Below, in pieces: positions 1 through 54,586 of a stretch of DNA of 54,586 nucleotides; positions within the stretch are counted from its first letter, which is position 1; each line of letters begins with the position of its first letter. The stretch is taken from positions 1 through 54,586 of IMG/VR virus record IMGVR_UViG_3300006028_000004; one strand, given 5' to 3'. The notes beneath the pieces were generated by a model, which worked only from the letters and a program-made list of their open reading frames with translations, did not search any database and was not told the DNA's origin. The DNA is from a virus. A program made the position numbers and the translations under genes.

Positions 1-110
1 TATGCGCTTCGATGTCCTGGGCATCGTCACCGGCGCAGAAACCAAGGCCGATGCCAAAGATGTTGAGGATAAGGTGATGACCTTCGATTGCTACGGCGTG
101 CCCTACTTCC
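1..110. repeat. Terminal direct repeat (circular assembly overlap)
   Basis: Bases 1-110 are identical to 54477-54586. The last gene (from 53965) continues in frame from the right end into base 111 and stops at 119-121. The simplest reading is that the contig is a closed circle written with a 110-bp overlap, as assemblers produce for circularly permuted or cohesive-ended phage genomes. It is not evidence for a physical terminal repeat of 110 bp. Confidence 0.95.
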
Positions 111-121
111 GCACGACCTAA
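1..121 (+). CDS. Second tail tube-like protein, C-terminal part (continues from 53965)
   Basis: This is the 3' end of the gene starting at 53965. The reading frame starts at base 2 and ends with TAA at 119-121. Joined across the circle, the protein is 210 residues. See the 53965 entry for domain and paralogy evidence. A tail chaperone gene starts 15 bases downstream, the usual order in siphoviruses. Confidence 0.85.
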   Translation, partial: MRFDVLGIVTGAETKADAKDVEDKVMTFDCYGVPYFRTT

Positions 122-136
122 CGAGAAAGAGAACAC

Positions 137-667
137 ATGCGAGCAGCAAGAAAGCGGGCACTCCTTGAGAACGAGGAGCCCAACCTGTACGACGAAGAGG
201 AAGTGGCGGCGGCAGAGGACGAGGAAACCGAAGAACTTGACCCGGAAGCGGAAGGGGAGACGCACACCAACGGCGCGTCAGCCTATGAGTATTTAGAGAC
301 GGAGGACGAGAACGAGTTACGCGACATCATCAGCAAGATTGATGATGTCATCGAGGAATTGTTGCCCGTTCCTGAATGGAAAGTCAACGGCAAAGTGGTC
401 ACGGTGTTACTGCGCACCCTCACCACCTTTGAACGCAGCAGCTTCATCAAGGCCATGATGAGAAACAATAATGACGTGACCAAGTTCTACCCTGATCTCG
501 TCATCCTCTCTGCCAGGCACCCGAAGACGAAGAAGTTGATCTTCCACAACAACGACCGGGGGATGCTCAACACCAAGCTCGGCAAGGCCACCGAGCGCAT
601 TGCGCTGCGTGCGAGCAAACTGAACGGACTGGATGAGGAGTCCATTGCCGCTATCCGAAAAAACTGA
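137..667 (+). CDS. Tail assembly chaperone, short form (gpG-like)
   Basis: A 176-residue acidic protein. The N-terminal 60 residues are very rich in Glu and Asp, followed by a folded-looking region (around 65-176). It lies between the tail tube gene and the tape measure gene, the conserved place for tail assembly chaperones. These bind the tape measure during tail assembly and are absent from the finished virion. The frame ends CGA AAA AAC TGA, so a canonical A-AAA-AAC slippery heptamer abuts the stop codon, and the -1 frame behind it is open for 60 codons. The role is assigned by position and the frameshift signal, not by recognised sequence similarity. Confidence 0.8.
   Translation: MRAARKRALLENEEPNLYDEEEVAAAEDEETEELDPEAEGETHTNGASAYEYLETEDENELRDIISKIDDVIEELLPVPEWKVNGKVVTVLLRTLTTFERSSFIKAMMRNNNDVTKFYPDLVILSARHPKTKKLIFHNNDRGMLNTKLGKATERIALRASKLNGLDEESIAAIRKN
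658..664 (+). other. Programmed -1 ribosomal frameshift site (A AAA AAC)
   Basis: In the zero frame the codons are AAA (659-661) and AAC (662-664), preceded by A658, followed directly by TGA. This is the textbook X-XXY-YYZ arrangement. Slipping back one base lets translation continue from 664 in the -1 frame to TAG at 844-846. Confidence 0.88.
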
Positions 668-846
668 GGGAGCGCCCCGAGGACTACCGCGAAATGCAGC
701 TCATGGAAATTCTCGGGTGCGCGACCCGCGGCGAACTGTACCTGCGCCTGAAGTCGGGTACCAACTATATGCGCTGGTTGCTCTACCTGGAATATAAGGA
801 TGAGTTAGAACATGAGAAGTTGAAAGCCATGACGGGCGCAGAGTAG
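664..846 (+). CDS. Tail assembly chaperone, frameshift extension (gpT-like)
   Basis: This frame has no good start or Shine-Dalgarno of its own and is reached by -1 slippage at 658-664. It adds 60 residues (starting LRERPEDYREM, ending KAMTGAE) to the 176-residue short form, giving a fusion of about 236 residues. In lambda and many siphoviruses the minor frameshifted form bridges the tape measure and tube subunits. The stop at 844-846 is 30 bases before the tape measure start. Confidence 0.82.
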   Translation: MRERPEDYREMQLMEILGCATRGELYLRLKSGTNYMRWLLYLEYKDELEHEKLKAMTGAE

Positions 847-876
847 GCGACTTGAAAAGAAAGGAGGTCCAGGCGC

Positions 877-3552
877 GTGAACATCGGCGAGATTTTAGTC
901 CGTTTCGGCGCTGAGACCTCCGGCTTTTCCGGCGGCGTCAGTATGCTTATCGGCCTCCTGGGCAAATTCGGCGCGTCACTTGCCCTTATCGGCAAGTCCA
1001 TGAGCCTTATGGATATGTCGCGCTACCTCTCCTCTATCGGCGCGACCAATACGGCCATGCAGGCGTCATCGCAGGCATCAGCGGCCATGAGTGCAGGACT
1101 CAAGGGGGTCGGAGTAGCAGCTCTTGCTGCCGTCGCGGCCCTGGTGATTATCGGCGCAGTGGCTGCCGTCGCTATCGGGGTCATCTCCGTCAAGGCCGCA
1201 GCCGACTTCCAGCAGGGTATGAACCGGCTAGCAACCGGCGCGGGGAATGTCACCGACAACATGAAGACGTTAGGGCAGGGCATCCTTTCCGTCTCGATTG
1301 CAACCGGCACCCTGACGAGCGGGACCAATGGCTTGCTGGCCGCTATGTATTTGATCGATTCCAGCGGGCAACGCGGGGCGCAATCTCTCGATACCCTTAA
1401 GGCGGCGGCGCAAGGAGCAAAGATTGAACAGGCGAACCTGGCCGATGTGACGCAAATCCTGACCACGCTACAAACCGACTTTGGGCTGCATACCTACACC
1501 GCTACTCAGTACATGAATGGACTCGTCGCCGCCGTCTCCCACGGCAAAATTACCCTGGAAGCGCTCTCCACGGCTATGTCACCTATCCTCCCCAATGCGA
1601 AAGAACTGGGCATCCATTTCGCCGACGTCGCTGCCGCCATGTCAGATATGACCAACCAGGGCATCCCGGCGGATCAGGCTGCCACTTCGCTGAGATTTGT
1701 GATGCAGAGCATGATCCTGCCGACGCATGCGTCGGCAGCGGCCATGAAGCAATGGGGGCTAGATACAGGCAAGGTGGCATCTGAGATGAAGGTTTCGTTG
1801 CCGGGCGCTATCCAGATGTACATTGATGCGGCCAAACGCGCAGGACCAGAAGGCAGTCAGCCCTTCATTGATGCCCTGGCAGGCATGATGGGCGGCGGGC
1901 AGCGGGCGGCGAAAGCCCTGTTTTCATTGAGTCAATCGATGGGTACCTGGAAATCAGATATCGCGGCAGTCAATACAGCGCTAGGACAAAACAGCCGTGA
2001 TGTCATGGGTTGGGAGACTGTCCAGGGCAGTTTCAATATCAAGTTAGGGCAAGCGCACGCGGCCCTCGATGCGCTTTTTATCGTCATCGGTACGCGCCTG
2101 CTGCCCGTCTTAACCCAAATCGTGGGGCAAATCACGCCCATTATCCAGAAGTTTGCCGATTGGGTGACGCACACCCACGATATCGACAATGCCATCAAGG
2201 CCGTCACGCCCTATTTCAATGCCATGTTCGATATCATCAAAGCGGCATTACCTGTCGTCATCGGCTTGTTCCTGAAATTTGTACACATTTTGGGACAAGT
2301 CATCACCTGGATTGGGCAGAATAAGGCGGTGCTGGAAGCGCTGATGACCATTATGAAGGCGCTGGGCATCATTATTGTTGGGGTTGTCGCGGCAGGTCTC
2401 CTTTTCCTGGCCGTCGCTTTCGTGGCGCTCGGCGTGGTCATTTTCGGGATCATCGGCGTGGTCATGACCCTTATCTCCATCTGGAAGATGCTGGTGGCCG
2501 CCGCCGGGTGGGTATCAGGCGCCTGGCATAGCGTCATCGGCTGGTTAGGTGGCGCGTGGCACTCTCTGGTGGCTATAGCAACCTCAGCCTTCAATGGGAT
2601 GAAGAATGCCATCGTCTCAGCGGTCAACGCCACGGTAAGTTGGATAACCTCAGCCTTCAATGGGGTCATCACCTGGCTGGTCAACGCCTGGCATAGTTGC
2701 GTACAGGCTGTCGTCGCCGCTTTCGCCTGGCTGTATAACCACAACTATTACTTCAAGCAATTGATCGACACCATCCGTAACGTGGTGTCGGGCGGGATTG
2801 CCTGGCTCACCACGGCCTGGGCAAATTCTGTCAAGTGGATTGGGGAGAAATGGGCGCTGCTCAAGGGACTGGCACAATCGGCCTGGGATTTAGTTGTGGG
2901 CGTCTTCAATAGCGTGTGGGGCACAATTTCGGGTATTCTCTCATCATTGTGGGCAAGTATTAGCGGCTGGTGGACGGGAACGGCCATACCTCAGATGAAA
3001 TCCAAGGCGACTTCCGCCTGGCAGGGCGTCTCCCAGGTCTTTAGTAGTGCCTGGGGGACGTACATTTCTGGGCCGCTGAACTCACTTGGAGGTCTGATTA
3101 ACGGTTTCTTCAGTAATCTAGCCGGGCAAATGGTGCAGCTTGGGCGTAATCTTATTCAGGGGCTCGTCGATGGCATCAATTCCATGCTCGGGGTCGTTTC
3201 TGGGGCTGCTTCCAACGTGGCAAGCACGATCACCAGCATCCTCGGTTTCCACTCGCCGCCGCCACAAGGGCCTGCCGCCGATGCTGACACGTGGATGCCC
3301 AACATGGTCAACCTACTGGCCAAAGGCATGACCGCCGGTGTGCCCTCAGTCACCAGGGCGGCTGTGCAGCTCGCGCAACCCATCCAGGGCAATCTCTCAG
3401 CTAGCGGAACAAGAAGCGCGACACCCGGCAGTAGTTCCTCCACCCGCCCCATCATCGTGCAATTCGGCAATGCCGAGTACCGGGGACTCATCCAGAATCT
3501 GGGGCATGACCTGCAGGGTACCATCGTCATTCAGAAGGGGGGCTTGCGCTAA
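877..3552 (+). CDS. Tail tape measure protein
   Basis: An 891-residue protein that sets tail length and is injected or positioned inside the tail tube. The start is GTG at 877, chosen for the strong AAAGGAGG site just upstream; it opens MNIGEILVRFG. Residues about 110-390 look like the TP901-type tape measure core (ATGAGNVTDN, then helical repeats such as NQGIPADQAATSLR). Residues about 470-560 hold long hydrophobic stretches, and 560-720 hold Trp-rich AW..SV.GW repeats. From the usual 1.5 angstrom per residue the tail would be roughly 130 nm. It lies just behind the chaperone pair and overlaps the next gene by one base. Confidence 0.93.
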   Translation: MNIGEILVRFGAETSGFSGGVSMLIGLLGKFGASLALIGKSMSLMDMSRYLSSIGATNTAMQASSQASAAMSAGLKGVGVAALAAVAALVIIGAVAAVAIGVISVKAAADFQQGMNRLATGAGNVTDNMKTLGQGILSVSIATGTLTSGTNGLLAAMYLIDSSGQRGAQSLDTLKAAAQGAKIEQANLADVTQILTTLQTDFGLHTYTATQYMNGLVAAVSHGKITLEALSTAMSPILPNAKELGIHFADVAAAMSDMTNQGIPADQAATSLRFVMQSMILPTHASAAAMKQWGLDTGKVASEMKVSLPGAIQMYIDAAKRAGPEGSQPFIDALAGMMGGGQRAAKALFSLSQSMGTWKSDIAAVNTALGQNSRDVMGWETVQGSFNIKLGQAHAALDALFIVIGTRLLPVLTQIVGQITPIIQKFADWVTHTHDIDNAIKAVTPYFNAMFDIIKAALPVVIGLFLKFVHILGQVITWIGQNKAVLEALMTIMKALGIIIVGVVAAGLLFLAVAFVALGVVIFGIIGVVMTLISIWKMLVAAAGWVSGAWHSVIGWLGGAWHSLVAIATSAFNGMKNAIVSAVNATVSWITSAFNGVITWLVNAWHSCVQAVVAAFAWLYNHNYYFKQLIDTIRNVVSGGIAWLTTAWANSVKWIGEKWALLKGLAQSAWDLVVGVFNSVWGTISGILSSLWASISGWWTGTAIPQMKSKATSAWQGVSQVFSSAWGTYISGPLNSLGGLINGFFSNLAGQMVQLGRNLIQGLVDGINSMLGVVSGAASNVASTITSILGFHSPPPQGPAADADTWMPNMVNLLAKGMTAGVPSVTRAAVQLAQPIQGNLSASGTRSATPGSSSSTRPIIVQFGNAEYRGLIQNLGHDLQGTIVIQKGGLR

Positions 3553-6500
3553 TGGCTCTCCTTGTCACTTCTGCCGGGACACCGCTTGCTGTGCATATCG
3601 AGTCAATTACCTATGATGAAAAGATCGACGACCCGGCTACCTGCACCTTCGACGTGCCTGATAGCGTCGCCTACTCGCTCTCCCAGTACCAGGTGGTGAA
3701 TGTGACCGATACCGTCACCTCAACCCTCCTCTACGCGGGTTACATCGTCTCGGTAGCGGATGTAGCCTTCCCTGGCAATCTCGGTATCAGGATGAGGACG
3801 ATCACTTGCACGGGGAACCGCTGGCTGGCCGAGAAACGCTACTGGACGGGTCCAGAGTTCAACGGCTGGACGGCAGGGGACGTAGCCGCCGAGGTGCACC
3901 GCATCGTATTGGCTGCTGAGGGCGTCAGCGCTGCCTACGCGCTGCGTCATGACATGGATGCGGCCTCACTGGGCGCGGGTACGCTTGTGGGTACGACTGC
4001 CGCGAATGGAGTATTGACGCTTGCGCCGGCAGGGACCGATTTTACCAAGACGGAAAGCGTCACTGCCGACTTTGCTACCGGGACGCTTACCAATGTAGCG
4101 GCGACCGGCAACGCTCTAGCGCTCTCATCATTCCTGGCGATCAAGTTCACGGGAAGCGTTGGGTCGAACCTTGATGCCAATGCGCTCTACACGAAAAGGA
4201 AGATCTGGGCAGGTACAGCCTACACTATCGCTACCGGGGATATCGTCACTTTTGACTTGTGGGTCACCTCCTCTTCGCCTGAGATTAAAGCCTCGCTGGA
4301 CATCCTCTTTTCCGATGGCTCCTGGGCCTCGGACAGCCCGACGGATATTCAGGATCAATGGAACATCTATATCGCGCCGACGACCGACCTCAAAGGATGG
4401 GCCGATGACCAGTGGTTCGCACGCTCGTGTATCGTTGGTCCGGGCGTCGTCGGCAAATCTATCGTGTCCGTCTACATCGTTTTCGCCGGGACGAAAGGCG
4501 GGGACTATACCGCGTATTTCAAAAACGCGAAGATCACCAACTCAGGGGGCACGGTGCAGCGCTCATTCTTTAGCGGCGCCGATACGGTGATGGCCGCCAA
4601 TGTCCCGTCCTCCACGTCTGGCTACTTTAATGTGACCGCTTCCATCGTCACCGTCTACGCCCACGATGGTAACCGCGTCTCTCCTGCAAGGTCGATCACG
4701 TCCGTCGGTATCGTCAAGGGCTCGGTCATCTCCTGGGTAGAGAAGGACGCGGCGCAAGCATCAGGCGGCAGTAACCAGTATCTCCCGCAAGTCTTGATCG
4801 AGGCATCCTATGATGATGGGGCCACCTTCCAAACATGCACGAACCACGCAGCGCTCCCCGGGCTGATCGTGGGCATGAACGCCTCTGGACGCACCGTCAC
4901 CCTACGCCAAACGCTGGCCGTGGGCGGTCCCAGCCCTGAAATGGGACCGCTACTCGACACCTGTAGCTTCACGGTCTTCACGGCGGCGGCTATGACCAAG
5001 ACCGACTTTGTGGATATCGACAATAGCACGGCCACCCTAGGAACAGGCGTCCTCACCAACTGTACCGCTTACAGCAATGGACTGATGACGACGGGCATCT
5101 ATCGTGATTGGACAGTGAGTGGGCCATCAGATGCGCCATCTTACGCCTCGCAAACGCTTTTCGGGGTATCGGGCGCAGGCAACCCGCAGCAGGGGGAAGC
5201 GCAGAACTACTTTTATCTGAGGACTGATAGCAGTCTTGACTGTAAATCACGTTTCGACTTTGCCGGGACGTGGCAGAACTTCGTGGCAGAAATCGATATC
5301 GAACTGGTGCAGGCGACCGGCAATTCAGAGTACGGCTTCGTTTACCGCACTACTGGATGGGTCAATGCCAATAATACCTATGCTTACGCCGCCCAAATAA
5401 GTGGTACGCACATCATGCTCAATCGCGCCGCCAATGGGGGCACGCCCGCCTTTACCAGTATTGTCAGCGTTGCCCTCACACTGACCACCGGCTCCTGGTA
5501 CCGCATGAAAATCGTGGTCAATGGCAGTAACCACAAGGTCTTCTTGAATGACTTCAAGTTCATCGATGTCACCGATGCGACGTATAGCGCCGCTGGCAAC
5601 GTGGGCGTGCGCTTCTGGAATAATAGCGGAGCGCGTGACTCCGGTCACTTTGACAACTTCGGCATCGTCAGTTACGAGGCTGACTTCATCTCCGTCTCTT
5701 CGCGGCAGACCGCCGCGATCAGCCTGTCAGGCATTGTCGGTAGTTCCATTGTCAATTGGAATGCCATTGTCCCGTCCACCTCTGTCTTGCTCGTTGAGTC
5801 CACCATTGACGCGGGTACTACCTGGAGTACATGTACCAATGGCGGGCAAATCCCCTTGCTTGTACCGGGCTTCAATGCCGCCGGGAAAAACCTGAAGTTC
5901 CGCTTTACCATGACCAACCAGGCGGTCAATATCCCTATCGTGCTGACAGGCTACTCAGCCTTCATCATCGGCCAGTACAGCGCATCAGGGACGCGGGTTT
6001 CGCCGGTGCTGGCCATTGGCGCGGCAGGCACAATCGGCTCGTCTGCGGTCAGTTGGGTAGCCACGACACCCACAGGGACAGGGCTGGTCATGGCAGGCAG
6101 TACCGACAACATCACCTATACGACGATTGCGGCATCAGGCAACCCCATAGCCGGACTGGTTGCGCAGGGGGCGCTCATTGCCGATGACTTTATCACGAAT
6201 ACGTCCGCGAACTATACCAGCACCTTTAATAATGGCGGCAGCGTCACCACCTGGACGTGGGATACCGCCAACTCTCGCCTTACCACGCCTGCCGCCACGG
6301 GTGCAGATAGTTGTCTGGTGTATAACGGCGTGGTCGCGGTTGATCTGTATATAGAGGCTACTCTTGACCAGGTAGCCAATGGGGGGCTCGCATGCCGGCG
6401 CGTGGACGGGAATAACACCTATAGCGCCTACGTCTATGATGCCTCTGCTGCCGCGACGCCCAATACGTTCGCACTGTATAAAATCGTGGCTGGCGCCTAT

Positions 6501-7715
6501 ACATTACTGGCAAGCGGCCCGCTTGCCTTTGTACGCGGGAGCTATCACACGTTCCGACTCTCGACTGTTGGCACTACCATCAGCTTGCTCATGGACAGCA
6601 TACAACTTGCATCGGTGACGGATAGCAGTATCAGTGCTGCCGGAAAAGCCGGGCTGATCGGCAGCAATGGCAATGTGGGCAGCCGCTTCTATAGCATGAA
6701 TATCCTGCCGCTGGGTGCATCCGCCTCCGGGAAGAATGTCTACACGCGGGCTACGCTCACCTCGACCGACCCGACGCAAAACCCGGTAGTCTCGTCCATA
6801 GTGACCTCGGTGCGCTCGCCCGATATCATGACCGGGGCGCAAATCCTCGGGACGAAGTATCAGTATACGAAAAAGTGTTCGGAGATCCTGCTTGACGTGG
6901 CAGGACAATCCAAGATGTACATGCGTCTCGACAAAAACAAGTCCCTCAAGATGAAGGACCGCGCCTACACGCCCGCCCCCTGGCCGCTCTACAGCGCCGA
7001 CCCGCTCTTTTTGGGGCCGCGCCACCCGCCCACGGCCACAAGGCAATCACCCGCGTATCGCAACCGGCAGTATGTCTACAACGCCATTAACCTGCAATCG
7101 TGGCCTGAAAGCAAGGTGGGCGACGGCAATACGCAATCCTGGGCACTGGCCTATCCAGTGGATAGCATCACGAGCTTGCTGCTTGATGGCACTCCGCAGA
7201 CGTGGGGCGTGCAAGGCGTGGACTCTGGCCGAAACTTCTACTACCTGCCGGGGCAGAATGCCCTCTCTGCCGATAGTTCGCTCTTTCCTGAGCAGGGTGC
7301 ACAAATCGCGCTCGTTTACATCGCTCGTGTGCCGTATACCTCCATGCGTGAGAGTACCGCGCAACAGGCCATCCTCGCAGCCGTGGACGGTTCGACCGGC
7401 ATTGTGGAGGCATCGGAGGATTGTGGCGGGCTTCCAGCGGCTGCCGCTGATGTCATTGCGCAGGCGCGTATCGATGCCAACGCCATCTTATCGGTGGACT
7501 GGGAATACTTCACATCACGTAGCGGGCTTGCGCCGGGTCAACTGCAAACCATGTTCGTGCCGGAGCATGGTCTGAACGACGTGGATATGCTCATCACCGA
7601 GATCACAACGGCGCTGTGGCTCGATGGCAGCGGCAATCTTCAGTATGAGTACGACGTCAAAGCCACGTCGGGCGCCAATATCGGCACGTGGCAAAGGATA
7701 TTCGCACTGGCATAG
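3552..7715 (+). CDS. Large tail-tip / baseplate protein with lectin-like domains
   Basis: A 1387-residue protein starting at an ATG that overlaps the tape measure stop (TAATG). The N-terminal 120 residues and the C-terminal 250 residues (around ILSVDWEYFTSR to the end) look like the tail hub or distal tail scaffold of Gram-positive siphoviruses. Between them are at least two concanavalin/LamG-like beta domains, around 600-730 and 890-1050, each with a GFVYR or GLACRRVDGNNTY-type strand and a C-terminal FDNFGI-like strand. The likely role is host surface recognition at the tail tip. The exact family is not recognised; position and architecture carry the call. Confidence 0.75.
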   Translation: MALLVTSAGTPLAVHIESITYDEKIDDPATCTFDVPDSVAYSLSQYQVVNVTDTVTSTLLYAGYIVSVADVAFPGNLGIRMRTITCTGNRWLAEKRYWTGPEFNGWTAGDVAAEVHRIVLAAEGVSAAYALRHDMDAASLGAGTLVGTTAANGVLTLAPAGTDFTKTESVTADFATGTLTNVAATGNALALSSFLAIKFTGSVGSNLDANALYTKRKIWAGTAYTIATGDIVTFDLWVTSSSPEIKASLDILFSDGSWASDSPTDIQDQWNIYIAPTTDLKGWADDQWFARSCIVGPGVVGKSIVSVYIVFAGTKGGDYTAYFKNAKITNSGGTVQRSFFSGADTVMAANVPSSTSGYFNVTASIVTVYAHDGNRVSPARSITSVGIVKGSVISWVEKDAAQASGGSNQYLPQVLIEASYDDGATFQTCTNHAALPGLIVGMNASGRTVTLRQTLAVGGPSPEMGPLLDTCSFTVFTAAAMTKTDFVDIDNSTATLGTGVLTNCTAYSNGLMTTGIYRDWTVSGPSDAPSYASQTLFGVSGAGNPQQGEAQNYFYLRTDSSLDCKSRFDFAGTWQNFVAEIDIELVQATGNSEYGFVYRTTGWVNANNTYAYAAQISGTHIMLNRAANGGTPAFTSIVSVALTLTTGSWYRMKIVVNGSNHKVFLNDFKFIDVTDATYSAAGNVGVRFWNNSGARDSGHFDNFGIVSYEADFISVSSRQTAAISLSGIVGSSIVNWNAIVPSTSVLLVESTIDAGTTWSTCTNGGQIPLLVPGFNAAGKNLKFRFTMTNQAVNIPIVLTGYSAFIIGQYSASGTRVSPVLAIGAAGTIGSSAVSWVATTPTGTGLVMAGSTDNITYTTIAASGNPIAGLVAQGALIADDFITNTSANYTSTFNNGGSVTTWTWDTANSRLTTPAATGADSCLVYNGVVAVDLYIEATLDQVANGGLACRRVDGNNTYSAYVYDASAAATPNTFALYKIVAGAYTLLASGPLAFVRGSYHTFRLSTVGTTISLLMDSIQLASVTDSSISAAGKAGLIGSNGNVGSRFYSMNILPLGASASGKNVYTRATLTSTDPTQNPVVSSIVTSVRSPDIMTGAQILGTKYQYTKKCSEILLDVAGQSKMYMRLDKNKSLKMKDRAYTPAPWPLYSADPLFLGPRHPPTATRQSPAYRNRQYVYNAINLQSWPESKVGDGNTQSWALAYPVDSITSLLLDGTPQTWGVQGVDSGRNFYYLPGQNALSADSSLFPEQGAQIALVYIARVPYTSMRESTAQQAILAAVDGSTGIVEASEDCGGLPAAAADVIAQARIDANAILSVDWEYFTSRSGLAPGQLQTMFVPEHGLNDVDMLITEITTALWLDGSGNLQYEYDVKATSGANIGTWQRIFALA

Positions 7716-7727
7716 AAAGGACGATAT

Positions 7728-8120
7728 ATGGCAGCCATACTTTCACATTACCTGGCAAGTAGCCCGGATGACGCGGCGGCGCGGCTGGTGACGCTCACGC
7801 ATACCTGTGGTTACACACGCGGCTGGCTGGACCCGCTCAACCCGTTACTGGTGTGGTTCTTGCCCACCTGCCCGGCGGACGCGGCCATTGTCTCGCTGAA
7901 GGCGGCCATCCCGGCCTTTGTGACCACGCGGGCGGCAGCCGAGGCCAGTGTCGCTGACCCTTTCGAGGCTGTCCAAGCCATCATCAACTTCGTCACGGAT
8001 GACGCGAGCGCCTGGATTGACGCGAACGCCTCCACGCACTTAGCAGCGTTCTTGCATGCTATCCCACGCCTGCGTCCCTTCATCTTGCAAGAGATGATTA
8101 CCCAGGGCATTATCGTCTAA
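7728..8120 (+). CDS. Hypothetical virion-associated protein, 130 aa
   Basis: Starts at ATG with AAAGGACG upstream, 12 bases after the large tail protein. Mostly helical, with hydrophobic stretches (PLLVWFLPTCPADAAIVSL) but no clear transmembrane pattern. The tail-gene position suggests a small tail-tip or assembly protein. No family recognised. Confidence 0.7.
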   Translation: MAAILSHYLASSPDDAAARLVTLTHTCGYTRGWLDPLNPLLVWFLPTCPADAAIVSLKAAIPAFVTTRAAAEASVADPFEAVQAIINFVTDDASAWIDANASTHLAAFLHAIPRLRPFILQEMITQGIIV

Positions 8121-8132
8121 AGGAGTAACCAT

Positions 8133-8810
8133 ATGGCCTATCCAGCGCAACCAGCTGATGCAAATACCATCCCGGTATCAAGCGCCTATAACCCGATCAC
8201 CAACATTTTCAAAGCGATCCGGGGCGTCAATAAAGTCACCGATGCCACGCCCAACGATAGTTACGCCGTTGCTACAAGTCCAGAGGACGGCTGGAAAACG
8301 ACCTATAGTGCTTCCATCACGGGGTTGATACCAGGAGCCACGCCGCAAGACATCTTTACCCTGACCGGATCAGCCACAACAAAAACGAAGGTGACCCGGC
8401 TAGAAATCAGCGGGCTAGCGACAGCGTCCACCTGGCTTGAGGTACAGTTGCTCAAGCGCTCGACTGCCAACGCCACCGGCACATTTACCTCACCGACCAG
8501 GGTACCGCTTGATAGCGGGAACGCGGCGGCGACGGCGACGGTCCTCGCCTACACTGCCAATGCTGGAACAGCGGGGACGCTCGTGGGGGCTATACGCAAC
8601 TTCAAGATGCTCCTGCCGCTCGTCACACTGACGGCTACCGACTTCCCAACGGTTGACCGGGTTGTCCTGACATGGGGGCAGGAACGTCCAGGGCAATGCC
8701 CAACGCTGCACGGCATTACCGATGTCTTTGCGGTCAATCTCAATGGCATTACGGCGATAACTGGCTGGACCTTTGATATCAACATCGAATGGTCTGAAGA
8801 GCTACTCTAA
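8133..8810 (+). CDS. Hypothetical tail-region structural protein, 225 aa
   Basis: Preceded by AAAGGAG. Rich in Thr, Ala and Val, with a predicted all-beta composition like virion proteins. Contains TATDFPTVDRVVLTWGQERP near residue 170. No catalytic motif seen. Probably a minor tail or fibre-associated protein by context. Confidence 0.68.
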   Translation: MAYPAQPADANTIPVSSAYNPITNIFKAIRGVNKVTDATPNDSYAVATSPEDGWKTTYSASITGLIPGATPQDIFTLTGSATTKTKVTRLEISGLATASTWLEVQLLKRSTANATGTFTSPTRVPLDSGNAAATATVLAYTANAGTAGTLVGAIRNFKMLLPLVTLTATDFPTVDRVVLTWGQERPGQCPTLHGITDVFAVNLNGITAITGWTFDINIEWSEELL

Positions 8811-8826
8811 AAGGAGGAAATGACCT

Positions 8827-9114
8827 ATGGCTATTATTCCCGTTGACAACACGCATGCGTTACAGATGCTCCAGAACGATGCGCAGCAGTTACGTACCCT
8901 GCTCGACTGGGTAAGTGACCGCTACCAGGCGTATAACCAGAACTTATCGACCACAGCGCAACAGACGGCGGCAGGCTTCTCGGCGGCCGGAGATCAGGCG
9001 GCGATTACCGCCTTTATCGGCGACTTGAACCGCCTGAAACTCATTTCAAGCGCCCAGGCGACAACCGCTGCTGATATGCGCTTTGATCTGCAAGCGATAC
9101 TCGGCATTATGTAG
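8827..9114 (+). CDS. Hypothetical small helical protein, 95 aa
   Basis: Preceded by an AAAAGGAGG site. Predicted largely helical (NDAQQLRTLLDWVSDRYQAY) and ends 8 bases before the large fibre gene. It could be a fibre chaperone or connector. Function unknown. Confidence 0.65.
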   Translation: MAIIPVDNTHALQMLQNDAQQLRTLLDWVSDRYQAYNQNLSTTAQQTAAGFSAAGDQAAITAFIGDLNRLKLISSAQATTAADMRFDLQAILGIM

Positions 9115-9122
9115 GTAGGTAC

Positions 9123-12100
9123 ATGGCCTCTCTCGTTCTGTATGGCTCAAGCATCGCCGACAGCACTATTGCCGCCGCCTGTCAGATGGCGGCGGCATCT
9201 GGTGGCGTGGAAACCACCAAATCTACAAACAATACGGGCGCGGCTGGCGCGTATATGGAGGTCACCTCCAAAGGGTTGACGGTTGTCCCTGTCTCATCTA
9301 TCCCAGGCACGCCAACTGGCAATGGGTGGGACTACCTGCCAGGACAAGGGACATTTGACGTCGGTAACTGGTCGGCAGCTATACAGATGCATAACTCGGC
9401 AGCGACGGATTTCACCTTGCGCTTCTTCCAGTACAGCGCGGGTATCTACACCCTCATCGGCTCTATTACCACTGCTGCGACGGGCGGCACTGGCGGCGTT
9501 GTCTACTCTTTTGCGCCTACTGCGATGGGGACGCTGACGTTTGGGGCAACCGATCTCGTGTATATCGACCTGTGGTTTCAGGATGCAACGGGTGTAGCTG
9601 GTGATACGGTCACTACCTACCTCTCCAATTCGGCCACAGCCGGTGTTGCGAACGATATGCAGATCACGACCGCTAATTTCACCCCTGCCCCCGCCGGTCC
9701 TGACCCTACTGTGTATGGTTCCAATGTTCTTAATGGGACGCTCACCACCGCCTGCAATATGTCGATAGCACTTGGGGGCGTGGAAACAATCACAACGATT
9801 ACCGGCGTCGGCACGAATCCGTTTGGCGAGATAACCCCCAAGGGCAACGGCTCAACTTCAGGGTTTCTCACCATTCCAGCAACGCCTACGGGTCTGGGAT
9901 GGGTGTATCAACCAGGGGCGGGTACTACTCCTGCGACAAATTGGTCAGCAAGTATTCGACTGAACGTGCCACCCGCCACCAATGCCACGCTGCGTTTCTT
10001 CAAATGGAGTAGCGGCTCCTATACCCTGATCGGTTCGATTGTCACCTCACTTGCAACGGGGGGTATTGCCACCTATACCTTTGCCAATACTGCCATGCCT
10101 GCCGTCATCTTTGGCGCATCTGATTTGCTGTACATGGACTTATGGTTTCAGGATGCGACGGGTATCGCGGGCGATACCTTTGGTGTCTATGTCAGTACGT
10201 CGGCGACAGCCGGTGTTGCCAACGATATGCAGGTCACTTTCCCGTCCTTCCCGTCGCAACTGATGAATTCCACCTACATCCCGCGTGTCTTCGGTGGGAC
10301 ACTCGTCCGCTCATGGGTACCGCGTATCTTCGGTGGGACACTCGTCCGCTACGTCGCAGTCAGTACAGGGGTGGCGCTCACAAGCCAGCTTGCCGGAACC
10401 TCGTCACTTGCCGGGTCGCTCTCACTTCAGACAGCACTTACCACGACGCTCGCCGGGGTAGGAACGCTCGCCGGATCACTCGTGGCCAGTCTTGCGCTTC
10501 CGACCACGACGATGGCCGGGGCGGGGACGTTCTCCGGCACGTTCTCTATTCCCTGGCTATCGGTATCGGCTACAGGTCAGATCGTTGATATCACTGGTGC
10601 GGTTGTACATCTACGTGGTTTCAACACGTCCGGCCTTGAATATGGTGACGGACTTTCCGATATCACCCAGGCACGCATAAATGCGCTTGCATCCTTGTTC
10701 TCCATGAACCTGTGGCGGCTGTGCATCAATGTCTCATGGTGGAACAATAACGTGCTCATGACGGATGGGGTGACGCACTATCAAACCTGGATACAGACCG
10801 TCATCGGCTGGATGAAGGCGGCAGGCTGTTATGTCGAAATTGACCCGACGAATTTATCGCCAATTCCCCCTAATACTAGTGGGCCATCCTGTAACAATCC
10901 GCCCATCACGACGGTAGACTCTGACACGTTTACCCGTGCCAACCAATCAGGGTGGGGAACTCCGTCAGGCGGTGGGTCATGGATACTGACAGGGCCAGCG
11001 ACCCTCTCGATTGCCAGTAACGAGGGGGTGCTTTCAGGGACAGGCGGCAATAATGCCTTTCTGCGTATAGGAAGCAATACGGCAGCCGACCTGGAATTAC
11101 AGACACGTTTCGCGCTGACCAATAGCAATCATGTCTATGCAGGGGTATTTTGTCGCTGGATCGATGGCGATAACTGCTATCTCGCCTATGCTGATACCGC
11201 CAACCTGTACCTTGCGAAAAGGGTAGGCGGTGTGCAAACAAACCTTGCAACGGTCGCGAAGACCTTCACGCCAGGAACCTTTTACCAGATAAAGTTTTGG
11301 GCCAGTGGAACACAGCTTACCGTCAAGACCTGGAATGATAGCGTGGGAGAACCCGACCCCTATGATATCCAGTTGACAGATAGCAGCCTCACGGCAGCGA
11401 ACTTCTACGGTCTCTATTCCTTTGATACGGGCAGTGGAGACTCTACGCAGTTCGATCATTACGTTGCATCGACCCCTCAAACATCCTGTATCATCTCGCA
11501 GAATACCCAGAACTTCCCGCCCTGGACAGAAGCACAGATGGTCGCTGCCTTCGTGTCATTTTTCCAATCCTTTGTGCCTCTGTACGTCAACGACCCTGCT
11601 ATTCTCTACGATGCGATGAATGAGCCGACCTACTGGGGGCAGGTTGCTACCGTTGCCGACAATAATACGGTCATCAATGCCATACGCGCCATTCATTCAA
11701 ACTCGCTGATCTTCGTCCTTGCCTTTGGTGACAGTTCGTTCACTGGCTACTCTCAGCCAAATATCATTCATGATTACCATGTCTATGATGGCAGTCCTAC
11801 CTGGCAGACGCAGTTAGCATGGTGGACAGATGGGTCTATCCCTTCAGACAAGAGTACTGACATTGGTGAATGGAATGTTGGTGGTGTGGCAGACGCTCAG
11901 GGGTTTGCTACCGATATTGCAAATATTGCCCTCATGCGTGATGTTGCGACCACCTATTACAATGAAAGCAATGTGTTGCTCTCGGATAACGCGACGATTA
12001 CCGTCGAAGGCTCTCTTGTTGCCTTAACCTTTCAGACCATTCAGGCTCAGGCGTATCAACCGCGTGCCTTTGGCGGAACCCTCATCAAACGCTATCCTCT

Positions 12101-13562
12101 CAATCTTAGCGGCGTATTTACAGGGGCAGGCACCCTTTCAGGCGCGATGAGTCTTTCCACCGCACTTGCCTGTACCTTTACCGGGGTAGGTACACTCGCA
12201 GGTACAGCCGCGCTTACCATAGCACTTGCGAGTACCTTTCCAGGAATAGGCACGCTTGCTGGGCCACTCTCAGCCGCGCTTACCCTCACGGGAACAACCT
12301 TTGCCGGGGCGAGTACCGTAGCTGGTAGTGTGTCACTTACCACACCACTGACAAGCACACTCAGCGGAGCAGGAACGCTTGCCGGAACCGTGCAGTTGAG
12401 CACAGCTTTGGCAGGAACGCTTGTCGGGATAGGTACCATAGCCGGGACAATGGCATTGGTTACAAGTCTCGGTACAATCCTACCCGGCGTTGGTGTCCTC
12501 ACCGGAGCGTTGGGAACGACCGCCCCGGTGGCGCTTTCCGTGACGATGGCCGGGGTAGGCACGCTTAGTGGGACGCTAGCACTCTCGACTCACCTGGTAA
12601 GTACACTGCCAGGTGTGGGTACCCTCGCGTCCACCTTCCAGCTTTCAACCTCTCTCTCGGTCACGGCAGCGGGGATAGGCCAACTTTCCGGGTCACTCAC
12701 GGCCAATCTCACACTTCCTAGCGCGTCGCTGCCTGGTAGCGGTACCCTCAGCGGGACGGTCCAGTTGACAACTCAACTGACAGACACATTTAGCGGGATA
12801 GGGGCACTCAGCGGGGCACTTACTGCCAATATGACGCTTGCCAGTGTGACACTCGCCGGGGTGGGTACCCTGACCGGGACGGTAGTCCGTTCAACTGTAC
12901 TCACCACGACGCTCGCCGGGGTAGGAACGCTCGCCGGATCACTCGTGGCCAGTCTTGCGCTTCCGACCACGACGATGGCCGGGGTAGGTACTCTCAGTGG
13001 GACGATAGCACTGTCGGGGCTCGTGGCGCTCGTGGTGACCATGCCGGGTGTAGGGACACTTACAGGAACGCTCGCCGCCGCGCTCACACTACCGGGCGTG
13101 AGTTTGGCCGGGGTAGGCCAGCTTTCGGGAATAACCGGGCGAAATACGGCACTCGTGGGAACATTGGCTGGCAGTGGGACGCTCTCAGCCCAATTGTCAG
13201 TGCAAACCGTCCTTGTCGGGGCATTCAACGGGGTAGGCACGGCGGCATTCGCTTTGTTCCTGAGAACGTCGTTGACTATTCAGCTTTCAGGAACAGGCAT
13301 CATCACCACGAGCCCCTCTTACCGGGCGTCTCTGGCGCTGACGTTTGCTGCGCTGGGGAGCCTCTCAGGAACGCTGACGATGCCTGTTCTCGCGTATCTG
13401 AGCGCCACCTGGGTCACACGCGACGGCAATGCAACCTGGAAGGCGCGTGACGGCATAGCGGGATGGCGCACACGCGATGGGCAGGCGGGATGGAAGACGC
13501 GGGATGAGCAGGCGGGATGGCAGACGCGGGACGAGGCAGTACTATGGAAAACACGCGCATAA
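9123..13562 (+). CDS. Giant tail fibre with embedded GH5-like glycoside hydrolase
   Basis: A 1479-residue protein. Residues 1-195 and 196-380 are two copies of one beta domain (YGSSIADSTIAAA and YGSNVLNGTLTTA; both end WFQDATG..GDT). Then come PR.FGGTLVR linkers and a repeat tract. From about 478 a GH5-like TIM barrel begins (GQIVDITGAVVHLRGFN), is interrupted at about 592-786 by a LamG-like domain, and resumes with the acid/base motif NEP (Glu834), HxY (His886, Tyr888) and a nucleophile-like GEWN (Glu916). Residues about 990-1410 are AGVGTLSGTL-type repeats, and the C-terminus has seven W.TRDG-like repeats. The likely role is to bind and cleave a beta-glucan or other host glycan during adsorption. 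The substrate is inference. Confidence 0.82.
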   Translation: MASLVLYGSSIADSTIAAACQMAAASGGVETTKSTNNTGAAGAYMEVTSKGLTVVPVSSIPGTPTGNGWDYLPGQGTFDVGNWSAAIQMHNSAATDFTLRFFQYSAGIYTLIGSITTAATGGTGGVVYSFAPTAMGTLTFGATDLVYIDLWFQDATGVAGDTVTTYLSNSATAGVANDMQITTANFTPAPAGPDPTVYGSNVLNGTLTTACNMSIALGGVETITTITGVGTNPFGEITPKGNGSTSGFLTIPATPTGLGWVYQPGAGTTPATNWSASIRLNVPPATNATLRFFKWSSGSYTLIGSIVTSLATGGIATYTFANTAMPAVIFGASDLLYMDLWFQDATGIAGDTFGVYVSTSATAGVANDMQVTFPSFPSQLMNSTYIPRVFGGTLVRSWVPRIFGGTLVRYVAVSTGVALTSQLAGTSSLAGSLSLQTALTTTLAGVGTLAGSLVASLALPTTTMAGAGTFSGTFSIPWLSVSATGQIVDITGAVVHLRGFNTSGLEYGDGLSDITQARINALASLFSMNLWRLCINVSWWNNNVLMTDGVTHYQTWIQTVIGWMKAAGCYVEIDPTNLSPIPPNTSGPSCNNPPITTVDSDTFTRANQSGWGTPSGGGSWILTGPATLSIASNEGVLSGTGGNNAFLRIGSNTAADLELQTRFALTNSNHVYAGVFCRWIDGDNCYLAYADTANLYLAKRVGGVQTNLATVAKTFTPGTFYQIKFWASGTQLTVKTWNDSVGEPDPYDIQLTDSSLTAANFYGLYSFDTGSGDSTQFDHYVASTPQTSCIISQNTQNFPPWTEAQMVAAFVSFFQSFVPLYVNDPAILYDAMNEPTYWGQVATVADNNTVINAIRAIHSNSLIFVLAFGDSSFTGYSQPNIIHDYHVYDGSPTWQTQLAWWTDGSIPSDKSTDIGEWNVGGVADAQGFATDIANIALMRDVATTYYNESNVLLSDNATITVEGSLVALTFQTIQAQAYQPRAFGGTLIKRYPLNLSGVFTGAGTLSGAMSLSTALACTFTGVGTLAGTAALTIALASTFPGIGTLAGPLSAALTLTGTTFAGASTVAGSVSLTTPLTSTLSGAGTLAGTVQLSTALAGTLVGIGTIAGTMALVTSLGTILPGVGVLTGALGTTAPVALSVTMAGVGTLSGTLALSTHLVSTLPGVGTLASTFQLSTSLSVTAAGIGQLSGSLTANLTLPSASLPGSGTLSGTVQLTTQLTDTFSGIGALSGALTANMTLASVTLAGVGTLTGTVVRSTVLTTTLAGVGTLAGSLVASLALPTTTMAGVGTLSGTIALSGLVALVVTMPGVGTLTGTLAAALTLPGVSLAGVGQLSGITGRNTALVGTLAGSGTLSAQLSVQTVLVGAFNGVGTAAFALFLRTSLTIQLSGTGIITTSPSYRASLALTFAALGSLSGTLTMPVLAYLSATWVTRDGNATWKARDGIAGWRTRDGQAGWKTRDEQAGWQTRDEAVLWKTRA
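10440..10521 (+). repeat. 82-bp exact direct repeat, copy 1 (in fibre gene)
   Basis: Identical to 12903-12984, about 2.46 kb downstream in the same reading frame. Both copies encode the LAGVGTLAGSLVASLALPTT part of the AGVGTL repeat family. The glycosidase module lies between them, so recombination between the copies would delete the enzyme in frame. Confidence 0.9.
12903..12984 (+). repeat. 82-bp exact direct repeat, copy 2 (in fibre gene)
   Basis: Second copy of 10440-10521, followed by T instead of C at the first mismatch. Confidence 0.9.
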
Positions 13563-13578
13563 GAGGAGGAAGTTGAAA

Positions 13579-13914
13579 TTGTGGTCTCCGATTACCGTGG
13601 GCGACGGGCGTCCGTCGCATCACACCTTTACCACCGATAGCGGGATATTTTCCCTGGTCGGTCTATCGAATAACTTGATCGCCATGCACCTGGAAGATGT
13701 GAACAACAATTACGCGCTCTACGTCTGTACCGGCACGTGGAGCATCACCGGGGATGGCTCGACAGGCAAGGCGGATTTCACGCCTTCGGTGACCGATCTC
13801 ACGACGGGTTATCTGGGCCGCGTCGGTCTGTATAAAGCGTATCCCGTCGTTACCCTCGCATCAGGGCCGGTAGCGATGGATAGTCAAATACTTGAGGTCG
13901 ATATTCGATCTTAG
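13579..13914 (+). CDS. Hypothetical tail-associated protein, about 111 aa
   Basis: Starts with TTG at 13579, placed 9 bases after AGGAGG (13564-13569). TTG at 13573 is in the same frame but too close to the Shine-Dalgarno. The frame stays open further upstream, inside the fibre gene's WxTRDG repeats, which is an artefact of that repeat. Beta-rich composition (LVGLSNNLIAMHLEDVNNNYALYVCTGTW). Possibly a fibre cap or head-fibre-like accessory protein; no family recognised. Confidence 0.65.
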   Translation: MWSPITVGDGRPSHHTFTTDSGIFSLVGLSNNLIAMHLEDVNNNYALYVCTGTWSITGDGSTGKADFTPSVTDLTTGYLGRVGLYKAYPVVTLASGPVAMDSQILEVDIRS

Positions 13915-13935
13915 CGACATGAAAGGAGCCTTAAT

Positions 13936-14376
13936 ATGGCTGGACTCACCACGCAAGCACAGAATAACATGCTTAATTTAATGAAAGGAACGACATGGCC
14001 GGCGTCCGGCGCATGGGGGGCAGCGCCAGCCACCACCTATGTCGGACTGTTTACCACCGCGCCGACGACCGATGCCAGTGCCTCCTATACGGGAACGGAG
14101 GTCACAGGCGGCGCCTATGCACGAGTGGCCGTGACCTCATCTACAGGTTGGTCGGCCATTACTGGCGGCTCCACCGCGCCATCGCAAATCAGTAATGCAG
14201 GTATTATCACGTTTCCGACGCCGACGGCCAACTGGGGCACCGTGCTGGCCATCGGCATTTTCGACGCCGCAACAACCGGCAACCTCCTCTGGTGGGCGAC
14301 TATCACTTCCCAGGTTATCAACACGGGGGTTATAGCGTCCTTCGCCATAGGAAGCTTAATTTTAACCATGGATTGA
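13936..14376 (+). CDS. Phage virion protein, 146 aa (minor tail or fibre-tip type)
   Basis: Starts ATG after AAAGGAG. The sequence GAWGAAPATTYVGLFTTAPT and the C-terminal FDAATTGNLLWWATIT resemble a widespread small phage structural family found near fibre genes. No enzyme motif. It is the last gene before the HNH endonuclease insertion. Virion role by resemblance and position. Confidence 0.7.
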   Translation: MAGLTTQAQNNMLNLMKGTTWPASGAWGAAPATTYVGLFTTAPTTDASASYTGTEVTGGAYARVAVTSSTGWSAITGGSTAPSQISNAGIITFPTPTANWGTVLAIGIFDAATTGNLLWWATITSQVINTGVIASFAIGSLILTMD

Positions 14377-14379
14377 TTA

Positions 14380-14408
14380 TTGCTATCTTCAGCAAAGTGT
14401 GCTATAAT
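14380..14408 (+). promoter_or_regulatory. Promoter of the HNH homing endonuclease
   Basis: TTGCTA (14380-14385), a 17-bp spacer and a perfect TATAAT (14403-14408), with ATAGGAGG just before the ATG at 14431. An independent promoter is expected for a homing gene dropped into a late operon. Confidence 0.65.
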
Positions 14409-14430
14409 ACCCATAGGAGGTATTATAGTC

Positions 14431-15228
14431 ATGACAGTAAGACAGTTTACGCAAGAAGAAAAGGAAGACATTGTAAAGCGTTATCAGGCAGGCGAGTCAC
14501 TTGCTCAGATCGGGAAATCGTATGAAGCAAAGTACGAAACGATAGGGAAGTACCTTACAAAGTGGGGTATAGCCATTCAAACACCGATCAAACGAAAAGT
14601 GAACCTTGCCGGGGAAGCTGACATTTGCCTGAGATATGCTCAGGGAGAAAGCGTGGCTCTGCTGGCAAAGGAATTTGATATGGCAAAATCTACGATAAGA
14701 GATATCGTCCTATCAAATGGAGGGGAAATCAATCCGAGAGGACAGCAGTATAGGAGGTTTTCTCCTGAGCAACTAGAGCAGATCAGGCAAATGACCGCGC
14801 AAGGTGTAAGTCAGTACGCGATTGGACAGGCGTTAGGTGTGCATCAGATCATTATCAGTCGGGTGATGACTGAGAACCATATCACCCCTGCAAGACGTGG
14901 CGTACTTCGTGGTGAAAAGCATGGATCATGGAAAGGTGGAAGACATATTAATCAAGGTGGCTATGTTGAAATCTTGCTTGACTCATCAGACCCTATGGCA
15001 TCAATGTGTAACCGAACGGGCTACGTGGCTGAACATCGCTTAGTTCTAGCAAGAAAGCTTGGCAGGCCACTAGCGAGAAATGAAACTGTCCATCATATCA
15101 ACGGTGATAAGTTAGACAACCGGCCAGAGAACCTACAGTTACGGCAGGGGCGACACGGCACTGGTACCGTCTATTGCTGTGCTGACTGTGGTTCAAGAAA
15201 CATCGTCCAGTGTGAAATAGACGGTTAA
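14431..15228 (+). CDS. HNH homing endonuclease with HTH domains
   Basis: A 265-residue protein starting at ATG 14431 behind a strong Shine-Dalgarno. Residues about 1-150 hold two or three helix-turn-helix units of the resolvase/MarR type (ESLAQIGKSYEAKYETIGKYL, ESVALLAKEFDMAKSTIRDI, GVSQYAIGQALGVHQIIISRV). A GEKHGSWKGG strand follows, then the HNH core (VAEHRLVLARKLGRPL, ETVHHINGDKLDNRPENLQL). The C-terminal CCADCG hints at a zinc knuckle. Free-standing phage homing endonucleases of this type cut DNA lacking the insertion. It is more A+T-rich than its neighbours, in line with a recent arrival. Confidence 0.9.
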   Translation: MTVRQFTQEEKEDIVKRYQAGESLAQIGKSYEAKYETIGKYLTKWGIAIQTPIKRKVNLAGEADICLRYAQGESVALLAKEFDMAKSTIRDIVLSNGGEINPRGQQYRRFSPEQLEQIRQMTAQGVSQYAIGQALGVHQIIISRVMTENHITPARRGVLRGEKHGSWKGGRHINQGGYVEILLDSSDPMASMCNRTGYVAEHRLVLARKLGRPLARNETVHHINGDKLDNRPENLQLRQGRHGTGTVYCCADCGSRNIVQCEIDG

Positions 15229-15277
15229 CTACTAGTAGAATAGAAGCCAGAACGCCGTAGGAAAGGAGAAAGCGGGT

Positions 15278-15907
15278 ATGGCTGACGGTATGCAGGAACA
15301 GCGCGGGGGTGATGTTCGCCCGGTACCTGATCCAACGGTGCTCACCACCGAGGCGAGCGTGCGGCTGGAAGCGATGATCCGCGCCTTGATCGCATCTGAA
15401 ATCACGCATCAAAACGCGCTGTTCGATGAGAAGCTGGAAGGGGCGCGGTCGCAACTATCGGAGAGGATGACGGGCTCGGTGCGCCAGTTCGCGGAGAAGC
15501 TGACAAAAATCGAGGCGCAGTTTGATATGCTCTCTGCACGCACGGCTGAACAGAAGAAGGACACCAAGGACGCCCTTGACGCTGCTCTGGCCGCGCAAAA
15601 GGAGGCAGTGGCCTCGCAAACCGCCTCTTCAGAGAAGAGTATCACGAAGTCGGAGACGGCTACCATTGAGCGTATCAAAGCGGTCGAAACCCTGCTTTCC
15701 GCCTCGACGAGAGCTACCGATGACAAGATTGACGATATCAAGAGTCGCGTCGTCGCTATCGAAGCGGTGAAGCTCGGCACGCAGGAAGGAGTTGAGACCG
15801 TGCGTGCAGGCAGTACGGATATGCGGGCCATGATCGCCATTGTCATAAGTATCGCCTTCCTGCTCATCGCTATCGCCAGTGTCGCCATCGCGGTCTTGAA
15901 ACCCTAG
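15278..15907 (+). CDS. Coiled-coil membrane-anchored protein, 209 aa
   Basis: Starts ATG after AAAGGAG. Long charged helical coiled coil (residues 25-180; many EKL, AQKEA and KSETATIER repeats) with one C-terminal transmembrane helix (AMIAIVISIAFLLIAIASVAIAVL). Proteins of this shape often sit just before phage lysis genes. It may act in lysis or as an envelope-associated structural factor. No catalytic motif. Confidence 0.72.
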   Translation: MADGMQEQRGGDVRPVPDPTVLTTEASVRLEAMIRALIASEITHQNALFDEKLEGARSQLSERMTGSVRQFAEKLTKIEAQFDMLSARTAEQKKDTKDALDAALAAQKEAVASQTASSEKSITKSETATIERIKAVETLLSASTRATDDKIDDIKSRVVAIEAVKLGTQEGVETVRAGSTDMRAMIAIVISIAFLLIAIASVAIAVLKP

Positions 15908-15914
15908 TGTGTTA

Positions 15915-15926
15915 TTATGTCAAGTA
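15915..15926 (-). promoter_or_regulatory. Recurrent 12-bp motif TACTTGACATAA (site 1)
   Basis: Perfect copy on the minus strand, 8 bases after the coiled-coil gene. One of five perfect intergenic copies (15915, 34371, 41384, 47507, 48273). No -10 element lies at the right distance here, so it is not an obvious promoter. Confidence 0.6.
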
Positions 15927-15948
15927 GACAAATAGAAAGGAAGTTCTC

Positions 15949-16173
15949 ATGATTATCAATTTACTGGAATGGGCATTAAAGGTCGTTGTGGCGGCCTTTG
16001 TCCTCTTACTCTTATCGTTGTTATTGTGGTTCGTGTTTGACGCGGTAATGCGTTTGTTTAAAGGACCGGAACTGGATTTCTTCAGCGTGGCGCTCCTGGC
16101 TTTTGTCGCCGCCGTCGCTATCGGCAACTGGGGCATAAGCTTCTTGCATACGCGAACGGCTCCTACGCCATGA
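15949..16173 (+). CDS. Small two-TM membrane protein (holin candidate)
   Basis: A 74-residue protein with AAAGGAAG upstream and two hydrophobic helices (residues 8-32, VVVAAFVLLLLSLLLWFVF; 45-62, FFSVALLAFVAAVAIGNW). Its stop overlaps the lysin start by 4 bases, an arrangement that suggests translational coupling and a holin or antiholin role. The second candidate is at 17914. Confidence 0.65.
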   Translation: MIINLLEWALKVVVAAFVLLLLSLLLWFVFDAVMRLFKGPELDFFSVALLAFVAAVAIGNWGISFLHTRTAPTP

Positions 16174-17876
16174 GTACAGGTGATTATGCCAAAGCGGTAT
16201 GGCTACCCTCGCCCAATTTCTGGCCGGGCGGTGATGGCAACCAATTGATCGTGGTGCACGCGACAGCATCAGGCGGGCCGCAGACGGGCTACCAGTTGGC
16301 AACGAGCGCGGAATTTACCGATGGGCAATCGAACTCGACTCACTACATCAATGACGTGGATGGGACGGTCTATCAGATTGTACGTGAAGCCGATAGCGCG
16401 TGGGGCAACTGCTGCGTTGATGGTAACTCACCTTTCAGCGCAACCTATAACTGGAACAAGAACACGATCAGTATAGAGAACGTCAAGCACTCGAGCGACA
16501 ATAGCGAGCCACTCACCGCCGCTCAGTATCAATCCCTGCTCGCCCTGGTACGCGATATTGCGAGCCGCAATGCTATCCCGCTCGTGCATGGCAGCCCGAC
16601 CATGAAGGGGATCATTTTTCACCATGATCTGATGCCTATCATCAAGGGAAGATGTCCTGGCACGTTCCCCTATGGGACATTCTTTCAGGATTTACAAGGA
16701 GGAGGTACGCAGACGCTACAGACTACACACGATGGGATGGTAATGAACATCCCCAAGTCTAATCAACTGACAACGGGCGAGAGCTTTGTCATGTGTACGG
16801 TGTGGGCCCCTGCCGCTATCAACTTTTGCGCGCCGCCGGGGCAAAACGCACTGGCCGATGGCTCAGCCCAGGAAAATCCGATAGACGATCTGGCCGAACT
16901 GTGGTGGAGTACCCATAGCGGCGAGATGCCTGCTGACGTGGAATGGTGCTTAACTCAGGCGACCTATCCGGGTTCCACGCACCGCAACCTCTACTACCGG
17001 GTTATCACGCCGACACGGGCCAATATCACGCGAGCACTGCAAGCAGGCTACATCGTGCTGGCGACGGCCAACGAAGCCAATGTACTGGACGTGATGAACG
17101 GTGACCGGCAAGCCTATGGCTGGTCACTGGGTAATCACTTCTTCCCTCTGGCGGGCTTATCTGGCAGCAACTATATCGCCGCTGACCAACTTATCGGGCG
17201 GCAAGGCTACTGGCCGCCTGTGTATGACGCCGGGGCGCTGAACCCGTCCTATGCCGTGGTGGTGCAGGTGATCGGGCCAGATCCGGCGCATCCCTGGCTG
17301 GCTCCTATCCCACCAGGCGACCCGTCTACGTGGCCGTCTGGGTATAACGCGCAATTATTCGCAGGAGGAACAACGATTATGGGAATACCTACCGGCTGGA
17401 AGCCCGGCCCCAATAACAGTCTCATCGCGCCTAACCTTGTCCCGGTAACTGGTGGCAATTCCATCTGGGTGCAAGGGCATTCCTGGGATTCCAATAACCT
17501 ACCCATCAAGGCTGAGATGGGGCGCACCCTGGTCGAGCAAAGTAACCCGGCCCTTGGATCCGGTACCTGGCAGAACTTCAGAGGTACGCCAGGTCAACCG
17601 GCAGCGCTCGCCTGGCGTAAGGACACCAACCAGGTCTACCTGCCGTGGGCAGGACAAGAACTTGATTGGTACATGAACGCCTATGAGGCAGCGCAAGCAC
17701 AAATCGCGGTTCTCAAGGCGCAAGTAGCGGCCCTGCAAGCAGCAGGTACAGGCGCGGCTATCCCCCAGGCGGTACTCGATGATATCAAGAGCCTGGCCGC
17801 ACTCATTCCACCCGCCGCACTCACGCTAGAAACGCTCGTGAAGGATGCGGGATTACCACCACTCCCTACTCCATAA
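16170..17876 (+). CDS. Endolysin: N-acetylmuramoyl-L-alanine amidase plus second domain
   Basis: A 568-residue protein. Residues 1-175 form an Amidase_2-type domain that cleaves the MurNAc-L-Ala bond of peptidoglycan. Likely zinc ligands are His30 (VVHAT), His151 or His152 (FHHDLMP) and Cys162 (GRCPG); Glu103 (SIENV) fits the catalytic site. Residues about 190-410 form a second domain with FVMCTVWAPAAINFC and GNHFFPLAGLSGSNYIAADQ, which resembles the Cys/His layout of C39-like peptidases; this part is inference. The C-terminus has a coiled coil (AQAQIAVLKAQVAALQAAG). Flanked by holin candidates on both sides. Confidence 0.85.
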   Translation: MSTGDYAKAVWLPSPNFWPGGDGNQLIVVHATASGGPQTGYQLATSAEFTDGQSNSTHYINDVDGTVYQIVREADSAWGNCCVDGNSPFSATYNWNKNTISIENVKHSSDNSEPLTAAQYQSLLALVRDIASRNAIPLVHGSPTMKGIIFHHDLMPIIKGRCPGTFPYGTFFQDLQGGGTQTLQTTHDGMVMNIPKSNQLTTGESFVMCTVWAPAAINFCAPPGQNALADGSAQENPIDDLAELWWSTHSGEMPADVEWCLTQATYPGSTHRNLYYRVITPTRANITRALQAGYIVLATANEANVLDVMNGDRQAYGWSLGNHFFPLAGLSGSNYIAADQLIGRQGYWPPVYDAGALNPSYAVVVQVIGPDPAHPWLAPIPPGDPSTWPSGYNAQLFAGGTTIMGIPTGWKPGPNNSLIAPNLVPVTGGNSIWVQGHSWDSNNLPIKAEMGRTLVEQSNPALGSGTWQNFRGTPGQPAALAWRKDTNQVYLPWAGQELDWYMNAYEAAQAQIAVLKAQVAALQAAGTGAAIPQAVLDDIKSLAALIPPAALTLETLVKDAGLPPLPTP

Positions 17877-17913
17877 ATAGGGAGAAATACCCAAAACCGG
17901 AAGAAAGGTTTTT

Positions 17914-18168
17914 ATGAATACATCCATGCAAAGTATGTTCGTTCAGATGGGCTTTGAGATATTCGTGCTGCTCCTGGTAGTAGCCAGCGTCTATCTCAAG
18001 CTTATCCCTAACGATCTGCTTATCCTGGCCCTCGGTATCGTCATTCGCGGGGCGCTCTCTTATGTACCGACCGTGACGGCCATCACGCAAAATACCGCCG
18101 CCACGAAGGAGAATACCCTCGTCATGACTCAGACTCCCCAGGCAAGCGTACCTGAAAAGAGCGTGTAA
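17914..18168 (+). CDS. Holin-like membrane protein, 84 aa
   Basis: ATG after AAGAAAGG. Two hydrophobic helices (FEIFVLLLVVASVYLKLI and DLLILALGIVIRGALSYV) and a polar tail (QTPQASVPEKSV). Size and layout match small phage holins. It lies 37 bases after the endolysin and is probably the membrane pore that times lysis. Confidence 0.72.
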   Translation: MNTSMQSMFVQMGFEIFVLLLVVASVYLKLIPNDLLILALGIVIRGALSYVPTVTAITQNTAATKENTLVMTQTPQASVPEKSV

Positions 18169-18206
18169 CGCCTGAAAATCATCCCCAAAACATCTTGACA
18201 TAACTA

Positions 18207-18247
18207 TTGACAGAGGCATATGAACATGATAACATGCCGTCGGCATG
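18207..18247 (+). promoter_or_regulatory. Promoter and palindromic operator of the accessory block
   Basis: TTGACA (18207-18212), a 17-bp spacer and TAACAT (18230-18235). A perfect palindrome, CATGCCG-T-CGGCATG (18233-18247), overlaps the -10 and start region. The next gene encodes a ribbon-helix-helix protein, so autoregulation through this palindrome is likely. A near match to the recurrent motif (CTTGACATAA, 18194-18203) lies just upstream. Confidence 0.7.
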
Positions 18248-18281
18248 ATGTCAGAATGACGACACGGGGGAACCAGCACGA

Positions 18282-18452
18282 TTGAGAAAAGTAACACTAC
18301 GCCTGCACGATGACCTCTATACAGAGGTGCAGGCGCAAGCGAAAGAGCACCATCGTTCGATGAATGGGGAAATCACGGTGGTGCTTGCCGCTTATGTCGC
18401 ACGAGAACAGATGAAAAGTAAGAAGAAGAAAGGAGGAAAAGCAGATGATTGA
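18282..18452 (+). CDS. Arc/MetJ-type ribbon-helix-helix regulator, 56 aa
   Basis: Starts TTG at 18282 with a weak GGGGG upstream. The protein opens with a beta strand (KVTLRLHDDLY) followed by two helices (TEVQAQAKEHHRSMNGEI and VVLAAYVAREQ), the pattern of Arc-family DNA-binding dimers, and ends in a Lys-rich tail. It is the first gene behind a promoter with a 15-bp palindrome. It probably represses the 18.2-22.3 kb accessory block. Confidence 0.75.
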   Translation: MRKVTLRLHDDLYTEVQAQAKEHHRSMNGEITVVLAAYVAREQMKSKKKKGGKADD

Positions 18453-18744
18453 CCCCACGTGGCTTATCATAGGCTTTTTCTTTGTGACGCTCCTATTCCT
18501 GGTAGCGGTAGGCGCGTTCATGTATGACATGAAAAGTACCTTGAAAGGAGTCCATAATGAACTCAAAAAGCAAAACAGGTCTCTACGGCGCGGCGAGATT
18601 TCCGTTATCACCGGCGACCTGTCTACCGATCCTGTGGCTACTGCCATTGCTGTTGATCCTGATGCTACTGTTAGCGTTCCTGCCATCAGGCGCGAAAGTG
18701 CACGCCGCCGCAGCCGTGAATTGCAATCTGAGCGTCCCGGCTAA
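18445..18744 (+). CDS. Single-TM protein overlapping the next gene, 99 aa
   Basis: ATG at 18445 behind a perfect AAAGGAGG, overlapping the regulator stop by 8 bases. One N-terminal transmembrane helix (PTWLIIGFFFVTLLFLVAVGAFMYDM), then a basic, probably cytoplasmic tail (LRRGEIS, AIRRESARRRSRE). The last 188 bases overlap the next gene in another frame. The N-terminal 40 residues look real. The tail may be constrained mainly by the overlapping gene. Confidence 0.6.
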   Translation: MIDPTWLIIGFFFVTLLFLVAVGAFMYDMKSTLKGVHNELKKQNRSLRRGEISVITGDLSTDPVATAIAVDPDATVSVPAIRRESARRRSRELQSERPG

Positions 18745-19702
18745 CCCGCTCTCCGCTGCAGGTCTAGCTACGCCGTGGGTAACCTCCTGCGATCAGGGCA
18801 ATGTCAACGCGGCGGTCTTCGTGCAGGCGGCTATTTTCTCGCCCTCCCAAAAGACGCTTGCCATCTATCCCCCGCTGGTCATCAACCAGGGAACCACGCC
18901 TGCTATCGCGCCAGTAGTGCCGACACTCCCGGCCGATGCCATTGTGGCCCTCTTTGGCGGCGGCAATGATGACGTAACCACGCTTACGGGTCCAGGAGCA
19001 AGCGCGTGTGTCAATGGGGTCGAGCATCCCTTTGGACAGGTGTTCTACTGCAATGGGCAGAACTTCTTCGCCGCGGTCAATGCCGCGCATCTGTCCATCC
19101 CGCCTATCGGAACGGAGATGAATGGGCAAGCCTGCCCTACCGTGCGCAGTTTTGAGATTGTGGATCAGGACCAGAGCGATAATGTGCAGACGACCTATCT
19201 GGTCACCACCAGTGGGCAAACAGCACAGAACACGGCAGTCAACCGGGCAGCGCTCGGCGTAACGGCGGTGGCAAAAAACCCCAGTGATAATAGGCTGCTC
19301 ACCAACTTCGTGGATCCGGCGATAGGCTGCCATCCCTGGTTACTGCCTGACCTCTCAGACAATGGCAATCTCGTGCCAAGCCAGGCAGCAGATGAGTTGC
19401 AGGCGGCAGCCTATCAAGCGGCGCCTATCGCCCTTATCCCGGCGGGTGACCCGATGGCCGGGCCGAACAGTTTGGCAATGGTCAATGCCTACCGTGTGAA
19501 TGTGAACCAACACAGTATCAAACTGCTGGCACAGGCTAATACCACGGCCTATTGCGGCAATATCCGCACGTATGCGGCAGCGTTTATCAACGGCCACCAG
19601 GCAGCTTTCGCCGCGTCGGGGAGTCCCGCACCGGGCGTTAATTTGTTTGATTTCATGGTCGGGCGACTGGCCGCGACCAATCAGATTTTGGGTTGTAAGT
19701 AA
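18557..19702 (+). CDS. Secreted protein, 381 aa
   Basis: ATG after TTGAAAGGAG. Long basic N-region, then a hydrophobic signal helix (LPILWLLPLLLILMLLLAFL) and an Ala-rich cleavage-like region (AKVHAAAAVN). The mature part has several Cys residues (CNLSV, SCDQG, CVNGVEH, FYCNGQ, CPTVRS, GCHPW, YCGNIR, GCK), suggesting disulfides in an exported protein. No enzyme motif or family recognised. It lies in the accessory block after the lysis genes. Confidence 0.75.
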   Translation: MNSKSKTGLYGAARFPLSPATCLPILWLLPLLLILMLLLAFLPSGAKVHAAAAVNCNLSVPANPLSAAGLATPWVTSCDQGNVNAAVFVQAAIFSPSQKTLAIYPPLVINQGTTPAIAPVVPTLPADAIVALFGGGNDDVTTLTGPGASACVNGVEHPFGQVFYCNGQNFFAAVNAAHLSIPPIGTEMNGQACPTVRSFEIVDQDQSDNVQTTYLVTTSGQTAQNTAVNRAALGVTAVAKNPSDNRLLTNFVDPAIGCHPWLLPDLSDNGNLVPSQAADELQAAAYQAAPIALIPAGDPMAGPNSLAMVNAYRVNVNQHSIKLLAQANTTAYCGNIRTYAAAFINGHQAAFAASGSPAPGVNLFDFMVGRLAATNQILGCK

Positions 19703-19719
19703 GAAAGGAGAACCTTCTT

Positions 19720-20205
19720 ATGCGTCGTCTTATCCTGTGTTTCACTTTTGCTCTCCTCGCGTGTGTGGCTCTCGGGGGAACGGTCCTCGCCGAAAGTCCG
19801 CACTTTGTCGTGACACCTACCTGTACAAAGTCACTCTCGACAGGTCTGACCTGTAGCGGCAAGGCGGCGGGCCTGGGCAACGAACCGGCCTTTGTTTTCC
19901 TGACTGCCGATAGCGTCTCGGCAACCTACATCTGCGTCAATAACGGGGGCAATACCGCGCCTGGGCAGGGCATCGTCACGCAAAACGTCGTGGGACCAGT
20001 CCAGCAGATTGCACCCCATGACGGCCAGATCACCTTTGCAGCAACCCTACCGCCGCCTCCAACCCCAAACTCGGTAGTCGTGTGCCCCAACGGCAACTGG
20101 ACGGTACGTCTCACATCGCTCACCTACACGAACGTTGTACTGCATATCCAGAATGCGGCGGGGACTGATCTCTTGACCTTCGCCTTCGGCACGCTTGACC
20201 CATGA
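19720..20205 (+). CDS. Secreted protein, 161 aa
   Basis: ATG after AAAGGAGAA. Clear signal peptide (MRRLILCFTFALLACVALGGTVLAES, cleavage likely after VLA). The mature part is beta-rich with paired Cys residues (PTCTKS, LTCSGK, YICVNN, VVCPNG), like a small Ig-like or carbohydrate-binding exported domain. Family not recognised. Confidence 0.75.
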   Translation: MRRLILCFTFALLACVALGGTVLAESPHFVVTPTCTKSLSTGLTCSGKAAGLGNEPAFVFLTADSVSATYICVNNGGNTAPGQGIVTQNVVGPVQQIAPHDGQITFAATLPPPPTPNSVVVCPNGNWTVRLTSLTYTNVVLHIQNAAGTDLLTFAFGTLDP

Positions 20206-20233
20206 TAGCTGAGTCGGAAGGAAGGAGACGATC

Positions 20234-20350
20234 ATGATATGGGTGTATCTCGCCCTGGCAGGCATAGGGATAGGCGTTTTGATCTATCTTGTGCGTATCG
20301 GCCGTATCGTCCTTGAGTATATGCGTCTTGATGACGGGCCTGAGGACTAG
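20234..20350 (+). CDS. Tiny membrane protein, 38 aa
   Basis: ATG after GGAAGGAG. One transmembrane helix (VYLALAGIGIGVLIYLV) followed by a charged tail ending LDDGPED. Its stop codon directly abuts the ATG of the next tiny membrane gene. Function unknown. Confidence 0.6.
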   Translation: MIWVYLALAGIGIGVLIYLVRIGRIVLEYMRLDDGPED

Positions 20351-20458
20351 ATGAACAGGCACGAGCGTCTGCTGTGGGTAGCGGTAGGTTTATACCTGCT
20401 GCTGCTCTCGCTCGTGCTGGCCTGTATCATTATTCTGAACATCTTAGCCCATCAATAA
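20351..20458 (+). CDS. Tiny membrane protein, 35 aa
   Basis: ATG immediately follows the TAG of the preceding gene. One hydrophobic helix (LLWVAVGLYLLLLSLVLAC, continuing IIILNILAH). The tandem pair of single-helix peptides could be an accessory holin or an envelope modifier. Function unknown. Confidence 0.55.
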   Translation: MNRHERLLWVAVGLYLLLLSLVLACIIILNILAHQ

Positions 20459-20469
20459 AAGGAAGAGAA

Positions 20470-20829
20470 ATGTCAGCAGAACAATTAGCCCAAAAGTGTC
20501 ATGCCGCACTGAACAGGTTAACGAAATGGCGGAGTGTCTTTACCGGGTGGCAACTTGGTACTCGCGCTCAAGGCGACCCTGAATCTGATGCTGTCCGTGA
20601 CCATCGAGAAATAACTATTTTGTTGCGCTGTGAAATGACCGTGGTAAGTAAACTCCTTATCGAGAAAGGCGTCTTTACCCTGGAAGAATGGCAAAAGGCC
20701 ATGATCGAAGAGTCCGGGTTACTCGAAATGGACTATGAAAAGAAGTTCCCCGGCTTTCGCGCAACAGACATCGGCCTGGATGTGGATGTGCAGAAAGCGC
20801 ACGAAACCACAAAGCACTGGAAACCTTGA
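20470..20829 (+). CDS. Hypothetical soluble protein, 119 aa
   Basis: Starts at ATG 20470 after GGAAGAG. Mostly helical and charged (MSAEQLAQKCHAALNRLTKW, EKGVFTLEEWQKAMIEESGL). No family recognised. It precedes the protease gene by 12 bases and is probably co-translated with it. Confidence 0.65.
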   Translation: MSAEQLAQKCHAALNRLTKWRSVFTGWQLGTRAQGDPESDAVRDHREITILLRCEMTVVSKLLIEKGVFTLEEWQKAMIEESGLLEMDYEKKFPGFRATDIGLDVDVQKAHETTKHWKP

Positions 20830-20841
20830 AAGGAGAAAACG

Positions 20842-21594
20842 ATGGATAGAAGTCGGAGCCTTGGGTGGCATAGAGACCTGCCCGACAAACGCGATCTTTT
20901 GTTGCGCGTACCGCCGGTGCACTTACCCCCGTCGGTTGATTTACGCAGCAAGCAATCTCCTATCCGCGACCAGGGCGATCTTGGGAGCTGTACCTCATTT
21001 GCCATCTGTGCGCTCCTGGAATACCAGCATATGCAGCAAAAGCCAGGTACATCCTTTGATTTCTCAGAGTTGTTTGTCTACTACCTGGAACGGGCCAGGG
21101 AGCATACCCTTGACTATGACTCGGGAGCCTACATCAGAGACGGCATGAAGGCGGTGCACGCAACGGGTGTCTGTACCGAAACAGATTGGCCCTATGATAC
21201 CAACAAGTTCACGATGCACCCCTCCAAGAAAGCGTATATGGACGCGAAGTTGGATAAGACGGTCACCTATATGCGCGTGCCGCAGAACGCGGTTAGTCTG
21301 AAGTCGGTACTCGTGCACAACTACTGCTTCGTCTTCGGCTTCAGCGTCTACGATAGCTTCATGACACAACAAGTCGCCAATACGGGGATTGTGCCCATGC
21401 CTGATTTCACGAGTGAGAAGGTAGTAGGCGGCCACGCTGTTGAGTGCGTGGGCTACGATGATACCAAGGGCGTGTATCTCTGTAGGAACAGTTGGGGCAC
21501 ATCCTGGGGGCAATCAGGGTACTTTTCGATACCAGATGCTTATGTGGAGGACAGTCAGTTGTGTGATGACTTTTGGACGGTAGAGCTTGTTTGA
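20842..21594 (+). CDS. Papain-like (C1A) cysteine protease
   Basis: A 250-residue protein; ATG after AAAGGAG. The oxyanion Gln44 and catalytic Cys50 lie in the motif IRDQGDLGSCTSFA, His198 in GGHAVECVGYD and Asn216 in RNSWGTSWG, the complete papain-type active site. There is no signal peptide and only a short N-terminal region (about 30 residues) before the catalytic domain, so no long propeptide. It may act in the host cytoplasm or be released at lysis. Such proteases are uncommon in phages. The target is unknown. Confidence 0.88.
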   Translation: MDRSRSLGWHRDLPDKRDLLLRVPPVHLPPSVDLRSKQSPIRDQGDLGSCTSFAICALLEYQHMQQKPGTSFDFSELFVYYLERAREHTLDYDSGAYIRDGMKAVHATGVCTETDWPYDTNKFTMHPSKKAYMDAKLDKTVTYMRVPQNAVSLKSVLVHNYCFVFGFSVYDSFMTQQVANTGIVPMPDFTSEKVVGGHAVECVGYDDTKGVYLCRNSWGTSWGQSGYFSIPDAYVEDSQLCDDFWTVELV

Positions 21595-21766
21595 ACAACA
21601 AGCGAAGTGCTACATCTGTCAGAAAGAGGCGCTCTTCGTGTGTGGATGCTGCCTGCGTCCCGTATGCGAGAAGCACAGCTTTGTGACGCATACGGATTGG
21701 CATTGCTGCGATGACTCGCGCTGTATCGCCTTTGCCCCAAAGAAAGGAATGGAAGCCGTTGGATAA
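21587..21766 (+). CDS. Small Cys/His-rich zinc-binding protein, 59 aa
   Basis: TTG at 21587 overlaps the protease stop by 8 bases. Cys/His spacing (CYICQ, CGCCLRPVCEKH, THTDWHCCDDSRC) suggests a B-box or treble-clef zinc fold. No strong Shine-Dalgarno; translational coupling is assumed. It overlaps the start of the following nuclease gene. Confidence 0.5.
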   Translation: MFEQQAKCYICQKEALFVCGCCLRPVCEKHSFVTHTDWHCCDDSRCIAFAPKKGMEAVG

Positions 21767-22316
21767 GATAAAGATCATTTCTTTCGTAGTCGGCCTGCTG
21801 CTTGGCATACCGCTCGGCTATCTTGCTGTGAGTTGCTCGCCTCCTGGTACGCTGCTGAGTACGCAGCCCGCGAAGACGCCTACTATAAAAACAACAGGGT
21901 GCCGGGTACGCGGTCCTCTCCCCGATGCCCTTTGTACGCCGGGAGCTATTTTCCTCCCGGCGGTAACACAAAAGCAAGTGTGTACACCGGGGTACGCGGG
22001 CAGCATGCGCAACGTCCCGACGAGCGAGAAGGCGGCGGTATATAAGGAGTATGGGGTGATCTATCATGCAACGGGAGCCTATGAAGTAGATCATTTAGTG
22101 AGTCTGGAGTTAGGCGGGAGCAATACTATCGCTAATCTGTGGCCGGAGGCAGCCACGCCAACGCCGGGATATCACCAGAAGGACGCGCTTGAGGACTACT
22201 TGCACGCCCAGGTGTGCCAGGGGATGCTCACGCTTGGGTGTGCACAGCGGGTGATTGCGGCGAACTGGCTGGTGGTGTATATGGAGATGGTACAGAAGAA
22301 AGCTATTGCCTGTTGA
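21759..22316 (+). CDS. Membrane-anchored or secreted HNH-like nuclease
   Basis: A 185-residue protein from TTG 21759 (AAAGGAATGG upstream). An in-frame ATG at 21711 would add 16 residues but has no Shine-Dalgarno. An N-terminal hydrophobic helix (IISFVVGLLLGIPLGYLAV) precedes several Cys residues. The core EVDHLVSLELGGSN with NLWPEA and GYHQKDALEDYLHAQVC matches exported HNH-type nucleases whose DH pair forms the active site. It may degrade DNA outside the cell or in the periplasmic space. Last gene of the rightward block. Confidence 0.78.
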   Translation: MDKIKIISFVVGLLLGIPLGYLAVSCSPPGTLLSTQPAKTPTIKTTGCRVRGPLPDALCTPGAIFLPAVTQKQVCTPGYAGSMRNVPTSEKAAVYKEYGVIYHATGAYEVDHLVSLELGGSNTIANLWPEAATPTPGYHQKDALEDYLHAQVCQGMLTLGCAQRVIAANWLVVYMEMVQKKAIAC

Positions 22317-22325
22317 TAAGAAGAT

Positions 22326-22355
22326 GCCCTCCCCGACTCGTGGGCCAGGGAGGGC
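22326..22355. terminator. Hairpin between convergent transcription units
   Basis: GCCCTCCC (22326-22333) pairs with GGGAGGGC (22348-22355). It lies between the ends of convergent genes (22316 and 22369). There is no clear U-run, so termination is inferred from position. Confidence 0.5.
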
Positions 22356-22368
22356 GTGATGTGTGGGA

Positions 22369-22695
22369 CTACTTTGTCCAGACACCTAGTCGCGCTTCAG
22401 CACTTGGGCGTAGATGCCTCTTTGACGGATGATACAAATCCGCTACTTCTCCATTTTCCTCTTTCACCATCTCTAATACATCCTCAGTAAGATCATTTAG
22501 TCGCTGCTGGATAGCAGCGAACCTGTTGGCGTTCGCTGCTGAGAGGTACGCCCCGATAATGCCACCTTGCTCCTGTTGAGCAAGGAACAAGCAGTCATAC
22601 GTCGTCTTCACCAGACTGTTCTCCCTGTCCTTGGGAGCATCTTCGATCATCTGCTTTAATACATTCACATACCATTCTGTTGATGCTCTTGCCAT
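22369..22695 (-). CDS. Hypothetical protein, 108 aa
   Basis: Starts at ATG 22695 (MARASTEWYVNVLKQ) behind GAAAGGAAG; ten upstream in-frame residues are dropped because of that site. Helical, with a charged C-terminus. Distal gene of the leftward block. No family recognised. Confidence 0.65.
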   Translation of the reverse strand: MARASTEWYVNVLKQMIEDAPKDRENSLVKTTYDCLFLAQQEQGGIIGAYLSAANANRFAAIQQRLNDLTEDVLEMVKEENGEVADLYHPSKRHLRPSAEARLGVWTK

Positions 22696-22755
22696 TGTCT
22701 CTTCCTTTCCCCCTTCGCGGGGCACCGGCCCAACACAGGCTGCGGTCTTATTTTG

Positions 22756-23118
22756 CTACACAGGCACTTCAAACACGTTGTCTTCACCGAACTGCACTAC
22801 AAGGACGTTATATGCTTTTTCTTTGTCGCCTAGCTGATTGCGCCTGACAAAGTTCTCAGCCCGTTGCATCGCGTCAGCCTCATCCTGATTGAAATTGCTG
22901 AACGTTGCGCCTGTGCCATTAACGTGATTACTGTGTCGAGAAATCTTGCCTTTCCCGACTTGCCCAATCACGCGGAAGGCATAGAACTCAGGAAGCGCGG
23001 CCATTTTATGAAGTTGATCGGCCAGCCAGGGGCTACGATCTTTCCCGGCGCTTTTCGCTTTTTGGTCTAATGCCTGGGCATCTTCCTCAGAGATGCCCCT
23101 TACGAGAATATCCATCAT
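22756..23118 (-). CDS. RHH (FitA/CopG-like) N-terminal domain protein, 120 aa
   Basis: The N-terminus (ILVRGISEEDAQALDQKAKSAG, then RSPWLADQL) matches the ribbon-helix-helix fold of FitA-type antitoxins. A C-terminal domain of about 70 residues (FRVIGQVGKGKISRHSNHVNG) is not recognised. There is no PIN toxin next to it, so it is more likely a DNA-binding regulator than half of a toxin pair. Confidence 0.68.
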   Translation of the reverse strand: MMDILVRGISEEDAQALDQKAKSAGKDRSPWLADQLHKMAALPEFYAFRVIGQVGKGKISRHSNHVNGTGATFSNFNQDEADAMQRAENFVRRNQLGDKEKAYNVLVVQFGEDNVFEVPV

Positions 23119-23123
23119 TTACT

Positions 23124-23168
23124 TCACCCGTTTCTTCGGCTCTTCCTCACAATCTTTGCCATGTTCAT
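23124..23168 (-). CDS. Tiny basic peptide, 14 aa (tentative)
   Basis: ATG at 23168 after CCAGGAGTA; encodes MNMAKIVRKSRRNG. Too short to judge by composition. Listed because the Shine-Dalgarno and the tight fit between two genes are typical of this operon. Confidence 0.3.
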   Translation of the reverse strand: MNMAKIVRKSRRNG

Positions 23169-23175
23169 TACTCCT

Positions 23176-23195
23176 GGGGAGGCTTGCACCTCCCC
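23176..23195. terminator. GC-rich intergenic hairpin
   Basis: GGGGAGG (23176-23182) pairs with CCTCCCC (23189-23195) around a 6-base loop. It follows the gene at 23206 in the leftward direction. No U-run; may attenuate or protect the mRNA end. Confidence 0.45.
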
Positions 23196-23205
23196 GACTA
23201 TTCGA

Positions 23206-23436
23206 CTACTCAATAATCCCAAGAGCGCGAGCTGTGGCTTTGCACTGGTCAAGTTCGCCAGCCTTGTAGTTGATGAACCGCTCTTCACTCTTTGAGTAAG
23301 AGCCATTCACCTGATACGTGCCGCCCACTCGGGTAGAGTTGAAGTACACGGTTTCGCCTTTGTACTCCTTGCCGTTGGTGTACGCCTGATAGGTGTTGCC
23401 GTTGAATTCGAAGGTTGCTTTCTTTGCTGTTGCCAT
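23206..23436 (-). CDS. Small beta-rich protein, 76 aa
   Basis: Starts at ATG 23436 (MATAKKATFEFNGNTYQAYTNG) behind AAAGGAGAACG. Predicted beta strands (GGTYQVNG, GETVYFNSTRVG). Driven by a consensus promoter with two identical operators just upstream, so probably strongly expressed and tightly controlled. Function unknown; the strength of its promoter makes a host-takeover or anti-defence role possible. Confidence 0.7.
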   Translation of the reverse strand: MATAKKATFEFNGNTYQAYTNGKEYKGETVYFNSTRVGGTYQVNGSYSKSEERFINYKAGELDQCKATARALGIIE

Positions 23437-23468
23437 TTCCGTTCTCCTTTGTGAACTTCTCTTTACTT

Positions 23469-23523
23469 GATATCCAGTGATATCTTCTGTCATAAGTATA
23501 TGATATCCAGTGATATCTGTCAA
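23469..23523 (-). promoter_or_regulatory. Consensus promoter with duplicated 16-bp operators
   Basis: Reading leftward: TTGACA (23523-23518), a spacer of exactly 17 bp, and TATACT (23500-23495). The motif GATATCCAGTGATATC occupies most of the spacer (23502-23517) and recurs just after the start point (23469-23484). The two copies are 33 bp apart, about three helical turns. Each copy has two GATATC half-sites. Confidence 0.85.
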
Positions 23524-23533
23524 GGGCAAAGCA

Positions 23534-23549
23534 TAGTACCATAGTACTA
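23534..23549. repeat. Inverted repeat TAGTAC-N4-GTACTA
   Basis: Perfect 6-bp arms just upstream of the -35 element of the 23518 promoter. Possibly another protein-binding site. Confidence 0.45.
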
Positions 23550-23592
23550 ATTTGCGACGAGTTTGGGGAGTGCGGCAAAACTCGCGTGGTGT

Positions 23593-23657
23593 GGTATACT
23601 ATTCTCGCAACTCTCCCGTCTTTTTTAGCAAAAAGGGAGTTGCGAGAATAGTATACC
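23593..23657. repeat. 21-bp perfect inverted repeat upstream of the CRISPR-like array
   Basis: The left arm 23593-23613 (GGTATACTATTCTCGCAACTC) is the exact reverse complement of the right arm 23637-23657. The centre is T-rich then A-rich (TTTTTTAGCAAAAA), so the whole unit can form a long hairpin. Each arm carries TATACT, and the left arm has an extended -10 (TGGTATACT). The 12-bp piece TGTGGTATACTA recurs after the array at 23886-23897. Confidence 0.8.
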
Positions 23658-23702
23658 TATCAAGGTGGATTGCACCCGCTCTACAGGCTATTCCGTGATG
23701 CG

Positions 23703-23884
23703 GTTGCAAGGGTATCGACCCGTTTGAGGGTACTGAAAGCCATTTATGGAAGCGCTTATCTTTCCCCCCTGTATTGTTGCAAGGGTATCGACCCGTTTGA
23801 GGGTACTGAAAGGCCAGTTTCCGCGAGCAAGAGCAGATGCATCTCGTCAGTTGCAGGGACTTCGATCCGTCGAGGATACTAAAG
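23703..23884 (+). CRISPR. CRISPR-like mini-array, 3 repeats and 2 spacers
   Basis: Two identical 37-bp repeats (23703-23739 and 23776-23812; begin GTTGCAAGGG, end ACTGAAAG) and a degenerate 35-bp third copy (23850-23884). Spacers are 36 bp (23740-23775) and 37 bp (23813-23849) and unrelated to each other. The last repeat is the degenerate one, as at the trailer end of real arrays, so transcription is probably rightward. The internal stem ACCC/GGGT becomes ATCC/GGAT in the third repeat, a compensated pair change. The ACTGAAAG end resembles the 8-nt handle of type I and III crRNAs. No cas genes are present in the genome. Confidence 0.72.
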
Positions 23885-24025
23885 GTGTGGTATACTACTC
23901 GTGTCAAGGCGTTACAGGTAAGGTAAGCGGAAATCACACAACGACGACGCGATACACATCACCCCCCAAAGCCGGGTCACCACCGGTAGCTTCACTTTTA
24001 GCATAACAAGCAGGCGCGCTTGATG

Positions 24026-24062
24026 AAAAGAAAAGCCCTTCATAACGAAGGGCTTTTCTTTT
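24026..24062. terminator. Strong bidirectional rho-independent terminator
   Basis: A 16-bp perfect stem (24026-24041 with 24047-24062), loop ATAAC, core AAGCCCTTC/GAAGGGCTT, flanked by A-runs and T-runs on either side. It lies between the CRISPR-like array and the leftward gene at 24135, so it can end transcripts from both sides. Confidence 0.9.
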
Positions 24063-24134
24063 GGAGAGAGATAAGAGACGGAAGGCGGAAAAGGATGAAT
24101 CCGTCTCAAGTATAGCCGTGTGAGAGGGCACGTG

Positions 24135-24353
24135 TCAAGGCAGGACAATCTTGAGCATCGTCGAGCGCTTCACGCGATAGGCAGTGCGCTTGCCCATGTG
24201 CGGTAAATGGATGGCTTCGAGTGCCCCGCTTTTGATCCACCTCCGTACTGTGGTGTCATCCACGCGCAGCCAGTCAGCTACTTCGCTCACGGTCAAGAGG
24301 TCATCAGGCGCTTCTTTATGCAAAGATGGGGGATGAGATGAAACAGATACCAT
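24135..24353 (-). CDS. MerR/excisionase-type HTH protein, 72 aa
   Basis: ATG at 24353 after AAAGGAAAA. Contains the motif DDLLTVSEVADWLRVDDTTVRRWIKSGALEAIHL, a typical HTH_17 (excisionase-like) domain. In phages such proteins act as recombination directionality factors or transcription regulators. No integrase was found, so a regulator is more likely. Confidence 0.8.
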   Translation of the reverse strand: MVSVSSHPPSLHKEAPDDLLTVSEVADWLRVDDTTVRRWIKSGALEAIHLPHMGKRTAYRVKRSTMLKIVLP

Positions 24354-24420
24354 ACGTGTTTTCCTTTCAAATGTGACTTCAATCAATCAAATACGTGTTC
24401 TTACATAGTATACATGTCTA

Positions 24421-24621
24421 CTACTCTGGTGTCGAGTTATTGGTGCAACCGTGGCGTTTGCGTTCGTCCTCGACGCGAATAGCCTCGAGGAGGAGCGTTT
24501 TGTGCTTCTGTACCCACAAGTGGAACTGCCAGGCGTCATGAGCCGTCAGTTCGATATCGGAATTATCCACATCTTTCAAGACGACTTTAGTGTCACGCAG
24601 ATAGATATCGATTAAGAGCAA
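24421..24621 (-). CDS. Hypothetical protein, 66 aa
   Basis: TTG start at 24621 behind GGAAGGAGAA. The sequence LRDTKVVLKDVDNSDIELTAHDAWQFHLWVQKHK looks like a small alpha/beta fold. No family recognised. Confidence 0.6.
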   Translation of the reverse strand: MLLIDIYLRDTKVVLKDVDNSDIELTAHDAWQFHLWVQKHKTLLLEAIRVEDERKRHGCTNNSTPE

Positions 24622-24639
24622 GGTTATTCTCCTTCCGAT

Positions 24640-24900
24640 TTAGACAGAAACGGAGGTTTTTCCCTCCACGTTAGAGGTTTTTTCCTCTGCAACTGGCGGA
24701 ACTTCCGCCAGTTCATACCCTTCGTCAACTTCCGTGAGGGCGAGAAGTTCCGCTGCTAGGGCTTTATTGATAGCCCGCCAGCGGTGATGAATAGGCCATA
24801 CTGAACGGTCAACATTCTGTTCATTCACATCAACATAGGGGAAAAGAAACGTATCAAATTTAGTGGCTGGCGCTTCTCTGACGTTGTACTTTTGTTCCAT
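24640..24900 (-). CDS. Hypothetical protein, 86 aa, with 3'-end hairpins
   Basis: Start taken at ATG 24900 (MEQKYNVREAP), overlapping the upstream gene by 41 bases; no strong Shine-Dalgarno, so the start is uncertain. The middle (SVWPIHHRWRAINKALAAELLALTEV) looks folded. The last 25 residues are low-complexity and coincide with three tandem stem-loops in the RNA. Confidence 0.5.
   Translation of the reverse strand: MEQKYNVREAPATKFDTFLFPYVDVNEQNVDRSVWPIHHRWRAINKALAAELLALTEVDEGYELAEVPPVAEEKTSNVEGKTSVSV
24652..24713 (-). repeat. Three tandem perfect stem-loops at a gene's 3' end
   Basis: Hairpins: an 11-bp arm palindrome (24691-24713, centre C702), AGAGG-T6-CCTCT (24673-24688) and GGAGG-N6-CCTCC (24652-24667). 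On the leftward transcript the last two loops are A-rich. All three lie just inside the stop codon of the 24640 gene. Confidence 0.65.
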
Positions 24901-25429
24901 TAAGGGGAATGATGTTTTTAGCACGTCTGGCAGAGCCAGATAGGTCGATGATGACCTGTATCCCACGTCCTTCAAGGAGTTCCTTCCTTTCTGGCAGCCG
25001 TTCATGGTGCCGGTAGTCGTAACGTTGACGATCCGAGACATAGAGCGGAAGTTCACCTGTCATCAGATAGAAGTCGAGTAGTTCATCTATCTGAGCTTCC
25101 GTATGTATCCTTCCGCCCTCTCCTTCATATCTCACCTTCCGCTTTGTATGGGGTTCGGAAGTTCTTTCCTCCGGTTCGGAGGAACCTTCCTCCATTGGTG
25201 GCTTTTTTGCTTCCGATTGTACCGGAACTTCTGGTTTCTTCGGAACTTCCATCCGTCGTATAGAAGTTGGTTCCGCTTGCCTGGGTGGAACTTCCGGTTC
25301 TGACTTCACCGGGCGAACTGGTAAGAAGTCGCGCACCTTGCCCGGTTGCATAGGTGAAACAAACACCTGCCGTTGTGGTTCCGGTTGGGTAGGTGCTACA
25401 ATGTGGTCAGGCCGAATAGGGGCAAACAC
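24860..25429 (-). CDS. Pro/Glu-rich protein with C-terminal domain, 189 aa
   Basis: GTG start at 25429 is uncertain, with no good Shine-Dalgarno; the frame is open further upstream without a standard start. Residues 15-100 are disordered and rich in EVP, KPEVP and SEPEE. The C-terminal 90 residues (HTEAQIDELLDFYLMTGELPLYVSD, GIQVIIDLSGSARRAKN) look folded. It follows the membrane protein gene. Function unknown. Confidence 0.5.
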   Translation of the reverse strand: MFAPIRPDHIVAPTQPEPQRQVFVSPMQPGKVRDFLPVRPVKSEPEVPPRQAEPTSIRRMEVPKKPEVPVQSEAKKPPMEEGSSEPEERTSEPHTKRKVRYEGEGGRIHTEAQIDELLDFYLMTGELPLYVSDRQRYDYRHHERLPERKELLEGRGIQVIIDLSGSARRAKNIIPLNGTKVQRQRSASH

Positions 25430-25473
25430 CCGCGCTCGTTCTAACTGAGGAGATACGAGCGCGGGTGTCTCGT

Positions 25474-26349
25474 TTACTGGCGGGCGTGCCCGTTCGACTG
25501 GCTCGGATGACTGGCCTGGGGTATCATCGGAGCGCCGGGAAAAGAATTGTCTGGGTATCTCTGTCCAATACCACGCAAGGCTTCGTCAGCCTGCCGCGAG
25601 CGTTCAGTGAAAGTTTGCCTCTCACGCTCAGTGCGCTCTTGCTCGGAAAGCACCGTTGTCTCTTTCGACCGGCGCTTTTGTTCGCGCCCTTGTTGACGAC
25701 GCTCTCTGTCACTGAATGCGTTATTGGCAACTTCTTCTAAGGCTTTCGGTTCGCCACGTCCCCACCCGGCGAGTTGATCGGGGGTCATCTTACGCACGAG
25801 GCGGCGGGCTTTTTCCGCGAGCCGCAACTTTGCATCGTCCTGGGAAGCAGCGAGGTCGGCATTGGGATCGCGATTTACACAGGCATGAATAACTTTCGCC
25901 ATTTTAATGGCATAGCGCAGGCCGATGATCCCGGCCACGCCGATAAGGAGAGCCGAGGGCAAATCATGATCGTGGAGGGCCACAGTGAGTACGCGAAAAC
26001 CGAGCGAGCACAGTTCGAGCCCTGCCGCCAACTGGACGGTTTCTTTGAAGGCATCAAGATACTCCTGGCTCCCCCGACCTGACCAGACGAAGTTTTGTAC
26101 TTGCGCCTTCAAATAGTCACCGAGGACGAAGGAGACGAAGGCCATCCCGAAAACAATGATACCGAGGCCCCAGGCTCCAATGAGCATACCACGTTCAGGT
26201 CCAAAGACTTTCATCAAGGCTACTTCACCCAGGAAGCCGCCCAAGAGGAAGGCTTGCAGGCCAAAGAAACCATGCACGACGAGAGAAACAACAAAGGCCC
26301 AGGCGAGGGCGATATGTTGGTTATGGATGATACGAAGAACAAGTCTCAT
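25474..26349 (-). CDS. Multi-spanning membrane protein with charged tail, 291 aa
   Basis: ATG 26349 overlaps the stop of the upstream gene (26346). Three to five hydrophobic helices lie in residues 10-160 (IALAWAFVVSLVVHGFFGL, AFLLGGFLGEVALMKVF, LIGAWGLGIIVFGMAFVSF, ALLIGVAGIIGLRYAI). A long basic coiled-coil tail follows (ERRQQGREQKRRSKE, ERTERERQTFTERSRQAD). Such a membrane plus cytoplasmic-helix layout could anchor replication or block superinfection; unproven. Confidence 0.72.
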   Translation of the reverse strand: MRLVLRIIHNQHIALAWAFVVSLVVHGFFGLQAFLLGGFLGEVALMKVFGPERGMLIGAWGLGIIVFGMAFVSFVLGDYLKAQVQNFVWSGRGSQEYLDAFKETVQLAAGLELCSLGFRVLTVALHDHDLPSALLIGVAGIIGLRYAIKMAKVIHACVNRDPNADLAASQDDAKLRLAEKARRLVRKMTPDQLAGWGRGEPKALEEVANNAFSDRERRQQGREQKRRSKETTVLSEQERTERERQTFTERSRQADEALRGIGQRYPDNSFPGAPMIPQASHPSQSNGHARQ

Positions 26350-26531
26350 ACATCCTCCTTATAATAGGAACTTCCACGCACGTGAGAAAACAATTCCCGT
26401 CTCGTCTCTCTTTTTCTCTGGAGAATTGCCAGGGGTATAGTGACGATCCAGAACCAGGCCCACATAAAAGGCCAGGAGAGATAAAAGGGGATACGCCCTA
26501 CAAAATCGCAGATTCCGAATAAAACTCGCAT
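26346..26531 (-). CDS. Small membrane protein, 61 aa
   Basis: Two hydrophobic segments (LFGICDFVGRIPFYLSW and FMWAWFWIVTIPLAIL), then a basic tail. Overlaps the genes on both sides, indicating one translationally coupled unit with the 25474 membrane protein. Confidence 0.6.
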   Translation of the reverse strand: MRVLFGICDFVGRIPFYLSWPFMWAWFWIVTIPLAILQRKRETRRELFSHVRGSSYYKEDV

Positions 26532-26716
26532 ACTCTCTCCTCCTGTGTGCTCTCGATAGGTGGCTTCCCAAAAAGGATAGCCGAACAGCCGGCGACATAG
26601 CCATCAAGCCATGCCTTCTTGGGGTCTTTTTCCAGGTAACGAATATCTTGATACGCTTCCTCGCCGCGCTTGACCACATCGAACAAGAGCGCATCCATCG
26701 CGCAATCAGCGTCCAT
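26498..26716 (-). CDS. Hypothetical protein, 72 aa
   Basis: ATG 26716 with AAGGATGG upstream. Contains GEEAYQDIRYLEKDPKKAWLDGYVAGCSAILFG. Predicted helical. Directly follows the stop of a tiny membrane gene and overlaps the next one by 34 bases. Confidence 0.6.
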   Translation of the reverse strand: MDADCAMDALLFDVVKRGEEAYQDIRYLEKDPKKAWLDGYVAGCSAILFGKPPIESTQEERVCEFYSESAIL

Positions 26717-26806
26717 CTACCACCATCCTTCTTTGGTGATCTTGCTAAGAAGCGCGAGGAGTGCAATGGCACAAATAATAATCAAAAAAATCTCGGCTGG
26801 TCCCAT
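26717..26806 (-). CDS. Tiny membrane protein, 29 aa
   Basis: ATG 26806 behind AGGAAGTTAA. One transmembrane helix (AEIFLIIICAIALLALLS) and a short basic end (KITKEGWW). Stop abuts the next ATG. Confidence 0.55.
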   Translation of the reverse strand: MGPAEIFLIIICAIALLALLSKITKEGWW

Positions 26807-26808
26807 GT

Positions 26809-27036
26809 TTAACTTCCTTCCTGTTGGCGGTAGCGTTCGGCCATCGGGCACACTTCCAGCGCGTCATACTGGGCGCGGGTGATCCCAAGCGCACGACACA
26901 CACGAACGATGGAGCGGCCCGCGACCTTCTCCTTGCGGTTCATTTTATACAGGGTGACGCGACTAATCCTCGCCCGGTCGGCCATTTCTTGCGAGGACAA
27001 ATCTTGCTCAATCCAAAGGTCTCTCAACGTGGGCAT
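26809..27036 (-). CDS. Cro/CI-type HTH regulator, 75 aa
   Basis: A compact XRE domain: LRDLWIEQDLSSQEMADRARISRVTLYKMNRKEKV, followed by a capping helix (SIVRVCRALGITRAQYDALEV). Length matches single-domain Cro-like repressors. The 10-bp tandem repeats at 27050-27080 lie just upstream of its start and are good operator candidates. Confidence 0.85.
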   Translation of the reverse strand: MPTLRDLWIEQDLSSQEMADRARISRVTLYKMNRKEKVAGRSIVRVCRALGITRAQYDALEVCPMAERYRQQEGS

Positions 27037-27049
27037 ACATACCCTCCCT

Positions 27050-27080
27050 GTACAAAAGTGTACAAAAGTTTACAAAAAAA
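27050..27080. promoter_or_regulatory. Three 10-bp-period repeats upstream of the HTH gene
   Basis: GTACAAAAGT, GTACAAAAGT and TTACAAAAAA units follow each other with an exact 10-bp period (TACAAAA at 27051, 27061 and 27071). One helical turn per unit suggests cooperative binding by the adjacent XRE protein or an A-tract bend. Confidence 0.65.
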
Positions 27081-27125
27081 AGCAAGGGGAAAGGATAGGA
27101 AAAAAGTACCAATTCTGGCGTGGTC

Positions 27126-27143
27126 AGGTAAGTGTACTTACCT
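27126..27143. repeat. Inverted repeat AGGTAAGT-GT-ACTTACCT
   Basis: Perfect 8-bp arms with a 2-base centre, overlapping the stop of the 27138 gene. May be an operator for the downstream HTH gene or a small terminator. Confidence 0.5.
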
Positions 27144-27482
27144 AACCCACTTCCTGATAGCCTCTTCTACTTGCCTGGGAGTGAAGCCCAATCGTTCGCC
27201 TTCCGCAATCATCTCATCACGCATCTGTAGCGCGTGGCGGTTGATAAGCCGCATTTCATCATGAGTAAGTGGCATGGCATCGCCTGTCCTGGGTGATGTA
27301 CCGCTACACACCCGCTTATCATAGGCTTCACAACCAACGTGATAGGTTTCGGCCAGTTCGCGTAACTTACGCTCCTGTTCCGTCTCAACGAACCACTCTC
27401 CATAGAGCAGTCTTTGACGGGAGATATCAGACTGATTAAAGAGTTCTTGGAGTTGGGCTTGTGTTGGGTACTGCTCGCTCAT
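27138..27482 (-). CDS. Hypothetical protein, 114 aa
   Basis: ATG 27482 (MSEQYPTQAQLQELFNQSD) behind GAGGAGG; upstream in-frame Met codons lack such a site. Helical and charged; the C-terminus reads ERLGFTPRQVEEAIRKWVR. No family recognised. Confidence 0.68.
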   Translation of the reverse strand: MSEQYPTQAQLQELFNQSDISRQRLLYGEWFVETEQERKLRELAETYHVGCEAYDKRVCSGTSPRTGDAMPLTHDEMRLINRHALQMRDEMIAEGERLGFTPRQVEEAIRKWVR

Positions 27483-27648
27483 AGACCTCCTCGTCTTCGT
27501 CATCGGGATACCACCAGTCTTCATCCTCCTCTTCCCTCTCCCATTCTATACCGTCATAACCACAGACTGGGCAAATACCCCAGTCATCGAGAAGTGCGTC
27601 ACACATCTCACACAAGTCAGAGTCCATGACCCACATTATTTCACTCAT
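27436..27648 (-). CDS. Acidic zinc-ribbon protein, 70 aa
   Basis: ATG 27648 (MSEIMWVMDSDLCEMCDALL) behind GGAGGAAAG. Two CxxC pairs (CEMC and CPVC) form a zinc ribbon, followed by a very acidic tail (EWEREEEDEDWWYPDDEDEE). The acidic tail could mimic DNA. Function unknown. Confidence 0.65.
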   Translation of the reverse strand: MSEIMWVMDSDLCEMCDALLDDWGICPVCGYDGIEWEREEEDEDWWYPDDEDEEVYERAVPNTSPTPRTL

Positions 27649-27844
27649 GGAAAACTTTCCTCCTCCACTGGATATGCAAAGGAAAGCAGGGGATAAGGCA
27701 TATCCAGATATGCAAAAAATCATAGGGGTTGCCGGTATCCTGATACATCCGTGGTTGCCCATCATCGATATAGGCTCTGTACCACCCCTTCCAGAAAAAT
27801 CCTATCCAGCAATCTTGTGGCTTAAACTCTAACGTTATTTTCAT
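27641..27844 (-). CDS. Hypothetical Trp-rich protein, 67 aa
   Basis: ATG with GGATGAGG upstream; overlaps the next gene by 8 bases. Sequence MKITLEFKPQDCWIGFFWKG. No family recognised. Confidence 0.6.
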   Translation of the reverse strand: MKITLEFKPQDCWIGFFWKGWYRAYIDDGQPRMYQDTGNPYDFLHIWICLIPCFPLHIQWRRKVFHE

Positions 27845-27881
27845 ACCTCATCCTATCTTGTACATAAAATAAGGCTACAGG

Positions 27882-27904
27882 CCGACGTAAGCTATGTTGA
27901 GTTA
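27882..27904. repeat. 23-bp direct repeat, copy 1 (cassette border)
   Basis: Identical to 29414-29436 (core GACGTAAGCTATGTTGAGTT). The two copies bracket a 1.5-kb block of four genes including a lipoprotein. This copy lies just past the lipoprotein stop codon. Confidence 0.85.
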
Positions 27905-27906
27905 GT

Positions 27907-28443
27907 TCACACGCGAATATCCCAGGTTGCGACTCCTGATTGAAACAAATGTGCAGTAAAGGCCAGGCGGTAGTCGTGGATACTCCCGGGCACTTCATAG
28001 ACTAGTGAGCCTTTGAGCGGGTCACCAGGTTGCACCTTGCCGTCAAGCATTGCCCCCGCTTCGTCATCGTAGGAGTTGATGTACTTCTGGCCTGTCGTGT
28101 CGGTCAATTGGAATTGGGCGATACTACTGATATTCTGCTCTTGGGCAGAAATATTCTTGACCGTGATCTGGAAGATCAGATACACGTCGCCCGCGTGCTG
28201 GGGCATACTGTACTGCCCGTGCGGGCTCGTCTTCGCACTGACGATGGTGATTTGCCAGGTATCACCCACAGTGACGAGCTGCCCTACGGCGAAGTGTTGG
28301 GCCGGTGCTGACGTGGGTGTTACTTTGGGAGTAGTCGCTATCGTCGTGGGTGATGACGTGGCACTGCCCTGGTTCGCCGCGGGAGAACCGCAGGCAGCCA
28401 GGACGAGCGTGCAGATGAGAATGAGAATGATTTTCGTTTTCAT
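27907..28443 (-). CDS. DUF4352-type lipoprotein, 178 aa
   Basis: Signal peptide with lipobox (ILILICTLVLAAC, Cys18), a Ser/Thr/Pro linker (residues 20-50), then an immunoglobulin-like domain (VGDTWQITIVSAKTS, VYLIFQITVKNIS, FQLTDTTGQKY, GSLVYEVP) typical of DUF4352. It would sit on the outer face of the membrane. In phages, such early-expressed surface lipoproteins are often superinfection-exclusion or lysogenic-conversion genes. That role is inference. Confidence 0.85.
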   Translation of the reverse strand: MKTKIILILICTLVLAACGSPAANQGSATSSPTTIATTPKVTPTSAPAQHFAVGQLVTVGDTWQITIVSAKTSPHGQYSMPQHAGDVYLIFQITVKNISAQEQNISSIAQFQLTDTTGQKYINSYDDEAGAMLDGKVQPGDPLKGSLVYEVPGSIHDYRLAFTAHLFQSGVATWDIRV

Positions 28444-28709
28444 GATGACCTCTTTTCTTGGATGGCCTGAAGTTTGGCTTGAAGCGCGATATCTTCCTGC
28501 GAGAGTCCGCCGTACTCAAGATCGCGCATATCGACCCAGGAGAGCAGAAGCATGATATCTTCCGGCGTCAACTGGGTAATGGCGCGTAACTGCTCGTTCT
28601 CCGTGCGCAGGTCGGTCAAGAGAACGTGCATCCAGTCTTGCTCCGTCTTCTGTAGTTCTTCATAGTTGAGGCGTTTTGGTGTGAGGTCATGCCCCTTGTC
28701 TGTGTCCAT
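28440..28709 (-). CDS. Hypothetical helical protein, 89 aa
   Basis: ATG 28709 (MDTDKGHDLTPKRLNYEELQK) after AAAGGAGAAAG. Stop overlaps the lipoprotein ATG by 4 bases, so the two are coupled. Mainly helical (LLTDLRTENEQLRAITQLTPEDI). Function unknown. Confidence 0.65.
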   Translation of the reverse strand: MDTDKGHDLTPKRLNYEELQKTEQDWMHVLLTDLRTENEQLRAITQLTPEDIMLLLSWVDMRDLEYGGLSQEDIALQAKLQAIQEKRSS

Positions 28710-28776
28710 GTCTCTTTCTCCTTTCCACATGAACTACGTGTACTTCCTTTACGTCGGATTTTCGGGCTAAAAATAT

Positions 28777-28802
28777 GAGAGGGACATCAGCGTGTCCCTC
28801 TC
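28777..28802 (-). terminator. Rho-independent terminator after the 28805 gene
   Basis: A 10-bp perfect stem GAGAGGGACA/TGTCCCTCTC with a 6-base loop, directly behind the stop of the leftward gene. On the leftward transcript it is followed by ATATTTTTAG, a short U-run. Confidence 0.82.
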
Positions 28803-28804
28803 AA

Positions 28805-29137
28805 CTACCGTCGGGCTATTGGCAAGAGCAGTTGTGTTACTTTCTTCCCAACGATACAAGGCGTCATTTTCTTGAATGATTGATAGAGACGCTTGCTTAC
28901 CTTCACATCTGGAATGTATGGCAACCAACCATCAAGGAGAGCAAGGAGTGTCTCCTCAGTACGAACGCCTCCATGTGCCACCTTTTTCTTTTCCAGATTA
29001 TAGATAGCCTCGGGCGCTAATTCCCTCAGGAGCGGCTTATCCGCTCCACGCATTTGAGCGACCTCGACGGAGAGCGGTATCACTTTCACCATCGGTTCAC
29101 CTATTGTTGAACTTGATGCGCTGTGGATCGACTTCAA
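28805..29137 (-). CDS. Hypothetical basic protein, 110 aa
   Basis: TTG start at 29137 overlaps the upstream stop by 4 bases (TTGA). ATG at 29092 is an alternative start (AGGTGA upstream). C-terminal part is basic (VSKRLYQSFKKMTPCIVGKKV). It pairs with the RHH gene upstream and ends in its own terminator. No family recognised. Confidence 0.6.
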   Translation of the reverse strand: MKSIHSASSSTIGEPMVKVIPLSVEVAQMRGADKPLLRELAPEAIYNLEKKKVAHGGVRTEETLLALLDGWLPYIPDVKVSKRLYQSFKKMTPCIVGKKVTQLLLPIARR

Positions 29138-29358
29138 TTATGTGTGGTTGATACACTCTTTACCTCTTTCTGGTTTGCTAACTTTCGGAGCGTTGTGAGA
29201 GGGTCATCTCGCTGTGCCAACACATCAAGATAGAGTTGACACGCTTGTTCTACCTCTCGACTGAAGACAAGATTATAGCGTATGCAGTGCTCTTGCATAC
29301 GCTGTTCTGTTTCATCTGAGAGGTAGATATGCCTACGGTGTTTCTTGCTCTTTTCCAT
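29134..29358 (-). CDS. RHH-type DNA-binding protein, 74 aa
   Basis: ATG 29358 (MEKSKKHRRHIYLSDETEQR). The strand RRHIYLSDET followed by helices (QRMQEHCIRYN, SREVEQACQLYLDVL) fits a ribbon-helix-helix dimer. It heads the two-gene unit inside the 23-bp-repeat cassette and may regulate it. Confidence 0.65.
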   Translation of the reverse strand: MEKSKKHRRHIYLSDETEQRMQEHCIRYNLVFSREVEQACQLYLDVLAQRDDPLTTLRKLANQKEVKSVSTTHN

Positions 29359-29413
29359 ACGTCCCACTGTAGCACAAGGTAGCACAAAAAGTCAAGGAAA
29401 TAGCCCTATAAAT

Positions 29414-29436
29414 CCGACGTAAGCTATGTTGAGTTA
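29414..29436. repeat. 23-bp direct repeat, copy 2 (cassette border)
   Basis: Second copy of 27882-27904. It includes the stop codon of the helicase loader gene (29434-29436), so the border falls exactly at the end of that gene. Confidence 0.85.
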
Positions 29437-30309
29437 CTTTTCCTCCATTCTATAGTCCCCGCCTTGCATCTCGACGGCCACCAACCCGCGCATGAAACGC
29501 GAGCGAGCTGCACCCCCGATGTAGTCGGCCAGCCCCGGCTGTATGACGCGCCCCGTCTCATCAGTTAGCGAAGCCATCCTGTTCGTCGTGATAATCGTTG
29601 GTCGGCGCCCATTGTAGCGCCCTTCCAGGATGCGCCAGTAGACCGTCAGACGTGCCGCCGTCGCCTCAACCTTATCCGGGTCATCTATCACGAGTAAGGG
29701 CGTTTGGGTGGCCTGCCGTTCCAACCAGTAGCAATCGTCCCCGTGCTGCTGGCGGTCGTGATAGGCAGCGAAGAAGGCCCCGACAGAGAGGAAGAGGGAC
29801 GCGACCGATTTGCCGCGCAAGGTGTTGCAGATGGCCGCCGCGAGGTGACTTTTGCCCGCGCCGTATTCTCCATAGAAGAGGAGATTACCACTCATTGACG
29901 TGGCGAAGGTCATGGCCGCATTATAGGCCGCTTCGTCGCGCTCCTGCTTGAAACTGGCGAAGGTCTTCTGTTTCAAGGTTTTCACTACGGCGTCATCGCG
30001 CCACTTGAGACCGAGCCAGCCGCCGAAGGTACGCGAGGATTGCGCCGCGTCCCATGCCTGAAACTGCTCATGTTCCTCTTGCTCGCGCCGCCGTCTCACC
30101 TGGCAGGTACATGCCCTACGCCGTACCCAGAGCCCGTTGGGGAGATACTGCGGCAGGACGGTCAAGCCGCACAGGGGGCATTGCCAGTCCAGTCCCGTTG
30201 GGTCATGCGCTGCGCCGGGGAAAGTGAAGTGCGAACCGGCGCGAGTCATAGGTTCTTCACCCGAGGCTCGCTTAACGGGTAACCGAACAATCTTATTCAA
30301 GTCATGCAT
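29434..30309 (-). CDS. DnaC/IstB-like helicase loader ATPase
   Basis: A 291-residue protein; ATG 30309 behind GAGGAGA. An N-terminal zinc knuckle (Cys44, Cys47, Cys67, Cys69) is followed by an AAA+ domain: Walker A GEYGAGKS (147-154), Walker B LLVIDD (205-210), sensor 1 TTN (241-243) and an arginine-finger region ARSR (268-271). This is the layout of phage DnaC-type loaders that place the replicative helicase on the origin. It lies near a replication initiator-like gene. Confidence 0.88.
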   Translation of the reverse strand: MHDLNKIVRLPVKRASGEEPMTRAGSHFTFPGAAHDPTGLDWQCPLCGLTVLPQYLPNGLWVRRRACTCQVRRRREQEEHEQFQAWDAAQSSRTFGGWLGLKWRDDAVVKTLKQKTFASFKQERDEAAYNAAMTFATSMSGNLLFYGEYGAGKSHLAAAICNTLRGKSVASLFLSVGAFFAAYHDRQQHGDDCYWLERQATQTPLLVIDDPDKVEATAARLTVYWRILEGRYNGRRPTIITTNRMASLTDETGRVIQPGLADYIGGAARSRFMRGLVAVEMQGGDYRMEEK

Positions 30310-30554
30310 GGTTTCTCCTCGTGATACTGCTTGACAACTTTCTTCCCATCCCACACATACGAGAAAGGGAAGTATGCCGTATCGCCCTCCTTGCGCACAT
30401 AGAAGAGCGTCCAGATCTCGCTCGTGGTCTCTCTTCCTACCACTTCCCATTGTACTGTATGTTCGGTTGCCCACACAACCGCCTCGCCCTCGTCGGGCGG
30501 CAGGAAGGGCATGGCCGCGAGGGAACGGGCGAGGGAGGATGATTGCTCGATCAT
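30297..30554 (-). CDS. Hypothetical protein, 85 aa
   Basis: ATG overlaps the methyltransferase stop by 4 bases and its own end overlaps the loader by 13. Beta-rich centre (VVWATEHTVQWEVVGRETTS, YFPFSYVWDGKKVVKQYHEE). No family recognised. Confidence 0.6.
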   Translation of the reverse strand: MIEQSSSLARSLAAMPFLPPDEGEAVVWATEHTVQWEVVGRETTSEIWTLFYVRKEGDTAYFPFSYVWDGKKVVKQYHEEKPCMT

Positions 30555-31210
30555 ACGGCCACCTCGCTTTCCAGCAGAAGTTCGAGTTGTGGTATCTCTT
30601 CTGGCATGAGCAAGGGCTGCGTGATCTCTAAGCGTTTCCTGGCGATATCAGCCTGTCGCGGGTCAATCTCAAAGCCGATGAAGTTGCGGTTGATCTGTTT
30701 ACAGGCTACTGCCGTTGTCCCGCCACCTATAAATGGGTCAAGGATAGTATCATTAGGGCTTGAAAAACAATCAATATAATATTGAGCCGTATTGACATCT
30801 TGCCCCCAGGTGTGAAAACGTTTGTCCTTGCCGCTACTATTCCAGAGATCAAAGTATTGTCTACGCGGTCGATGTTTGCGGTGCTTAGAGAAAACAAGGA
30901 TGGATTTATAGCGAGCGTGGGCCCACGAACACCACATAATCCCATTGTCTCCCATGTGTTCAGAAACCAGATCCCAGTAATACGTGAGATGAGTTGCTAA
31001 GAGTTGCATAGCCTCAAATTTCCAGTAGGTGCCAACATAGGCAAGAAGAAACCCGTCAGGTTTGAGGACTCGTGCAGCTTCTTCTGAGAGCCACCCGTAG
31101 AGGTGGATGTGCTCCTTCACGTAGGGGGGATCGGTAAAGATCAGGTCAATACTCTCACTTGGAATATCTTTCGTGAGTTCCCTGGCATCGCCCGTAATGA
31201 TAGTGTTCAT
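30551..31210 (-). CDS. DNA methyltransferase (N4/N6, beta-class order)
   Basis: A 219-residue protein. The catalytic DPPY lies at 27-30 (LIFTDPPYVKEH) and the SAM-binding motif DPFIGGGTT at 158-166, an order typical of the N6_N4_Mtase family. It methylates exocyclic amino groups of adenine or cytosine. There is no partner restriction enzyme, so it probably protects phage DNA from host restriction or marks it. It lies in the replication cluster, overlapping both neighbours by 4 bases. Confidence 0.9.
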   Translation of the reverse strand: MNTIITGDARELTKDIPSESIDLIFTDPPYVKEHIHLYGWLSEEAARVLKPDGFLLAYVGTYWKFEAMQLLATHLTYYWDLVSEHMGDNGIMWCSWAHARYKSILVFSKHRKHRPRRQYFDLWNSSGKDKRFHTWGQDVNTAQYYIDCFSSPNDTILDPFIGGGTTAVACKQINRNFIGFEIDPRQADIARKRLEITQPLLMPEEIPQLELLLESEVAV

Positions 31211-32628
31211 AGTGCCACCCCTACCTGCGCTTGAGAGCGTTCAAAGGCGGCTTTGCGCTCGGCGTTGAGTTGCAGGATCTTCGCCGTGTAGGGGTCCATG
31301 ACCATCGTGGGCTTGCCCGGCTCTGGCATCTGTCCGGCAGGGGCATCACGTGCGGGCCAGCGCCCTAACTCTTTCAAGAATTCACGAGCATTTTGTGCTT
31401 CGTCAAGAATAACGCGCCCACCCGCCCGATGTCTCTCAGATGGTTTCTTATAGGGGAAACGTTCAGCCAGCACGAAGTTATCAATCATCTTGATCTGCAT
31501 ATCAGTGTAGGTATCAACGAGAAACGCAATGCATTCCGACTCATTGATACGACCGCCCTTCAGGGGAAGGAGTTCCCCGCCGCGTCTTTGATTAAAGTAC
31601 GCTTGCCACTTTCGCCGCCGCTCCTGTATCTCAGGTGAACATTCTTTAATACTGAGACGTTTTTTATTTTTCTCTTTCCCATCCGTCTTATAGGGTGAGG
31701 GTGCATTTTTACCACCCTCTGACGATAAAGGCGAAACAAGTAGCGTGGGTATCAATGCGACCTGTGTAGGCGTTATCCTCGTAGACTCAACTTGTAGCAT
31801 CACTGGCGTAGGTTCAGGTATCACTCGTGAAGACTCCTCTGGCCTGCTCTCGCTTTTCGTAAGTGGGGAAGGGTCCAGAGGAGTCTTTCTATTCTCTTCA
31901 AGATTTTCCCCAAAAGAAGAAAGACGAGAGAGAAAAGCATTACCCTCGTCACTTTCTCCGTCAGGAGAAATGACAAAGGAAGATTCCTTTCTATTCTGTA
32001 AAGTTCCTTTAATTCTATCGGCTTCAAAAACAGGTGTAACTCCTTGCTCTCGTGTACCTTCAGCCTCTTTGGTGGTTTCCAAATTTGAGAGTTGGGATTT
32101 CAATTTTGTGATCCTGGTTTCCAAATTTGAGAGGGTGGTTTCCAAATTTGAGAGTTGGGATTTCAATTTTGTCGCCTTTTCTTGACGTTCCTGTGCTTGC
32201 GCCTCTGCTGATGGTTCTTTTTTAGGAGCGGCTTTTCCACGGGGTTTCTTGGGAAAAGCTACCGGAGGATTGGCAATGGTCTCATTAATGATCTGGATAG
32301 AAACAGCATAGCGGTGTCTATATCCGTCAGCTTTGATATACCCCCAGGCGGCAAGCTGCTTTATGTAGGTGATGAGCGAGTTTTGACTGATCGTCACTTT
32401 TGCCAGAATATCTTTGTGCTCACACTCTACGGTGATAGCAGGAACTTCTGTCCAATCAATACCCTCGTTCTTTGCTACCCAACTTGCTCTATAGACGAGG
32501 AAGCCCAAGACTTTGCCTATCTCGACATGACCACGACAGACAAGGGTAAAGGACTTATGTTCAATATCGCCAATGTCACCAGGAGGAACGAGCCAGGGCG
32601 TGCGCGGTGGGCGTGCTGTTTGCGTCAT
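31207..32628 (-). CDS. Replication initiator-like protein with coiled-coil repeats
   Basis: About 473 residues; ATG at 32628, or GTG at 32631 overlapping the upstream stop. The N-terminal 110 residues carry a winged-helix pattern (DILAKVTISQNSLITYIKQLAAWGYIK) like phage O/DnaD-type initiators. Residues about 150-195 are heptad repeats (KLKSQLSNLETT). The C-terminal 130 residues (SIKECSPEIQERRRKWQAYFNQRR, then FVLAERFPYKKP) may contact other replication proteins. It sits upstream of the helicase loader, as in lambda O-P. Assignment by pattern and context. Confidence 0.65.
   Translation of the reverse strand: MTQTARPPRTPWLVPPGDIGDIEHKSFTLVCRGHVEIGKVLGFLVYRASWVAKNEGIDWTEVPAITVECEHKDILAKVTISQNSLITYIKQLAAWGYIKADGYRHRYAVSIQIINETIANPPVAFPKKPRGKAAPKKEPSAEAQAQERQEKATKLKSQLSNLETTLSNLETRITKLKSQLSNLETTKEAEGTREQGVTPVFEADRIKGTLQNRKESSFVISPDGESDEGNAFLSRLSSFGENLEENRKTPLDPSPLTKSESRPEESSRVIPEPTPVMLQVESTRITPTQVALIPTLLVSPLSSEGGKNAPSPYKTDGKEKNKKRLSIKECSPEIQERRRKWQAYFNQRRGGELLPLKGGRINESECIAFLVDTYTDMQIKMIDNFVLAERFPYKKPSERHRAGGRVILDEAQNAREFLKELGRWPARDAPAGQMPEPGKPTMVMDPYTAKILQLNAERKAAFERSQAQVGVAL
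32073..32172. repeat. Intragenic 21-bp-period repeats (iteron candidates)
   Basis: TGGTTTCCAAATTTGAGAG occurs at 32073-32091, 32115-32133 and 32136-32154. Copies 1 and 3 extend to identical 37-bp units (to 32109 and 32172). Spacings are 42 and 21 bp. They encode heptads of a coiled coil. Their A+T richness and place inside an initiator-like gene also fit an origin of replication. Confidence 0.75.
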
Positions 32629-33314
32629 CACATCACCTTCTCCCCTGCTTCATCTTCACTCATACCCTCTTCTGCCATCAGCCTTTTCCATTCTCTGACC
32701 GCCTCACGTATATCTTCGTCATCGTCATCAATTTGTGGGATTTCACAGAGCCTTAGCGCAACCTCTGCTAATTTTACCCAGTACTTATCAGCATTTATAC
32801 TCCACTTGCTACAGGCAGAGTGGTACAAATCAAGAAAAACCTCTCCATACCGTAGCCCAAAATGGGTGATACCGAGCGTATTGATAGCAAGAAGTTGTCT
32901 TTGTTCTTCCTTGGGCAGAGTTATAAATTCCCATTGAAAAGCGGAAAGATACTCCCCCTTTCTTTGCGGATTGCCCTGGATGTTCTGTAATGGGTGCCCT
33001 TTTTTAAGGAGGTCTTGTATCCAGTAGGCTTCATACTTGCGAGCGAGCCGTATACCGTGAATACGTGGTTCAAGTGGGATAGTGATAGGGGGCATATCCT
33101 TCTCGATCATTTCACGGATCCAGGCTTTTTGTGAGAAGTGCTGTTTGCGGCGTTGCTCTATATCAGTAGTAATGCCGACATAGATGGCCTGCAGGTCTAT
33201 GGAATGAACTATGCCATAGACCGAATACTCTTCCTCTTGGGATTGAGGACATGGTGTCTCTAGCCCGATTGCTGTCCTCAACGCAGCGCCAGGCGTGGGA
33301 AGGTAGGTACCCAC
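32628..33314 (-). CDS. GIY-YIG domain protein, 228 aa
   Basis: GTG start at 33314 (AAAGGG upstream). The N-terminal catalytic module YSVYGIVHSIDLQAIYVGITTD, followed by IEQRRKQHF and a Glu-containing EAYWIQDLLKKG, matches GIY-YIG nucleases. The C-terminal 100 residues (SAFQWEFITLPKEEQRQLLA, KLAEVALRLCEIPQIDDDDED) differ from ordinary homing enzymes. It may be a homing endonuclease or a domesticated repair or replication nuclease. It is in line with its neighbours rather than inserted in reverse. Confidence 0.82.
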   Translation of the reverse strand: MGTYLPTPGAALRTAIGLETPCPQSQEEEYSVYGIVHSIDLQAIYVGITTDIEQRRKQHFSQKAWIREMIEKDMPPITIPLEPRIHGIRLARKYEAYWIQDLLKKGHPLQNIQGNPQRKGEYLSAFQWEFITLPKEEQRQLLAINTLGITHFGLRYGEVFLDLYHSACSKWSINADKYWVKLAEVALRLCEIPQIDDDDEDIREAVREWKRLMAEEGMSEDEAGEKVM

Positions 33315-33459
33315 TCGTTATACCCTTTCGTATTTAATTGTGATGTGCTACAATTCTTACCAAGAAAGCTGTAATAGGGTAACGCGCTACAGTGTTGTGC
33401 AGTCAAAAAACACACTCTTAGCATATCCAATTCCTTTCTGAAAAGCTAGTCATACCAAA

Positions 33460-33489
33460 GTCAATTTCAAGTGACCGCTTGAAATTGAC
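33460..33489. repeat. 12-bp perfect inverted repeat
   Basis: GTCAATTTCAAG (33460-33471) and CTTGAAATTGAC (33478-33489), 6-base loop; outer arms CATAC (33451-33455) and GTATG (33496-33500). No U-run, so more likely an operator than a terminator. The stretch 33315-33565 has no gene. Confidence 0.65.
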
Positions 33490-33565
33490 ACCGAAGTATG
33501 GTACGCTTTACATGTAACTTGAGTAGATCGAGGAATGAGTCAGGGGCAAGACGCAACCCCCTGGC

Positions 33566-33856
33566 TTATTTCTTTTTATACGGACCTCGCGGTTTACTCA
33601 CTGTCGGCTTAATCACCCAATCGATATCCGTGATCGTCACGTTATATCCCCGCTCACGCAGGGCATACAGTATCTTTGTCGCTGTGACCCGCGAGATTTC
33701 GCGGTGACTCCCTGCTTTCCAGGTTTCCGATACTGATAAGCCTGCTGCATCGGCGAGACTTTGGATATTGTAGAATCCTGCATCAATGCGCATCTCCGTC
33801 AGGTTATAGAGCTTCTTACTCCTGGGATTATCCAGTTCCGGCATGAGCATGACCAT
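33566..33856 (-). CDS. HTH repressor-like protein, 96 aa
   Basis: Contains an XRE-like DNA-binding region (LTEMRIDAGFYNIQSLADAAGLSVSETWKAGSHREIS, then RVTATKILYALRERGYN). Start taken at the first ATG of the frame. ATG codons 2 and 4 codons later are possible. It has its own strong promoter with an operator at the start point (33873-33892). Likely the main phage repressor or an early regulator. Confidence 0.75.
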   Translation of the reverse strand: MVMLMPELDNPRSKKLYNLTEMRIDAGFYNIQSLADAAGLSVSETWKAGSHREISRVTATKILYALRERGYNVTITDIDWVIKPTVSKPRGPYKKK

Positions 33857-33872
33857 CTCATTTCTCTCATTC

Positions 33873-33925
33873 TATCCCTAAAAATAGGGATACTAAGATT
33901 ATACCACGTTATAAAAAAATATCAA
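33873..33925 (-). promoter_or_regulatory. Autoregulated promoter of the HTH repressor
   Basis: Leftward: TTGATA (33925-33920), a 16-bp spacer and an extended -10 TGGTATAAT (TATAAT at 33903-33898). A perfect inverted repeat TATCCCTA-AAAA-TAGGGATA (33873-33892) covers the start point. This suggests the product shuts off its own gene. Confidence 0.82.
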
Positions 33926-34020
33926 GATGTACAAATCATGAATAATCCATGAACAGGCGTGTATCGGTCATTGACGAAATACCTATAGTACCTCTTTTGT
34001 GCTGTTTACGTGGGGAAAGT

Positions 34021-34049
34021 TTGACAATTGGTGTTTTGTATGGTATCTA
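34021..34049 (+). promoter_or_regulatory. Rightward promoter in a gene-free region
   Basis: TTGACA (34021-34026), a 17-bp spacer and TATCTA (34044-34049) with an upstream TG (TGGTATCTA). No rightward gene follows within 2 kb, so the transcript is probably non-coding. Confidence 0.72.
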
Positions 34050-34051
34050 AG

Positions 34052-34236
34052 AAGATAATAGGAGACGTGGCCGCAGTGAAGCGGGGGCGTTCCGTTCTCA
34101 CAAGCGTTTCCCCCACTTCATGACCACTCGTAAAACGGTCGCGTTTCCTATCAGATGGGACGGCTCGCGTTGCCTCAATCGGCGCGATGCCCGTCCTTTC
34201 TGTTCTCTCAGGTTCTTCTCAACCTTGAAGAGAAAT
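34052..34236 (+). ncRNA. Putative structured ncRNA
   Basis: The gene-free stretch 33926-34387 holds this candidate. Nested stems: ATAGGAGACG (34058-34067) with CGTTTCCTAT (34142-34151); GGCCG (34069-34073) with CGGTC (34136-34140); TGAAG (34077-34081) with CTTCA (34116-34120); GGGGG (34083-34087) with CCCCC (34110-34114). A second hairpin pairs GGACGG (34158-34163) with CCGTCC (34191-34196), enclosing TCGCG/CGCGA. Several pairs are G-U in the + strand RNA and would be C-A mismatches on the other strand, which favours the + strand. No known RNA family recognised; 3' end uncertain. Confidence 0.5.
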
Positions 34237-34370
34237 AGCTACTTTTGACGTGACAGGGGACATTCTAACACATCGCATACGCAAAAGGCTAGGGGAAAAT
34301 GGGGCAATTTGATGACAGTTTGTTCACACTTCTCGTATCTTTTGCATCAACTTCTTCTCTTCACCACCAC

Positions 34371-34382
34371 TACTTGACATAA
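34371..34382 (+). promoter_or_regulatory. Recurrent motif TACTTGACATAA (site 2)
   Basis: Perfect copy 5 bases beyond the 3' end of the leftward tRNA-like gene. Confidence 0.6.
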
Positions 34383-34387
34383 CAAAG

Positions 34388-34463
34388 TGGGGCTGGCCGG
34401 ACTCGAACCGACGTTCCAGGGTTTGTAGCGCCTGGATGCTCCCGCGTGTTGAGCTTCAGCCCC
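34388..34463 (-). tRNA. tRNA-like gene with enlarged anticodon loop
   Basis: 76 nt. The acceptor stem is GGGGCTG/CAGCCCC with discriminator A and no encoded CCA. The D stem is GCTC/GAGC. The T arm is GTCGG-TTCGAGT-CCGGC with the canonical TTCGA loop. The anticodon arm is TCCAGG/CCTGGA closing a 10-nt loop, CGCTACAAAC, instead of 7 nt. If the only loop T is position 33, the anticodon reads ACA; CTA and TAC are other possible readings. Position 8 is A instead of T. It could be a divergent phage tRNA, a frameshift-type tRNA, or a decayed one. Confidence 0.62.
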
Positions 34464-34479
34464 TTAACAAACGTATCAA

Positions 34480-34710
34480 CTACTTATCATCTACCTGACG
34501 ATAGGTATGCAGGTGAAGGTGTCTTTCTAGTATGCCTTCCTCAACAAAGATGGTAAGATAACGATGTATTGTCCCCTTGGGGAGTCCCGTCTGTTTTATG
34601 ACCATCGTCAAGCTAAACCAATCACTTTGAAAGGTGTGGATCACCCGTTGCAGTTGTAGCGTTCTCCGCACAACTTCCCCATCATGCAGGCGTTTCCCGC
34701 TCGTGTGCAT
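34480..34710 (-). CDS. Winged-helix DNA-binding protein, 76 aa
   Basis: ATG 34710 (MHTSGKRLHDGEVVRRTLQL) after GGAGAAG. The motif DWFSLTMVIKQTGLPKGTIHRYLTIFVEEGILERHLH is a clear winged HTH of the IclR or MarR kind. Its start lies inside the upstream gene. Probably an early regulator. Confidence 0.75.
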   Translation of the reverse strand: MHTSGKRLHDGEVVRRTLQLQRVIHTFQSDWFSLTMVIKQTGLPKGTIHRYLTIFVEEGILERHLHLHTYRQVDDK

Positions 34711-34900
34711 CTTTCTTCTCCACCTCATCAATACTGATCTGTGGTGGTCCGCTCTCATAGCCTACCCCGTCGGGGATAAGCTCGACCTCGATAGTCACGC
34801 GGTACGTCTTGCCTGGGTTTTGTTCGCGTAGGGTCTTCAGGTAGGCCGCGTAGTTGGCGAGAAAGTCCTCGCTGAGTTGGAAACTGAACATGTTAGGCAT
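34682..34900 (-). CDS. Hypothetical protein, 72 aa
   Basis: ATG 34900 (MPNMFSFQLSEDFLANYAAY) after GAAGGAGACC. Its N-terminus resembles that of the next gene upstream (MSTTFSFQMSEEKRAM), suggesting a shared N-terminal element. Function unknown. Confidence 0.65.
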   Translation of the reverse strand: MPNMFSFQLSEDFLANYAAYLKTLREQNPGKTYRVTIEVELIPDGVGYESGPPQISIDEVEKKDAHERETPA

Positions 34901-35138
34901 AATGGTCTCCTTCATGCTTCTCTGCACAGGTCGCGCAATAGTCACCTCGTGTATAGAGGCTGTGCAGATGCCTCCGACATACCTTGTCCTGGCATGTTGG
35001 GTCATCACATGCATAGAGGCTCGTGTCTCGTTGGTACGCCTTGCCTTCCTTGACAAAGGGCAACCCATGTTGGCAATCGATACAACTCTCCATCGCTCTC
35101 TTCTCCTCGCTCATCTGAAAACTGAAGGTGGTGGACAT
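34893..35138 (-). CDS. Cys/His-rich zinc-binding protein, 81 aa
   Basis: ATG 35138 after GTAAGGAG. Eight Cys and several His residues in pairs (CIDCQH, CDDPTCQDKVCRRHLH, DYCATCAEKHEGDH) suggest two zinc sites of a B-box or treble-clef type. No enzyme motif. Confidence 0.65.
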   Translation of the reverse strand: MSTTFSFQMSEEKRAMESCIDCQHGLPFVKEGKAYQRDTSLYACDDPTCQDKVCRRHLHSLYTRGDYCATCAEKHEGDHYA

Positions 35139-35150
35139 GGCGCGTGCTCC

Positions 35151-35591
35151 TTACTTCTCATCTAATTGGGCTTGCAGTTCTGCCCGTTGCTGCAAGAGAC
35201 GAGCATACTGGCGTTGGTACTGTTCAAGTGTGCCTCTATACTCATCTATATACTTTTCTGTTTCTTCCAGGTCTTCTTGAAGATGTTGTATCTTTTGTCC
35301 AAGGTCACTTGACCGTGTGACATAGTTCTCTTCCCATGCTCGCGGATTGCTCACAAAGGCGACAATATCGCGTACCATGCGCTCTGCCACCTCGTCCGGG
35401 TTAGTATCGCCAGCACGGTCATATTTCACCGTGACCGAGGGGAAGGTATGCGTTGTCACCGAGGGCGAGGGGAACTTCTGTTCTGGATAGGTGACTTCTG
35501 CTCCGATGTCCCACACATCTTCAGGGTAGTACCTGGCATAAAAGATGATCTTCAGGTTGAAGATATACGGCTCCATGCCTCTCTCATCCAT
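35151..35591 (-). CDS. Coiled-coil protein, 146 aa
   Basis: ATG after AAAAGGAG. N-terminal alpha/beta part (IFNLKIIFYARYYPEDVWDI), then a coiled coil from about 95 to the end (LGQKIQHLQEDLEETEKYID, LLQQRAELQAQLDEK). Function unknown. Confidence 0.65.
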   Translation of the reverse strand: MDERGMEPYIFNLKIIFYARYYPEDVWDIGAEVTYPEQKFPSPSVTTHTFPSVTVKYDRAGDTNPDEVAERMVRDIVAFVSNPRAWEENYVTRSSDLGQKIQHLQEDLEETEKYIDEYRGTLEQYQRQYARLLQQRAELQAQLDEK

Positions 35592-35707
35592 CGCTTTTTC
35601 TCCTTTTCTTCACTCACGTACCAAGTAGTCATAATTTATAGTTATGGAGCGTTGATACTCATAAAACCTCTTTTGAAGCCGTATGACGTTTCACGTTCCT
35701 TCCTTCA

Positions 35708-36490
35708 TTATGACAACTTCTTGCATGAAAAGCGTTCTAGTTCGCGCATGGGTTTCAGGTACGTCGCCGCCCACTTGGAGTTGGCGTAGCGAATGATCTT
35801 CCCGCGCACTTCACACTCGAGGATGGCGATGATCCTTTCTGGATACATCACCGCCCACTTCTGCGCTCTCCCCACGTCGGGGTAGGAGAAGTAGCCGCCC
35901 TTATGCCCTGCCCTGGCCGCTTGTTTCTTCTCCTCGCCGATCACATATTCCTCAGTAGGCTGATACAAGCTATAGTAGCGGCCCTCGCGCACCTCCACGG
36001 CCTTATAGGTGGTATAGACCGTCTTTTGAGGCTTGGCCCTATCTCCGCGCATCTTGCCGGGAGGTCTCAGCCAGTCCATCTCACAGGCGAACCATGCGGC
36101 GTGGGCAGATGCCTGGTGAACATCTGATAATTGTTGCCAGTTTTGCCGCAACCAGCCCTGATCTGTCTTGACATAGAAACGCCAGAATTGCCCCTTTGAA
36201 ACGTGACGGTTACGCTTCGGTCCAAAGGTTTCTGTGCCGTGATAGGAAATGCACAGGGCGAGTAGATCATCACTTTGGTACATCGTGGAGGTACGGATAT
36301 ACGGGATCTCGAAGAGTCCATATTCGCCCTGGTTGTGCACGGTGAGGACGAAGACGCCTTCCGGGTCAACCTGGGTGAACGGTTCGACATCCGAGCGGTT
36401 CAGGTAGCCAGAGGTTTCGGGTTCAATGGCTTCGATGAAACGAAGCGAGGTGACAGTGAAAGTGAACGGTGGCCGGTCAGTGGTGGTCAT
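35708..36490 (-). CDS. Hypothetical protein, 260 aa
   Basis: ATG overlaps the HAD gene stop by 4 bases. Mixed alpha/beta composition (FVLTVHNQGEYGLFEIPYIR, AGHKGGYFSYPDVGRAQKWA). No recognised catalytic motif. The 115-base stretch below it (35592-35707) holds no gene I can support. Confidence 0.62.
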   Translation of the reverse strand: MTTTDRPPFTFTVTSLRFIEAIEPETSGYLNRSDVEPFTQVDPEGVFVLTVHNQGEYGLFEIPYIRTSTMYQSDDLLALCISYHGTETFGPKRNRHVSKGQFWRFYVKTDQGWLRQNWQQLSDVHQASAHAAWFACEMDWLRPPGKMRGDRAKPQKTVYTTYKAVEVREGRYYSLYQPTEEYVIGEEKKQAARAGHKGGYFSYPDVGRAQKWAVMYPERIIAILECEVRGKIIRYANSKWAATYLKPMRELERFSCKKLS

Positions 36491-37086
36491 GAATGCTCTC
36501 CTCTCTGAAAGAACTCATCAGCCCAGGCAAAATGCATCCCGGCAGCACGAGCTGCCGTGGCGTCGTCAACCAGATCACCAACATACAAGGTCTCGCTCGC
36601 CTCGACTTTTGCCTGTTCGCGTGCGAAGGTGAGCATCCCCGGCGCGGGTTTACGCCAGTCCTTGTCAATGCCGATATGCACATAGGGCGCTCGCCCGAAT
36701 ACGTTATGCATGGCTTTTTGTAGTTGTTGCATCACCTCCTCCGGTGCGATCAATTGTTCTAACTCATACCTGGCTTTCAGCATCCCCATGACCCGGCTAT
36801 CATAGAGGGAGATATACCAGGGGCGCGGCTCTATTCCTGGTAGGAGGAGCATGATCTTACGCAGTTCGTTGGCGAGCATTTCTACTGTAGGGAAGGTGTT
36901 CTTATCAGTCGCCATATTCCAGGCTGGTCCTGCCTGATTGGTACATACCCCGGTCTTGATACCGGCTATCGCCAGTTCAAGCAGTTTTTCATGGACGCCC
37001 TTCAGGATGTGGATAGGTTTCCCGTCCTTGAAAGGTGTGTTGACCAACGTACCGTTGTAATCGAATAAGATAAGTTGATACTTCAT
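36487..37086 (-). CDS. HAD-superfamily phosphatase-like protein
   Basis: A 199-residue protein; ATG after AAGGAGAAG. HAD motifs: FDYNGT (nucleophile Asp9; the usual second Asp is Asn11), Thr49 in GVCTNQAG, Lys in RKPAPGM, and YVGDLVDD. The Asp-to-Asn change at the acid/base position occurs in some HADs and usually changes activity. The substrate could be a nucleotide or a DNA 3' phosphate. The place among nucleotide-handling genes fits either. Confidence 0.82.
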   Translation of the reverse strand: MKYQLILFDYNGTLVNTPFKDGKPIHILKGVHEKLLELAIAGIKTGVCTNQAGPAWNMATDKNTFPTVEMLANELRKIMLLLPGIEPRPWYISLYDSRVMGMLKARYELEQLIAPEEVMQQLQKAMHNVFGRAPYVHIGIDKDWRKPAPGMLTFAREQAKVEASETLYVGDLVDDATAARAAGMHFAWADEFFQRGEHS

Positions 37087-37099
37087 TATGTCTTCTCCT

Positions 37100-37426
37100 T
37101 CAGCTACTCATCTTGTGTTCAAGGTAGCGTATTTGCTTTCCCTGTTGCTCTGCATATTCAATCTCGTGGCGCGTCGATATCCCAATATAGCCATTCACGT
37201 TCAGTACCAGCACTTCATCGGCAAGATCGATCTTGCGCAGGTGCAGTTCGTCTAGGCGTTCTTTATCTTTCTCGGTCAGACCCAACGCCTGGTCACTTTT
37301 GAAGTCGCACCCGATGGAAAGGACGATCTTCCCAGCGAGTGTCTCTTGTAAATTGGCTTCACGGAAGGCATCTCCGAAGCGCGTGGAACCGCATAGACAG
37401 ACAATCGTCGGAACTTGTTTCCTCAC
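37100..37426 (-). CDS. Nucleoside 2-deoxyribosyltransferase-like protein, 108 aa
   Basis: GTG 37426 (AAAGGAGCAAAG upstream). N-terminal TIVCLCGSTRFGDAFREAN, central LHLRKIDLADEVLVLNVNGYIG and C-terminal STRHEIEYAEQQGKQIRYLE are typical of phage members of the DUF4406/deoxyribosyltransferase-like fold. These are thought to act on nucleotides or NAD-like ligands. The exact reaction is unknown. Confidence 0.75.
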   Translation of the reverse strand: MRKQVPTIVCLCGSTRFGDAFREANLQETLAGKIVLSIGCDFKSDQALGLTEKDKERLDELHLRKIDLADEVLVLNVNGYIGISTRHEIEYAEQQGKQIRYLEHKMSS

Positions 37427-37695
37427 GTCTTTGCTCCTTTCTGCTGTTTTCCCCGTCGGATAGCCCATCCATCCTTTGCGCCCTGACTCCTATGCCTGGC
37501 AGTATCGGTGGCTCTTTTGTCTGCCGTCCATTCGTGGCTCTCCTCGCGGTACTGATAGCCCTGCTTGCCCAGGTACGTCTCAATGCCACCCTTGATGTAC
37601 AGGCGTCGTTTGATCTGCTCATCGTTCTCAACGACGCGGGGTAAGCGCACATCCTCATAGGCAGTGGATAAGATCAAAAACAATTCAATATCCAT
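37423..37695 (-). CDS. Hypothetical protein, 90 aa
   Basis: Overlaps the next gene by 4 bases. Starts MDIELFLILSTAYEDVRLPR; the C-terminus is basic (ATDTARHRSQGAKDGWAIRR). No family recognised. Confidence 0.62.
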   Translation of the reverse strand: MDIELFLILSTAYEDVRLPRVVENDEQIKRRLYIKGGIETYLGKQGYQYREESHEWTADKRATDTARHRSQGAKDGWAIRRGKQQKGAKT

Positions 37696-38000
37696 TAGTC
37701 TCCCTCACTTTCTTCTGTTCTCAGTTCAAACTTGGCACAGGCGGGCCATCTCACGCGATGGTCACCGCCGGGATACACCGTCCCTGGATACTTCCCACCT
37801 TTCGTTCTCCACTCTCGTTTTGAACACTTGTACCACGTGGCCGATTGCTGGAAGCCGTGCAGGTACGTGCAATCGCGGCAGATAGCACCCGGCGGGCCTT
37901 TCCCATAGGCGTCTATACAGGGGTTGACCGAGTGCTCGATGGGCGTCTCAGGTGTGGGAAGGACGACGGCTTGCTCCCACTCGTCAGCAAAGAGGTTCAT
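37695..38000 (-). CDS. Cys-rich phage protein, 101 aa
   Basis: The pattern GPPGAICRDCTYLHGFQQSA, then WYKCSKREW, GGDHRVRWPACAKFE is a recurring small zinc-binding phage type with four Cys. It overlaps the sigma-like gene by 4 bases. Role unknown. Confidence 0.68.
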   Translation of the reverse strand: MNLFADEWEQAVVLPTPETPIEHSVNPCIDAYGKGPPGAICRDCTYLHGFQQSATWYKCSKREWRTKGGKYPGTVYPGGDHRVRWPACAKFELRTEESEGD

Positions 38001-38575
38001 GACACCGCCTCCTCGCGCTGTGCTCGCAATTTCTCGCGGGTATGGTGTAGTACATCCCCGAGCTTATGTCGCCCGCACCCGGTGGCGTGCATAATCTCCT
38101 GGTACGAGCACCCGGCAGCCGCGAGCAGAAAGATTTGCCTCGTCCCCGGCTTCATCGCGGCCAAGATAGTGCTAATCTCCTCGCGGTCAGCCACCTTCGC
38201 GGAGAAATCACCCTCCGCCTCAATTTCTTCGTAGGTGCCCCACTCAGCATCGAGCGAGGCAAACAAGGGGCGCGGCACCTCCTGCCTGTTGTGCTGCATG
38301 ATATACGTTTTGCGCAAGAAGTCGTACACCGCGTGCGTGGCGATGGTCGAGAGCCATTGATAGGTGATGCGCTGGCCGTCACCGTCCGTCAAGCCGACCC
38401 ACACTTTCAGCCATGTCGTTTGTTCCAAATCTTCTAGCATCTCATAGTTTGCCCCGTGCAGGAGGAAGCGTATCCGTTTCTTAATTGCCGTCTTATATTC
38501 TGCATACAGCGCATCAAAACGTTCCTCCCGGCTCATCTCTCGCGCTTCGTTCTTTGTATCTAGTAGGGTCGCCAC
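37997..38575 (-). CDS. ECF-like RNA polymerase sigma factor, 192 aa
   Basis: Region 2 (residues about 20-90: YAEYKTAIKKRIRFLLHGAN, MLEDLEQTTWLKVWVGLTDG, WLSTIATHAVYDFLRK) and region 4 (about 137-185: MKPGTRQIFLLAAAGCSYQE, IMHATGCGRHKLGDVLHHTR) match two-domain sigma factors. There is no region 3. It could direct host RNA polymerase to a phage promoter class. The likely targets are middle or late genes on the + strand. Confidence 0.82.
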   Translation of the reverse strand: MATLLDTKNEAREMSREERFDALYAEYKTAIKKRIRFLLHGANYEMLEDLEQTTWLKVWVGLTDGDGQRITYQWLSTIATHAVYDFLRKTYIMQHNRQEVPRPLFASLDAEWGTYEEIEAEGDFSAKVADREEISTILAAMKPGTRQIFLLAAAGCSYQEIMHATGCGRHKLGDVLHHTREKLRAQREEAVS

Positions 38576-38593
38576 TCGCTCGGCCCTCCTTTC

Positions 38594-38698
38594 TTACTTC
38601 TTGTTGGCTATTTTACGAAGCAAAAAGACAATGAAAAACATGTTGACGGCTATGGATGTCAGATCCCAACTGACGACAAGCTGAAATGTGAAACTCAT
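38594..38698 (-). CDS. Tiny membrane protein, 34 aa
   Basis: ATG 38698 below a hairpin that carries CAGGAGG. One hydrophobic helix (SIAVNMFFIVFLLRKIA) with a basic end. The hairpin at 38712-38737 contains the only Shine-Dalgarno-like site. Confidence 0.5.
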   Translation of the reverse strand: MSFTFQLVVSWDLTSIAVNMFFIVFLLRKIANKK

Positions 38699-38711
38699 CA
38701 AAAATACCCCC

Positions 38712-38737
38712 GTCCTCCTGAGCGAAGCCAGGAGGAC
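38712..38737. promoter_or_regulatory. RBS-bearing hairpin (element A)
   Basis: GTCCTCCTG (38712-38720) pairs with CAGGAGGAC (38729-38737). In the leftward mRNA the second arm is a Shine-Dalgarno. A related element (CCCCCGTCCT, GCG, AGGACAAA) precedes the small terminase at 41857-41888. Confidence 0.6.
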
Positions 38738-38752
38738 AAACAACTGCTCGCG

Positions 38753-38977
38753 CTACTCTTTATTTTCCATCGCGGAAATTTCCGCTTGCATCACGCAGCC
38801 CTCACAATACCCTTTTTTAGTGAGTTGCGAGGAGAAGCGCCCGCATTCAACGCATTCTCCCTGGCGCGTCTGCTGCCGCTCAATACGCCTACACCGCTCT
38901 ATCGCGGTCGGGTGAGTGTGCGGCAAACTCGCGCCACACACCGGGCAGGCTGATTGGATCTGTTGTCTCGTCTTCAT
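38753..38977 (-). CDS. Double zinc-ribbon protein, 74 aa
   Basis: ATG 38977 (MKTRQQIQSACPVCGASLPH) behind AAGGAGGAAC. CPVC with HTH, then CVEC and CEGC pairs. ATG overlaps the upstream stop by 4 bases. Function unknown. Confidence 0.65.
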   Translation of the reverse strand: MKTRQQIQSACPVCGASLPHTHPTAIERCRRIERQQTRQGECVECGRFSSQLTKKGYCEGCVMQAEISAMENKE

Positions 38978-39162
38978 GATGTTCCTCCTTGCAACTGAGC
39001 GAGTCGCGCCCGCTGCTGTTCGATGCTCTCCACAAAGCGCTGCTGGAGTTCCTTCGGGATAGTCGAGGCTTGCAACCGTGGCAGGTGCGCCTCCTTGAGT
39101 GCAAGCGAACGCTCGACCTGGGCCAGGGTTTGGGCACGCTCGGCAAACGGCTTCTTTTTCAT
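38974..39162 (-). CDS. Coiled-coil protein, 62 aa
   Basis: ATG 39162 after GGAGACAAGAG. Entirely helical (ERAQTLAQVERSLALKEAHL, ESIEQQRARLAQLQGG). Overlaps both neighbours by 4 bases. Confidence 0.6.
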   Translation of the reverse strand: MKKKPFAERAQTLAQVERSLALKEAHLPRLQASTIPKELQQRFVESIEQQRARLAQLQGGTS

Positions 39163-39359
39163 GCCTCTTGTCTCCTCTCGACGTAGGCAGGAACGGCTTG
39201 CAGGGCATCCCAGGCTCGTTGTATAGTTTCAGCGTGCCAATCGTGCTTCCACCAAGCGTCAACCTTACATTGGCATGGAGCGTGATTACACTCATCACAC
39301 ACGTTACCACCAAAGGCACTATTATAGGTGAAGGGCTCTAACTGTTTCTGCTCTCTCAT
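39159..39359 (-). CDS. Small Cys-rich protein, 66 aa
   Basis: ATG 39359 (MREQKQLEPFTYNSAFGGN) after GAGAGGAGAG. The CDECNHAPCQC motif suggests metal binding. Helical C-terminus (ETIQRAWDALQAVPAYVERR). Confidence 0.6.
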   Translation of the reverse strand: MREQKQLEPFTYNSAFGGNVCDECNHAPCQCKVDAWWKHDWHAETIQRAWDALQAVPAYVERRQEA

Positions 39360-39448
39360 CGTCTCTCTCCTCTCAATCCAGGCAGGCGATCTAGCTACTG
39401 GAAGCTCGTCCATTCGCATCACGCCTGGCCTGGACGCTTGACTTGTTC

Positions 39449-39622
39449 TTACTTAGCTCTCAGGTAGGTAGGTTCTGCCCACTTGGGTTTCCATTCGCCC
39501 GTTTTCGGGCTCTGGACTGCAATGCCGACCTTGCTTTTGCCGACTTTAATAACAATCCCATGCAGATAGCCACCGGGAATAGGCCGGGTCAGCCACTCGA
39601 TTGTTTGACCTTGATAAAACAT
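39449..39622 (-). CDS. Small beta-barrel-like protein, 57 aa
   Basis: ATG 39622 (MFYQGQTIEWLTRPIPGGYL) after CAAGGAG. The strands HGIVIKVGKSKVGIAVQSP suggest an SH3-like or KOW-like barrel. One base follows the upstream stop. Function unknown. Confidence 0.6.
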   Translation of the reverse strand: MFYQGQTIEWLTRPIPGGYLHGIVIKVGKSKVGIAVQSPKTGEWKPKWAEPTYLRAK

Positions 39623-39623
39623 C

Positions 39624-39917
39624 TTATACTCCTTGTAAATCGAGAGAACAGCGGTTGACAAACTTGATAGCCGCCGCGCCGCTTTTATAACTCTTGTCGC
39701 CTTTGTAGCCACCAAACTGCGCGTATCCACCGGAGAAGCCCGTCCAGGCTCCATACTGTACTTTGTTGATTGGGCTATTCTCAAAGCCCTTGACTTCTTG
39801 CTCATTGTGCAAGCGTCCGAAGCCCGCTACACTCACGATGCGCTCTTGCGGGAAGAACGCGCCGTTCTCCTCAACTACCTGGAACATCCCGCAGGTGGTG
39901 GTGTATATGGCTTTCAT
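39624..39917 (-). CDS. Hypothetical protein, 97 aa
   Basis: ATG 39917 after GGAAGGAAAC. Gly- and aromatic-rich centre (YGAWTGFSGGYAQFGGYKGD). Has its own promoter at 39961-39989. No family recognised. Confidence 0.65.
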   Translation of the reverse strand: MKAIYTTTCGMFQVVEENGAFFPQERIVSVAGFGRLHNEQEVKGFENSPINKVQYGAWTGFSGGYAQFGGYKGDKSYKSGAAAIKFVNRCSLDLQGV

Positions 39918-39960
39918 TTTTCGTTTCCTTCCGCTCGCTCTTGTTTCATCTTACCTAGTA

Positions 39961-39989
39961 AGGATACCATGTCTTACGCAAATAGTCAA
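39961..39989 (-). promoter_or_regulatory. Leftward promoter of the 39624 gene
   Basis: TTGACT (39989-39984), a 17-bp spacer and TATCCT (39966-39961) with extended TGG. The palindrome CTTAC-CTA-GTAAG (39952-39964) overlaps the -10, a candidate operator. Confidence 0.7.
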
Positions 39990-40291
39990 GTGTTTTTGCT
40001 ACCAGTTTTCTCTCTTTTCCGCAAATTGGCAATATTGGGATTACCTAATTGCGGGGGTGTCATGGTATAGAGGTCAGCTTTGAGGAACAATAAATCTTTG
40101 CCTTTTGACGGTTGCTCGGGGTTGCGCTGCGTGATCTCGCCATGCTGGAATATCCAGGCAGGTAGCGCACCGTCGCGTACAAAACGGTGCACGCTATCCA
40201 CGCTGACATGGCGCTTGAAGCGCTCGGCCAGTATTCCGGCAGCGCCTTCCGTATCGGTCAGGTCACCAACGAGCATACGCTTAATATCCAT
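39986..40291 (-). CDS. HTH (MerR/excisionase-like) early protein, 101 aa
   Basis: ATG 40291 (MDIKRMLVGDLTDTEGAAGI) behind AAAAAGGAGACC. The segment LAERFKRHVSVDSVHRFVRDGALPAWIF resembles DNA-binding domains that read a site through a helix and wing. It is the first gene leftward of the divergent promoters, the usual place for an early regulator. Confidence 0.7.
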   Translation of the reverse strand: MDIKRMLVGDLTDTEGAAGILAERFKRHVSVDSVHRFVRDGALPAWIFQHGEITQRNPEQPSKGKDLLFLKADLYTMTPPQLGNPNIANLRKREKTGSKNT

Positions 40292-40312
40292 AGAGGTCTC
40301 CTTTTTCTTTTT

Positions 40313-40341
40313 AGCATACACCAGTTTCCGACAATGTGCAA
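40313..40341 (-). promoter_or_regulatory. Main leftward promoter
   Basis: TTGCAC (40341-40336), 17-bp spacer, TATGCT (40318-40313). Reads into the leftward early block. Confidence 0.7.
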
Positions 40342-40370
40342 TACCTAGCGCAAATTGATAGGCAAAAGAC

Positions 40371-40399
40371 TTGACATCACTTACGCATTATGTTATACT
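40371..40399 (+). promoter_or_regulatory. Main rightward promoter
   Basis: Consensus TTGACA (40371-40376), 17-bp spacer, TATACT (40394-40399). Its -35 region reads GACTTGACATCA, a 10 of 12 match to the dispersed motif TACTTGACATAA. It lies back to back with the leftward promoter. Confidence 0.85.
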
Positions 40400-40456
40400 T
40401 CTATCAAGAGAGGGAAGCCTAAACGAGTGGACTTCCCCAGCCAAAGGACAAAGAAC

Positions 40457-40681
40457 ATGACACTTCAATCATTCAGTGATCCAGATACGACCTACGAAGT
40501 GACGATCAAGGACGAGCGAGCCGTTGAGTGCTCCTGCCCTGACCGCTACTACCGTAAGCACAATAACCCCAACCACCAATGTAAACACATGCGTTTTATC
40601 ACAAGCCAACTGGAAGCGGCCAAACGGGAGCGCGAAGAGAATCGGGGCTGCTATCTCAGAATGATGCAATCTCCCTTCTAA
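40457..40681 (+). CDS. SWIM-type zinc finger protein, 74 aa
   Basis: ATG 40457 (MTLQSFSDPDTTYEVTIKDE) after AAAGGACAAAG. The pattern CSCPDRYYRKHNNPNHQCKH is the CxCx(n)CxH motif of SWIM fingers, which bind DNA or protein in recombination systems. It precedes a possible annealing protein. Confidence 0.75.
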   Translation: MTLQSFSDPDTTYEVTIKDERAVECSCPDRYYRKHNNPNHQCKHMRFITSQLEAAKREREENRGCYLRMMQSPF

Positions 40682-40730
40682 AGAGTAAGGCTAGCCGGGA
40701 GCCTACCCATTCCCGGTAGAAAGAACTATC

Positions 40731-41357
40731 ATGACCCAACAAGGTTACAACTCACATGAGCACCTTATCCAGATCAAGGGCAAGGACGGGCAAGTTAAAG
40801 ATTATCTCCCGGCCAATTGGAGGCTCCACGAACTGCGTGTCACCTGCCCCACGGCCACGATTGAGAGCGAGATCGTGCATATGAACGAAGAAAAGAACTT
40901 CGTCATTATCAAGGCTATCATCTACGATGGCAAAACCTACGAAGAGTCAGCACGCCGCGCCTCCTCCATGAAGCAGGGGATGCTCTCGGCTCTCGATAAA
41001 GTTGAGACCGGCGCGAAGAGCAGGGCAGCTCGAGATTTTGGGATTGGGACGGAGTTTGCCTTAGAAGCGGAGCCCGAAGAAGACTTAGAACTTCCCACGG
41101 CGCAACCGACCCGCATCGCCACAAAGAAAGCGCCGTCACACAATGGTCACCAGGAGGCACAACTGACCTATAGTGATATCTACCGCGAGGGTGGACACAA
41201 GGGCATGTGGACTCGTCAGACGTTCTACGCCACAGCTTCCGCGCTCCTTGACGGTATCCCGGTGAACGCTGAGAATGTGAAATCACTCTCCCAGGAGCAC
41301 CTGCACAAGTTGCAGCGCGATATCGAGCGCTACCAACCTGAGCAGAAAGCGGGATAA
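40731..41357 (+). CDS. Possible single-strand annealing (Rad52-like) protein, 208 aa
   Basis: The N-terminal 120 residues (KDYLPANWRLHELRVTCPTA, IESEIVHMNEEKNFVIIKAI, KVETGAKSRAARDFGIGTEF) resemble phage proteins with a curved sheet and a GxRAxxxxGxG-like turn seen in Rad52-related annealing proteins. The C-terminal 60 residues (TYSDIYREGGHKGMWTRQTF) are separate. Assignment is tentative. The SWIM-finger neighbour supports a recombination role. Confidence 0.5.
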   Translation: MTQQGYNSHEHLIQIKGKDGQVKDYLPANWRLHELRVTCPTATIESEIVHMNEEKNFVIIKAIIYDGKTYEESARRASSMKQGMLSALDKVETGAKSRAARDFGIGTEFALEAEPEEDLELPTAQPTRIATKKAPSHNGHQEAQLTYSDIYREGGHKGMWTRQTFYATASALLDGIPVNAENVKSLSQEHLHKLQRDIERYQPEQKAG

Positions 41358-41375
41358 GCTACCCGTCTTATCGTT

Positions 41376-41425
41376 CCCTTACATTATGTCAAGTATGCTA
41401 TACTTACTAATGTAAGGGAATTTTC
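41376..41425 (+). terminator. Nested-hairpin terminator containing motif site 3
   Basis: CCCTTACAT (41376-41384) pairs with ATGTAAGGG (41410-41418). Inside it AAGTAT (41391-41396) pairs with ATACTT (41400-41405). AATTTTC follows. It ends the short early unit. The recurrent 12-bp motif lies in the left half. Confidence 0.68.
41384..41395 (-). promoter_or_regulatory. Recurrent motif TACTTGACATAA (site 3)
   Basis: Perfect copy in the reverse orientation, 27 bases after the annealing-like gene and inside a terminator-like hairpin. Confidence 0.6.
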
Positions 41426-41573
41426 TATGCAGAACGGAACGTATCAGTGCCAGGTCGGTGAGGCGACAAGGTACACATCACATCACACCCTTGCACAATG
41501 TTTATACATTGTGCTTATTTGTATCCCCATTTTCCTCACAACTTTTCCACATTTCCACGACAAGGAGTTCTCT

Positions 41574-41786
41574 ATGCCGCCAGTCTTATTTTGGGCCTGC
41601 TTTATTTGCCTGGTTGTTGCCTATCTCCTGGGTGTAGCGTCTATCCTACTTTCGCAGTGGTTTGGGCGTCATTCAATCGAGCGCCGGTTGTTGCGTGCCC
41701 AAGAGGAAGACCGGGCGATGGACGAGGGCTATGTTCTGAGAGTGCTACATTCTCCCCGGCATGGCGATGGAAGTAAAGGAACGTGA
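41574..41786 (+). CDS. Small membrane protein, 70 aa
   Basis: ATG 41574 after ACAAGGAG. One long hydrophobic helix (VLFWACFICLVVAYLLGVAS, then ILLSQW), then a charged helix (RRLLRAQEEDRAMDEGY). Located just before the terminase genes. The bases 41426-41573 hold no other gene I can support. Confidence 0.62.
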   Translation: MPPVLFWACFICLVVAYLLGVASILLSQWFGRHSIERRLLRAQEEDRAMDEGYVLRVLHSPRHGDGSKGT

Positions 41787-41861
41787 GATGGTGAGCAAGA
41801 AGAAGCAACTTCACTACGGCTTCCATATTTTACATAAGACACACATAAGACAAAATCCCCC

Positions 41862-41885
41862 GTCCTGGAGCGCTAGCGGAAGGAC
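41862..41885 (+). promoter_or_regulatory. RBS-bearing hairpin before the small terminase (element B)
   Basis: GTCCT (41862-41866) pairs with AGGAC (41881-41885), enclosing the palindrome CGCTAGCG (41871-41878). The right arm (GGAAGGAC) is the Shine-Dalgarno of the ATG at 41892. Related to the element at 38701-38740. Confidence 0.55.
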
Positions 41886-41891
41886 AAAAGA

Positions 41892-42506
41892 ATGGTAGCT
41901 AATCGCGGTATCGTGCTCTCCATGCCCACGACTGAGCAAGAGCCCTGGAAGAAGCAACCACATGAGCCCACCTTATGGTTTCGTCGTTTTGAAGCGTTCC
42001 TTCAAATGCAACCGGAGCGCACTATCCAGGCGGTCTATCGAGAGATCACGAAGGATGACGACAATAACGCTCCTGGCAGTTGGTACAAGCAGGCGCAAAA
42101 GTGGCAATGGGAGAACCGCGCCGCCGCCTGGGATGCTCATTTAGATGCGGAATGGGAGAAATCTCTCAAACGTGAACGCACGAAGGTCATGCGCAAGCGC
42201 TACGCTCTCCAACACAAGCGCATTGAGGCCCTGGACGAGTTGGCTCAGAAGCTTATCGACTACCTGGGGGATGAGGACAATATCTGGCTACCGGATGTGA
42301 AGCAGATTGGTTATGGGAAGTTTGCTGAGAAGGTCGAACTCATTCGCTTCAATGCGCCACTGATGAGTGAGATACGGGCGACCCTGGCTGATATTGCCGC
42401 TGAACGAGGTGAGCGCGTCAAGAATGTGAGCGGGGACTTGAGCGTGGCGATATTGCCCAAAGAGTATTGGGGCATAGCACCGGAGGAAGAAGGCTCGGAG
42501 CCCTAG
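41892..42506 (+). CDS. terS: Terminase small subunit
   Basis: A 204-residue protein that binds phage DNA and recruits the large terminase. The N-terminal region has the repeat-like motif GSWYKQAQKWQWENRAAAWD, common in small terminases, followed by a long helix (KSLKRERTKVMRKRYALQHK). The start is ATG 41892 with GGAAGGAC upstream, partly inside a hairpin. It precedes the large terminase by four small genes' length. Confidence 0.82.
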   Translation: MVANRGIVLSMPTTEQEPWKKQPHEPTLWFRRFEAFLQMQPERTIQAVYREITKDDDNNAPGSWYKQAQKWQWENRAAAWDAHLDAEWEKSLKRERTKVMRKRYALQHKRIEALDELAQKLIDYLGDEDNIWLPDVKQIGYGKFAEKVELIRFNAPLMSEIRATLADIAAERGERVKNVSGDLSVAILPKEYWGIAPEEEGSEP

Positions 42507-42520
42507 AAAGCGAAAAGACG

Positions 42521-42730
42521 ATGATGCCCTTTACTGAAGATATCACGATCACCCAATGTACCAATATCCTGAAACTCATCACCTTCGAGTACCAAGTACA
42601 TCTGGAGCATTGCCGCTTGTGCTTACCGGGCGAATGGCTCTGCCCTGACGCGCACCTGCTGATGGGCAACATTAAGCACTGGGTCGAGCGCCTGACGAGG
42701 ATGCTACCGAAGGAAGGGGGCACGTCATGA
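42521..42730 (+). CDS. Hypothetical protein, 69 aa
   Basis: Start taken at ATG 42521 (MMPFTEDITITQCTNILKLI) with a weak GAAAAG site. Contains HCRLCLPGEWLCPD, a possible metal site. The stop overlaps the next ATG by 4 bases. Confidence 0.55.
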   Translation: MMPFTEDITITQCTNILKLITFEYQVHLEHCRLCLPGEWLCPDAHLLMGNIKHWVERLTRMLPKEGGTS

Positions 42731-42942
42731 ACCGCTATGATGATGCACCGCCTGAGATTGAGCCGCCCGTCCCGCTGCCACATGAACATGCGTTCATTAT
42801 TCAAATAGGAACATGGGCCTATGCTGACAAGAATTCGGTGACGCTGCGCCTATGTACAGCGTGCGGTATGACACACGCTCTTTTCTTTACCAGCAATGCA
42901 AACTTCGTGTGGGAAGAAGTCAGAGAGAGGATAGCACTATGA
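42727..42942 (+). CDS. Hypothetical CxxC protein, 71 aa
   Basis: ATG overlaps the previous stop; GAAGGGGG upstream. One CTAC pair, Pro-rich N-terminus (DDAPPEIEPPVPLPHEH). Function unknown. Confidence 0.6.
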   Translation: MNRYDDAPPEIEPPVPLPHEHAFIIQIGTWAYADKNSVTLRLCTACGMTHALFFTSNANFVWEEVRERIAL

Positions 42943-43181
42943 TGTATTGTGGCGTCTGTAAGATGCGCCTGAACTTCTTCTCGCCCGATCTGTTCGTCTG
43001 CCCCACCGGCCACTACGCGATCAAGGTCACGATGAGCCAGGGAGAACGAACGGCCTACACCTCGCGCTTCGTGCCTGATGCTCCACTGGCCTGGCCTGGC
43101 CCCTATAAAGACGGTGCAAGAACACCCGTTCATCCCTGGTATTATGAGGCATTCAAGGACGCGGAGGTGTGGGAGATATGA
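42939..43181 (+). CDS. Small zinc-finger protein, 80 aa
   Basis: ATG 42939 overlaps the previous stop (ATGATG), GAGAGAGG upstream. CGVC and CPTGHY suggest a zinc knuckle. Overlaps the large terminase start by 4 bases. Confidence 0.62.
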   Translation: MMYCGVCKMRLNFFSPDLFVCPTGHYAIKVTMSQGERTAYTSRFVPDAPLAWPGPYKDGARTPVHPWYYEAFKDAEVWEI

Positions 43182-44569
43182 CCGCTACTATCCCGCGTTC
43201 AGCCTCGATCACGCGCCCGCAAGAGAAGCGCCCCTACGAACCCTTTGGGGCTGCTCGCCAGATGTGGCGCTCGGCACGGCGTGAGGTACTCAGCGCGGGG
43301 CCTGCCGACACCGGCAAATCGCGTGGCGCGTTGGAGAAGTTACACTACTGCGCCTGCAAGTACCCCGGTATGCGGGCGTGTATGGTGCGCAAAACCCGCA
43401 AGTCTCTTACCCAAAGCGCGATAGTCACCTATGAGAAGAAGGTGTTACCGCAGGGGCTTTTATCTGAACGGGCGCGGCCCGGACGTATCCACTTTAGCAC
43501 GCAAGATCAGCAGTATGAATACCCCAATGGCTCTCTGATTGCCGTTTCTGGCCTGGATGACCCTGACCGCCTGAAGTCCTCAGAATGGGATATGCTCTAT
43601 TTTCAAGAGGCCACCGAGGGCAGCCTGAACGATTGGGAAATGCAGACTCGTGGTCTGCGTAACGGCGTCATGCCCTACCAACAACTCCTGGCCGATGCGA
43701 ACCCCTCTTACCCGACGCACTGGTTGAAACTACGTTGTGACCGCCTGGCAACCCTCATGCTCCACGCACGCCACGAGGATAACCCCTCGGTTACTCCTGA
43801 ACGCTTGGCCGTCCTGCAAGCCCTGACGGGGATACGCTACTGGCGACTGTACAAGGGATTGTGGAGAGCTGCTGAAGGGACGGTCTATGAGGAGTGGGAG
43901 CCGTCAGTACATATCGTCAGCCGTGAGCAATTGAAAGCCTGGCAAGTCTTCTACACTGATGGCACTTTGAACCGGCAGGTCATTCGCCATATTTACGCCG
44001 GGGCCGATTGGGGCTTCACTAACGCTGGTTGTTTGCATATTTATGGTCAGGATAGTGATGGCCGCCTGTATCTGTTGCGTGAAGTCTACCGCACTCAAAG
44101 AACGATTGACTGGTGGATTGCTCAGGCTCAGGCATTAGACCAGGAGTTCCACATTGAACGCTTGTTCGCCGACCCATCGCGCCCTGACTATATCACGCAA
44201 TTCAACGCCGTCGGGCTTCCCTGTGAAGAAGCGACCAATGCTATCGCGCTCGGTATTGGCTTCCTGCGTCAACGTTTACGGATTGCCAGAGATGGACGCG
44301 CTCGCTTCTATGTCTATGAATACGCCAACCTTGACCCTGACGAGACACTTGAAGCAGAGCATAAGCCAACGGGGATTGTCATGGAATCTGACATGTATGT
44401 GTGGGCTGAACCGAAGGAGGGGAAACCCTATAAGGAGGAGCCGGTCGATAATTGGAACCACGCCCTGGATACGGCCCGCTACGTCGTGGCCTCGCTGGAC
44501 AAAGAACGCGACACGAGCGACGATGATAGCCACACCCTCGCGGCGCTGCGACGGTATAGGGGGTACTAG
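43178..44569 (+). CDS. terL: Terminase large subunit
   Basis: A 463-residue packaging motor and nuclease. The ATPase domain has Walker A GPADTGKS (41-48) and Walker B-like DMLYFQE (Glu144). The RNase H-like nuclease domain has its first acidic residue at Asp277 (YAGADWGFTN), with further acids later (LFADPSRPD, HALDTARYV). The start is ATG 43178, coupled to the previous stop; GTG 43169 is an alternative. It drives DNA into the prohead together with the portal. Confidence 0.93.
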   Translation: MTATIPRSASITRPQEKRPYEPFGAARQMWRSARREVLSAGPADTGKSRGALEKLHYCACKYPGMRACMVRKTRKSLTQSAIVTYEKKVLPQGLLSERARPGRIHFSTQDQQYEYPNGSLIAVSGLDDPDRLKSSEWDMLYFQEATEGSLNDWEMQTRGLRNGVMPYQQLLADANPSYPTHWLKLRCDRLATLMLHARHEDNPSVTPERLAVLQALTGIRYWRLYKGLWRAAEGTVYEEWEPSVHIVSREQLKAWQVFYTDGTLNRQVIRHIYAGADWGFTNAGCLHIYGQDSDGRLYLLREVYRTQRTIDWWIAQAQALDQEFHIERLFADPSRPDYITQFNAVGLPCEEATNAIALGIGFLRQRLRIARDGRARFYVYEYANLDPDETLEAEHKPTGIVMESDMYVWAEPKEGKPYKEEPVDNWNHALDTARYVVASLDKERDTSDDDSHTLAALRRYRGY

Positions 44570-44571
44570 TG

Positions 44572-44859
44572 ATGAGTAAACGCGATACACACTTTGCGAA
44601 CTTTGCGCAATTGCTTGCCCGTGAATTGACACAGGCACATGTCTTCTATGAAACCACTGGTATCGGACAAAAGATCATCGCCCAACGTGCTTATGACTTG
44701 GTAAGACATGTGATTTACTGTAATAACATCGATAGCCATTATTGGCCTGGTAAGCCCCTTTATGGAGAGGCATCAGACCTTTACGAGCGAGAGACTACTA
44801 TAGCTACTGATGACATACCTGATCTAACTGAATGGCATCCAACGAAACAAGGCGAATAG
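44572..44859 (+). CDS. Hypothetical protein, 95 aa
   Basis: ATG 44572 directly follows the terminase stop; GTG 44569 is an alternative. Contains HFANFAQLLARELTQAHVFY. It lies between terminase and portal. No family recognised. Confidence 0.62.
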   Translation: MSKRDTHFANFAQLLARELTQAHVFYETTGIGQKIIAQRAYDLVRHVIYCNNIDSHYWPGKPLYGEASDLYERETTIATDDIPDLTEWHPTKQGE

Positions 44860-44862
44860 CGA

Positions 44863-46515
44863 ATGGGATTTATCAGCATGGCAGTTCAAGCCGGAATAGC
44901 CGCCTACACGGCAGCCCGAAGAGTCTTTGAAGACCCTTCCACAGCGCATAACCAGCAACTCTACCTCAATCAGCAGGCCATGTATAACCTGCTGTGGGCG
45001 TACTACAACGGCTCCATGTTCGAGCGTATCGTGGGCGCCTCTAACTCGTGGAACTGGAATGTCTACGCTGGCGGATGGGCCATCTATAAGCAAAACTATA
45101 ACCTCTACCGTAATATCCGCATGATCTACAATCCGACGCGCCGCCTGGTGGACTTCTACGCGGGGCAGGTCTACCCCGGCGTGCTCTCGGAAGACGGCCT
45201 CAACCTGCCTGACGGCGTGGCGCTTGCTATCCCCTTCTCCCACGATACAACCCCGGCGGTTAAGTCAGCAATCGCGCAATTCTGGCAGTGGAGCAACTGG
45301 CAGGCAAGAAAATCTGTTCAAGTGAGATACGGCGCGGCCCTTGGGAATGTACTGATTGAAGTCACCGACGATATCGAGCATGGACAGGTGAGCGCCGATA
45401 TCATCTGGCCGGGCTTCATCACTGACATGGAACTCGACCCGGCGGGCAATGTCAAGAAATACGTCATGCAATATCAAGCGCAAGATGAGACGGGCGGCTA
45501 TATGTACCGCAAGGAGGTCGATCAGAATGCTTTCCGTTACTTTCGAGATGGTGAACCGTGGGATTATGGCGATGGTAAAAGTACACCTAACCCATATGGG
45601 TTTGTCCCTGCGGTGTGGATCAAACATATCGACGTTGGCGGGCGCTATGGTTCTCCCGCAATGGCAGGCTCATTCGCTAAAATCGACGAGCTTAATAACC
45701 TCGCCAGTCAAGTCCATGACCATATCCACAAATCAGTTGGCGCGCCCTTCATCTTCTGGACAAGTGGGCGCATCTCCAAACTCGACGAAGTGACCAAGCG
45801 GCCTGCTACCGGCATTCAGGAGACGGGCGCGGAGACGGACCAGGAGACGCTTTTGTACCTCAAAGGACCGCAAGATGGGCGTGTGGAATCACTCTCGGGC
45901 ACACTCTCCCTAGCCGACGCGGGTGCGCGTATGGACAAACTGTATGCAGAACTTGAACAGGACCATCCCGAACTGACGTTCTACCGCGAACTGCGGGCCA
46001 TGAGCCAGGTCACCGGCCCGGCAGCTTCCCGGCTGGTGGGCGATGTCAACTCGCGGTTTGCAGAAGTGGCGGCGGGCTATGATACGGCCAATATCAAACT
46101 CTTCCAGATGGCATTGGCCATCGGTGGTTTCCGGGCCAATAGTGGCGCGTGGGGGCCGCTCAATAGCCAGCAAAAGAAGTTCACGCCCTTCAACCTTGCC
46201 TCCTACGAACGGGGCGACCTCGATATTGCCATCATGCCGCGTGAACTGCTGCGTGCCACCCGTATGGAGATTGGACTGGAGAATGAGGCCATGTGGCGCG
46301 GTGTCTACTTCGGTCACCAGGCAGGCGTGCCTCCTGAGTTCGTGCTTCGGGAGGCGGGCTGGACAGAGGACAAGATACAGGCGCTCACTGATGCTATTCT
46401 GGTGACACCGTTCAAGGGGCAAGAACTGACAGGCCAGCCCGCGCCGCAGCCGTTACCCGCTGCAGGAGGGGCTGCACCTGGACTCCCGGCCTTACCACCG
46501 GGGATTGCGAAATAA
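44863..46515 (+). CDS. Portal protein
   Basis: A 550-residue protein between the terminase and scaffold genes. Typical portal features: an N-terminal region with many Asn and Tyr (NLYRNIRMIYNPTRRLVDFY, AGQVYPG), a beta-rich middle (VLIEVTDDIEHGQVSADIIW), the clip and stem segment (AKIDELNNLASQVHDHIHKS) and a C-terminal helical crown (DTANIKLFQMALAIGGF). Forms the dodecameric DNA entry channel. The C-terminus is Pro/Ala-rich. Confidence 0.88.
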   Translation: MGFISMAVQAGIAAYTAARRVFEDPSTAHNQQLYLNQQAMYNLLWAYYNGSMFERIVGASNSWNWNVYAGGWAIYKQNYNLYRNIRMIYNPTRRLVDFYAGQVYPGVLSEDGLNLPDGVALAIPFSHDTTPAVKSAIAQFWQWSNWQARKSVQVRYGAALGNVLIEVTDDIEHGQVSADIIWPGFITDMELDPAGNVKKYVMQYQAQDETGGYMYRKEVDQNAFRYFRDGEPWDYGDGKSTPNPYGFVPAVWIKHIDVGGRYGSPAMAGSFAKIDELNNLASQVHDHIHKSVGAPFIFWTSGRISKLDEVTKRPATGIQETGAETDQETLLYLKGPQDGRVESLSGTLSLADAGARMDKLYAELEQDHPELTFYRELRAMSQVTGPAASRLVGDVNSRFAEVAAGYDTANIKLFQMALAIGGFRANSGAWGPLNSQQKKFTPFNLASYERGDLDIAIMPRELLRATRMEIGLENEAMWRGVYFGHQAGVPPEFVLREAGWTEDKIQALTDAILVTPFKGQELTGQPAPQPLPAAGGAAPGLPALPPGIAK

Positions 46516-46535
46516 GAAAGGAGCGATAAGAACAT

Positions 46536-46682
46536 ATGACTAAACAACTACCGCCACGTCACCCGCACACCGGCCAATTCGTGAGGAAGGATGCGGGCAA
46601 AGTGAACAAAGCCTCGACAAACACGCGCAAGCCAGCACAGGTTACGAGTAAAGGCAAGCCAGCCGCGAAGGAGGGCAAGTAG
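46536..46682 (+). CDS. Small basic protein, 48 aa
   Basis: ATG 46536 after AAAGGAGCG. Strongly basic and disordered (RKDAGKVNKASTNTRKPAQV), like DNA-binding or internal head peptides. The stop overlaps the next GTG start. Confidence 0.58.
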   Translation: MTKQLPPRHPHTGQFVRKDAGKVNKASTNTRKPAQVTSKGKPAAKEGK

Positions 46683-46882
46683 TGGTAAAAGTGATACCCG
46701 CCGGAGGACTTAACCGCGAGATGAGCCGCCAGCAAGGCAAGTCGGCCAACATCCGTGGGCAGTACGCCGTCAATAGCGGAGCGGCTGCACCCAAGGGCGT
46801 GAATACCAAAGTGCGCCAGGTTCAAGCCACGCGAGGCAAACTCGGACAGCACAACGCACGTATCAAGAAAGGCACGACATGA
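46682..46882 (+). CDS. Small basic protein, 66 aa
   Basis: GTG 46682 after GGAGGGCAAG. Basic, Gln/Asn/Gly-rich (LNREMSRQQGKSANIRGQYA). Probably head-associated by position. Overlaps the next gene by 4 bases. Confidence 0.55.
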   Translation: MVKVIPAGGLNREMSRQQGKSANIRGQYAVNSGAAAPKGVNTKVRQVQATRGKLGQHNARIKKGTT

Positions 46883-47268
46883 ACCCCTTTGAGCGTTTCC
46901 CCGTTACCTCGATAGGCGGGGTGAACGCACTGAAAGCGGCACTTGATTTTATCGCGGCAATGAAGGAGTTAGAACATATGAATATCAACGCGACCTATAA
47001 GCGGGCTGTACGTATCATCGGCAAGCCTGGACTACCCCACGGCAAAGCGATCATTATCTATGATGCGCTGACTGAGGAGCAAATCATGAATGTTGAGTCG
47101 GCAAGTATTCACCTGGATGCAACGGGAGTGAGTACCGTTGTTCTGGGATATTATGCAACCAATGAGCAGGGCGCAATTATGACTGATGCACAGAAAGAAC
47201 CAATCCAGGGGAGAACGGCGATCATTCGTGAGAAGCACGAAATTGATGTCACCGCCTTTGAGGTATAG
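46879..47268 (+). CDS. Hypothetical protein, 129 aa
   Basis: ATG overlaps the previous stop; AAAGGCACG upstream. Alpha/beta composition (KGHGKAIIIYDALTEEQIMN-like core, HLDATGVSTVVLGYY). No family recognised. Confidence 0.62.
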   Translation: MNPFERFPVTSIGGVNALKAALDFIAAMKELEHMNINATYKRAVRIIGKPGLPHGKAIIIYDALTEEQIMNVESASIHLDATGVSTVVLGYYATNEQGAIMTDAQKEPIQGRTAIIREKHEIDVTAFEV

Positions 47269-47270
47269 TT

Positions 47271-47486
47271 GTGACAATATGCGATAGGCAAGGCTGCGAG
47301 CAGGAAACGCAAGCAACGATTACTTTGAGTGGAACTGCTAACGCAGAGGGTCCAGACGACAAGACGTATTATCTCTGCTTACAGCACTATCATGACGCGG
47401 TACACGTTATCAAAACGCTGCAATTGCTTATCAATCTCCCTATAGAGACACATGAAACGATAAATGAGTCTATAGAGCGTAACTGA
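47271..47486 (+). CDS. Small zinc-binding protein, 71 aa
   Basis: GTG 47271 with GAGGTATAG upstream. CDRQGC and CLQHYH may hold a zinc ion (ICDRQGCEQETQATITLSG). Last gene before the reversed homing endonuclease. Confidence 0.58.
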   Translation: MTICDRQGCEQETQATITLSGTANAEGPDDKTYYLCLQHYHDAVHVIKTLQLLINLPIETHETINESIERN

Positions 47487-47506
47487 GATGAAAGCCAGCA
47501 CATTGC

Positions 47507-47518
47507 TACTTGACATAA
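47507..47518 (+). promoter_or_regulatory. Recurrent motif TACTTGACATAA (site 4)
   Basis: Perfect copy 18 bases beyond the stop of the reversed homing endonuclease. With site 5 it brackets that gene as a direct repeat. Confidence 0.62.
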
Positions 47519-47535
47519 TATAGGAAAGGTAGGTA

Positions 47536-48165
47536 TCAGGTGAGGGTGGATTCAAGCATCTTATACCAATCGTCTAGATCGAGGAGACGCCTTCGTGAAT
47601 GTTTAAGAGGCTGAGGACTAGGGTCATGTACATAGCGAATAGGAGTTCCAGTTATAGGAATAAAATCAGTAACGTGTTTCCACGTTCTACCGTTTTTAAT
47701 AGATTTGATAGTATATTTACTTACATTGAATGCTTCTGCAATCACAGGGCAAGAGTCACCACGGGACAGCCTTGCTTTAATCATACGTACCTCATCGCCT
47801 GTTAACTTTGCTACTTCTGGACGAGGTACGCCTAAGCGACTTCCAGCATGTGAGCAGAGATTAAAACCTGTCTCCCTTTGGGCAGCATGATAGTAGTCAA
47901 TCCATTTTTGTTCAAGGAGAATGAGTTGAGAAGGGTCGGTTACCTCTTCAAGAACAATCCATGTAAATGCTTCAGTACCGTACTTGTTCCATGCATTTTG
48001 CAGGTACTCATTACAATGAGCGTTGTGGATAAGAAAATAATGATGTTCATACCATCGTCTTGTGATATCAATGGCACTTCCAATGTAGATACGGGATGTA
48101 GCGGTATGAATGATTCCATAAACTCCTGCTCTTCTTGGTACAGGAGCATGTGGTATAGTTTCCAT
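47536..48165 (-). CDS. GIY-YIG homing endonuclease, 209 aa
   Basis: ATG 48165 (METIPHAPVPRRAGVYGIIH) behind TTGGAGG. Catalytic module: GVYGIIHTATSRIYIGSAID with R in ITRRWYEHH and E in LLEQKWIDYY. A C-terminal DNA-binding part has an NUMOD-like HTH (GDSCPVIAEAFNVSKYTIKS, IKNGRTWKHV). It is the only minus-strand gene inside the head operon and more A+T-rich than its neighbours, as expected of an inserted homing gene. Confidence 0.92.
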   Translation of the reverse strand: METIPHAPVPRRAGVYGIIHTATSRIYIGSAIDITRRWYEHHYFLIHNAHCNEYLQNAWNKYGTEAFTWIVLEEVTDPSQLILLEQKWIDYYHAAQRETGFNLCSHAGSRLGVPRPEVAKLTGDEVRMIKARLSRGDSCPVIAEAFNVSKYTIKSIKNGRTWKHVTDFIPITGTPIRYVHDPSPQPLKHSRRRLLDLDDWYKMLESTLT

Positions 48166-48272
48166 TGTCTGAACCTCCAATTCAGGCCACGCTCTCGGAT
48201 GTTTCCAGCATCGCGGGAGCATCATTCTGCTTTATTATACTATTCTTTTTGTCCTTCGAAAGAGGGACAGTC

Positions 48273-48284
48273 TACTTGACATAA
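48273..48284 (+). promoter_or_regulatory. Recurrent motif TACTTGACATAA (site 5)
   Basis: Perfect copy between the endonuclease start and the scaffold gene. Direct repeat of site 4. A second ACTTGAC follows at once (48284-48290). Confidence 0.62.
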
Positions 48285-48309
48285 CTTGACTTTAGAGAAG
48301 AAAGGATGT

Positions 48310-48936
48310 ATGCTTCTTATGACAACTAATCCAAACAACCCTCTTGTTCCGCCGGGGCAGACGCCCTCAGGAGGAACAGACCCACCGGGGCAGACGCCCC
48401 CAACGATGCCGCCAGGTCAGACACCAGGGCAGCCACCGAACCAAAGAACGCCGTTTGACCAGTTGCCCCCTGACATTCAGGACTACATTAAGACGCTACG
48501 CCACGAAGCCAAGACGACTCGTGAGCAGTTAGAAGCAGAGGCCAGGGCCAAACAGCAAGCCGAAGATCAGCGCAAGAAAGAGCAAGGCCAATGGGAAGAC
48601 CTCGCTAAGAAGCACGAAGCGCGTGTACAGGAGTTAGAACCGATTGCTGCCCGTTACAGCACGCTCGCCAGTCTCGTCTCCACCCAAATTGAGGAGGAAG
48701 TCAAGAACTGGCCTGCTGAAGTCAAGACGTTTGATCCAGGGGCAGACGCCCCGATTGAGCAGAGGCTTGACTGGCGCAACAAATCGCGCCCGCTTATCGA
48801 GAAACTCCAATTACAGGCGCAAGGTCAGCTTCCCGGCAACCGTCCGAACCCGCCGCCGCAAGGCGGTCGCTCCTTCGAGGAACGGGTGAACGCCAACATG
48901 GCCGAACTCAGGAAACAGCGCACCTACGGCATCTAA
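48310..48936 (+). CDS. Scaffolding protein
   Basis: About 208 residues; ATG 48310 chosen after AAAGGA, with TTG 48286 and ATG 48319 as alternatives. Pro/Gly-rich N-terminus (VPPGQTPSGGTDPPGQTPPT), long charged coiled coil (REQLEAEARAKQQAEDQRKK) and a basic C-terminus that would contact the shell (SFEERVNANMAELRKQRTYG). It lies just before the coat genes and is expected to be lost during maturation. Confidence 0.85.
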   Translation: MLLMTTNPNNPLVPPGQTPSGGTDPPGQTPPTMPPGQTPGQPPNQRTPFDQLPPDIQDYIKTLRHEAKTTREQLEAEARAKQQAEDQRKKEQGQWEDLAKKHEARVQELEPIAARYSTLASLVSTQIEEEVKNWPAEVKTFDPGADAPIEQRLDWRNKSRPLIEKLQLQAQGQLPGNRPNPPPQGGRSFEERVNANMAELRKQRTYGI

Positions 48937-49045
48937 CAACACACAAACTTTGAGTATCCCGCGCTCTACCGGTCAAGCGATGTAGCGAGCGTATTCCTTT
49001 ACTATCCTTGTACGCCCGTTCCGCGTTTTGCCGGTAGTGCCCGTG

Positions 49046-49465
49046 ATGATTGGAAGGTGTATCATCGCAGAAATCGCTAAGGCGGGCACGCCCTCGCTCG
49101 CCATCGTCGGCCCCATGCCCGGCGCTTGCAAACTCCCGCCGCTTATTGCAGGCGAAAACATCGCCGCCGGGGATGCCTGCTACATCAACTCGGCAGGTAC
49201 CGTCTTTCGCTCCAACGGCGCGGCTGTGGCTGCCGCCGCCAAAGTCAACGGCTTCGCGGTCATCAAAGCTAACACCGGGGAGCCCATTACCCTCATGCAT
49301 AACGTGGTCATCAACTACGCCACAGGCCTCACCCCCGGCGTCTTCTACTTCCTCTCCGGCACCGTCCTGGGAGGGCTCGCTGATGCTGCCAGTACAGGCG
49401 GTACGGCAGCCGTCGCTTTTGCCATTGATGCGACCCGCATCTTTGTCATGTTAAGTCGGTATTAA
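49046..49465 (+). CDS. Possible capsid decoration protein, about 139 aa
   Basis: The start is uncertain: ATG 49046 is used, TTG 49028 is in frame, and GGAAGG at 49050-49055 lies too late for either. Ala/Gly-rich beta sequence (PPLIAGENIAAGDACYINSA, NVVINYATGLTPGVFYFLSG) like small head decoration proteins of the gpD or trimeric type. The place between scaffold and major capsid protein supports this. Confidence 0.7.
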   Translation: MIGRCIIAEIAKAGTPSLAIVGPMPGACKLPPLIAGENIAAGDACYINSAGTVFRSNGAAVAAAAKVNGFAVIKANTGEPITLMHNVVINYATGLTPGVFYFLSGTVLGGLADAASTGGTAAVAFAIDATRIFVMLSRY

Positions 49466-49484
49466 GGGAGGATAAGCACACGCT

Positions 49485-50579
49485 ATGACCTACGGAACAT
49501 TACAAACCCTTGATACCTTAGCATCACTCCGGGCAGCTACCGGAGTGGTTGCAGACATCGGTGAGGACGTGGCCTTTGAGTCGATTGCCGCTGCCTTAAA
49601 GGCGCACAACCAACTACTACAAGAATCCCTGACCGGTTTTGTTGATCAGACCACCGACCGATTGAGGCGGTACGGTGGTCCTGATCAAATGGTCATGGAA
49701 GAGTTGGACGAGTACGGCACGGCCTCCACGCAGAAGATCGCGGCAGGCGCCACCCTTGGTTTCCCGCTGCGTTTCTTCGGCGGCGGCCTCCAATGGACGC
49801 GCCTGTTTTTCCAGAACGCGACGGGCGCGGAACTAGCGGCGCAAGTGGATGCTATGATGGACGCCGACATCAAGAACATGCACAAGCAGTTGAAGCTCGC
49901 CTTGTTCACACCCACCAACTCAACTTTTGAGGACAGGCGCGTCGATCACGTTAACCTACCCATGAAGGCGCTGGTGAACGCGGATAGCGCTCCTATCCCC
50001 ATCGCGCCGGACGGCACGACCTTTAACGCGGCGACGCATACCCACTACCTGGGGGCCTCGATTGCCTGGACAGGTGCACCCACCGCTGCCTCTACTGGCG
50101 CGGATCTCGCAGCCATCAATCAGACGATCATCGAGCACTTCCTAGCAGGTTCTATCCAGATGTTGTGTAACCCGGCGCAAGAGACGCTCATCCGCGCCGC
50201 GACCGGCTTCTTCCCGTACTACGATGCTCGCTTGACTCCTTCAGTCAACCAGACGAATGCTATGGCCGATTTGGATGTCATGAATATCACGAACCGCGCT
50301 ATTGGCATCTTTGGTGCATCGGAAGTGTGGATCAAACCATGGATACCCCCCGGCTACGTTGTCGGTGTCCTGGTTGGTTCTCCTCAGAAGGCGCTCGTGA
50401 TGCGAACCCGAAACGCTGGAAGTGGCAACCTGGAACTACTGTTCGATAACGAGGTCTTCCCGCTGCGTTCGCGCTCCTATGGGCGTGAGTTCGGCTTCGG
50501 CGTGTGGAACCGTGTCGCAGCGGCTGTGCTGTACACTGGCGCAACGTCCTATAGCGCACCGGCAACTTCTGTCCTGTAG
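49485..50579 (+). CDS. Major capsid protein (HK97-like fold)
   Basis: A 364-residue protein behind GGGAGGATAA. An N-terminal helical arm (IGEDVAFESIAAALKAHNQL), a spine and P-domain region and the C-terminal LLFDNEVFPLRSRSYGREFG and FGVWNRVAAAVLYTGATSY fit HK97-type coat proteins. Its place after the scaffold and its size support the call. Forms the icosahedral shell. Confidence 0.88.
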   Translation: MTYGTLQTLDTLASLRAATGVVADIGEDVAFESIAAALKAHNQLLQESLTGFVDQTTDRLRRYGGPDQMVMEELDEYGTASTQKIAAGATLGFPLRFFGGGLQWTRLFFQNATGAELAAQVDAMMDADIKNMHKQLKLALFTPTNSTFEDRRVDHVNLPMKALVNADSAPIPIAPDGTTFNAATHTHYLGASIAWTGAPTAASTGADLAAINQTIIEHFLAGSIQMLCNPAQETLIRAATGFFPYYDARLTPSVNQTNAMADLDVMNITNRAIGIFGASEVWIKPWIPPGYVVGVLVGSPQKALVMRTRNAGSGNLELLFDNEVFPLRSRSYGREFGFGVWNRVAAAVLYTGATSYSAPATSVL

Positions 50580-50637
50580 TTCTTACCGAGCGGGTAGGCG
50601 AGTGGATACCCGCTCACTCTTGAAAGAGGCGTAACTT

Positions 50638-50706
50638 ATGGCGCATAAAGAGAACCTGGCCGTCGTGAAGACGGCTATCAAGAAGGGAGGCAAAGTTGGC
50701 AGATAG
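50638..50706 (+). CDS. Tiny basic peptide, 22 aa
   Basis: ATG 50638 after AGAGGCG. Basic (MAHKENLAVVKTAIKKGGKV). Its frame overlaps the next start. May only serve to couple translation. Confidence 0.35.
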   Translation: MAHKENLAVVKTAIKKGGKVGR

Positions 50707-50938
50707 TAAGAATGCTCCTGAGCACGCAACCAAGCCACCTGAGCAACCCAAACAATCTGAAGAGATACAGCGCATGACCATTATCGAACAGCCAGCGGTG
50801 CCACCCATGCACGCCCGTCGTCTTGATGAAGTACCGTGGGAAGGCGGAGGCGGGCGCTTCCTGGTCAATGGCGTCTTGGTCGATCACGAGGGACGCCCCT
50901 TAAACAAGGACGGCAGCTTGAAGAAGGATACGGCATGA
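50696..50938 (+). CDS. Small head-region protein, 80 aa
   Basis: TTG 50696 after AAGGGAGG. N-terminus is Pro/Glu/Lys-rich (NAPEHATKPPEQPKQSEEIQ); the C-terminal motif GGRFLVNGVLVDHEGRPLNK is folded-looking. Overlaps the next ATG by 4 bases. Confidence 0.62.
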   Translation: MADSKNAPEHATKPPEQPKQSEEIQRMTIIEQPAVPPMHARRLDEVPWEGGGGRFLVNGVLVDHEGRPLNKDGSLKKDTA

Positions 50939-51207
50939 TTGAAAGTCAGCAGAAGTTTCTTACTGACTTAGAGTATGTCATGAGTACAGCAGGCGCGGAT
51001 TTTGCTGCATGGGTGTATAGCTGTGCATCACAACTAAGCGACGTCACGGAATACTCTTTACACCGTGATAAGGCTGCGCCTGGGTCACAATCAAGCTATG
51101 CCGACCAGATGACCGCTACCCTGACTTGTGGAGAGAAGACCTTTACCCAGGTCTTTGTCAAACGGGAACAGAAACCTGGGGGCTGGTTACTCAAGGAGGA
51201 TGCATGA
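50935..51207 (+). CDS. Hypothetical head-region protein, 90 aa
   Basis: ATG 50935 (MIESQQKFLTDLEYVMSTAG) coupled to the previous stop. Alpha/beta. No family recognised. Confidence 0.6.
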   Translation: MIESQQKFLTDLEYVMSTAGADFAAWVYSCASQLSDVTEYSLHRDKAAPGSQSSYADQMTATLTCGEKTFTQVFVKREQKPGGWLLKEDA

Positions 51208-51434
51208 GCGCGGGCGACCTGACACAAGCGCAGCGCGATAAACTCCCTGCCTCTGCCTTTTGCGGGCGCGGGCGTTCCTTCCCGGTCTTGTCCCAGGCGG
51301 ATATCCGTCCGGCCATCTCCTCGATGGGGCGCGCCGCCGATGATGCCGAACGGGCGCAAATCAAGGCGTGCATCATTCGCAAGGCTAAACAGTTCGGTTG
51401 GACGGGGAGTCTGCCTGATGACTGGAAGAGTTGA
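51204..51434 (+). CDS. Small basic protein (DUF6582-like), 76 aa
   Basis: ATG 51204 (MSAGDLTQAQRDKLPASAFC) after AAGGAGG. The LPASAF start and helix AQIKACIIRKAKQFGW resemble a small phage family with an N-terminal processing-site-like sequence. Role unknown. Confidence 0.65.
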   Translation: MSAGDLTQAQRDKLPASAFCGRGRSFPVLSQADIRPAISSMGRAADDAERAQIKACIIRKAKQFGWTGSLPDDWKS

Positions 51435-51442
51435 GGGAAAGT

Positions 51443-51709
51443 ATGGGTGAGCGGCTAACACACATCACAGTGATTACTGACATGCGCAAACTTACAGCGT
51501 ATAAACCTGGAGATGTGGGTAAACCCTGGTCACATCCTGATTGTATGTGGCATATCGCATGTCCTCAGTGTGGAAGATGGTCTGAACTGGCACACAATTG
51601 TACTGTGAATGATGACAATACGTTAACCTTCTCACCGTCTTTGGTGTGCCCACATGAGGATTGCAAGGCTCACTACTCTGTCGAACAAAATAAGATCAGG
51701 TGGTGTTAG
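51443..51709 (+). CDS. Zinc-ribbon accessory protein, 88 aa
   Basis: ATG 51443 (MGERLTHITVITDMRKLTAY) after GAGGGAAAG. Four Cys in CPQCGRW and CPHEDCKAHY form a zinc ribbon. Sits among connector genes; no structural family recognised. Confidence 0.65.
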   Translation: MGERLTHITVITDMRKLTAYKPGDVGKPWSHPDCMWHIACPQCGRWSELAHNCTVNDDNTLTFSPSLVCPHEDCKAHYSVEQNKIRWC

Positions 51710-52135
51710 ATGAACCGCGCCGATGCCCTGGCCTACCTGCAAAATGAGTTCTTAGAACTGGCGACCGAAGCGAGTTTGGACAGTTCCGTGCAGTTGCTTG
51801 CCTATAAAACGGCCATCGACCAGGCGTTACGCGGCCTGGACGTGCCGGAGAGTCAACTGGGCGCGCCCGTTATCGCGGATAGCGACGTGCCCGGTTTCCT
51901 GGCGCTCCTCGACTACTACGCGCTGACCCGCTTTGCCCGCGCCTTCTCGATCCGCACCAACGTCGCGGTGGGCGGCTCGCTCTCGGTCTCACAATCACAA
52001 GGCTTCCAGCAGGTACAGGCGCTCTTGATACGCGCTGAGAAGAGACTAGACGGGCTCGGCCTCTCACCGACCGAACAGATGACGATGGGCCGCTTCACGC
52101 TCGACTTCTTAGAGCCCACACCGGGGGAGGTCTAA
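51710..52135 (+). CDS. Head-tail connector (adaptor), 141 aa
   Basis: ATG directly follows the previous stop. Helical bundle composition (YLQNEFLELATEASLDSSVQ, LLDYYALTRFARAFSIRTNV). Position after the coat gene and before closure and terminator proteins fits the HK97 gp6 type adaptor. Confidence 0.72.
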   Translation: MNRADALAYLQNEFLELATEASLDSSVQLLAYKTAIDQALRGLDVPESQLGAPVIADSDVPGFLALLDYYALTRFARAFSIRTNVAVGGSLSVSQSQGFQQVQALLIRAEKRLDGLGLSPTEQMTMGRFTLDFLEPTPGEV

Positions 52136-52138
52136 GCC

Positions 52139-52519
52139 ATGCCGCAGATCCAGACGGCCACGCTCACCCGGATAGCGAACTGGTTCACGCTCAAGATGCT
52201 TACCGATACGTGTGACATCTTGCGTTTGAACCGCGTGCAAGTGCCGTCAGGCGGGTATACGGAGACCTACCCCAAGCACAACACAGACCCGGTACCCTGC
52301 CTGGTGACGAGCGCGGGTGTACCGCAAGAACTGCTGACCGCCGGGCAAGAGGTGGGCTTTGTGCCCAAGATCATCGTTTTGCCAGCAGGAACGGATGTTC
52401 TTGGGTCGGACCGTATCAAGGTCGGGGTATTGACCTATCACGTCATTGACCTGTTTGAACCGAGTACCGATGAAGTAGTACGAAGAGTGCTGGCCCGTCG
52501 CTCGTCACTAGCGGGTTAA
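52139..52519 (+). CDS. Head closure (stopper) protein, 126 aa
   Basis: ATG after GGGGGAGG. Beta-barrel-like composition (MLTDTCDILRLNRVQVPSGG, PKIIVLPAGTDVLGSDRIKV), which resembles SPP1 gp16-type stoppers. Consistent with gene order. Confidence 0.72.
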   Translation: MPQIQTATLTRIANWFTLKMLTDTCDILRLNRVQVPSGGYTETYPKHNTDPVPCLVTSAGVPQELLTAGQEVGFVPKIIVLPAGTDVLGSDRIKVGVLTYHVIDLFEPSTDEVVRRVLARRSSLAG

Positions 52520-52528
52520 GGAGGAAGT

Positions 52529-52741
52529 ATGGCACAAATTGCTGATTTGCATGCGCATATCACATGGGACTCAGAACCAACGGAAGGGGCGAAGAACCTG
52601 GTCCGGGCTGAAGTCCATAAGGTGCTGCAAGAGACGTTTCAAGAGCCTTCCTGGTTCACGGAACTGATACAGGCAGAGGTGCGCAAGGCACTGCAAGAAA
52701 AGGTGATGCCGTCACGCATGCAGATAGGGAGTCGCAACTAA
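52529..52741 (+). CDS. Hypothetical protein, 70 aa
   Basis: ATG after AAGGAGG. Two similar helical halves (VRAEVHKVLQETFQEP and IQAEVRKALQEKVMP) suggest an internal duplication. Its stop overlaps the next ATG. Confidence 0.62.
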   Translation: MAQIADLHAHITWDSEPTEGAKNLVRAEVHKVLQETFQEPSWFTELIQAEVRKALQEKVMPSRMQIGSRN

Positions 52742-53112
52742 TGGCAGGGTTTTCCATGAGCATGACCGGGCTCCTTGAAACCATCGGGCGCTTTGTCGTC
52801 ATGCAAGCCGAGGTTATCCCCGGCTCGACGGCAGCCGTCGAAGGAGCGCTTCAGGATGCCTATGATGCATCAGTGCCTATGATCCCGGTGCTGACTGGCT
52901 ACATGCTCTCACGCCAGCAGACGCGCATGGTCGGCGGGGGCGTCGAGCCGACGGGTGAACTCTTCAATGACGCCCCCTACGCCAGGTGGCCGTGTTTTGG
53001 TCATCACACCCGTTCAGGCTCCTGGGTCGCGCCACAGGATTTCATGACTGGACCTATCGAGATCGGGCGGCAATCGCTCATGCGCCGCATGGAAGAAATC
53101 AGGTTGGTGTAG
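52741..53112 (+). CDS. HK97 gp10-like tail completion protein, 123 aa
   Basis: The pattern LTGYMLSRQQTRMVGGGVEPTGE, FNDAPYARWPCFGHHTRSG is typical of gp10-like proteins (pro-Leu-Arg strand then APYA..E). Acts at the tail-to-head joint. Confidence 0.8.
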   Translation: MAGFSMSMTGLLETIGRFVVMQAEVIPGSTAAVEGALQDAYDASVPMIPVLTGYMLSRQQTRMVGGGVEPTGELFNDAPYARWPCFGHHTRSGSWVAPQDFMTGPIEIGRQSLMRRMEEIRLV

Positions 53113-53114
53113 CG

Positions 53115-53537
53115 ATGGTAACACGTCCGGTCTACATGCTTGAACTGCAAATCGCGGCCCGCGCTAAGCTTATCGGGGACACGACGCTCTCAGCCATCAT
53201 CACCGGCGTGTTTGACATCGCACCGGAAGGGCAGGTAACGCCCTACATTACCTTTGGGCAGCACGTGGACGGGGCCATGCAGACCTTTGGGCATGTTAAT
53301 AGTGAGGCATTGTTCCTGCTGGACATCTTTAGCCAGGCGGGCAGCGACGATGAGTGCTATAGCATTCTGGCGGAAGTCAGGCGGCTCTTGCAGACGACGC
53401 CGACTAATCCACCATTGACGCTCGCTGACTACGGGCAGGTCTATCTAATGTATGAGTGGAGTACCATCCTCCACGAGACGGCCTATCAAATCCGGCACAT
53501 GCCGGTACGCTTCCGCACGAAAGCGGTTGAACTGTAA
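53115..53537 (+). CDS. Tail terminator protein (DUF3168-like), 140 aa
   Basis: ATG 53115. ITGVFDIAPEGQVTPYITFG and the MTFG..NSEALFLLDIFSQAG pattern (observed as MQTFGHVNSEALFLLDIFS) with the C-terminal HMPVRFRTKAVEL are typical of DUF3168 tail terminators, which cap the tube. Sits directly before the tail tube genes. Confidence 0.85.
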   Translation: MVTRPVYMLELQIAARAKLIGDTTLSAIITGVFDIAPEGQVTPYITFGQHVDGAMQTFGHVNSEALFLLDIFSQAGSDDECYSILAEVRRLLQTTPTNPPLTLADYGQVYLMYEWSTILHETAYQIRHMPVRFRTKAVEL

Positions 53538-53549
53538 AGGAGAAACGAT

Positions 53550-53939
53550 ATGGCGACACCGCTTGCAGGCATAGGCGGGCTCATCAAGGAGGCCACCGTC
53601 ACCATCGGGGCCATGAATACGTGGAGCGTCACCCCAAAGGCATCGACGAAAGACACGACGACCTTCCAGGCGACGGGTTCCTGGGGTACCAAGAACACCA
53701 CCATTAAAGAGTGGACGGCTAAGTGCGACGGCTTCCTCGATGCTACCGACGCGGGGCAAGTCGCACTCATCAACGGGATCGGCAATACCTTCGCCCTGGA
53801 AATGGATATCGACGCGGCGGCTACCCACAAGTGGACAGGGAGCGCCATCCTGACCAGTTTCGACGCCAAGAGTGACGCCAAGGACATGAACCTCATCACC
53901 TTTTCCTTCGATGGGACGGGCGTCCTGACGTTTGCTTAG
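53550..53939 (+). CDS. Tail tube protein 1 (major tail protein), 129 aa
   Basis: ATG after AAAGGAGAAA. A short tube-type protein; the segment WSVTPKASTKDTTTFQATGS, then W..KNTTIKEWTAKCDGF is repeated in the following gene. TP901-1-like major tail fold is likely (SFDGTGVLTFA C-terminal strand). Forms hexameric rings of the tail tube. Confidence 0.8.
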   Translation: MATPLAGIGGLIKEATVTIGAMNTWSVTPKASTKDTTTFQATGSWGTKNTTIKEWTAKCDGFLDATDAGQVALINGIGNTFALEMDIDAAATHKWTGSAILTSFDAKSDAKDMNLITFSFDGTGVLTFA

Positions 53940-53964
53940 TCGCTAAGAAGGGCAGGTACGTCCT

Positions 53965-54586
53965 ATGGGTATCCTGGCAGGGGTCAATGCTGATGTGTGG
54001 GTAGCCGCTACGCCGTCGCTCAATACCACCAATGAGAGCGCGACTGATAGCGGCGATCACATCACCTACACCATGAGCGTCCATCGCGCCTGGGACTTCC
54101 AGCAGCCCCTCGTCGTGCAAAACTCGCCCAACGGCACGACCGGGTGGGTGACGGTCACCGACTACGTATTTCAGTATGCCTCCGGCGTCATCGTCTTCAA
54201 CACGGCGCGGGTGGTCTCCACCAATAACTTCGTGCGGGTGTCGTCAGGCTACTACTTTAACCTGACGCAGCTGGACGGAGCGACCGGCTGGTCATTTACC
54301 CCCAAAGCTTCCACTAAGGACACGACGCAGTTTCAAGCGACGGGCGCCTGGGGGCAAAAGACGACGACGATCAAGGAAGCAACGGGCAAGATCGACACGC
54401 TACGCACTGACGGGCGCATCTTCGTGGAGTTGGGCAACATCGTGGCGTTGCAACTGTTCATGGATAAAACCAACAATATGCGCTTCGATGTCCTGGGCAT
54501 CGTCACCGGCGCAGAAACCAAGGCCGATGCCAAAGATGTTGAGGATAAGGTGATGACCTTCGATTGCTACGGCGTGCCCTACTTCC
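53965..54586 (+). CDS. Tail tube protein 2 (paralogue), continues at base 111
   Basis: ATG 53965. The full protein, joined across the circle, is 210 residues and ends at 119-121. Residues 108-140 (WSFTPKASTKDTTQFQATGA, W.QKTTTIKEATGKID) are close to tail tube protein 1. It has an extra N-terminal domain of about 100 residues (ADVWVAATPSLNTTNESATD). Both tube-like genes sit in the normal tube position, so the virion may use two tube subunits. Confidence 0.82.
   Translation, partial: MGILAGVNADVWVAATPSLNTTNESATDSGDHITYTMSVHRAWDFQQPLVVQNSPNGTTGWVTVTDYVFQYASGVIVFNTARVVSTNNFVRVSSGYYFNLTQLDGATGWSFTPKASTKDTTQFQATGAWGQKTTTIKEATGKIDTLRTDGRIFVELGNIVALQLFMDKTNNMRFDVLGIVTGAETKADAKDVEDKVMTFDCYGVPYF
54477..54586. 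repeat. Terminal direct repeat, second copy
   Basis: Identical to 1-110. See the first entry. Confidence 0.95.

Follow-up and report, generated by a model that had tools for sequence, protein, structure and literature searches.

The closest described phage enzyme is gp095 of Erwinia phage S6, a GH5 protein that degrades carboxymethylcellulose; cellulose is the first receptor of that phage (PMC9544554). GH5 proteins of the gp095 type are present in 36 phage records. Carbohydrate-binding modules (CBMs) that interrupt a glycosidase barrel have been described in bacterial enzymes. In the Bacteroidetes GH10 xylanases Xyn10C and Pm25, CBM4 is nested in the beta3/alpha3 loop (PMC7848910). In EngU, a GH148 beta-1,3/1,4-glucanase from a soil metagenome, a CBM splits a clan GH-A barrel, and mutagenesis of both catalytic glutamates abolished activity (PMC5725463). 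Two further systems come from viruses. A GH5 endomannanase of a soil virus from Stordalen Mire is active (PMC6786970), and the evolved Dit and Tal proteins of siphophages (J-1, OE33PA, skunaviruses) carry inserted CBMs (PMC8540738).

The subject of this report is a real and conserved nested enzyme-lectin in phage tail-region proteins. We analysed the 54,586 nucleotides of IMG/VR virus record IMGVR_UViG_3300006028_000004, called the window below. The same arrangement occurs in IMGVR_UViG_3300012201_000155 (L003) as a stand-alone gene of 510 aa, in the 109.8 kb contig IMGVR_UViG_3300027869_000006 (L004) within a protein of 2119 aa, and in 3300044740_000064 (L008) within a protein of 1377 aa. The carrier of the window copy is a soil-type phage, whose contig also codes for terminase, capsid, neck genes and a tail chaperone; no tRNA genes were found in the record. 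The terminase is closest to those of Streptomyces phage Dagobah and Thermobifida phage P1312 (about 38%), and the capsid protein stands at 28% to actinobacterial phages. These sequence affinities hint at a Gram-positive-type host.

The enzyme lies in an open frame of 1479 aa (9123..13562) that codes for a fibre-like protein of structural type. The frame is on the plus strand, as are the features within it and the three neighbours listed here. Upstream are tail genes, among them those for the tape measure protein (877..3552; phrog_1272, E 1.9e-52) and for a tail protein whose further lectin-like domains are similar to the nested one (3552..7715; 3keto-disac_hyd, E 5e-6). Downstream is the gene for an amidase-type endolysin (16170..17876; PHROG endolysin matches). 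The frame is therefore placed between tape measure and lysis genes, in the tail module where a fibre or depolymerase is looked for. The whole protein matches no PHROG or NCBIfam family, with no family model naming it a fibre, and no secretion signal was seen in its sequence.

It begins with a tandem domain, two copies of about 190 aa (residues 1-190 and 191-385; 9123..10277) that give a BLOSUM62 score of 466 in local alignment of the halves. Gly/Thr-rich repeats of 20-21 aa stand on both sides of the enzyme. Those before it (residues about 432-475; 10416..10547) have motifs spaced by 20-22 residues; those after it (residues about 985-1420; 12075..13382) keep the same spacing or multiples of it, with 15 motif matches past residue 990, and are 38% identical to a fibre-like protein in L004. 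The C-terminus is built of 9-aa repeats of the form W-x-x-R-D-... (13410..13559), with Trp at 1430, 1439, 1448, 1457, 1466 and 1475. At 13410-13600 the corresponding 27-nt repeat of the fibre gene runs into the beginning of the next open frame (13477-13914), whose N-terminus is the 9-aa repeat translated in a different frame (MGRRDGRRGMSRRDGRRG); the start given for this next gene is tentative.

A first-pass annotation, made from the letters of the window, had proposed a GH5-like glycosidase in a fibre-like tail-region protein, split by a lectin-like domain, and profile searches bear this out. PF00150 (Cellulase/GH5) matches the 1479-aa protein with E 5e-11 and 43 bits, against a curated cut-off of 23.5 bits, and it does so in two stretches. 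A six-frame search places profile positions 1-96 at 10584-10877 and positions 98-206 at 11529-11846, the second with E 3.3e-10. The break between them costs one profile position, and about 198 residues intervene. The three other copies also score above the cut-off (L003 49.4 bits, L004 69 bits and L008 a summed 45.7 bits). By sequence profile, GH5 endoglucanases are the nearest solved structures (6gjf, E 3.5e-11; T. fusca Cel5A 2ckr, 1.6e-10). The first part of the barrel, assigned to beta1 to beta3, covers residues 478-589 (10554..10889) and is 50-72% conserved in the three other phages; the second part, alpha3 to alpha8, covers residues 789-978 (11487..12056). The span first proposed, 10546-11960, holds the feature and ends too early, as 11960 belongs to Tyr946 on the last strand and the final barrel helix continues to about 12056.

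Between the two parts, in the beta3/alpha3 loop, is a lectin-like beta-sandwich of 198 aa (residues 591-788; 10893..11486). The earlier estimate of about 195 residues resembling the lectin domains of the gene at 3552 was close, and blastp finds that resemblance with E 1e-7 (residues 945-1035) and 1e-6 (residues 576-703). The modelled insert is structurally closest to the CBM66 of B. subtilis levanase (4azz), with Z 19.8 and an rmsd of 2.3 A over 157 residues, and the concanavalin-like fold was recovered in two models with Z 18-20 to 4azz, 4b1l and 4b1m. Sequence similarity to CBM66 is detectable too, with hmmsearch E 5e-5 over positions 36-181 of a profile of seven such domains. The insert differs from the levanase domain in being nested in a barrel and in having only 16% identity to it. 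We call it CBM66-like only. Phage receptor-binding domains match it as well: the mycobacteriophage Douge central fibre at Z 19.1, the gp23 receptor-binding domain of TM4 at Z 17.4 and, from the evolved Dit of phage J-1, the CBM2 module (5ly8) at Z 16.4. Since Streptomyces phages have relatives of the insert in their minor tail proteins, and other viral contigs have them apart from any GH5, the insert is, as judged from sequence and predicted fold, a common phage-tail type of sugar-binding module, here placed within an enzyme.

Of the cysteines, just two are unchanged in all four copies, one at each border of the insert: Cys590 at its entry (10890..10892) and Cys789 at its exit (11487..11489). 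Their conservation suggests a pair, and a disulfide probably closes the neck of the insert.

The first-pass annotation had named an AlphaFold model as a check and the lack of a TIM barrel as a refutation. An AlphaFold2 model of residues 474-960, made from the four-sequence alignment, has a mean pLDDT of 60.8 and a pTM of 0.44; pLDDT is 72-85 in blocks that cover a large part of the insert and mostly lower in the barrel. Its strands and helices alternate in (beta/alpha)8 order, with the insert after the third strand. The low-confidence barrel of this model aligns with the CjCel5C endoglucanase 8bqb (Z 17.4, rmsd 3.7 A, 240 residues over positions 1-487), and the two flanks of the insert together cover this one GH5 endoglucanase barrel; a missing barrel is thus not what the model gave. 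Among its best 50 structural matches there is one GH5 chain. A second model, with the L004 copy as lead sequence, was poorer, at a mean pLDDT of 54.5, and had no GH5 chain among its best 50 matches; the structural search with it gave only lectin-type matches, and a BFVD structure search gave mostly matches to lectin domains. The assignment of the barrel therefore rests on homology first and on the predicted model second, and its three-dimensional form at atomic accuracy is something that we infer.

The active site of a usual GH5 enzyme has eight residues: Arg, the beta3 His, Asn, Glu, His, Tyr, Glu and the beta8 Trp. As controls we aligned four GH5 enzymes: phage S6 gp095, the plasmid-borne enzymes of Clavibacter and Streptomyces, and that of Pseudomonas phage Skulduggery. 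Six of the eight residues are invariant in all four nested copies and pair with the canonical residues of the controls. They are Arg532, the beta2 Arg of clan GH-A (10716..10718), Asn833 and the predicted acid/base Glu834 of the NEP motif (Glu834 at 11622..11624), His886 and Tyr888 of the HxY motif (11778..11786), and the predicted nucleophile Glu916 of GEWN (11868..11870). The residue numbers given earlier (N833-E834-P835, H886, Y888, G915-E916-W917-N918) were correct, and the catalytic pair noticed at that time is retained, with Glu834 and Glu916 at the ends of beta4 and beta7 as in GH5. The two other sites have changed in every copy. Thr576 (10848..10850) takes the site of the beta3 His, which is present in all four controls; the nested copies have T/T/T/G here. 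Tyr946 (11958..11960), conserved in all four copies, takes the site of the beta8 Trp; three controls have this Trp, and the remaining one ends before it. Because only six of the eight residues are kept, we class the enzyme as GH5-type and assign it to no known subfamily of canonical GH5.

The beta3 strand, where the His is lost, leads into the insert, and this suggests that the insertion was accompanied by remodelling of the beta3 side of the cleft. Catalysis seems likely from the residues retained, and as two of the eight usual residues are replaced, activity or specificity may differ from that of usual GH5 enzymes. The substrate cannot be read off for the same reason, GH5 being polyspecific in addition, and the beta-glucan-like surface sugar proposed in the first pass is not supported.

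Compared with the window copy, L003 is 63% identical overall, L004 49% and L008 40%. The values by segment, in the same order, are 66/72/50% for the first part of the barrel, 64/40/33% for the insert and 63/45/40% for the second part of the barrel. The point at which GH5 is split is identical in all four copies. For the first part a comparison with L003 gives dN 0.30 and dS 1.5, which indicates purifying selection; for the insert and the second part dS has reached saturation, so the usable ratio comes from the first part only. Three gene contexts are represented: the repeat-stalk protein of the window, multi-domain proteins, and the free-standing gene of L003, so that a fibre context is not obligatory. 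The L004 contig is a distant relative of the window with the same order of tape measure, 3552-like tail protein, enzyme and endolysin-like gene (32-47% identity). The part of the L008 contig examined has little in common with the window beyond the nested module and the N-terminal fibre domain. It seems that the nested enzyme moves between phages as one piece. 

Several other observations concern these contigs. The L008 phage has a relative of the N-terminal domain of about 190 aa in a further protein (L031:876-3077; 52% over 153 aa). At L004:375-12476 there are three consecutive large proteins with polysaccharide-active domains: one that is chondroitinase-B/beta-helix-like, one with a phosphoesterase and the nested GH5, and one with a second GH5-like domain and Laminin_G_3. 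The window proteins encoded at 13936-14376 and 15278-15907 are 81% and 68% identical to products of L004-contig genes, compared with about 32-47% for the tail genes of the same two phages, and this difference in sequence identity suggests a recent exchange. On the opposite strand just before the stand-alone gene of L003 is a GIY-YIG-like frame, assigned by eye (L003:4534-5067); possibly it is a homing endonuclease that helped the nested GH5 to move.

Scans of IMG/VR found the nested GH5 in no contig beyond L003, L004 and L008, and returned relatives of the insert alone as well. Bacterial relatives were found in none of 84,980 genomes, and plasmids gave none either; the former scans used two short degenerate patterns each and the latter were also short-pattern scans, so both are weak evidence. 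In named phages the lectin domain is present, in the minor tail proteins of Streptomyces phages mentioned above, and the nested GH5 was not found.

Several explanations can be offered for such a locus. The interruption might be an artefact: mis-assembly could have joined a lectin gene to the enzyme, or two weak GH5 fragments without relation to each other could have been taken for one domain. The window is indeed a single metagenome contig, and each half of GH5 scores modestly when taken alone. However, three other IMG/VR contigs, from different metagenomes and with diverged sequences, are split at the same point and have the same cysteines at the borders, so the arrangement is neither chance nor assembly error. 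An artefact would need an assembly error shared by all four contigs; we regard it as refuted, and the probability left to it is negligible. A different suggestion is that the enzyme is dead, with the GH5 scaffold kept as a second lectin whose barrel only binds the receptor glycan. The loss of the beta3 His and the beta8 Trp in all four copies would agree with this, and so would a binding domain nested at the cleft. Yet a pure binder would not need both glutamates, the Asn of NEP, the HxY pair and the Arg, which remain invariant at 40-63% identity, and we consider this explanation unlikely.

Another potential role is that of an auxiliary metabolic enzyme, a cellulase or mannanase that degrades a plant polymer for the infected host or the community and has no part in adsorption. 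Soil viruses do encode a functional GH5 endomannanase (PMC6786970), in L003 the enzyme is encoded by a gene of its own, and the L004 contig bears several polysaccharide-degrading domains. Nevertheless, the window copy belongs to a repeat-stalk protein in a tail block and no secretion signal was seen, and the L004 and L008 copies are within large multi-domain proteins as well. A purely metabolic role is thus quite improbable.

The reading that we prefer, with a probability of roughly 0.68, is a virion-borne depolymerase or receptor-binding module that binds and cuts. The nested arrangement has been kept in three other uncultivated phages, which makes it likely that the tool functions and is directed at a sugar on the host surface. 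If correct, residues 478-978 of a fibre-like protein located on the virion would form a clan GH-A, GH5-type (beta/alpha)8 glycosidase, with the CBM66-like lectin in the beta3/alpha3 loop beside the catalytic cleft and its neck probably pinned by a disulfide between Cys590 and Cys789. The stalk of Gly/Thr-rich repeats would bring this enzyme-lectin unit to the cell surface when the phage adsorbs. There the nested lectin, together with lectins elsewhere in the tail, would hold a chain of surface polysaccharide or exopolysaccharide and feed it to the cleft, where Glu834 as acid/base and Glu916 as nucleophile would cut it by a retaining mechanism. By such cutting the phage could recognise the polymer, make its way through it or clear it away. 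A further-reaching proposal is that these enzymes make up a phage-specific GH-A subfamily lacking the beta3 His and the beta8 Trp, with a disulfide-pinned lectin in the cleft, and with binding and cutting joined in one mobile module; we offer this more tentatively, as somewhat less than an even chance.

If the enzyme is active, it would be a receptor-binding enzyme with recognition and cleavage interlocked, shared by no fewer than four uncultivated phages of diverged sequence. The hosts of these phages would be expected to bear a polysaccharide that has to be opened. The CBM-in-barrel design of biomass-degrading bacteria would then also exist in phage tails. GH5 genes of soil viruses that are counted as auxiliary genes for carbon cycling may be tail parts.

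How does this locus compare with the systems described at the outset? In the published papers and records searched, there was no report of a phage-tail glycosidase with a nested CBM, or of a GH5 barrel that holds a CBM66-like domain. S6 gp095, from a member of the Schitoviridae with homologues in Klebsiella, Serratia and Pseudomonas phages, is likewise a GH5 in a multi-domain phage protein. However, it is without insert, its GH5 is C-terminal, and its beta3 His and beta8 Trp are present; the two enzymes are not detectably close by tblastn, and profile comparison is weak (E 0.014). The initial view that cellulase-like enzymes are rare in phage fibres holds in the sense of uncommon, but with S6 gp095 (PMC9544554) and its 36 phage records they are established. 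The soil-virus endomannanase resembles the window enzyme as a GH5 of an uncultivated soil virus and differs in being treated as an auxiliary metabolic gene. Evolved Dit and Tal are tail proteins with inserted sugar-binding beta-sandwiches too, although there the CBM is within a structural protein and not an enzyme.

An insertion in the barrel had also been called unusual. Within our search this stands for phages, but not for bacteria, which have GH10 Xyn10C/Pm25 and GH148 EngU. Xyn10C and Pm25 have a carbohydrate-binding insert in the same beta3/alpha3 loop of a clan GH-A barrel; they differ in being bacterial GH10 enzymes acting on xylan, with two CBM4 in Pm25, whereas the window has one CBM66-like domain in a GH5-type enzyme of a phage fibre. 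In EngU, by the description in that paper, CBM4 lies between the catalytic glutamates, while the window insert precedes both; EngU is moreover GH42-like and not PF00150, and is a bacterial enzyme with a signal peptide. The nested enzyme-lectin is hence novel as a combination and not as a kind.

Follow-up and report, generated by a model that had tools for sequence, protein, structure and literature searches.

A candidate exported HNH nuclease in an accessory gene block behind the lysis genes of an uncultivated tailed phage

Downstream of the lysis genes of an uncultivated phage, we describe a candidate island of accessory genes (morons) that appears to be controlled by an Arc-like regulator and that ends in a gene for a putative envelope nuclease of the HNH type. 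Our leading reading, held tentatively and at somewhat less than even confidence, is that this nuclease excludes incoming DNA. The island encodes secreted and small membrane proteins, a papain-like protease and the HNH protein; the export signals of the HNH family are conserved, the catalytic residues are intact, and parts of the island recur in other phages.

Results

Layout of the region

The window, by which we mean the whole stretch of DNA analysed, is an IMG/VR virus record of 54,586 nt from an uncultivated phage, with a GC content of 54%. Because it carries a 110-bp end repeat, it is probably a complete genome, that of a tailed phage with genes for a tape measure, a large terminase and a major head protein (Table 1). 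PHROG and Pfam profiles were applied to part of its ORFs. Neither tyrosine nor serine recombinase families found a match in the window, and no integrase was matched. A DNA search with positions 16170-22316 returned no match among phage records.

All the listed genes of the block are open, and most have good ribosome-binding sites (Table 1). The two secreted proteins, the two tiny membrane proteins, the helical protein and the zinc protein listed in a preliminary description of this DNA are all present as ORFs, with secretion indicated by signal sequences. To these we add the gene at 18445-18744, which was absent from that description. PADLOC matched 0 of 10 proteins. Scans of viral contigs with the single protease, 381-aa, HNH or 19720 protein recovered no relative, and alignment queries were needed.

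Table 1 Features of the block and its surroundings in the window
Feature	Position	Strand	Basis
Tape measure	877-3552		
Endolysin, N-acetylmuramoyl-L-alanine amidase (context)	16170-17876	+	PF01510 1.6e-18
Holin-like two-helix membrane protein (context)	17914-18168	+	translation
Promoter-like site TTGACA-17-TAACAT, TG before second hexamer	18207-18235	+	10/12 consensus
Operator-like dyad, 27 nt	18227-18253	.	13-nt arms, 85% complementary; centre is the 15-bp palindrome
Arc-like ribbon-helix-helix regulator, TTG start	18282-18452	+	PF03869 1.8e-5; Arc-like PHROGs
Small membrane protein with coil, overlaps start of 18557 gene	18445-18744	+	translation, ribosome-binding site
Secreted 381-aa protein, eight family-invariant cysteines	18557-19702	+	signal sequence in translation; homologues 35-59%
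Secreted 161-aa orphan	19720-20205	+	signal sequence in translation
38-aa membrane protein	20234-20350	+	translation
35-aa membrane protein	20351-20458	+	translation
119-aa helical protein	20470-20829	+	no relatives found (Pfam, PHROG, NCBIfam, PADLOC)
Papain-like C1A protease, no export signal	20842-21594	+	PF00112 3.2e-24; 3ois 1.7e-51
Small Cys/His-rich protein, probably zinc-binding	21587-21766	+	Cys/His pattern; weak PF17772
Exported HNH nuclease, probable lipoprotein	21759-22316	+	family alignments, signal conservation, model
Terminator-like hairpin closing convergent early genes	22326-22355	-	
Mini-CRISPR-like array and preceding hairpin (neighbour, outside block)	23592-23885	+	repeats 23703-23739, 23776-23812, decayed copy near 23849
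Large terminase	43169		
Major head protein	49485		

A regulator and an operator-like site precede the block

The promoter, 15-bp palindrome and Arc-like regulator previously placed ahead of the block are present, the regulator matching PF03869 with 24.9 bits against a cut-off of 20.4. Given that a scan of 12 kb found 16 promoter-like sites of this quality against 7.7 in shuffled sequence, one such site is weak evidence. The perfect palindrome CATGCCGTCGGCATG occupies 18233-18247 and overlaps the -10 element; by chance, 7-bp arms without a mismatch would turn up about 0.015 times in the 113-nt gap. The whole window holds 13 palindromes with perfect 7-bp arms, within the range of 2-14 seen in 20 Markov copies, so it is the placement over the -10 element that makes this one notable. 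Together, the family match and the dyad over the -10 element support the proposal that the block has its own regulator and an operator-like promoter, and the promoter and regulator, read by sequence only, may mark a separate transcription unit. Late read-through into the block is likely too, since the plus strand downstream of the lysis genes yielded no terminator-like site ahead of the block.

The HNH protein belongs to a family with conserved export signals

An AAAGGAA site lies upstream of the TTG at 21759, and no such site precedes the ATG at 21711 that would give a longer product; TTG 21759 is the more likely start. Translated from there, the signal ends in a lipobox-like LAVSC, and the protein is probably a lipoprotein. 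The preliminary description had proposed a membrane-anchored HNH-like nuclease: its export signal stands and recurs across the family, the likely start has moved, and the anchor is now probably of the lipoprotein type.

Relatives were found in 366 of the 398 pattern-bearing IMG/VR stretches, and the best 80 of the 366 were analysed. Among the matches listed, a simple rule assigned an N-terminal signal to 76 of 81 viral loci and to 55 of 58 non-redundant ones, against a background of 83 of 578 ORFs of the HNH loci (14%); simple custom scripts supplied the signal and gene calls in the relatives. A lipobox was present in 11 signal-bearing loci of the 81-locus set and in 10 of the non-redundant 58. 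In a family alignment that used 39 of the 81 viral loci, E109, D111, H112 and N126 are invariant in 40 sequences, which includes the D-H pair and downstream N characteristic of HNH (beta-beta-alpha-metal) nucleases, and the relatives keep the D-H, ELGG, N-LW and K-D residues. Between the window gene and its nearest relative, L064, pN is 0.24 and pS 0.72 (the latter near saturation), changes that fit purifying selection.

Among curated collections, Pfam gave only PF06032 at 0.047, below its cut-off, NCBIfam gave no match, and the window member has no PHROG family name. The predicted model has a pLDDT of 85; its best Foldseek match is weak (E 0.43), and in comparison with VIA the upper rows are HNH or related nucleases, again weak matches (best Z 4.6, rmsd 3.5, 84 aligned residues). 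Probed with the window protein and with that of L108, a set of 50,697 phage records yielded no relative. Exported relatives were also found on 46 plasmid records, and for a plasmid a means of keeping out DNA from elsewhere would be a plausible function.

A secreted, cysteine-rich family shared with Streptosporangiaceae

In an alignment of the 381-aa protein with 22 homologues, C56, C78, C151, C165, C193, C258, C333 and C380 are kept in all 23 proteins, a pattern that suggests a disulphide-bonded exported protein; fewer of them are kept in more distant viral relatives. These invariant cysteines, along with the signal conservation of the HNH family, lend weight to the earlier proposal that products of the block are exported. 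A degenerate-pattern scan of genome contigs turned up one relative, a protein encoded by a Streptosporangiaceae MAG that shares 46% identity across residues 54-380. Of 297 Streptosporangiaceae genomes, 20 have homologues, 19 of them strong and the remaining one at 8e-4; of 296 Actinomycetota genomes, 1 does, the starting genome itself.

An alignment-based scan yielded 11 viral loci, with 59% identity in the best. Homologues of tail genes found in the window adjoin the gene in L053/L054 and L055; the high-GC contigs L056-L061 and L063 count as putative phages only. The relative in L063 is fused to an NlpC/P60 domain and that in L055 carries a membrane helix and coil like the 18445 product, and hence the family hints at a connection with the cell wall and membrane. 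The 18445-18744 product itself shows similarity to the tail of the L055 protein, with a score of 56 where 300 shuffles gave no more than 49. Export has good support for two products of the block; the 381-aa protein is a member of a secreted family that soil Streptosporangiaceae and other phages have in common. A predicted model of the 381-aa protein (pLDDT 80, pTM 0.78) found nothing convincing in fold searches of the PDB (best E 4.7) or BFVD (best E 1.2), and one row of Z 2.0 among the 158 chains of VIA. For the 19720 protein, no relatives were found in Pfam, PHROG, the viral contigs (single-protein scan) or 19 of the Streptosporangiaceae genomes with a 381-aa homologue.

The papain-like protease points to lysis or the virion

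The C1A protease matches PF00112 with 86.7 bits (cut-off 20.7), and Q44, C50, H198 and N216, which we take to be the catalytic Gln, Cys, His and Asn, are invariant in five proteins. Relatives were found in 478 of 586 pattern-bearing IMG/VR stretches. Neither the window copy nor any of the best 80 of these 478 relatives bears an export signal, and the earlier suggestion that this protein is exported falls away. We read 12 HNH and 12 C1A neighbourhoods by eye; in several of the latter, the protease adjoins head, tail or lysis genes. On account of these neighbours and of its unexported state in 80 of 80 relatives, it could be a virion or a lysis protein, and it looks like a late protein of one of these kinds rather than an exported one. 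The claim that the block does not serve to build the virion is accordingly divided: no block protein matched PHROG structural families, and the protease may nevertheless be a virion component.

The main rival to exclusion arises here. The block may extend the lysis and egress module, with protease and nuclease acting at lysis on surface proteins and on sticky released DNA so that virions spread. The protease lies immediately 3' of the lysozyme in THSA-485A, behind lysin A with two genes between in Mufasa8, fused to the endolysin in MMB025, and behind the lysin in L148, L163, L066 and L067; in MW202426 it is encoded among late genes, in a region where an endolysin gene is also present. The lack of signals noted above is what holin-released enzymes would show, and a lysin-like ORF lies within 5 kb upstream on the same strand at 6 of the 58 HNH loci in the non-redundant set. 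An exported nuclease anchored in the membrane would, however, work before lysis; moreover, the protease lies elsewhere in FLC9, Shaeky and Sycamore, and a low-sensitivity search detected a lysin-like ORF within 5 kb at only 5 of 80 loci (the best 80 of 478). We consider a role in egress possible but doubtful.

Parts of the block recur in other combinations

The block had been presented as one unit, and a search for the same gene set in other phages was proposed. We found the entire set in no other contig examined; relatives carry separate pieces in other combinations, and pairs recur. L066 and L067/L068 have HNH and C1A genes behind an endolysin in an order reversed relative to the window, and L062 has an HNH lipoprotein and a 381-aa relative 4.6 kb apart. 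In L064, a 67% identical copy of the window's holin-like protein is encoded directly 5' of the HNH gene, and in some relatives the 381-aa gene occurs alone. In L065, a Cro/CI-type gene is followed by an Arc-like gene that has a TTGACA-17-TATAAT promoter of its own. This Arc-like gene leads genes for a Bro-N protein, a lipoprotein and an HNH lipoprotein that shares 62% identity with that of the window, and an integrase lies further on; the arrangement is an immunity-region setting. We thus read the block as a hotspot for accessory genes where the late operon ends; its contents have a theme in common and form no fixed operon.

Such scattering would also be expected if these were unrelated late genes expressed by read-through, without shared purpose and with the protease and perhaps other products in the virion, and the protease does adjoin terminase, portal or tail genes in loci such as L158, L196 and L204. 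We regard this as unlikely, in view of the block's own promoter and regulator, the comparable gene set of L065, in which an Arc-like gene leads and an HNH lipoprotein is included, and the strong conservation of the HNH export signal.

A mini-CRISPR-like array lies nearby

About 1.4 kb downstream of the block, the window contains two identical 37-nt repeats and a decayed third, with one or two spacers of 36 nt. L064 carries ten repeats of nearly the same sequence with 36-37-nt spacers, the first of them some 110 nt past its HNH gene. Ahead of the array, the hairpin region is 75% alike in the two. Identical repeats and unique spacers of even length are the marks of a mini-CRISPR array, and both are seen here. 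The spacers had no convincing match in the loci of relatives or the window, the array none in Rfam, the repeat none in 396 Actinomycetota genomes, and no cas genes were noticed among the part of the ORFs scanned. A more ambitious version of the exclusion reading would combine an Arc-controlled, membrane-anchored nuclease that cuts DNA at the cell surface, from a large unnamed class of surface nucleases in uncultivated phages, with an array that would use host Cas proteins against related phages; we think this two-layer island unlikely.

Other roles of the HNH family

Among 114 plus-strand ORFs of 80 aa or more that neighbour the HNH genes of the 58 non-redundant loci, five matched one ribonucleotide reductase family and four the small subunit; homing endonuclease families were also represented. 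The reductase neighbours, together with the six lysin-like ones, leave room for other roles of the nuclease. Nucleotide supply, by degradation of DNA outside the cell, would suit the reductase genes, yet the window has no such neighbour, and reductase regions also harbour homing endonucleases and may be mere insertion hotspots; we hold it to be improbable. Phage HNH genes are often homing endonucleases, and families of this kind lie among the neighbours, yet it is most improbable that the gene is a selfish element whose hydrophobic start is unused for export, given signals far above background and the apparently exported relatives that plasmids and bacterial genomes carry.

Host

HNH homologues occur in 13 (12 strong, one weak) of 19 of the Streptosporangiaceae genomes with a 381-aa homologue. 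TerL has a match in 51 of 297 Streptosporangiaceae genomes, the best 42% over most of its length. Despite the 381-aa and HNH homologues, we assign no host, because the 19720 protein and the protease were both found in 0 of those 19 genomes, TerL reaches at most 42%, the array repeat is missing from the 396 genomes, and GC differs (72% in L004 against that of the window).

Discussion

For exclusion of incoming DNA by the HNH nuclease speak the excess of export signals over background, the retained family residues, the plasmid-borne relatives, the immunity setting of L065, the order of holin, HNH gene and array in L064 and the pairing with a 381-aa relative in L062. The missing integrase match counts against it, as does the absence of the full block from other contigs examined, and the late gene position fits exclusion less well than would an early or prophage gene.

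On the exclusion reading, accessory genes would have accumulated at a hotspot bounded by the lysis cassette on one side and the convergent early genes on the other. The Arc-like regulator would repress its own promoter through the palindrome, so that the block could be expressed apart from late read-through. Its key products, the disulphide-rich 381-aa protein and the HNH lipoprotein, would act beyond the cytoplasm. The lipoprotein, presumably exposed on the membrane's outer surface, would cut entering DNA, whether that of a second phage or free. The protease would remain inside until lysis and act then, or would act on phage structural proteins.

With members in hundreds of IMG/VR stretches, none in the phage records searched and a window member that Pfam, NCBIfam and PHROG leave unnamed, the HNH family points to a widespread phage function overlooked for want of cultivated carriers. 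Were the nuclease to cut incoming DNA, it would give phages a new means of competing with one another and would act as a barrier to gene uptake.

Several known systems invite comparison. The immI region of P22 pairs Arc/Mnt-type regulators with an antirepressor in a phage immunity region. The window likewise has an Arc-family regulator ahead of its own regulated genes, and L065 pairs one with a Bro-N antirepressor-type protein; in the window, by contrast, no antirepressor follows, and the genes led by the regulator encode exported proteins and lie where the late genes end. With bacterial C1A proteases, of which 3ois (presumably xylellain) is the closest solved chain, the window protease shares PF00112, the active-site residues and an N-terminal G-x-x-x-D-x-x-D-x-R-D stretch, differing in being phage-borne. 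In archaeal viruses, mini-CRISPR arrays have been presented as one form of superinfection exclusion (PMC6858448); they too are short repeat arrays with a conserved flank on a virus. Finally, the integrated elements CJIE1, CJIE2 and CJIE4 of Campylobacter jejuni encode exported DNases whose expression blocks natural transformation (PMC4372405). Their host is another and the window phage lacks an integrase match, yet, compared by description, these are likewise signal-peptide nucleases, carried on prophage-like elements.

Features surrounding the accessory block

The best-conserved marker of the region is an excisionase-like HTH_17 protein, which shares 64-74% identity with its copies in three viral loci carrying relatives of block genes (L065, L066 and L067). 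A mini-CRISPR-like array also lies near the block, with 37-nt repeats (two identical and a third decayed) and 36-nt spacers. Its counterpart in L064, the locus with the nearest relative of the exported HNH nuclease, comprises 10 repeats placed directly 3′ of the HNH gene, and a similar hairpin region lies 5′ of the array in both. Distant from the block, the window encodes a further phage lipoprotein besides the block's own probable one, 71% identical to the L064 copy.

Features of the window and their L064 counterparts
Feature	Window	Strand	L064
HNH endonuclease with helix-turn-helix repeats	14380-15228	+	
Mini-CRISPR-like array	23592-23885		1064-1909
HTH_17 protein, excisionase-like	24135-24386	-	
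Lipoprotein phrog_806	27907-28443	-	9040-9564
Direct repeat (at least 27 nt; spacing 63 nt)	32071 and 32134		
GIY-YIG protein	32628-33314	-	
Sigma-70-type factor	37997-38575	-	
GIY-YIG protein	47536-48225	-	

The HNH endonuclease with helix-turn-helix repeats, positioned between the tail and lysis genes, is likely mobile, as are both GIY-YIG proteins. The sigma-70-type factor could drive phage promoters. Among viral loci encoding exported HNH relatives, ribonucleotide reductase genes adjoin or stand near the relative in the large phages L082, L085, L112, L122, L086 and L075.

Follow-up and report, generated by a model that had tools for sequence, protein, structure and literature searches.

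The window analysed here, the whole stretch of 54,586 bases, is the record of a tailed phage that encodes a terminase large subunit (PF04466), an amidase (PF01510) and, on the rightward strand at 20842–21594, a papain-family cysteine protease (PF00112, E 3.2e-24). A leftward run of three small genes of 76, 120 and 118 aa extends from a near-consensus promoter on the minus strand, and is followed by a hairpin and by convergent rightward genes. The first gene (23206–23436, minus strand) encodes a candidate cargo protein for which no relative was found in viral contigs, phage records or 47 genomes of the presumed host class. Searches of Pfam, PHROGs, NCBIfam and PADLOC with this 76-aa protein gave weak sub-threshold family matches or none, and its AlphaFold model is poor (pLDDT 45). 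The second gene (22756–23118, minus strand) encodes a protein of 120 aa, the proposed autorepressor, with an N-terminal ribbon-helix-helix (RHH) domain of the VapB/FitA type and a conserved C-terminal domain. The third (22369–22725, minus strand), to which no family was assigned, encodes 118 aa from a GTG start or 108 aa from an ATG at 22695. The gaps are 87 bp between the first and second genes and at most 60 bp between the second and third, and we infer that the three genes share one transcript. A terminator-like hairpin found by hairpin scan after the third gene (22326–22355, minus strand) is weak on its own, since the region holds 18 such hairpins where 18.4 are expected. Another hairpin lies between the first gene and the RHH gene (23116–23206, z −2.1), followed by a basic reading frame of 14 codons that runs up to the RHH start; these elements could set the ratio of cargo to repressor. 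An Rfam search of 22000–26000 returned nothing at gathering score.

Outside the operon, on the plus strand, is a CRISPR mini-array (23703–23883) consisting of two identical 37-nt repeats, two spacers and a degenerate third repeat. It has the identical repeats and unique spacers of a CRISPR array, and its repeat is of a type known from arrays of the presumed host group. Within the genome collection the phage repeat matched one stretch, in a Ktedonobacteraceae metagenome-assembled genome (MAG) in which related repeats form arrays, with 8 copies within 3 mismatches of the MAG's own repeat; allowing up to 3 mismatches, the phage repeat occurs in 1 of the 47 genomes of the presumed host class. It was this match that set the host class for the homolog search and, judging from the repeat, the phage probably infects soil bacteria of the Ktedonobacter group. 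A search of 4 genomes or records with spacer 1 found no match, and a literature search on Ktedonobacter phages showed nothing on point. In front of the array, at 23593–23657, lies a perfect 21-bp inverted repeat with 23 nt between its arms, which as RNA would fold at about −41 kcal/mol (z −10 to −13 on either strand); its outer part, GGTGTGGTATACTATTC (23588–23604), recurs with one change after the array at 23884–23900. Further along, the gene at 24135 encodes a helix-turn-helix (HTH) protein that a family scan assigns to the excisionase/BldC-like type. A TCGACA-17-TATACT promoter precedes this gene (24407–24435), and at its end, within 24026–24138, a leftward TTGACA-18-TATACT promoter is followed after about 50–80 nt by a strong bidirectional terminator-like hairpin, making the interval a candidate small RNA.

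The operon promoter reads, on the minus strand, TTGACA (23523–23518), a 17-nt spacer and TATACT (23500–23495), so that the two boxes carry 11 of 12 consensus letters. The element GATATCACTGGATATC is present in the spacer and again just past the −10 box, the copies lying 33 bp apart. Written on the plus strand, it is GATATCCAGTGATATC at 23502–23517, filling the spacer, and at 23469–23484, with a start-to-start distance of 33 bp. Identity between the copies extends to 18 bp (23468–23485 against 23501–23518), and a Shine-Dalgarno sequence, AAAGGAG (23444–23450, minus strand), stands 7 nt before the ATG of the 76-aa frame. The initial annotation had described a consensus leftward promoter with an operator-like spacer and a second identical copy 33 bp off, and this proved exact on re-reading. 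Its placement of the second copy at +1 needs adjusting, as transcription would start at about 23488 and the copy would then span roughly +4 to +20. Nor is the 16-bp operator best taken as one unit: each copy resolves more naturally into a pair of GATATC palindromes spaced by 10 bp, so that 4 bp separate them (GATATC-ACTG-GATATC), giving four hexamers in all, and in relatives of the operon the hexamers are 9 bp apart.

Near-consensus promoters are not uncommon in this DNA: they number 23 in 20 kb against 15.6 expected, and two further promoters scoring 10–11 of 12 lie within 1 kb of the operon promoter. The window holds 35 copies of GATATC, for the most part dispersed. With up to 3 mismatches, the operator 16-mer is matched twice in the whole window, with no third copy, and shuffled sequences gave a mean of 0.43 single matches, 7 of 100 shuffles having two or more; this loose search is not significant on its own. 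Exact 16-mers repeated within 60 bp were seen in 0 of 200 dinucleotide shuffles of the whole window, and the real window has them in three places, namely the operator, 10288/10327 and 32073/32115/32136, so near repeats as such are not unique to the operator. The last of these (32073–32151) comprises a 16-mer three times, 42 and 21 bp apart, in the gene at 31207–32631, and corresponds to a repeated SQLSNLET protein stretch.

The initial annotation saw no obvious cognate repressor adjacent to the promoter. The RHH protein encoded at 22756 is, however, the second gene of the promoter's own operon, and the sites accompany the RHH gene in two of its four homologs as well. Its residues 1–41 match the NCBIfam VapB-family antitoxin model NF050181 (E 2.7e-7, below that family's own cut-off), and a profile built from the window protein and three homologs matches residues 1–42 to the solved chain 3h87_C (E 1.5e-4). 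Searched alone, the window protein had no Pfam match, and the Pfam RHH models were not reached at E 1. A single-sequence AlphaFold model of low confidence places a strand at residues 2–10 and helices at 11–24 and 28–39, the strand-helix-helix order of the N-terminus of RHH regulators. Taken together, these matches identify the 120-aa product as a predicted RHH protein with an extra conserved C-terminal domain.

Four full-length homologs of this protein were found. Three come from the 47 genomes of the presumed host class (3/47, the same three being recovered by a five-row profile), and one, L044, came from a profile search of viral contigs and lies in a phage record of 50 kb. Over a 6.3-kb stretch of this record, at least four other frames match proteins of the window with E of 1e-4 or below, so the L044 phage is a distant relative of the window phage; the phage CRISPR repeat is absent from this 6.3-kb locus. 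Three more distant RHH matches among 400 genomes of the phylum cover only the first 45–47 residues, are VapB-antitoxin-like and were excluded from the homolog count; two of them (L041 and L043) are apparently followed by PIN-like frames, as judged by reading.

For two of the four homologs, those of the host-class genome G034 (locus L028) and phage L044, a near-consensus promoter stands at the head of the operon, with paired GATAT(C) sites at the two positions seen in the window. In G034 the arrangement TTGACA-GAGATATCTCAGATATCT-TATCCT-ATTAGG-GATATCTGAGATATC stands directly before the RHH homolog, which is the first gene there and is followed by an alpha/beta hydrolase gene. In L044, TTGACA-TACAGATATCTACGATA-TATACT-...-GATATATGTGATATC is followed by a 66-aa gene and then by the RHH homolog; within this TTGACA-17-TATACT promoter, GATATC-TAC-GATATA occupies the spacer and GATATA-TGT-GATATC lies just downstream. 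Relative to the first start codon of the operon, the sites begin at −81/−48 in the window, −82/−54 in L028 and −75/−46 in L044, and for each upstream region 0 of 2000 shuffles reached the observed motif counts. The two-site repression design proposed initially thus gains support from comparison, as the layout recurs before RHH homologs in a bacterial genome and a second phage, with binding by the RHH protein as the presumed link. Several details are not kept: the hexamers are spaced by 10 bp in the window and 9 bp in the relatives, the sites are separated by 33 bp against 28 and 29 bp, and their orientation is direct in the window, inverted in L028 and roughly inverted in L044. The first gene is not conserved either, being a different small gene in the L044 phage (blastp between the 76- and 66-aa products gave E 0.76 over nine residues, which is no similarity, and neither product could be placed in a protein family) and missing from G034. 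Because the window and L044 phages are related, they are not fully independent cases, and the host copy in G034 is the better one.

Scanning the 47 genomes for three or more hexamers in this pattern gave five places, of which the RHH promoter of G034 alone has all four; the pattern, which permits N3 spacing, was picked after L028 had been seen, and a reversed-pattern control also matched, in two genomes. Of the other four places, two are internal to long reading frames, a third is in a mechanical frame and the fourth is outside any listed frame; the three genomes concerned gave no match to the RHH query. The L044 phage has GATAT-N4/5-GATAT at three places, two of which are the promoter of the RHH operon. 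Searches of viral contigs found no exact double operator. With the looser TTGACA-GATATC-N4-GATATC there were 10 stretches, for the most part falling into groups with nearly identical surroundings, and mostly with a TATA-like −10 at the right distance; since blastp of window frames against these loci gave three weak matches only, all to L015, these stretches were not counted as support, and GATATC pairs do occur inside other viral promoters with no RHH homolog found. AT-rich phages (L005, L006, L007 and L009–L014) have GATATC-N4-GATATC filling the spacer of a TTGACA promoter, apparently an independent use of the spacer-operator design. Double N4 sites were found in four stretches (L016–L019). 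Three were set aside as repeats, with L017 and L018 within reading frames and L019 reading like the reverse of L017; these 10-bp-phased, TGATATC-containing repeats may be replication iterons. L016 was also rejected, being a promoter-like region in a phage of 68% G+C whose downstream protein has no RHH match; several GATATC/GCTATC hexamers stand in a row there (8611–8670) between two divergent genes. Double N3 sites gave five stretches, all simple repeats by eye.

The paired sites accompany the RHH gene in the window, L028 and L044, and are absent upstream of the two other homologs, L029 and L030, both of which adjoin transposase genes or their remnants. A parallel difference is found in the protein. 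The three operator-bearing proteins have D3, L5 and R7 in the strand, which reads DIL(V/I)R(G/D), and the two operator-less ones have D3, W5 and A7 (DLWIAD). In a model of RelB, strand residues 3, 5 and 7 contact bases and R7 is conserved (PMC2812701). By this analogy, the change from L5 and R7 to W5 and A7 is likely to be a loss of base-contacting residues, and loss of the sites would then go with loss of the contact residues; the comparison spans five sequences, in which the near-identical L029 and L030 count as one event.

The DNA itself shows a promoter with its sites, the order of the genes, an RHH domain and the return of the sites beside RHH homologs. On these grounds, the four GATATC hexamers are most likely the operator of the 120-aa RHH protein encoded by the second gene of the same operon, and the cognate regulator is thus very probably the operon's own product. 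On unrepressed phage DNA, the near-consensus promoter would fire and the 76-aa, RHH and 118-aa proteins would be made. As RHH dimers build up they would bind the hexamers, presumably one dimer per palindromic GATATC, and neighbouring dimers could pair across about one helical turn over each couple spaced by 9–10 bp. With one couple between the −35 and −10 boxes and the other where the transcript begins, RNA polymerase would be kept out, and since the couples cover the spacer and the first transcribed bases, occupation of either one would be enough to stop initiation. The RHH protein being a product of this very operon, the circuit would be one of negative autoregulation, with an early pulse of the first gene before the operon shuts itself down. 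The lack of any further operator in the window is what would be expected of a local autoregulator, not of a master repressor. The locus is therefore best read as a phage operon whose cargo varies and which is controlled by its own RHH protein, much as in acr-aca or toxin-antitoxin operons. Promoter and regulator can now be tested together, as four GATATC hexamers with a specific RHH protein to go with them, and the two homologs that lack the sites as well as the contact residues provide a natural contrast set.

Other explanations of the sites were weighed against autoregulation by the RHH protein. It is very unlikely that a different regulator occupies them, whether the HTH protein at 24135 (which the initial annotation had named as a candidate beside the RHH protein), a Cro/C1-like protein at 26809, an Arc-like protein at 18282 or a host factor. 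These three proteins are all encoded in the window, and hexamers one helical turn apart would fit an HTH dimer too. Yet the L044 phage carries the operator without a match to the 24135 protein (G034 gives five matches to that query), the 26809 protein has no match in the L044 phage or G034 (in a query that had no positive control), and the two-site promoters found to date precede RHH homologs. Of the two candidates first named, the RHH protein is supported and the excisionase/BldC-like HTH protein is not. That the repeated 16-mer arose by chance or by neutral tandem duplication, with no regulator involved, is exceedingly improbable: TGACAGA does precede both operator copies at a 2-nt offset, as a duplication might leave, but L028 and L044 have sites in the same two promoter positions with other central bases and spacing.

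A third account is compatible with the RHH protein as the operator ligand and concerns what the operon is for. Here, the small first gene would be a toxin, and the RHH protein both antitoxin and autorepressor, in a toxin-antitoxin operon of reversed gene order. In its favour, the RHH domain belongs to the VapB/FitA class of antitoxins, and antitoxins with such domains repress their own operons via paired sites (PMC2812701, PMC3920265). We nevertheless regard this account as rather unlikely, given that family scans of the 76-, 118- and 66-aa proteins found no PIN or other toxin family, and that the two phages do not share their first gene, which has no counterpart in G034, where the hydrolase gene follows the RHH homolog.

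A more speculative proposal, which we put forward tentatively and consider doubtful, is that phages of Ktedonobacteria use the operon as an anti-defence cassette, with interchangeable small inhibitors (76 and 66 aa) and an RHH autorepressor resembling an Aca protein, placed beside a host-type CRISPR mini-array. The array lies 180 bp from the operon, which makes an anti-defence role worth testing. Candidate RNA anti-CRISPRs cluster with acr genes within 1 kb, and the neighbour in the window is a mini-array with two identical repeats, a kind of array that the same source sets apart from solitary repeats (PMC10651486). Some predicted anti-defence proteins of archaeal viruses have RHH domains (PMC11065993). 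The mini-array neighbour, these RHH domains and the likeness to acr-aca operons are hints only. If the first genes do inhibit host defence, the RHH protein and its operator would serve as a search handle, or bait, for inhibitors in an understudied host group. To our knowledge, no such inhibitors are known from Ktedonobacteria.

Among known designs, engineered promoters of the PLtetO-1 type place operators within the spacer of a consensus promoter and next to it, as in the window; here, the promoter is natural, the site is another one and the presumed ligand is an RHH and not a TetR protein. In relBE of E. coli, RelB is likewise an RHH autorepressor of a strong promoter, acting on four 6-bp repeats with dimers on one face and with modelled base contacts by residues 3, 5 and 7, including the conserved R7 (PMC2812701). 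In contrast, relO comprises two adjoining half-sites with no spacing allowed (PMC2812701), whereas the window has separate pairs at the spacer and the transcript start; the window operon also has no RelE-like toxin that we found, and its RHH gene is second, not first. FitAB and VapBC share an N-terminal RHH of the same type, and FitAB, as a complex, occupies 36 bp within its own promoter region (PMC3920265, PMC3384007). They differ in that no PIN toxin gene was found adjoining the window RHH gene, and the C-terminal domain of the window protein is longer and different; a literature search for the letters of the FitA operator gave nothing useful. Also to be set beside these are acr-aca operons, controlled by Aca1 or Aca2, in which a phage promoter carries inverted-repeat pairs over the −35 and −10 boxes, two such pairs in acrIF8-aca2, and a small variable first gene precedes a conserved DNA-binding repressor (PMC8434428, PMC9765179). 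Some toxin-antitoxin loci likewise combine a conserved autorepressor with first genes that can be exchanged. The window operon is short in the same way, its small genes all on one strand and a DNA-binding protein encoded after the first; in place of an HTH Aca of known family, it has an RHH domain. The Aca families, 12 by a count of 2022, all have helix-turn-helix domains (PMC8434428, PMC9765179), and a search combining RHH with Aca showed no RHH-type Aca in the literature that it covered. Were the anti-defence proposal true, the window operon would thus add to those 12 families an Aca-like regulator built on the ribbon-helix-helix fold.

What the first reader, a model, noticed from the sequence alone, without database searches (positions are those of the whole stretch)
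23703..23884. CRISPR-like mini-array carried by a phage without cas genes
Two identical 37-bp repeats, a degenerate third repeat and two spacers of 36 and 37 bp have the geometry of a real array. The third repeat keeps the internal stem through a paired change (ACCC/GGGT to ATCC/GGAT), so the RNA fold matters. Repeat ends read ACTGAAAG, like a type I or III crRNA handle. No cas gene is visible in this complete genome. Phage mini-arrays that borrow host Cas proteins to attack rival viruses are known in a few systems; this could be one, or a decoy that occupies host Cas proteins.
Basis: partly seen in the sequence, partly recalled or inferred. Interest (0 to 1): 0.92.

Follow-up and report, generated by a model that had tools for sequence, protein, structure and literature searches.

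The report
Phage CRISPR mini-array using host type III-B
This soil phage carries a tiny CRISPR memory bank with no CRISPR enzymes of its own; its repeats and promoter match type III-B CRISPR arrays in one class of Chloroflexota bacteria, and one of its two guides is aimed at a rival version of a gene the phage itself carries, so it most likely borrows the host's immune machinery to shut out competing phages.

Summary
In detail: two identical 37-nt repeats, a degenerate third repeat and spacers of 36 and 37 nt lie at 23703-23884, and no cas gene was found in the window (110-bp terminal repeats). It is a real, leader-bearing phage CRISPR array. A related phage (G014) has 10 repeats and 9 spacers at the syntenic place; a distant phage (G417) has a third array. 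The repeat family occurs in 11 of 47 genomes of one Chloroflexota class, up to 147 copies each. In three genomes examined it sits beside a Cmr operon, so the repeat is read as type III-B. The phage promoter (TGGTATACT, -108) sits where five host leaders have theirs (-111/-112). Spacer 1 is antisense to a homologue of the phage's own DNA methyltransferase gene (30551-31210): 9/12 residues match, and 10 of 13 nucleotide differences are at third codon positions. That fits RNA targeting of a related competitor while the carrier's own copy escapes. An exact protospacer, the exact host repeat and RNA data are missing. The kind is known (virus-borne mini-CRISPR arrays of SPV1/SPV2 and phages); the type III-B link with host-like promoter position in a bacteriophage lineage is the distinguishing part. 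Decoy function is less likely, not excluded.

The parts
23592..23600 (+). Promoter-like extended -10 element TGGTATACT, -108 from repeat 1
   Evidence: same element at -107 in phage G014 and at -111/-112 in five host array leaders; the same element occurs upstream of other genes in these phages.
23593..23657 (+). Perfect 21-nt inverted repeat in the leader, overlapping the promoter; role unknown
   Evidence: inverted repeat I1; a partly similar hairpin is in the G014 leader.
23601..23702 (+). Leader, ending in CG before repeat 1 like most host leaders
   Evidence: the inner leader sequence is not conserved with the hosts.
23703..23739 (+). Repeat 1, 3' end ACTGAAAG (type III-like 5' crRNA handle)
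23740..23775 (+). Spacer 1 (36 nt), antisense to a methyltransferase coding sequence
23776..23812 (+). Repeat 2, identical to repeat 1
23813..23849 (+). Spacer 2 (37 nt), no target found
23850..23884 (+). Degenerate terminal repeat with compensated stem (ATCC/GGAT)
   Evidence: (E 5.7e-6) and the sequence
30551..31210 (-). The phage's own N6_N4 DNA methyltransferase, homologous to the inferred target; the homologous site is 30806-30841

Best explanation
It is a phage-borne CRISPR array without cas genes, transcribed from its own host-type promoter. The host's type III-B (Cmr) machinery most likely processes and loads the two crRNAs, so that the infected cell recognises and destroys transcripts of related competing phages; spacer 1 is aimed at a methyltransferase mRNA. 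Shown from sequence: the array, its promoter position, the repeat's kinship with host type III-B arrays, the absence of cas genes, and spacer 1's antisense homology to a methyltransferase gene. Inferred: transcription, processing by host Cas6 and Cmr, and interference with a competitor. The carrier's own methyltransferase differs at 13 of 36 positions and so should escape.
For: Same repeat family in 11 of 47 genomes of one Chloroflexota class, up to 147 copies in one genome, reversed control 0. Cmr operon beside the arrays in G282, G357 and G039. Repeat presence and Cmr2 co-occur (10/11 against 9/36, p 1.5e-4, not corrected for phylogeny). Promoter at -108 against -111/-112 in host leaders. 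Syntenic 10-repeat array with different spacers in a related phage; a third array in G417. Spacer 1 against the phage's own methyltransferase: 9 of 12 residues, score 58 against a maximum of 53 in 600 random 36-mers; 10 of 13 differences at third codon positions, p 0.0016; a methyltransferase 55% identical from the host class matches best at the same motif. Orientation is antisense to the mRNA, as type III requires. A homologous major head protein (46%) lies in a genome of the same class.
Against: No exact protospacer in IMG/VR for spacer 1; spacer 2 and the 11 spacers of the other two phages have no target. The exact repeat was found in no host genome held; the closest differs at 3 of 37 positions. 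One repeat-bearing genome, G296, has no Cmr2 match. No transcript data.
Confidence: 0.72

Rival explanations
1. RNA decoy: the repeats are transcribed mainly to occupy host Cas proteins, like Racr RNA anti-CRISPRs, and the spacers are incidental.
For: Phages do use repeat mimics in this way (PMC10651486); a 100-kb phage carries one solitary repeat of this family.
Against: Racrs are defined as solitary repeats; here three repeats enclose spacers of normal length, a related phage keeps nine, and spacer 1 has an antisense phage-gene homologue.
Confidence: 0.12
2. Passive remnant: a piece of a host array captured by recombination, not used by the phage.
For: Window array has only two spacers and a degenerate last repeat; G417 has a truncated first repeat.
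Against: Repeats 1 and 2 are identical, G014 has ten repeats of which nine are identical, the promoter position is kept, the stem is compensated, and spacer sets differ between the two syntenic phages.
Confidence: 0.09
3. The array guides host Cas proteins to host genes, for example a host methyltransferase, rather than to rival phages.
For: Huge phages carry some spacers against bacterial genes (PMC7162821); genomes of the host class hold many methyltransferases.
Against: The motif NxxGKDKxxHxW fits the phage's own methyltransferase best and one 55%-identical gene on a host-class contig; other host methyltransferases align far more weakly. Whether that contig (G197:C159) is itself phage-derived was not settled.
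Confidence: 0.07

Closest known systems
Virus-borne mini-CRISPR arrays of SPV1/SPV2 (Medvedeva et al. 2019, PMC6858448)
   Same: 1-2 spacers, no cas genes, promoter-bearing leader, same position but different spacers in related viruses, spacer against a related virus with the carrier's own copy altered.
   Different: Tailed bacteriophages of a Chloroflexota class; repeat family tied to type III-B cmr operons; repeat diverged from the held host repeats by a compensated stem change; a relative carries nine spacers; exact protospacer not found.
Phage and prophage mini-arrays surveyed by Faure et al. 2019 (cited in PMC6858448, PMC7099407, PMC11656645)
   Same: Short arrays without cas genes in phages, using host-type repeats, spacers mostly against related phages.
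   Different: Those phage arrays are reported to lack leaders or to have leaders unlike the host's, with repeats identical to the host's; here the promoter position is host-like and the repeat is diverged. The original survey could not be read.
CRISPR arrays of huge phages (Al-Shayeb et al. 2020, PMC7162821)
   Same: Some lack interference genes and have repeats similar to the host's; spacers against competing phages; short arrays (median six repeats).
   Different: Here a 55-kb phage, and repeats matched to type III-B loci.
Racr RNA anti-CRISPRs (PMC10651486)
   Same: Phage-encoded repeat mimic behind a promoter.
   Different: Racrs have one repeat and no spacer; here there are three repeats and two spacers.

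Membership tests
Virus-borne mini-CRISPR array | At least two repeats enclosing 1-2 spacers of normal length | tested here: met
   spacers of 36 and 37 nt
Virus-borne mini-CRISPR array | Located in a viral genome | tested here: met
   virus record with 110-bp terminal repeats and structural genes
Virus-borne mini-CRISPR array | No cas genes in the virus | tested here: met
   (PADLOC list truncated to 25 families)
Virus-borne mini-CRISPR array | Repeat identical to, or compatible with, the host's CRISPR repeat | tested here: inconclusive
   Same family in the host class, closest 34/37 with compensated stem; the actual host genome is not held
Virus-borne mini-CRISPR array | Spacers target related viruses and not the carrier | tested here: inconclusive
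   Spacer 1 antisense to a methyltransferase homologue with 13/36 differences in the carrier; no exact protospacer
Virus-borne mini-CRISPR array | crRNA made and interference with the rival shown | not testable with these tools
   Needs RNA data and infection experiments
Type III-B (Cmr) associated CRISPR repeat | Arrays of this repeat family adjoin Cas10/Cmr2 and Cmr1,3,4,6 in cellular genomes | tested here: met
   G282, G357 and G039; not checked for every array, and G296 lacks Cmr2
Type III-B (Cmr) associated CRISPR repeat | crRNA complementary to target transcripts | tested here: inconclusive
   Spacer 1 is antisense to the coding strand; one spacer only
Racr RNA anti-CRISPR | Solitary repeat with no second repeat nearby | tested here: not met
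   Three repeats within 182 nt

The most novel reading that the evidence does not exclude
A lineage of tailed phages of Ktedonobacteria-like Chloroflexota maintains a dedicated, leader-driven array locus that gains new spacers and programmes the host's RNA-targeting type III-B system against sibling phages; its stem-compensated divergent repeat may limit recombination with host arrays while staying compatible with host Cas proteins.
Probability: 0.4. Interest if true: 0.78.

Novelty: new member of a known kind. Interest (0 to 1): 0.6.

Why it matters
Virus-borne arrays are known mainly from archaeal viruses, huge phages and a modest set of other phages. A lineage of ordinary-sized phages with leader-bearing arrays matched to a type III-B system would show that RNA-targeting, second-messenger immunity is also used as a weapon between phages. 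It makes testable whether phage arrays gain spacers through host machinery, since two related phages share the locus but no spacers. It also links a phage group without an assigned host to one class of Chloroflexota.

Tried and rejected
The exact window repeat has no match in IMG/VR, and a 30-nt near-exact pattern none in genome contigs; the shorter core found relatives. Array against phages and plasmids by blastn gave only weak chance hits. Nucleotide search of all phage spacers against 0.7 Mb of related phage sequence gave nothing above shuffled controls. A spacer 1 codon-degenerate pattern gave 0 hits in IMG/VR. A scan with the neighbouring HNH-like gene found no relative. A tracrRNA or Cas12 reading was considered because the repeat ends in GAAAG and a conserved transcription unit seems to follow the array; it was dropped because the matching host loci are type III-B and the post-array RNA folds no better than shuffles (z 0.06 and -0.42). 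Anaerolineae arrays that share the 3' half of the repeat differ at 10 or more positions and were not taken as hosts.

Full report
Observation. The window is a 54,586-base virus record with 110-bp identical ends, consistent with a complete phage genome: tape measure, amidase, terminase, major head protein and a DnaC-like loader are recognisable. Two identical 37-nt repeats start 73 nt apart at 23703 and 23776; a degenerate third copy follows at 23850-23884 (nhmmer E 5.7e-6). The degenerate repeat lies at the end away from the leader, as is usual in working arrays (general knowledge).

Related phages. A degenerate core pattern found a second viral contig, G014 (IMGVR_UViG_3300012199_000042, 30.5 kb), with ten repeats and nine spacers. 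Its repeat differs at five positions from the window's. G014 is a relative: its terminase is 58% identical and the gene just before the array 72% identical, so the two arrays are syntenic although no spacer is shared. A wider pattern found G417 (IMGVR_UViG_3300012354_000004, 43.5 kb, 82-bp terminal repeats), a more distant phage with one truncated and two full repeats. Six other long relatives carry no such repeat.

Host side. A search of 400 Chloroflexota genomes found close repeats in three large genomes. In their class, 11 of 47 genomes carry the family, in up to 147 copies, with none for the reversed control. In G282 the arrays bracket Cas10/Cmr2, Cmr3, Cmr1, Cmr4, Cmr6 and a SAVED-PDDEXK effector. 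G357 and G039 have homologous cmr genes beside their arrays. Repeat and Cmr2 co-occur in this class (10 of 11 against 9 of 36, p 1.5e-4 without correction for phylogeny). A major head protein 46% identical to the window's lies in another genome of the class. The repeat is therefore read as type III-B, with the caveats that G296 has the repeat without a Cmr2 match and that not every array was shown to adjoin cmr genes.

Leader. TATACT with an extended -10 TG lies at -108 in the window and -107 in G014, against -111 or -112 in five host leaders. Most leaders end in CG before repeat 1. The same promoter element occurs upstream of other genes in these phages, so it is probably the normal host promoter. 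The rest of the leader is not conserved with the hosts, so whether host adaptation proteins could use it is open.

Repeat structure.

Targets. In its antisense reading frame spacer 1 encodes NTGGKDKRFHKW. The window's own gene 30551-31210 (-), an N6_N4_Mtase, has NSSGKDKRFHTW at 30806-30841. The score, 58, exceeds all of 600 random 36-mers (maximum 53). Of 13 nucleotide differences 10 are at third codon positions (p 0.0016), the mark of a homologous coding sequence. A 55%-identical methyltransferase from a genome of the host class matches spacer 1 best at the same motif. The crRNA would be antisense to the mRNA, as type III targeting requires, and the carrier's own gene, with 23 of 36 matches, should escape. 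No exact protospacer was found. Spacer 2 and the eleven spacers of G014 and G417 gave nothing above noise.

Mechanism. Shown by sequence: array, promoter position, kinship to host III-B arrays, absence of cas genes, antisense homology of spacer 1. Inferred: transcription, processing, loading on host Cmr, and destruction of competitor transcripts. The decoy and remnant readings explain less of this.

Comparison. The array works like the virus-borne mini-CRISPR arrays of SPV1/SPV2 (PMC6858448); phage mini-arrays are reviewed in PMC11656645 and modelled in PMC7099407. Those phage arrays are described as lacking leaders, or having leaders unlike the host's, with repeats identical to the host's. 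Here the repeat is diverged from the hosts held and the promoter position is host-like. I found no report of a type III-B phage array of this form in the open library, but subscription papers, including the survey by Faure et al. 2019, could not be read. I therefore class it as a new member of a known kind.

Noticed in passing
window 23888-24062; L068 (G014) 1879-2010: Right after the last repeat in both phages comes a second TGSTATACT element, then TCAAGGCG and about 100-150 nt ending in a terminator-like hairpin, as if a small RNA or a second leader follows the array. Its fold is not better than shuffles.
   Followed up: partly
L125 137-173 (-), virus record G419 (IMGVR_UViG_3300033141_004211, 100 kb): A single full-length repeat of the same family (GTTACAGAGCCCACGATCCGATAGAGGATACTGAAAG) with no second repeat in the record: a candidate solitary repeat unit or type III RNA anti-CRISPR.
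   Followed up: partly
L078 2703-2728 (-), virus record G418: A 25-nt repeat-like stretch, at the end of a short open frame like the one in G419 (frame reads RSxRGY-stop); may be chance or a remnant.
   Followed up: no
L086 10090-10310 (G417): The array is flanked by near-copies of TTGACGTGCC[T]...; the first repeat is truncated right behind a TATACT element, so transcription may start inside the repeat.
   Followed up: no
window 34388-34463 (-): Rfam finds a tRNA at 35.8 bits that ARAGORN does not call.
   Followed up: no
window 32071-32172: A 39-nt exact direct repeat with 63-nt spacing inside the 474-aa gene 31207-32631 (-), which has no Pfam or PHROG match.
   Followed up: no
window 23468-23518: Two copies of TGATATCCAGTGATATCT surround a consensus TTGACA-17-TATACT promoter on the minus strand, likely an operator for the leftward genes.
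   Followed up: no
L077 439-473 (host genome G282): A host spacer reads YLTGKPGLGKT in an antisense frame, a P-loop-like motif, suggesting that host spacers of this family are also antisense to ATPase genes.
   Followed up: no
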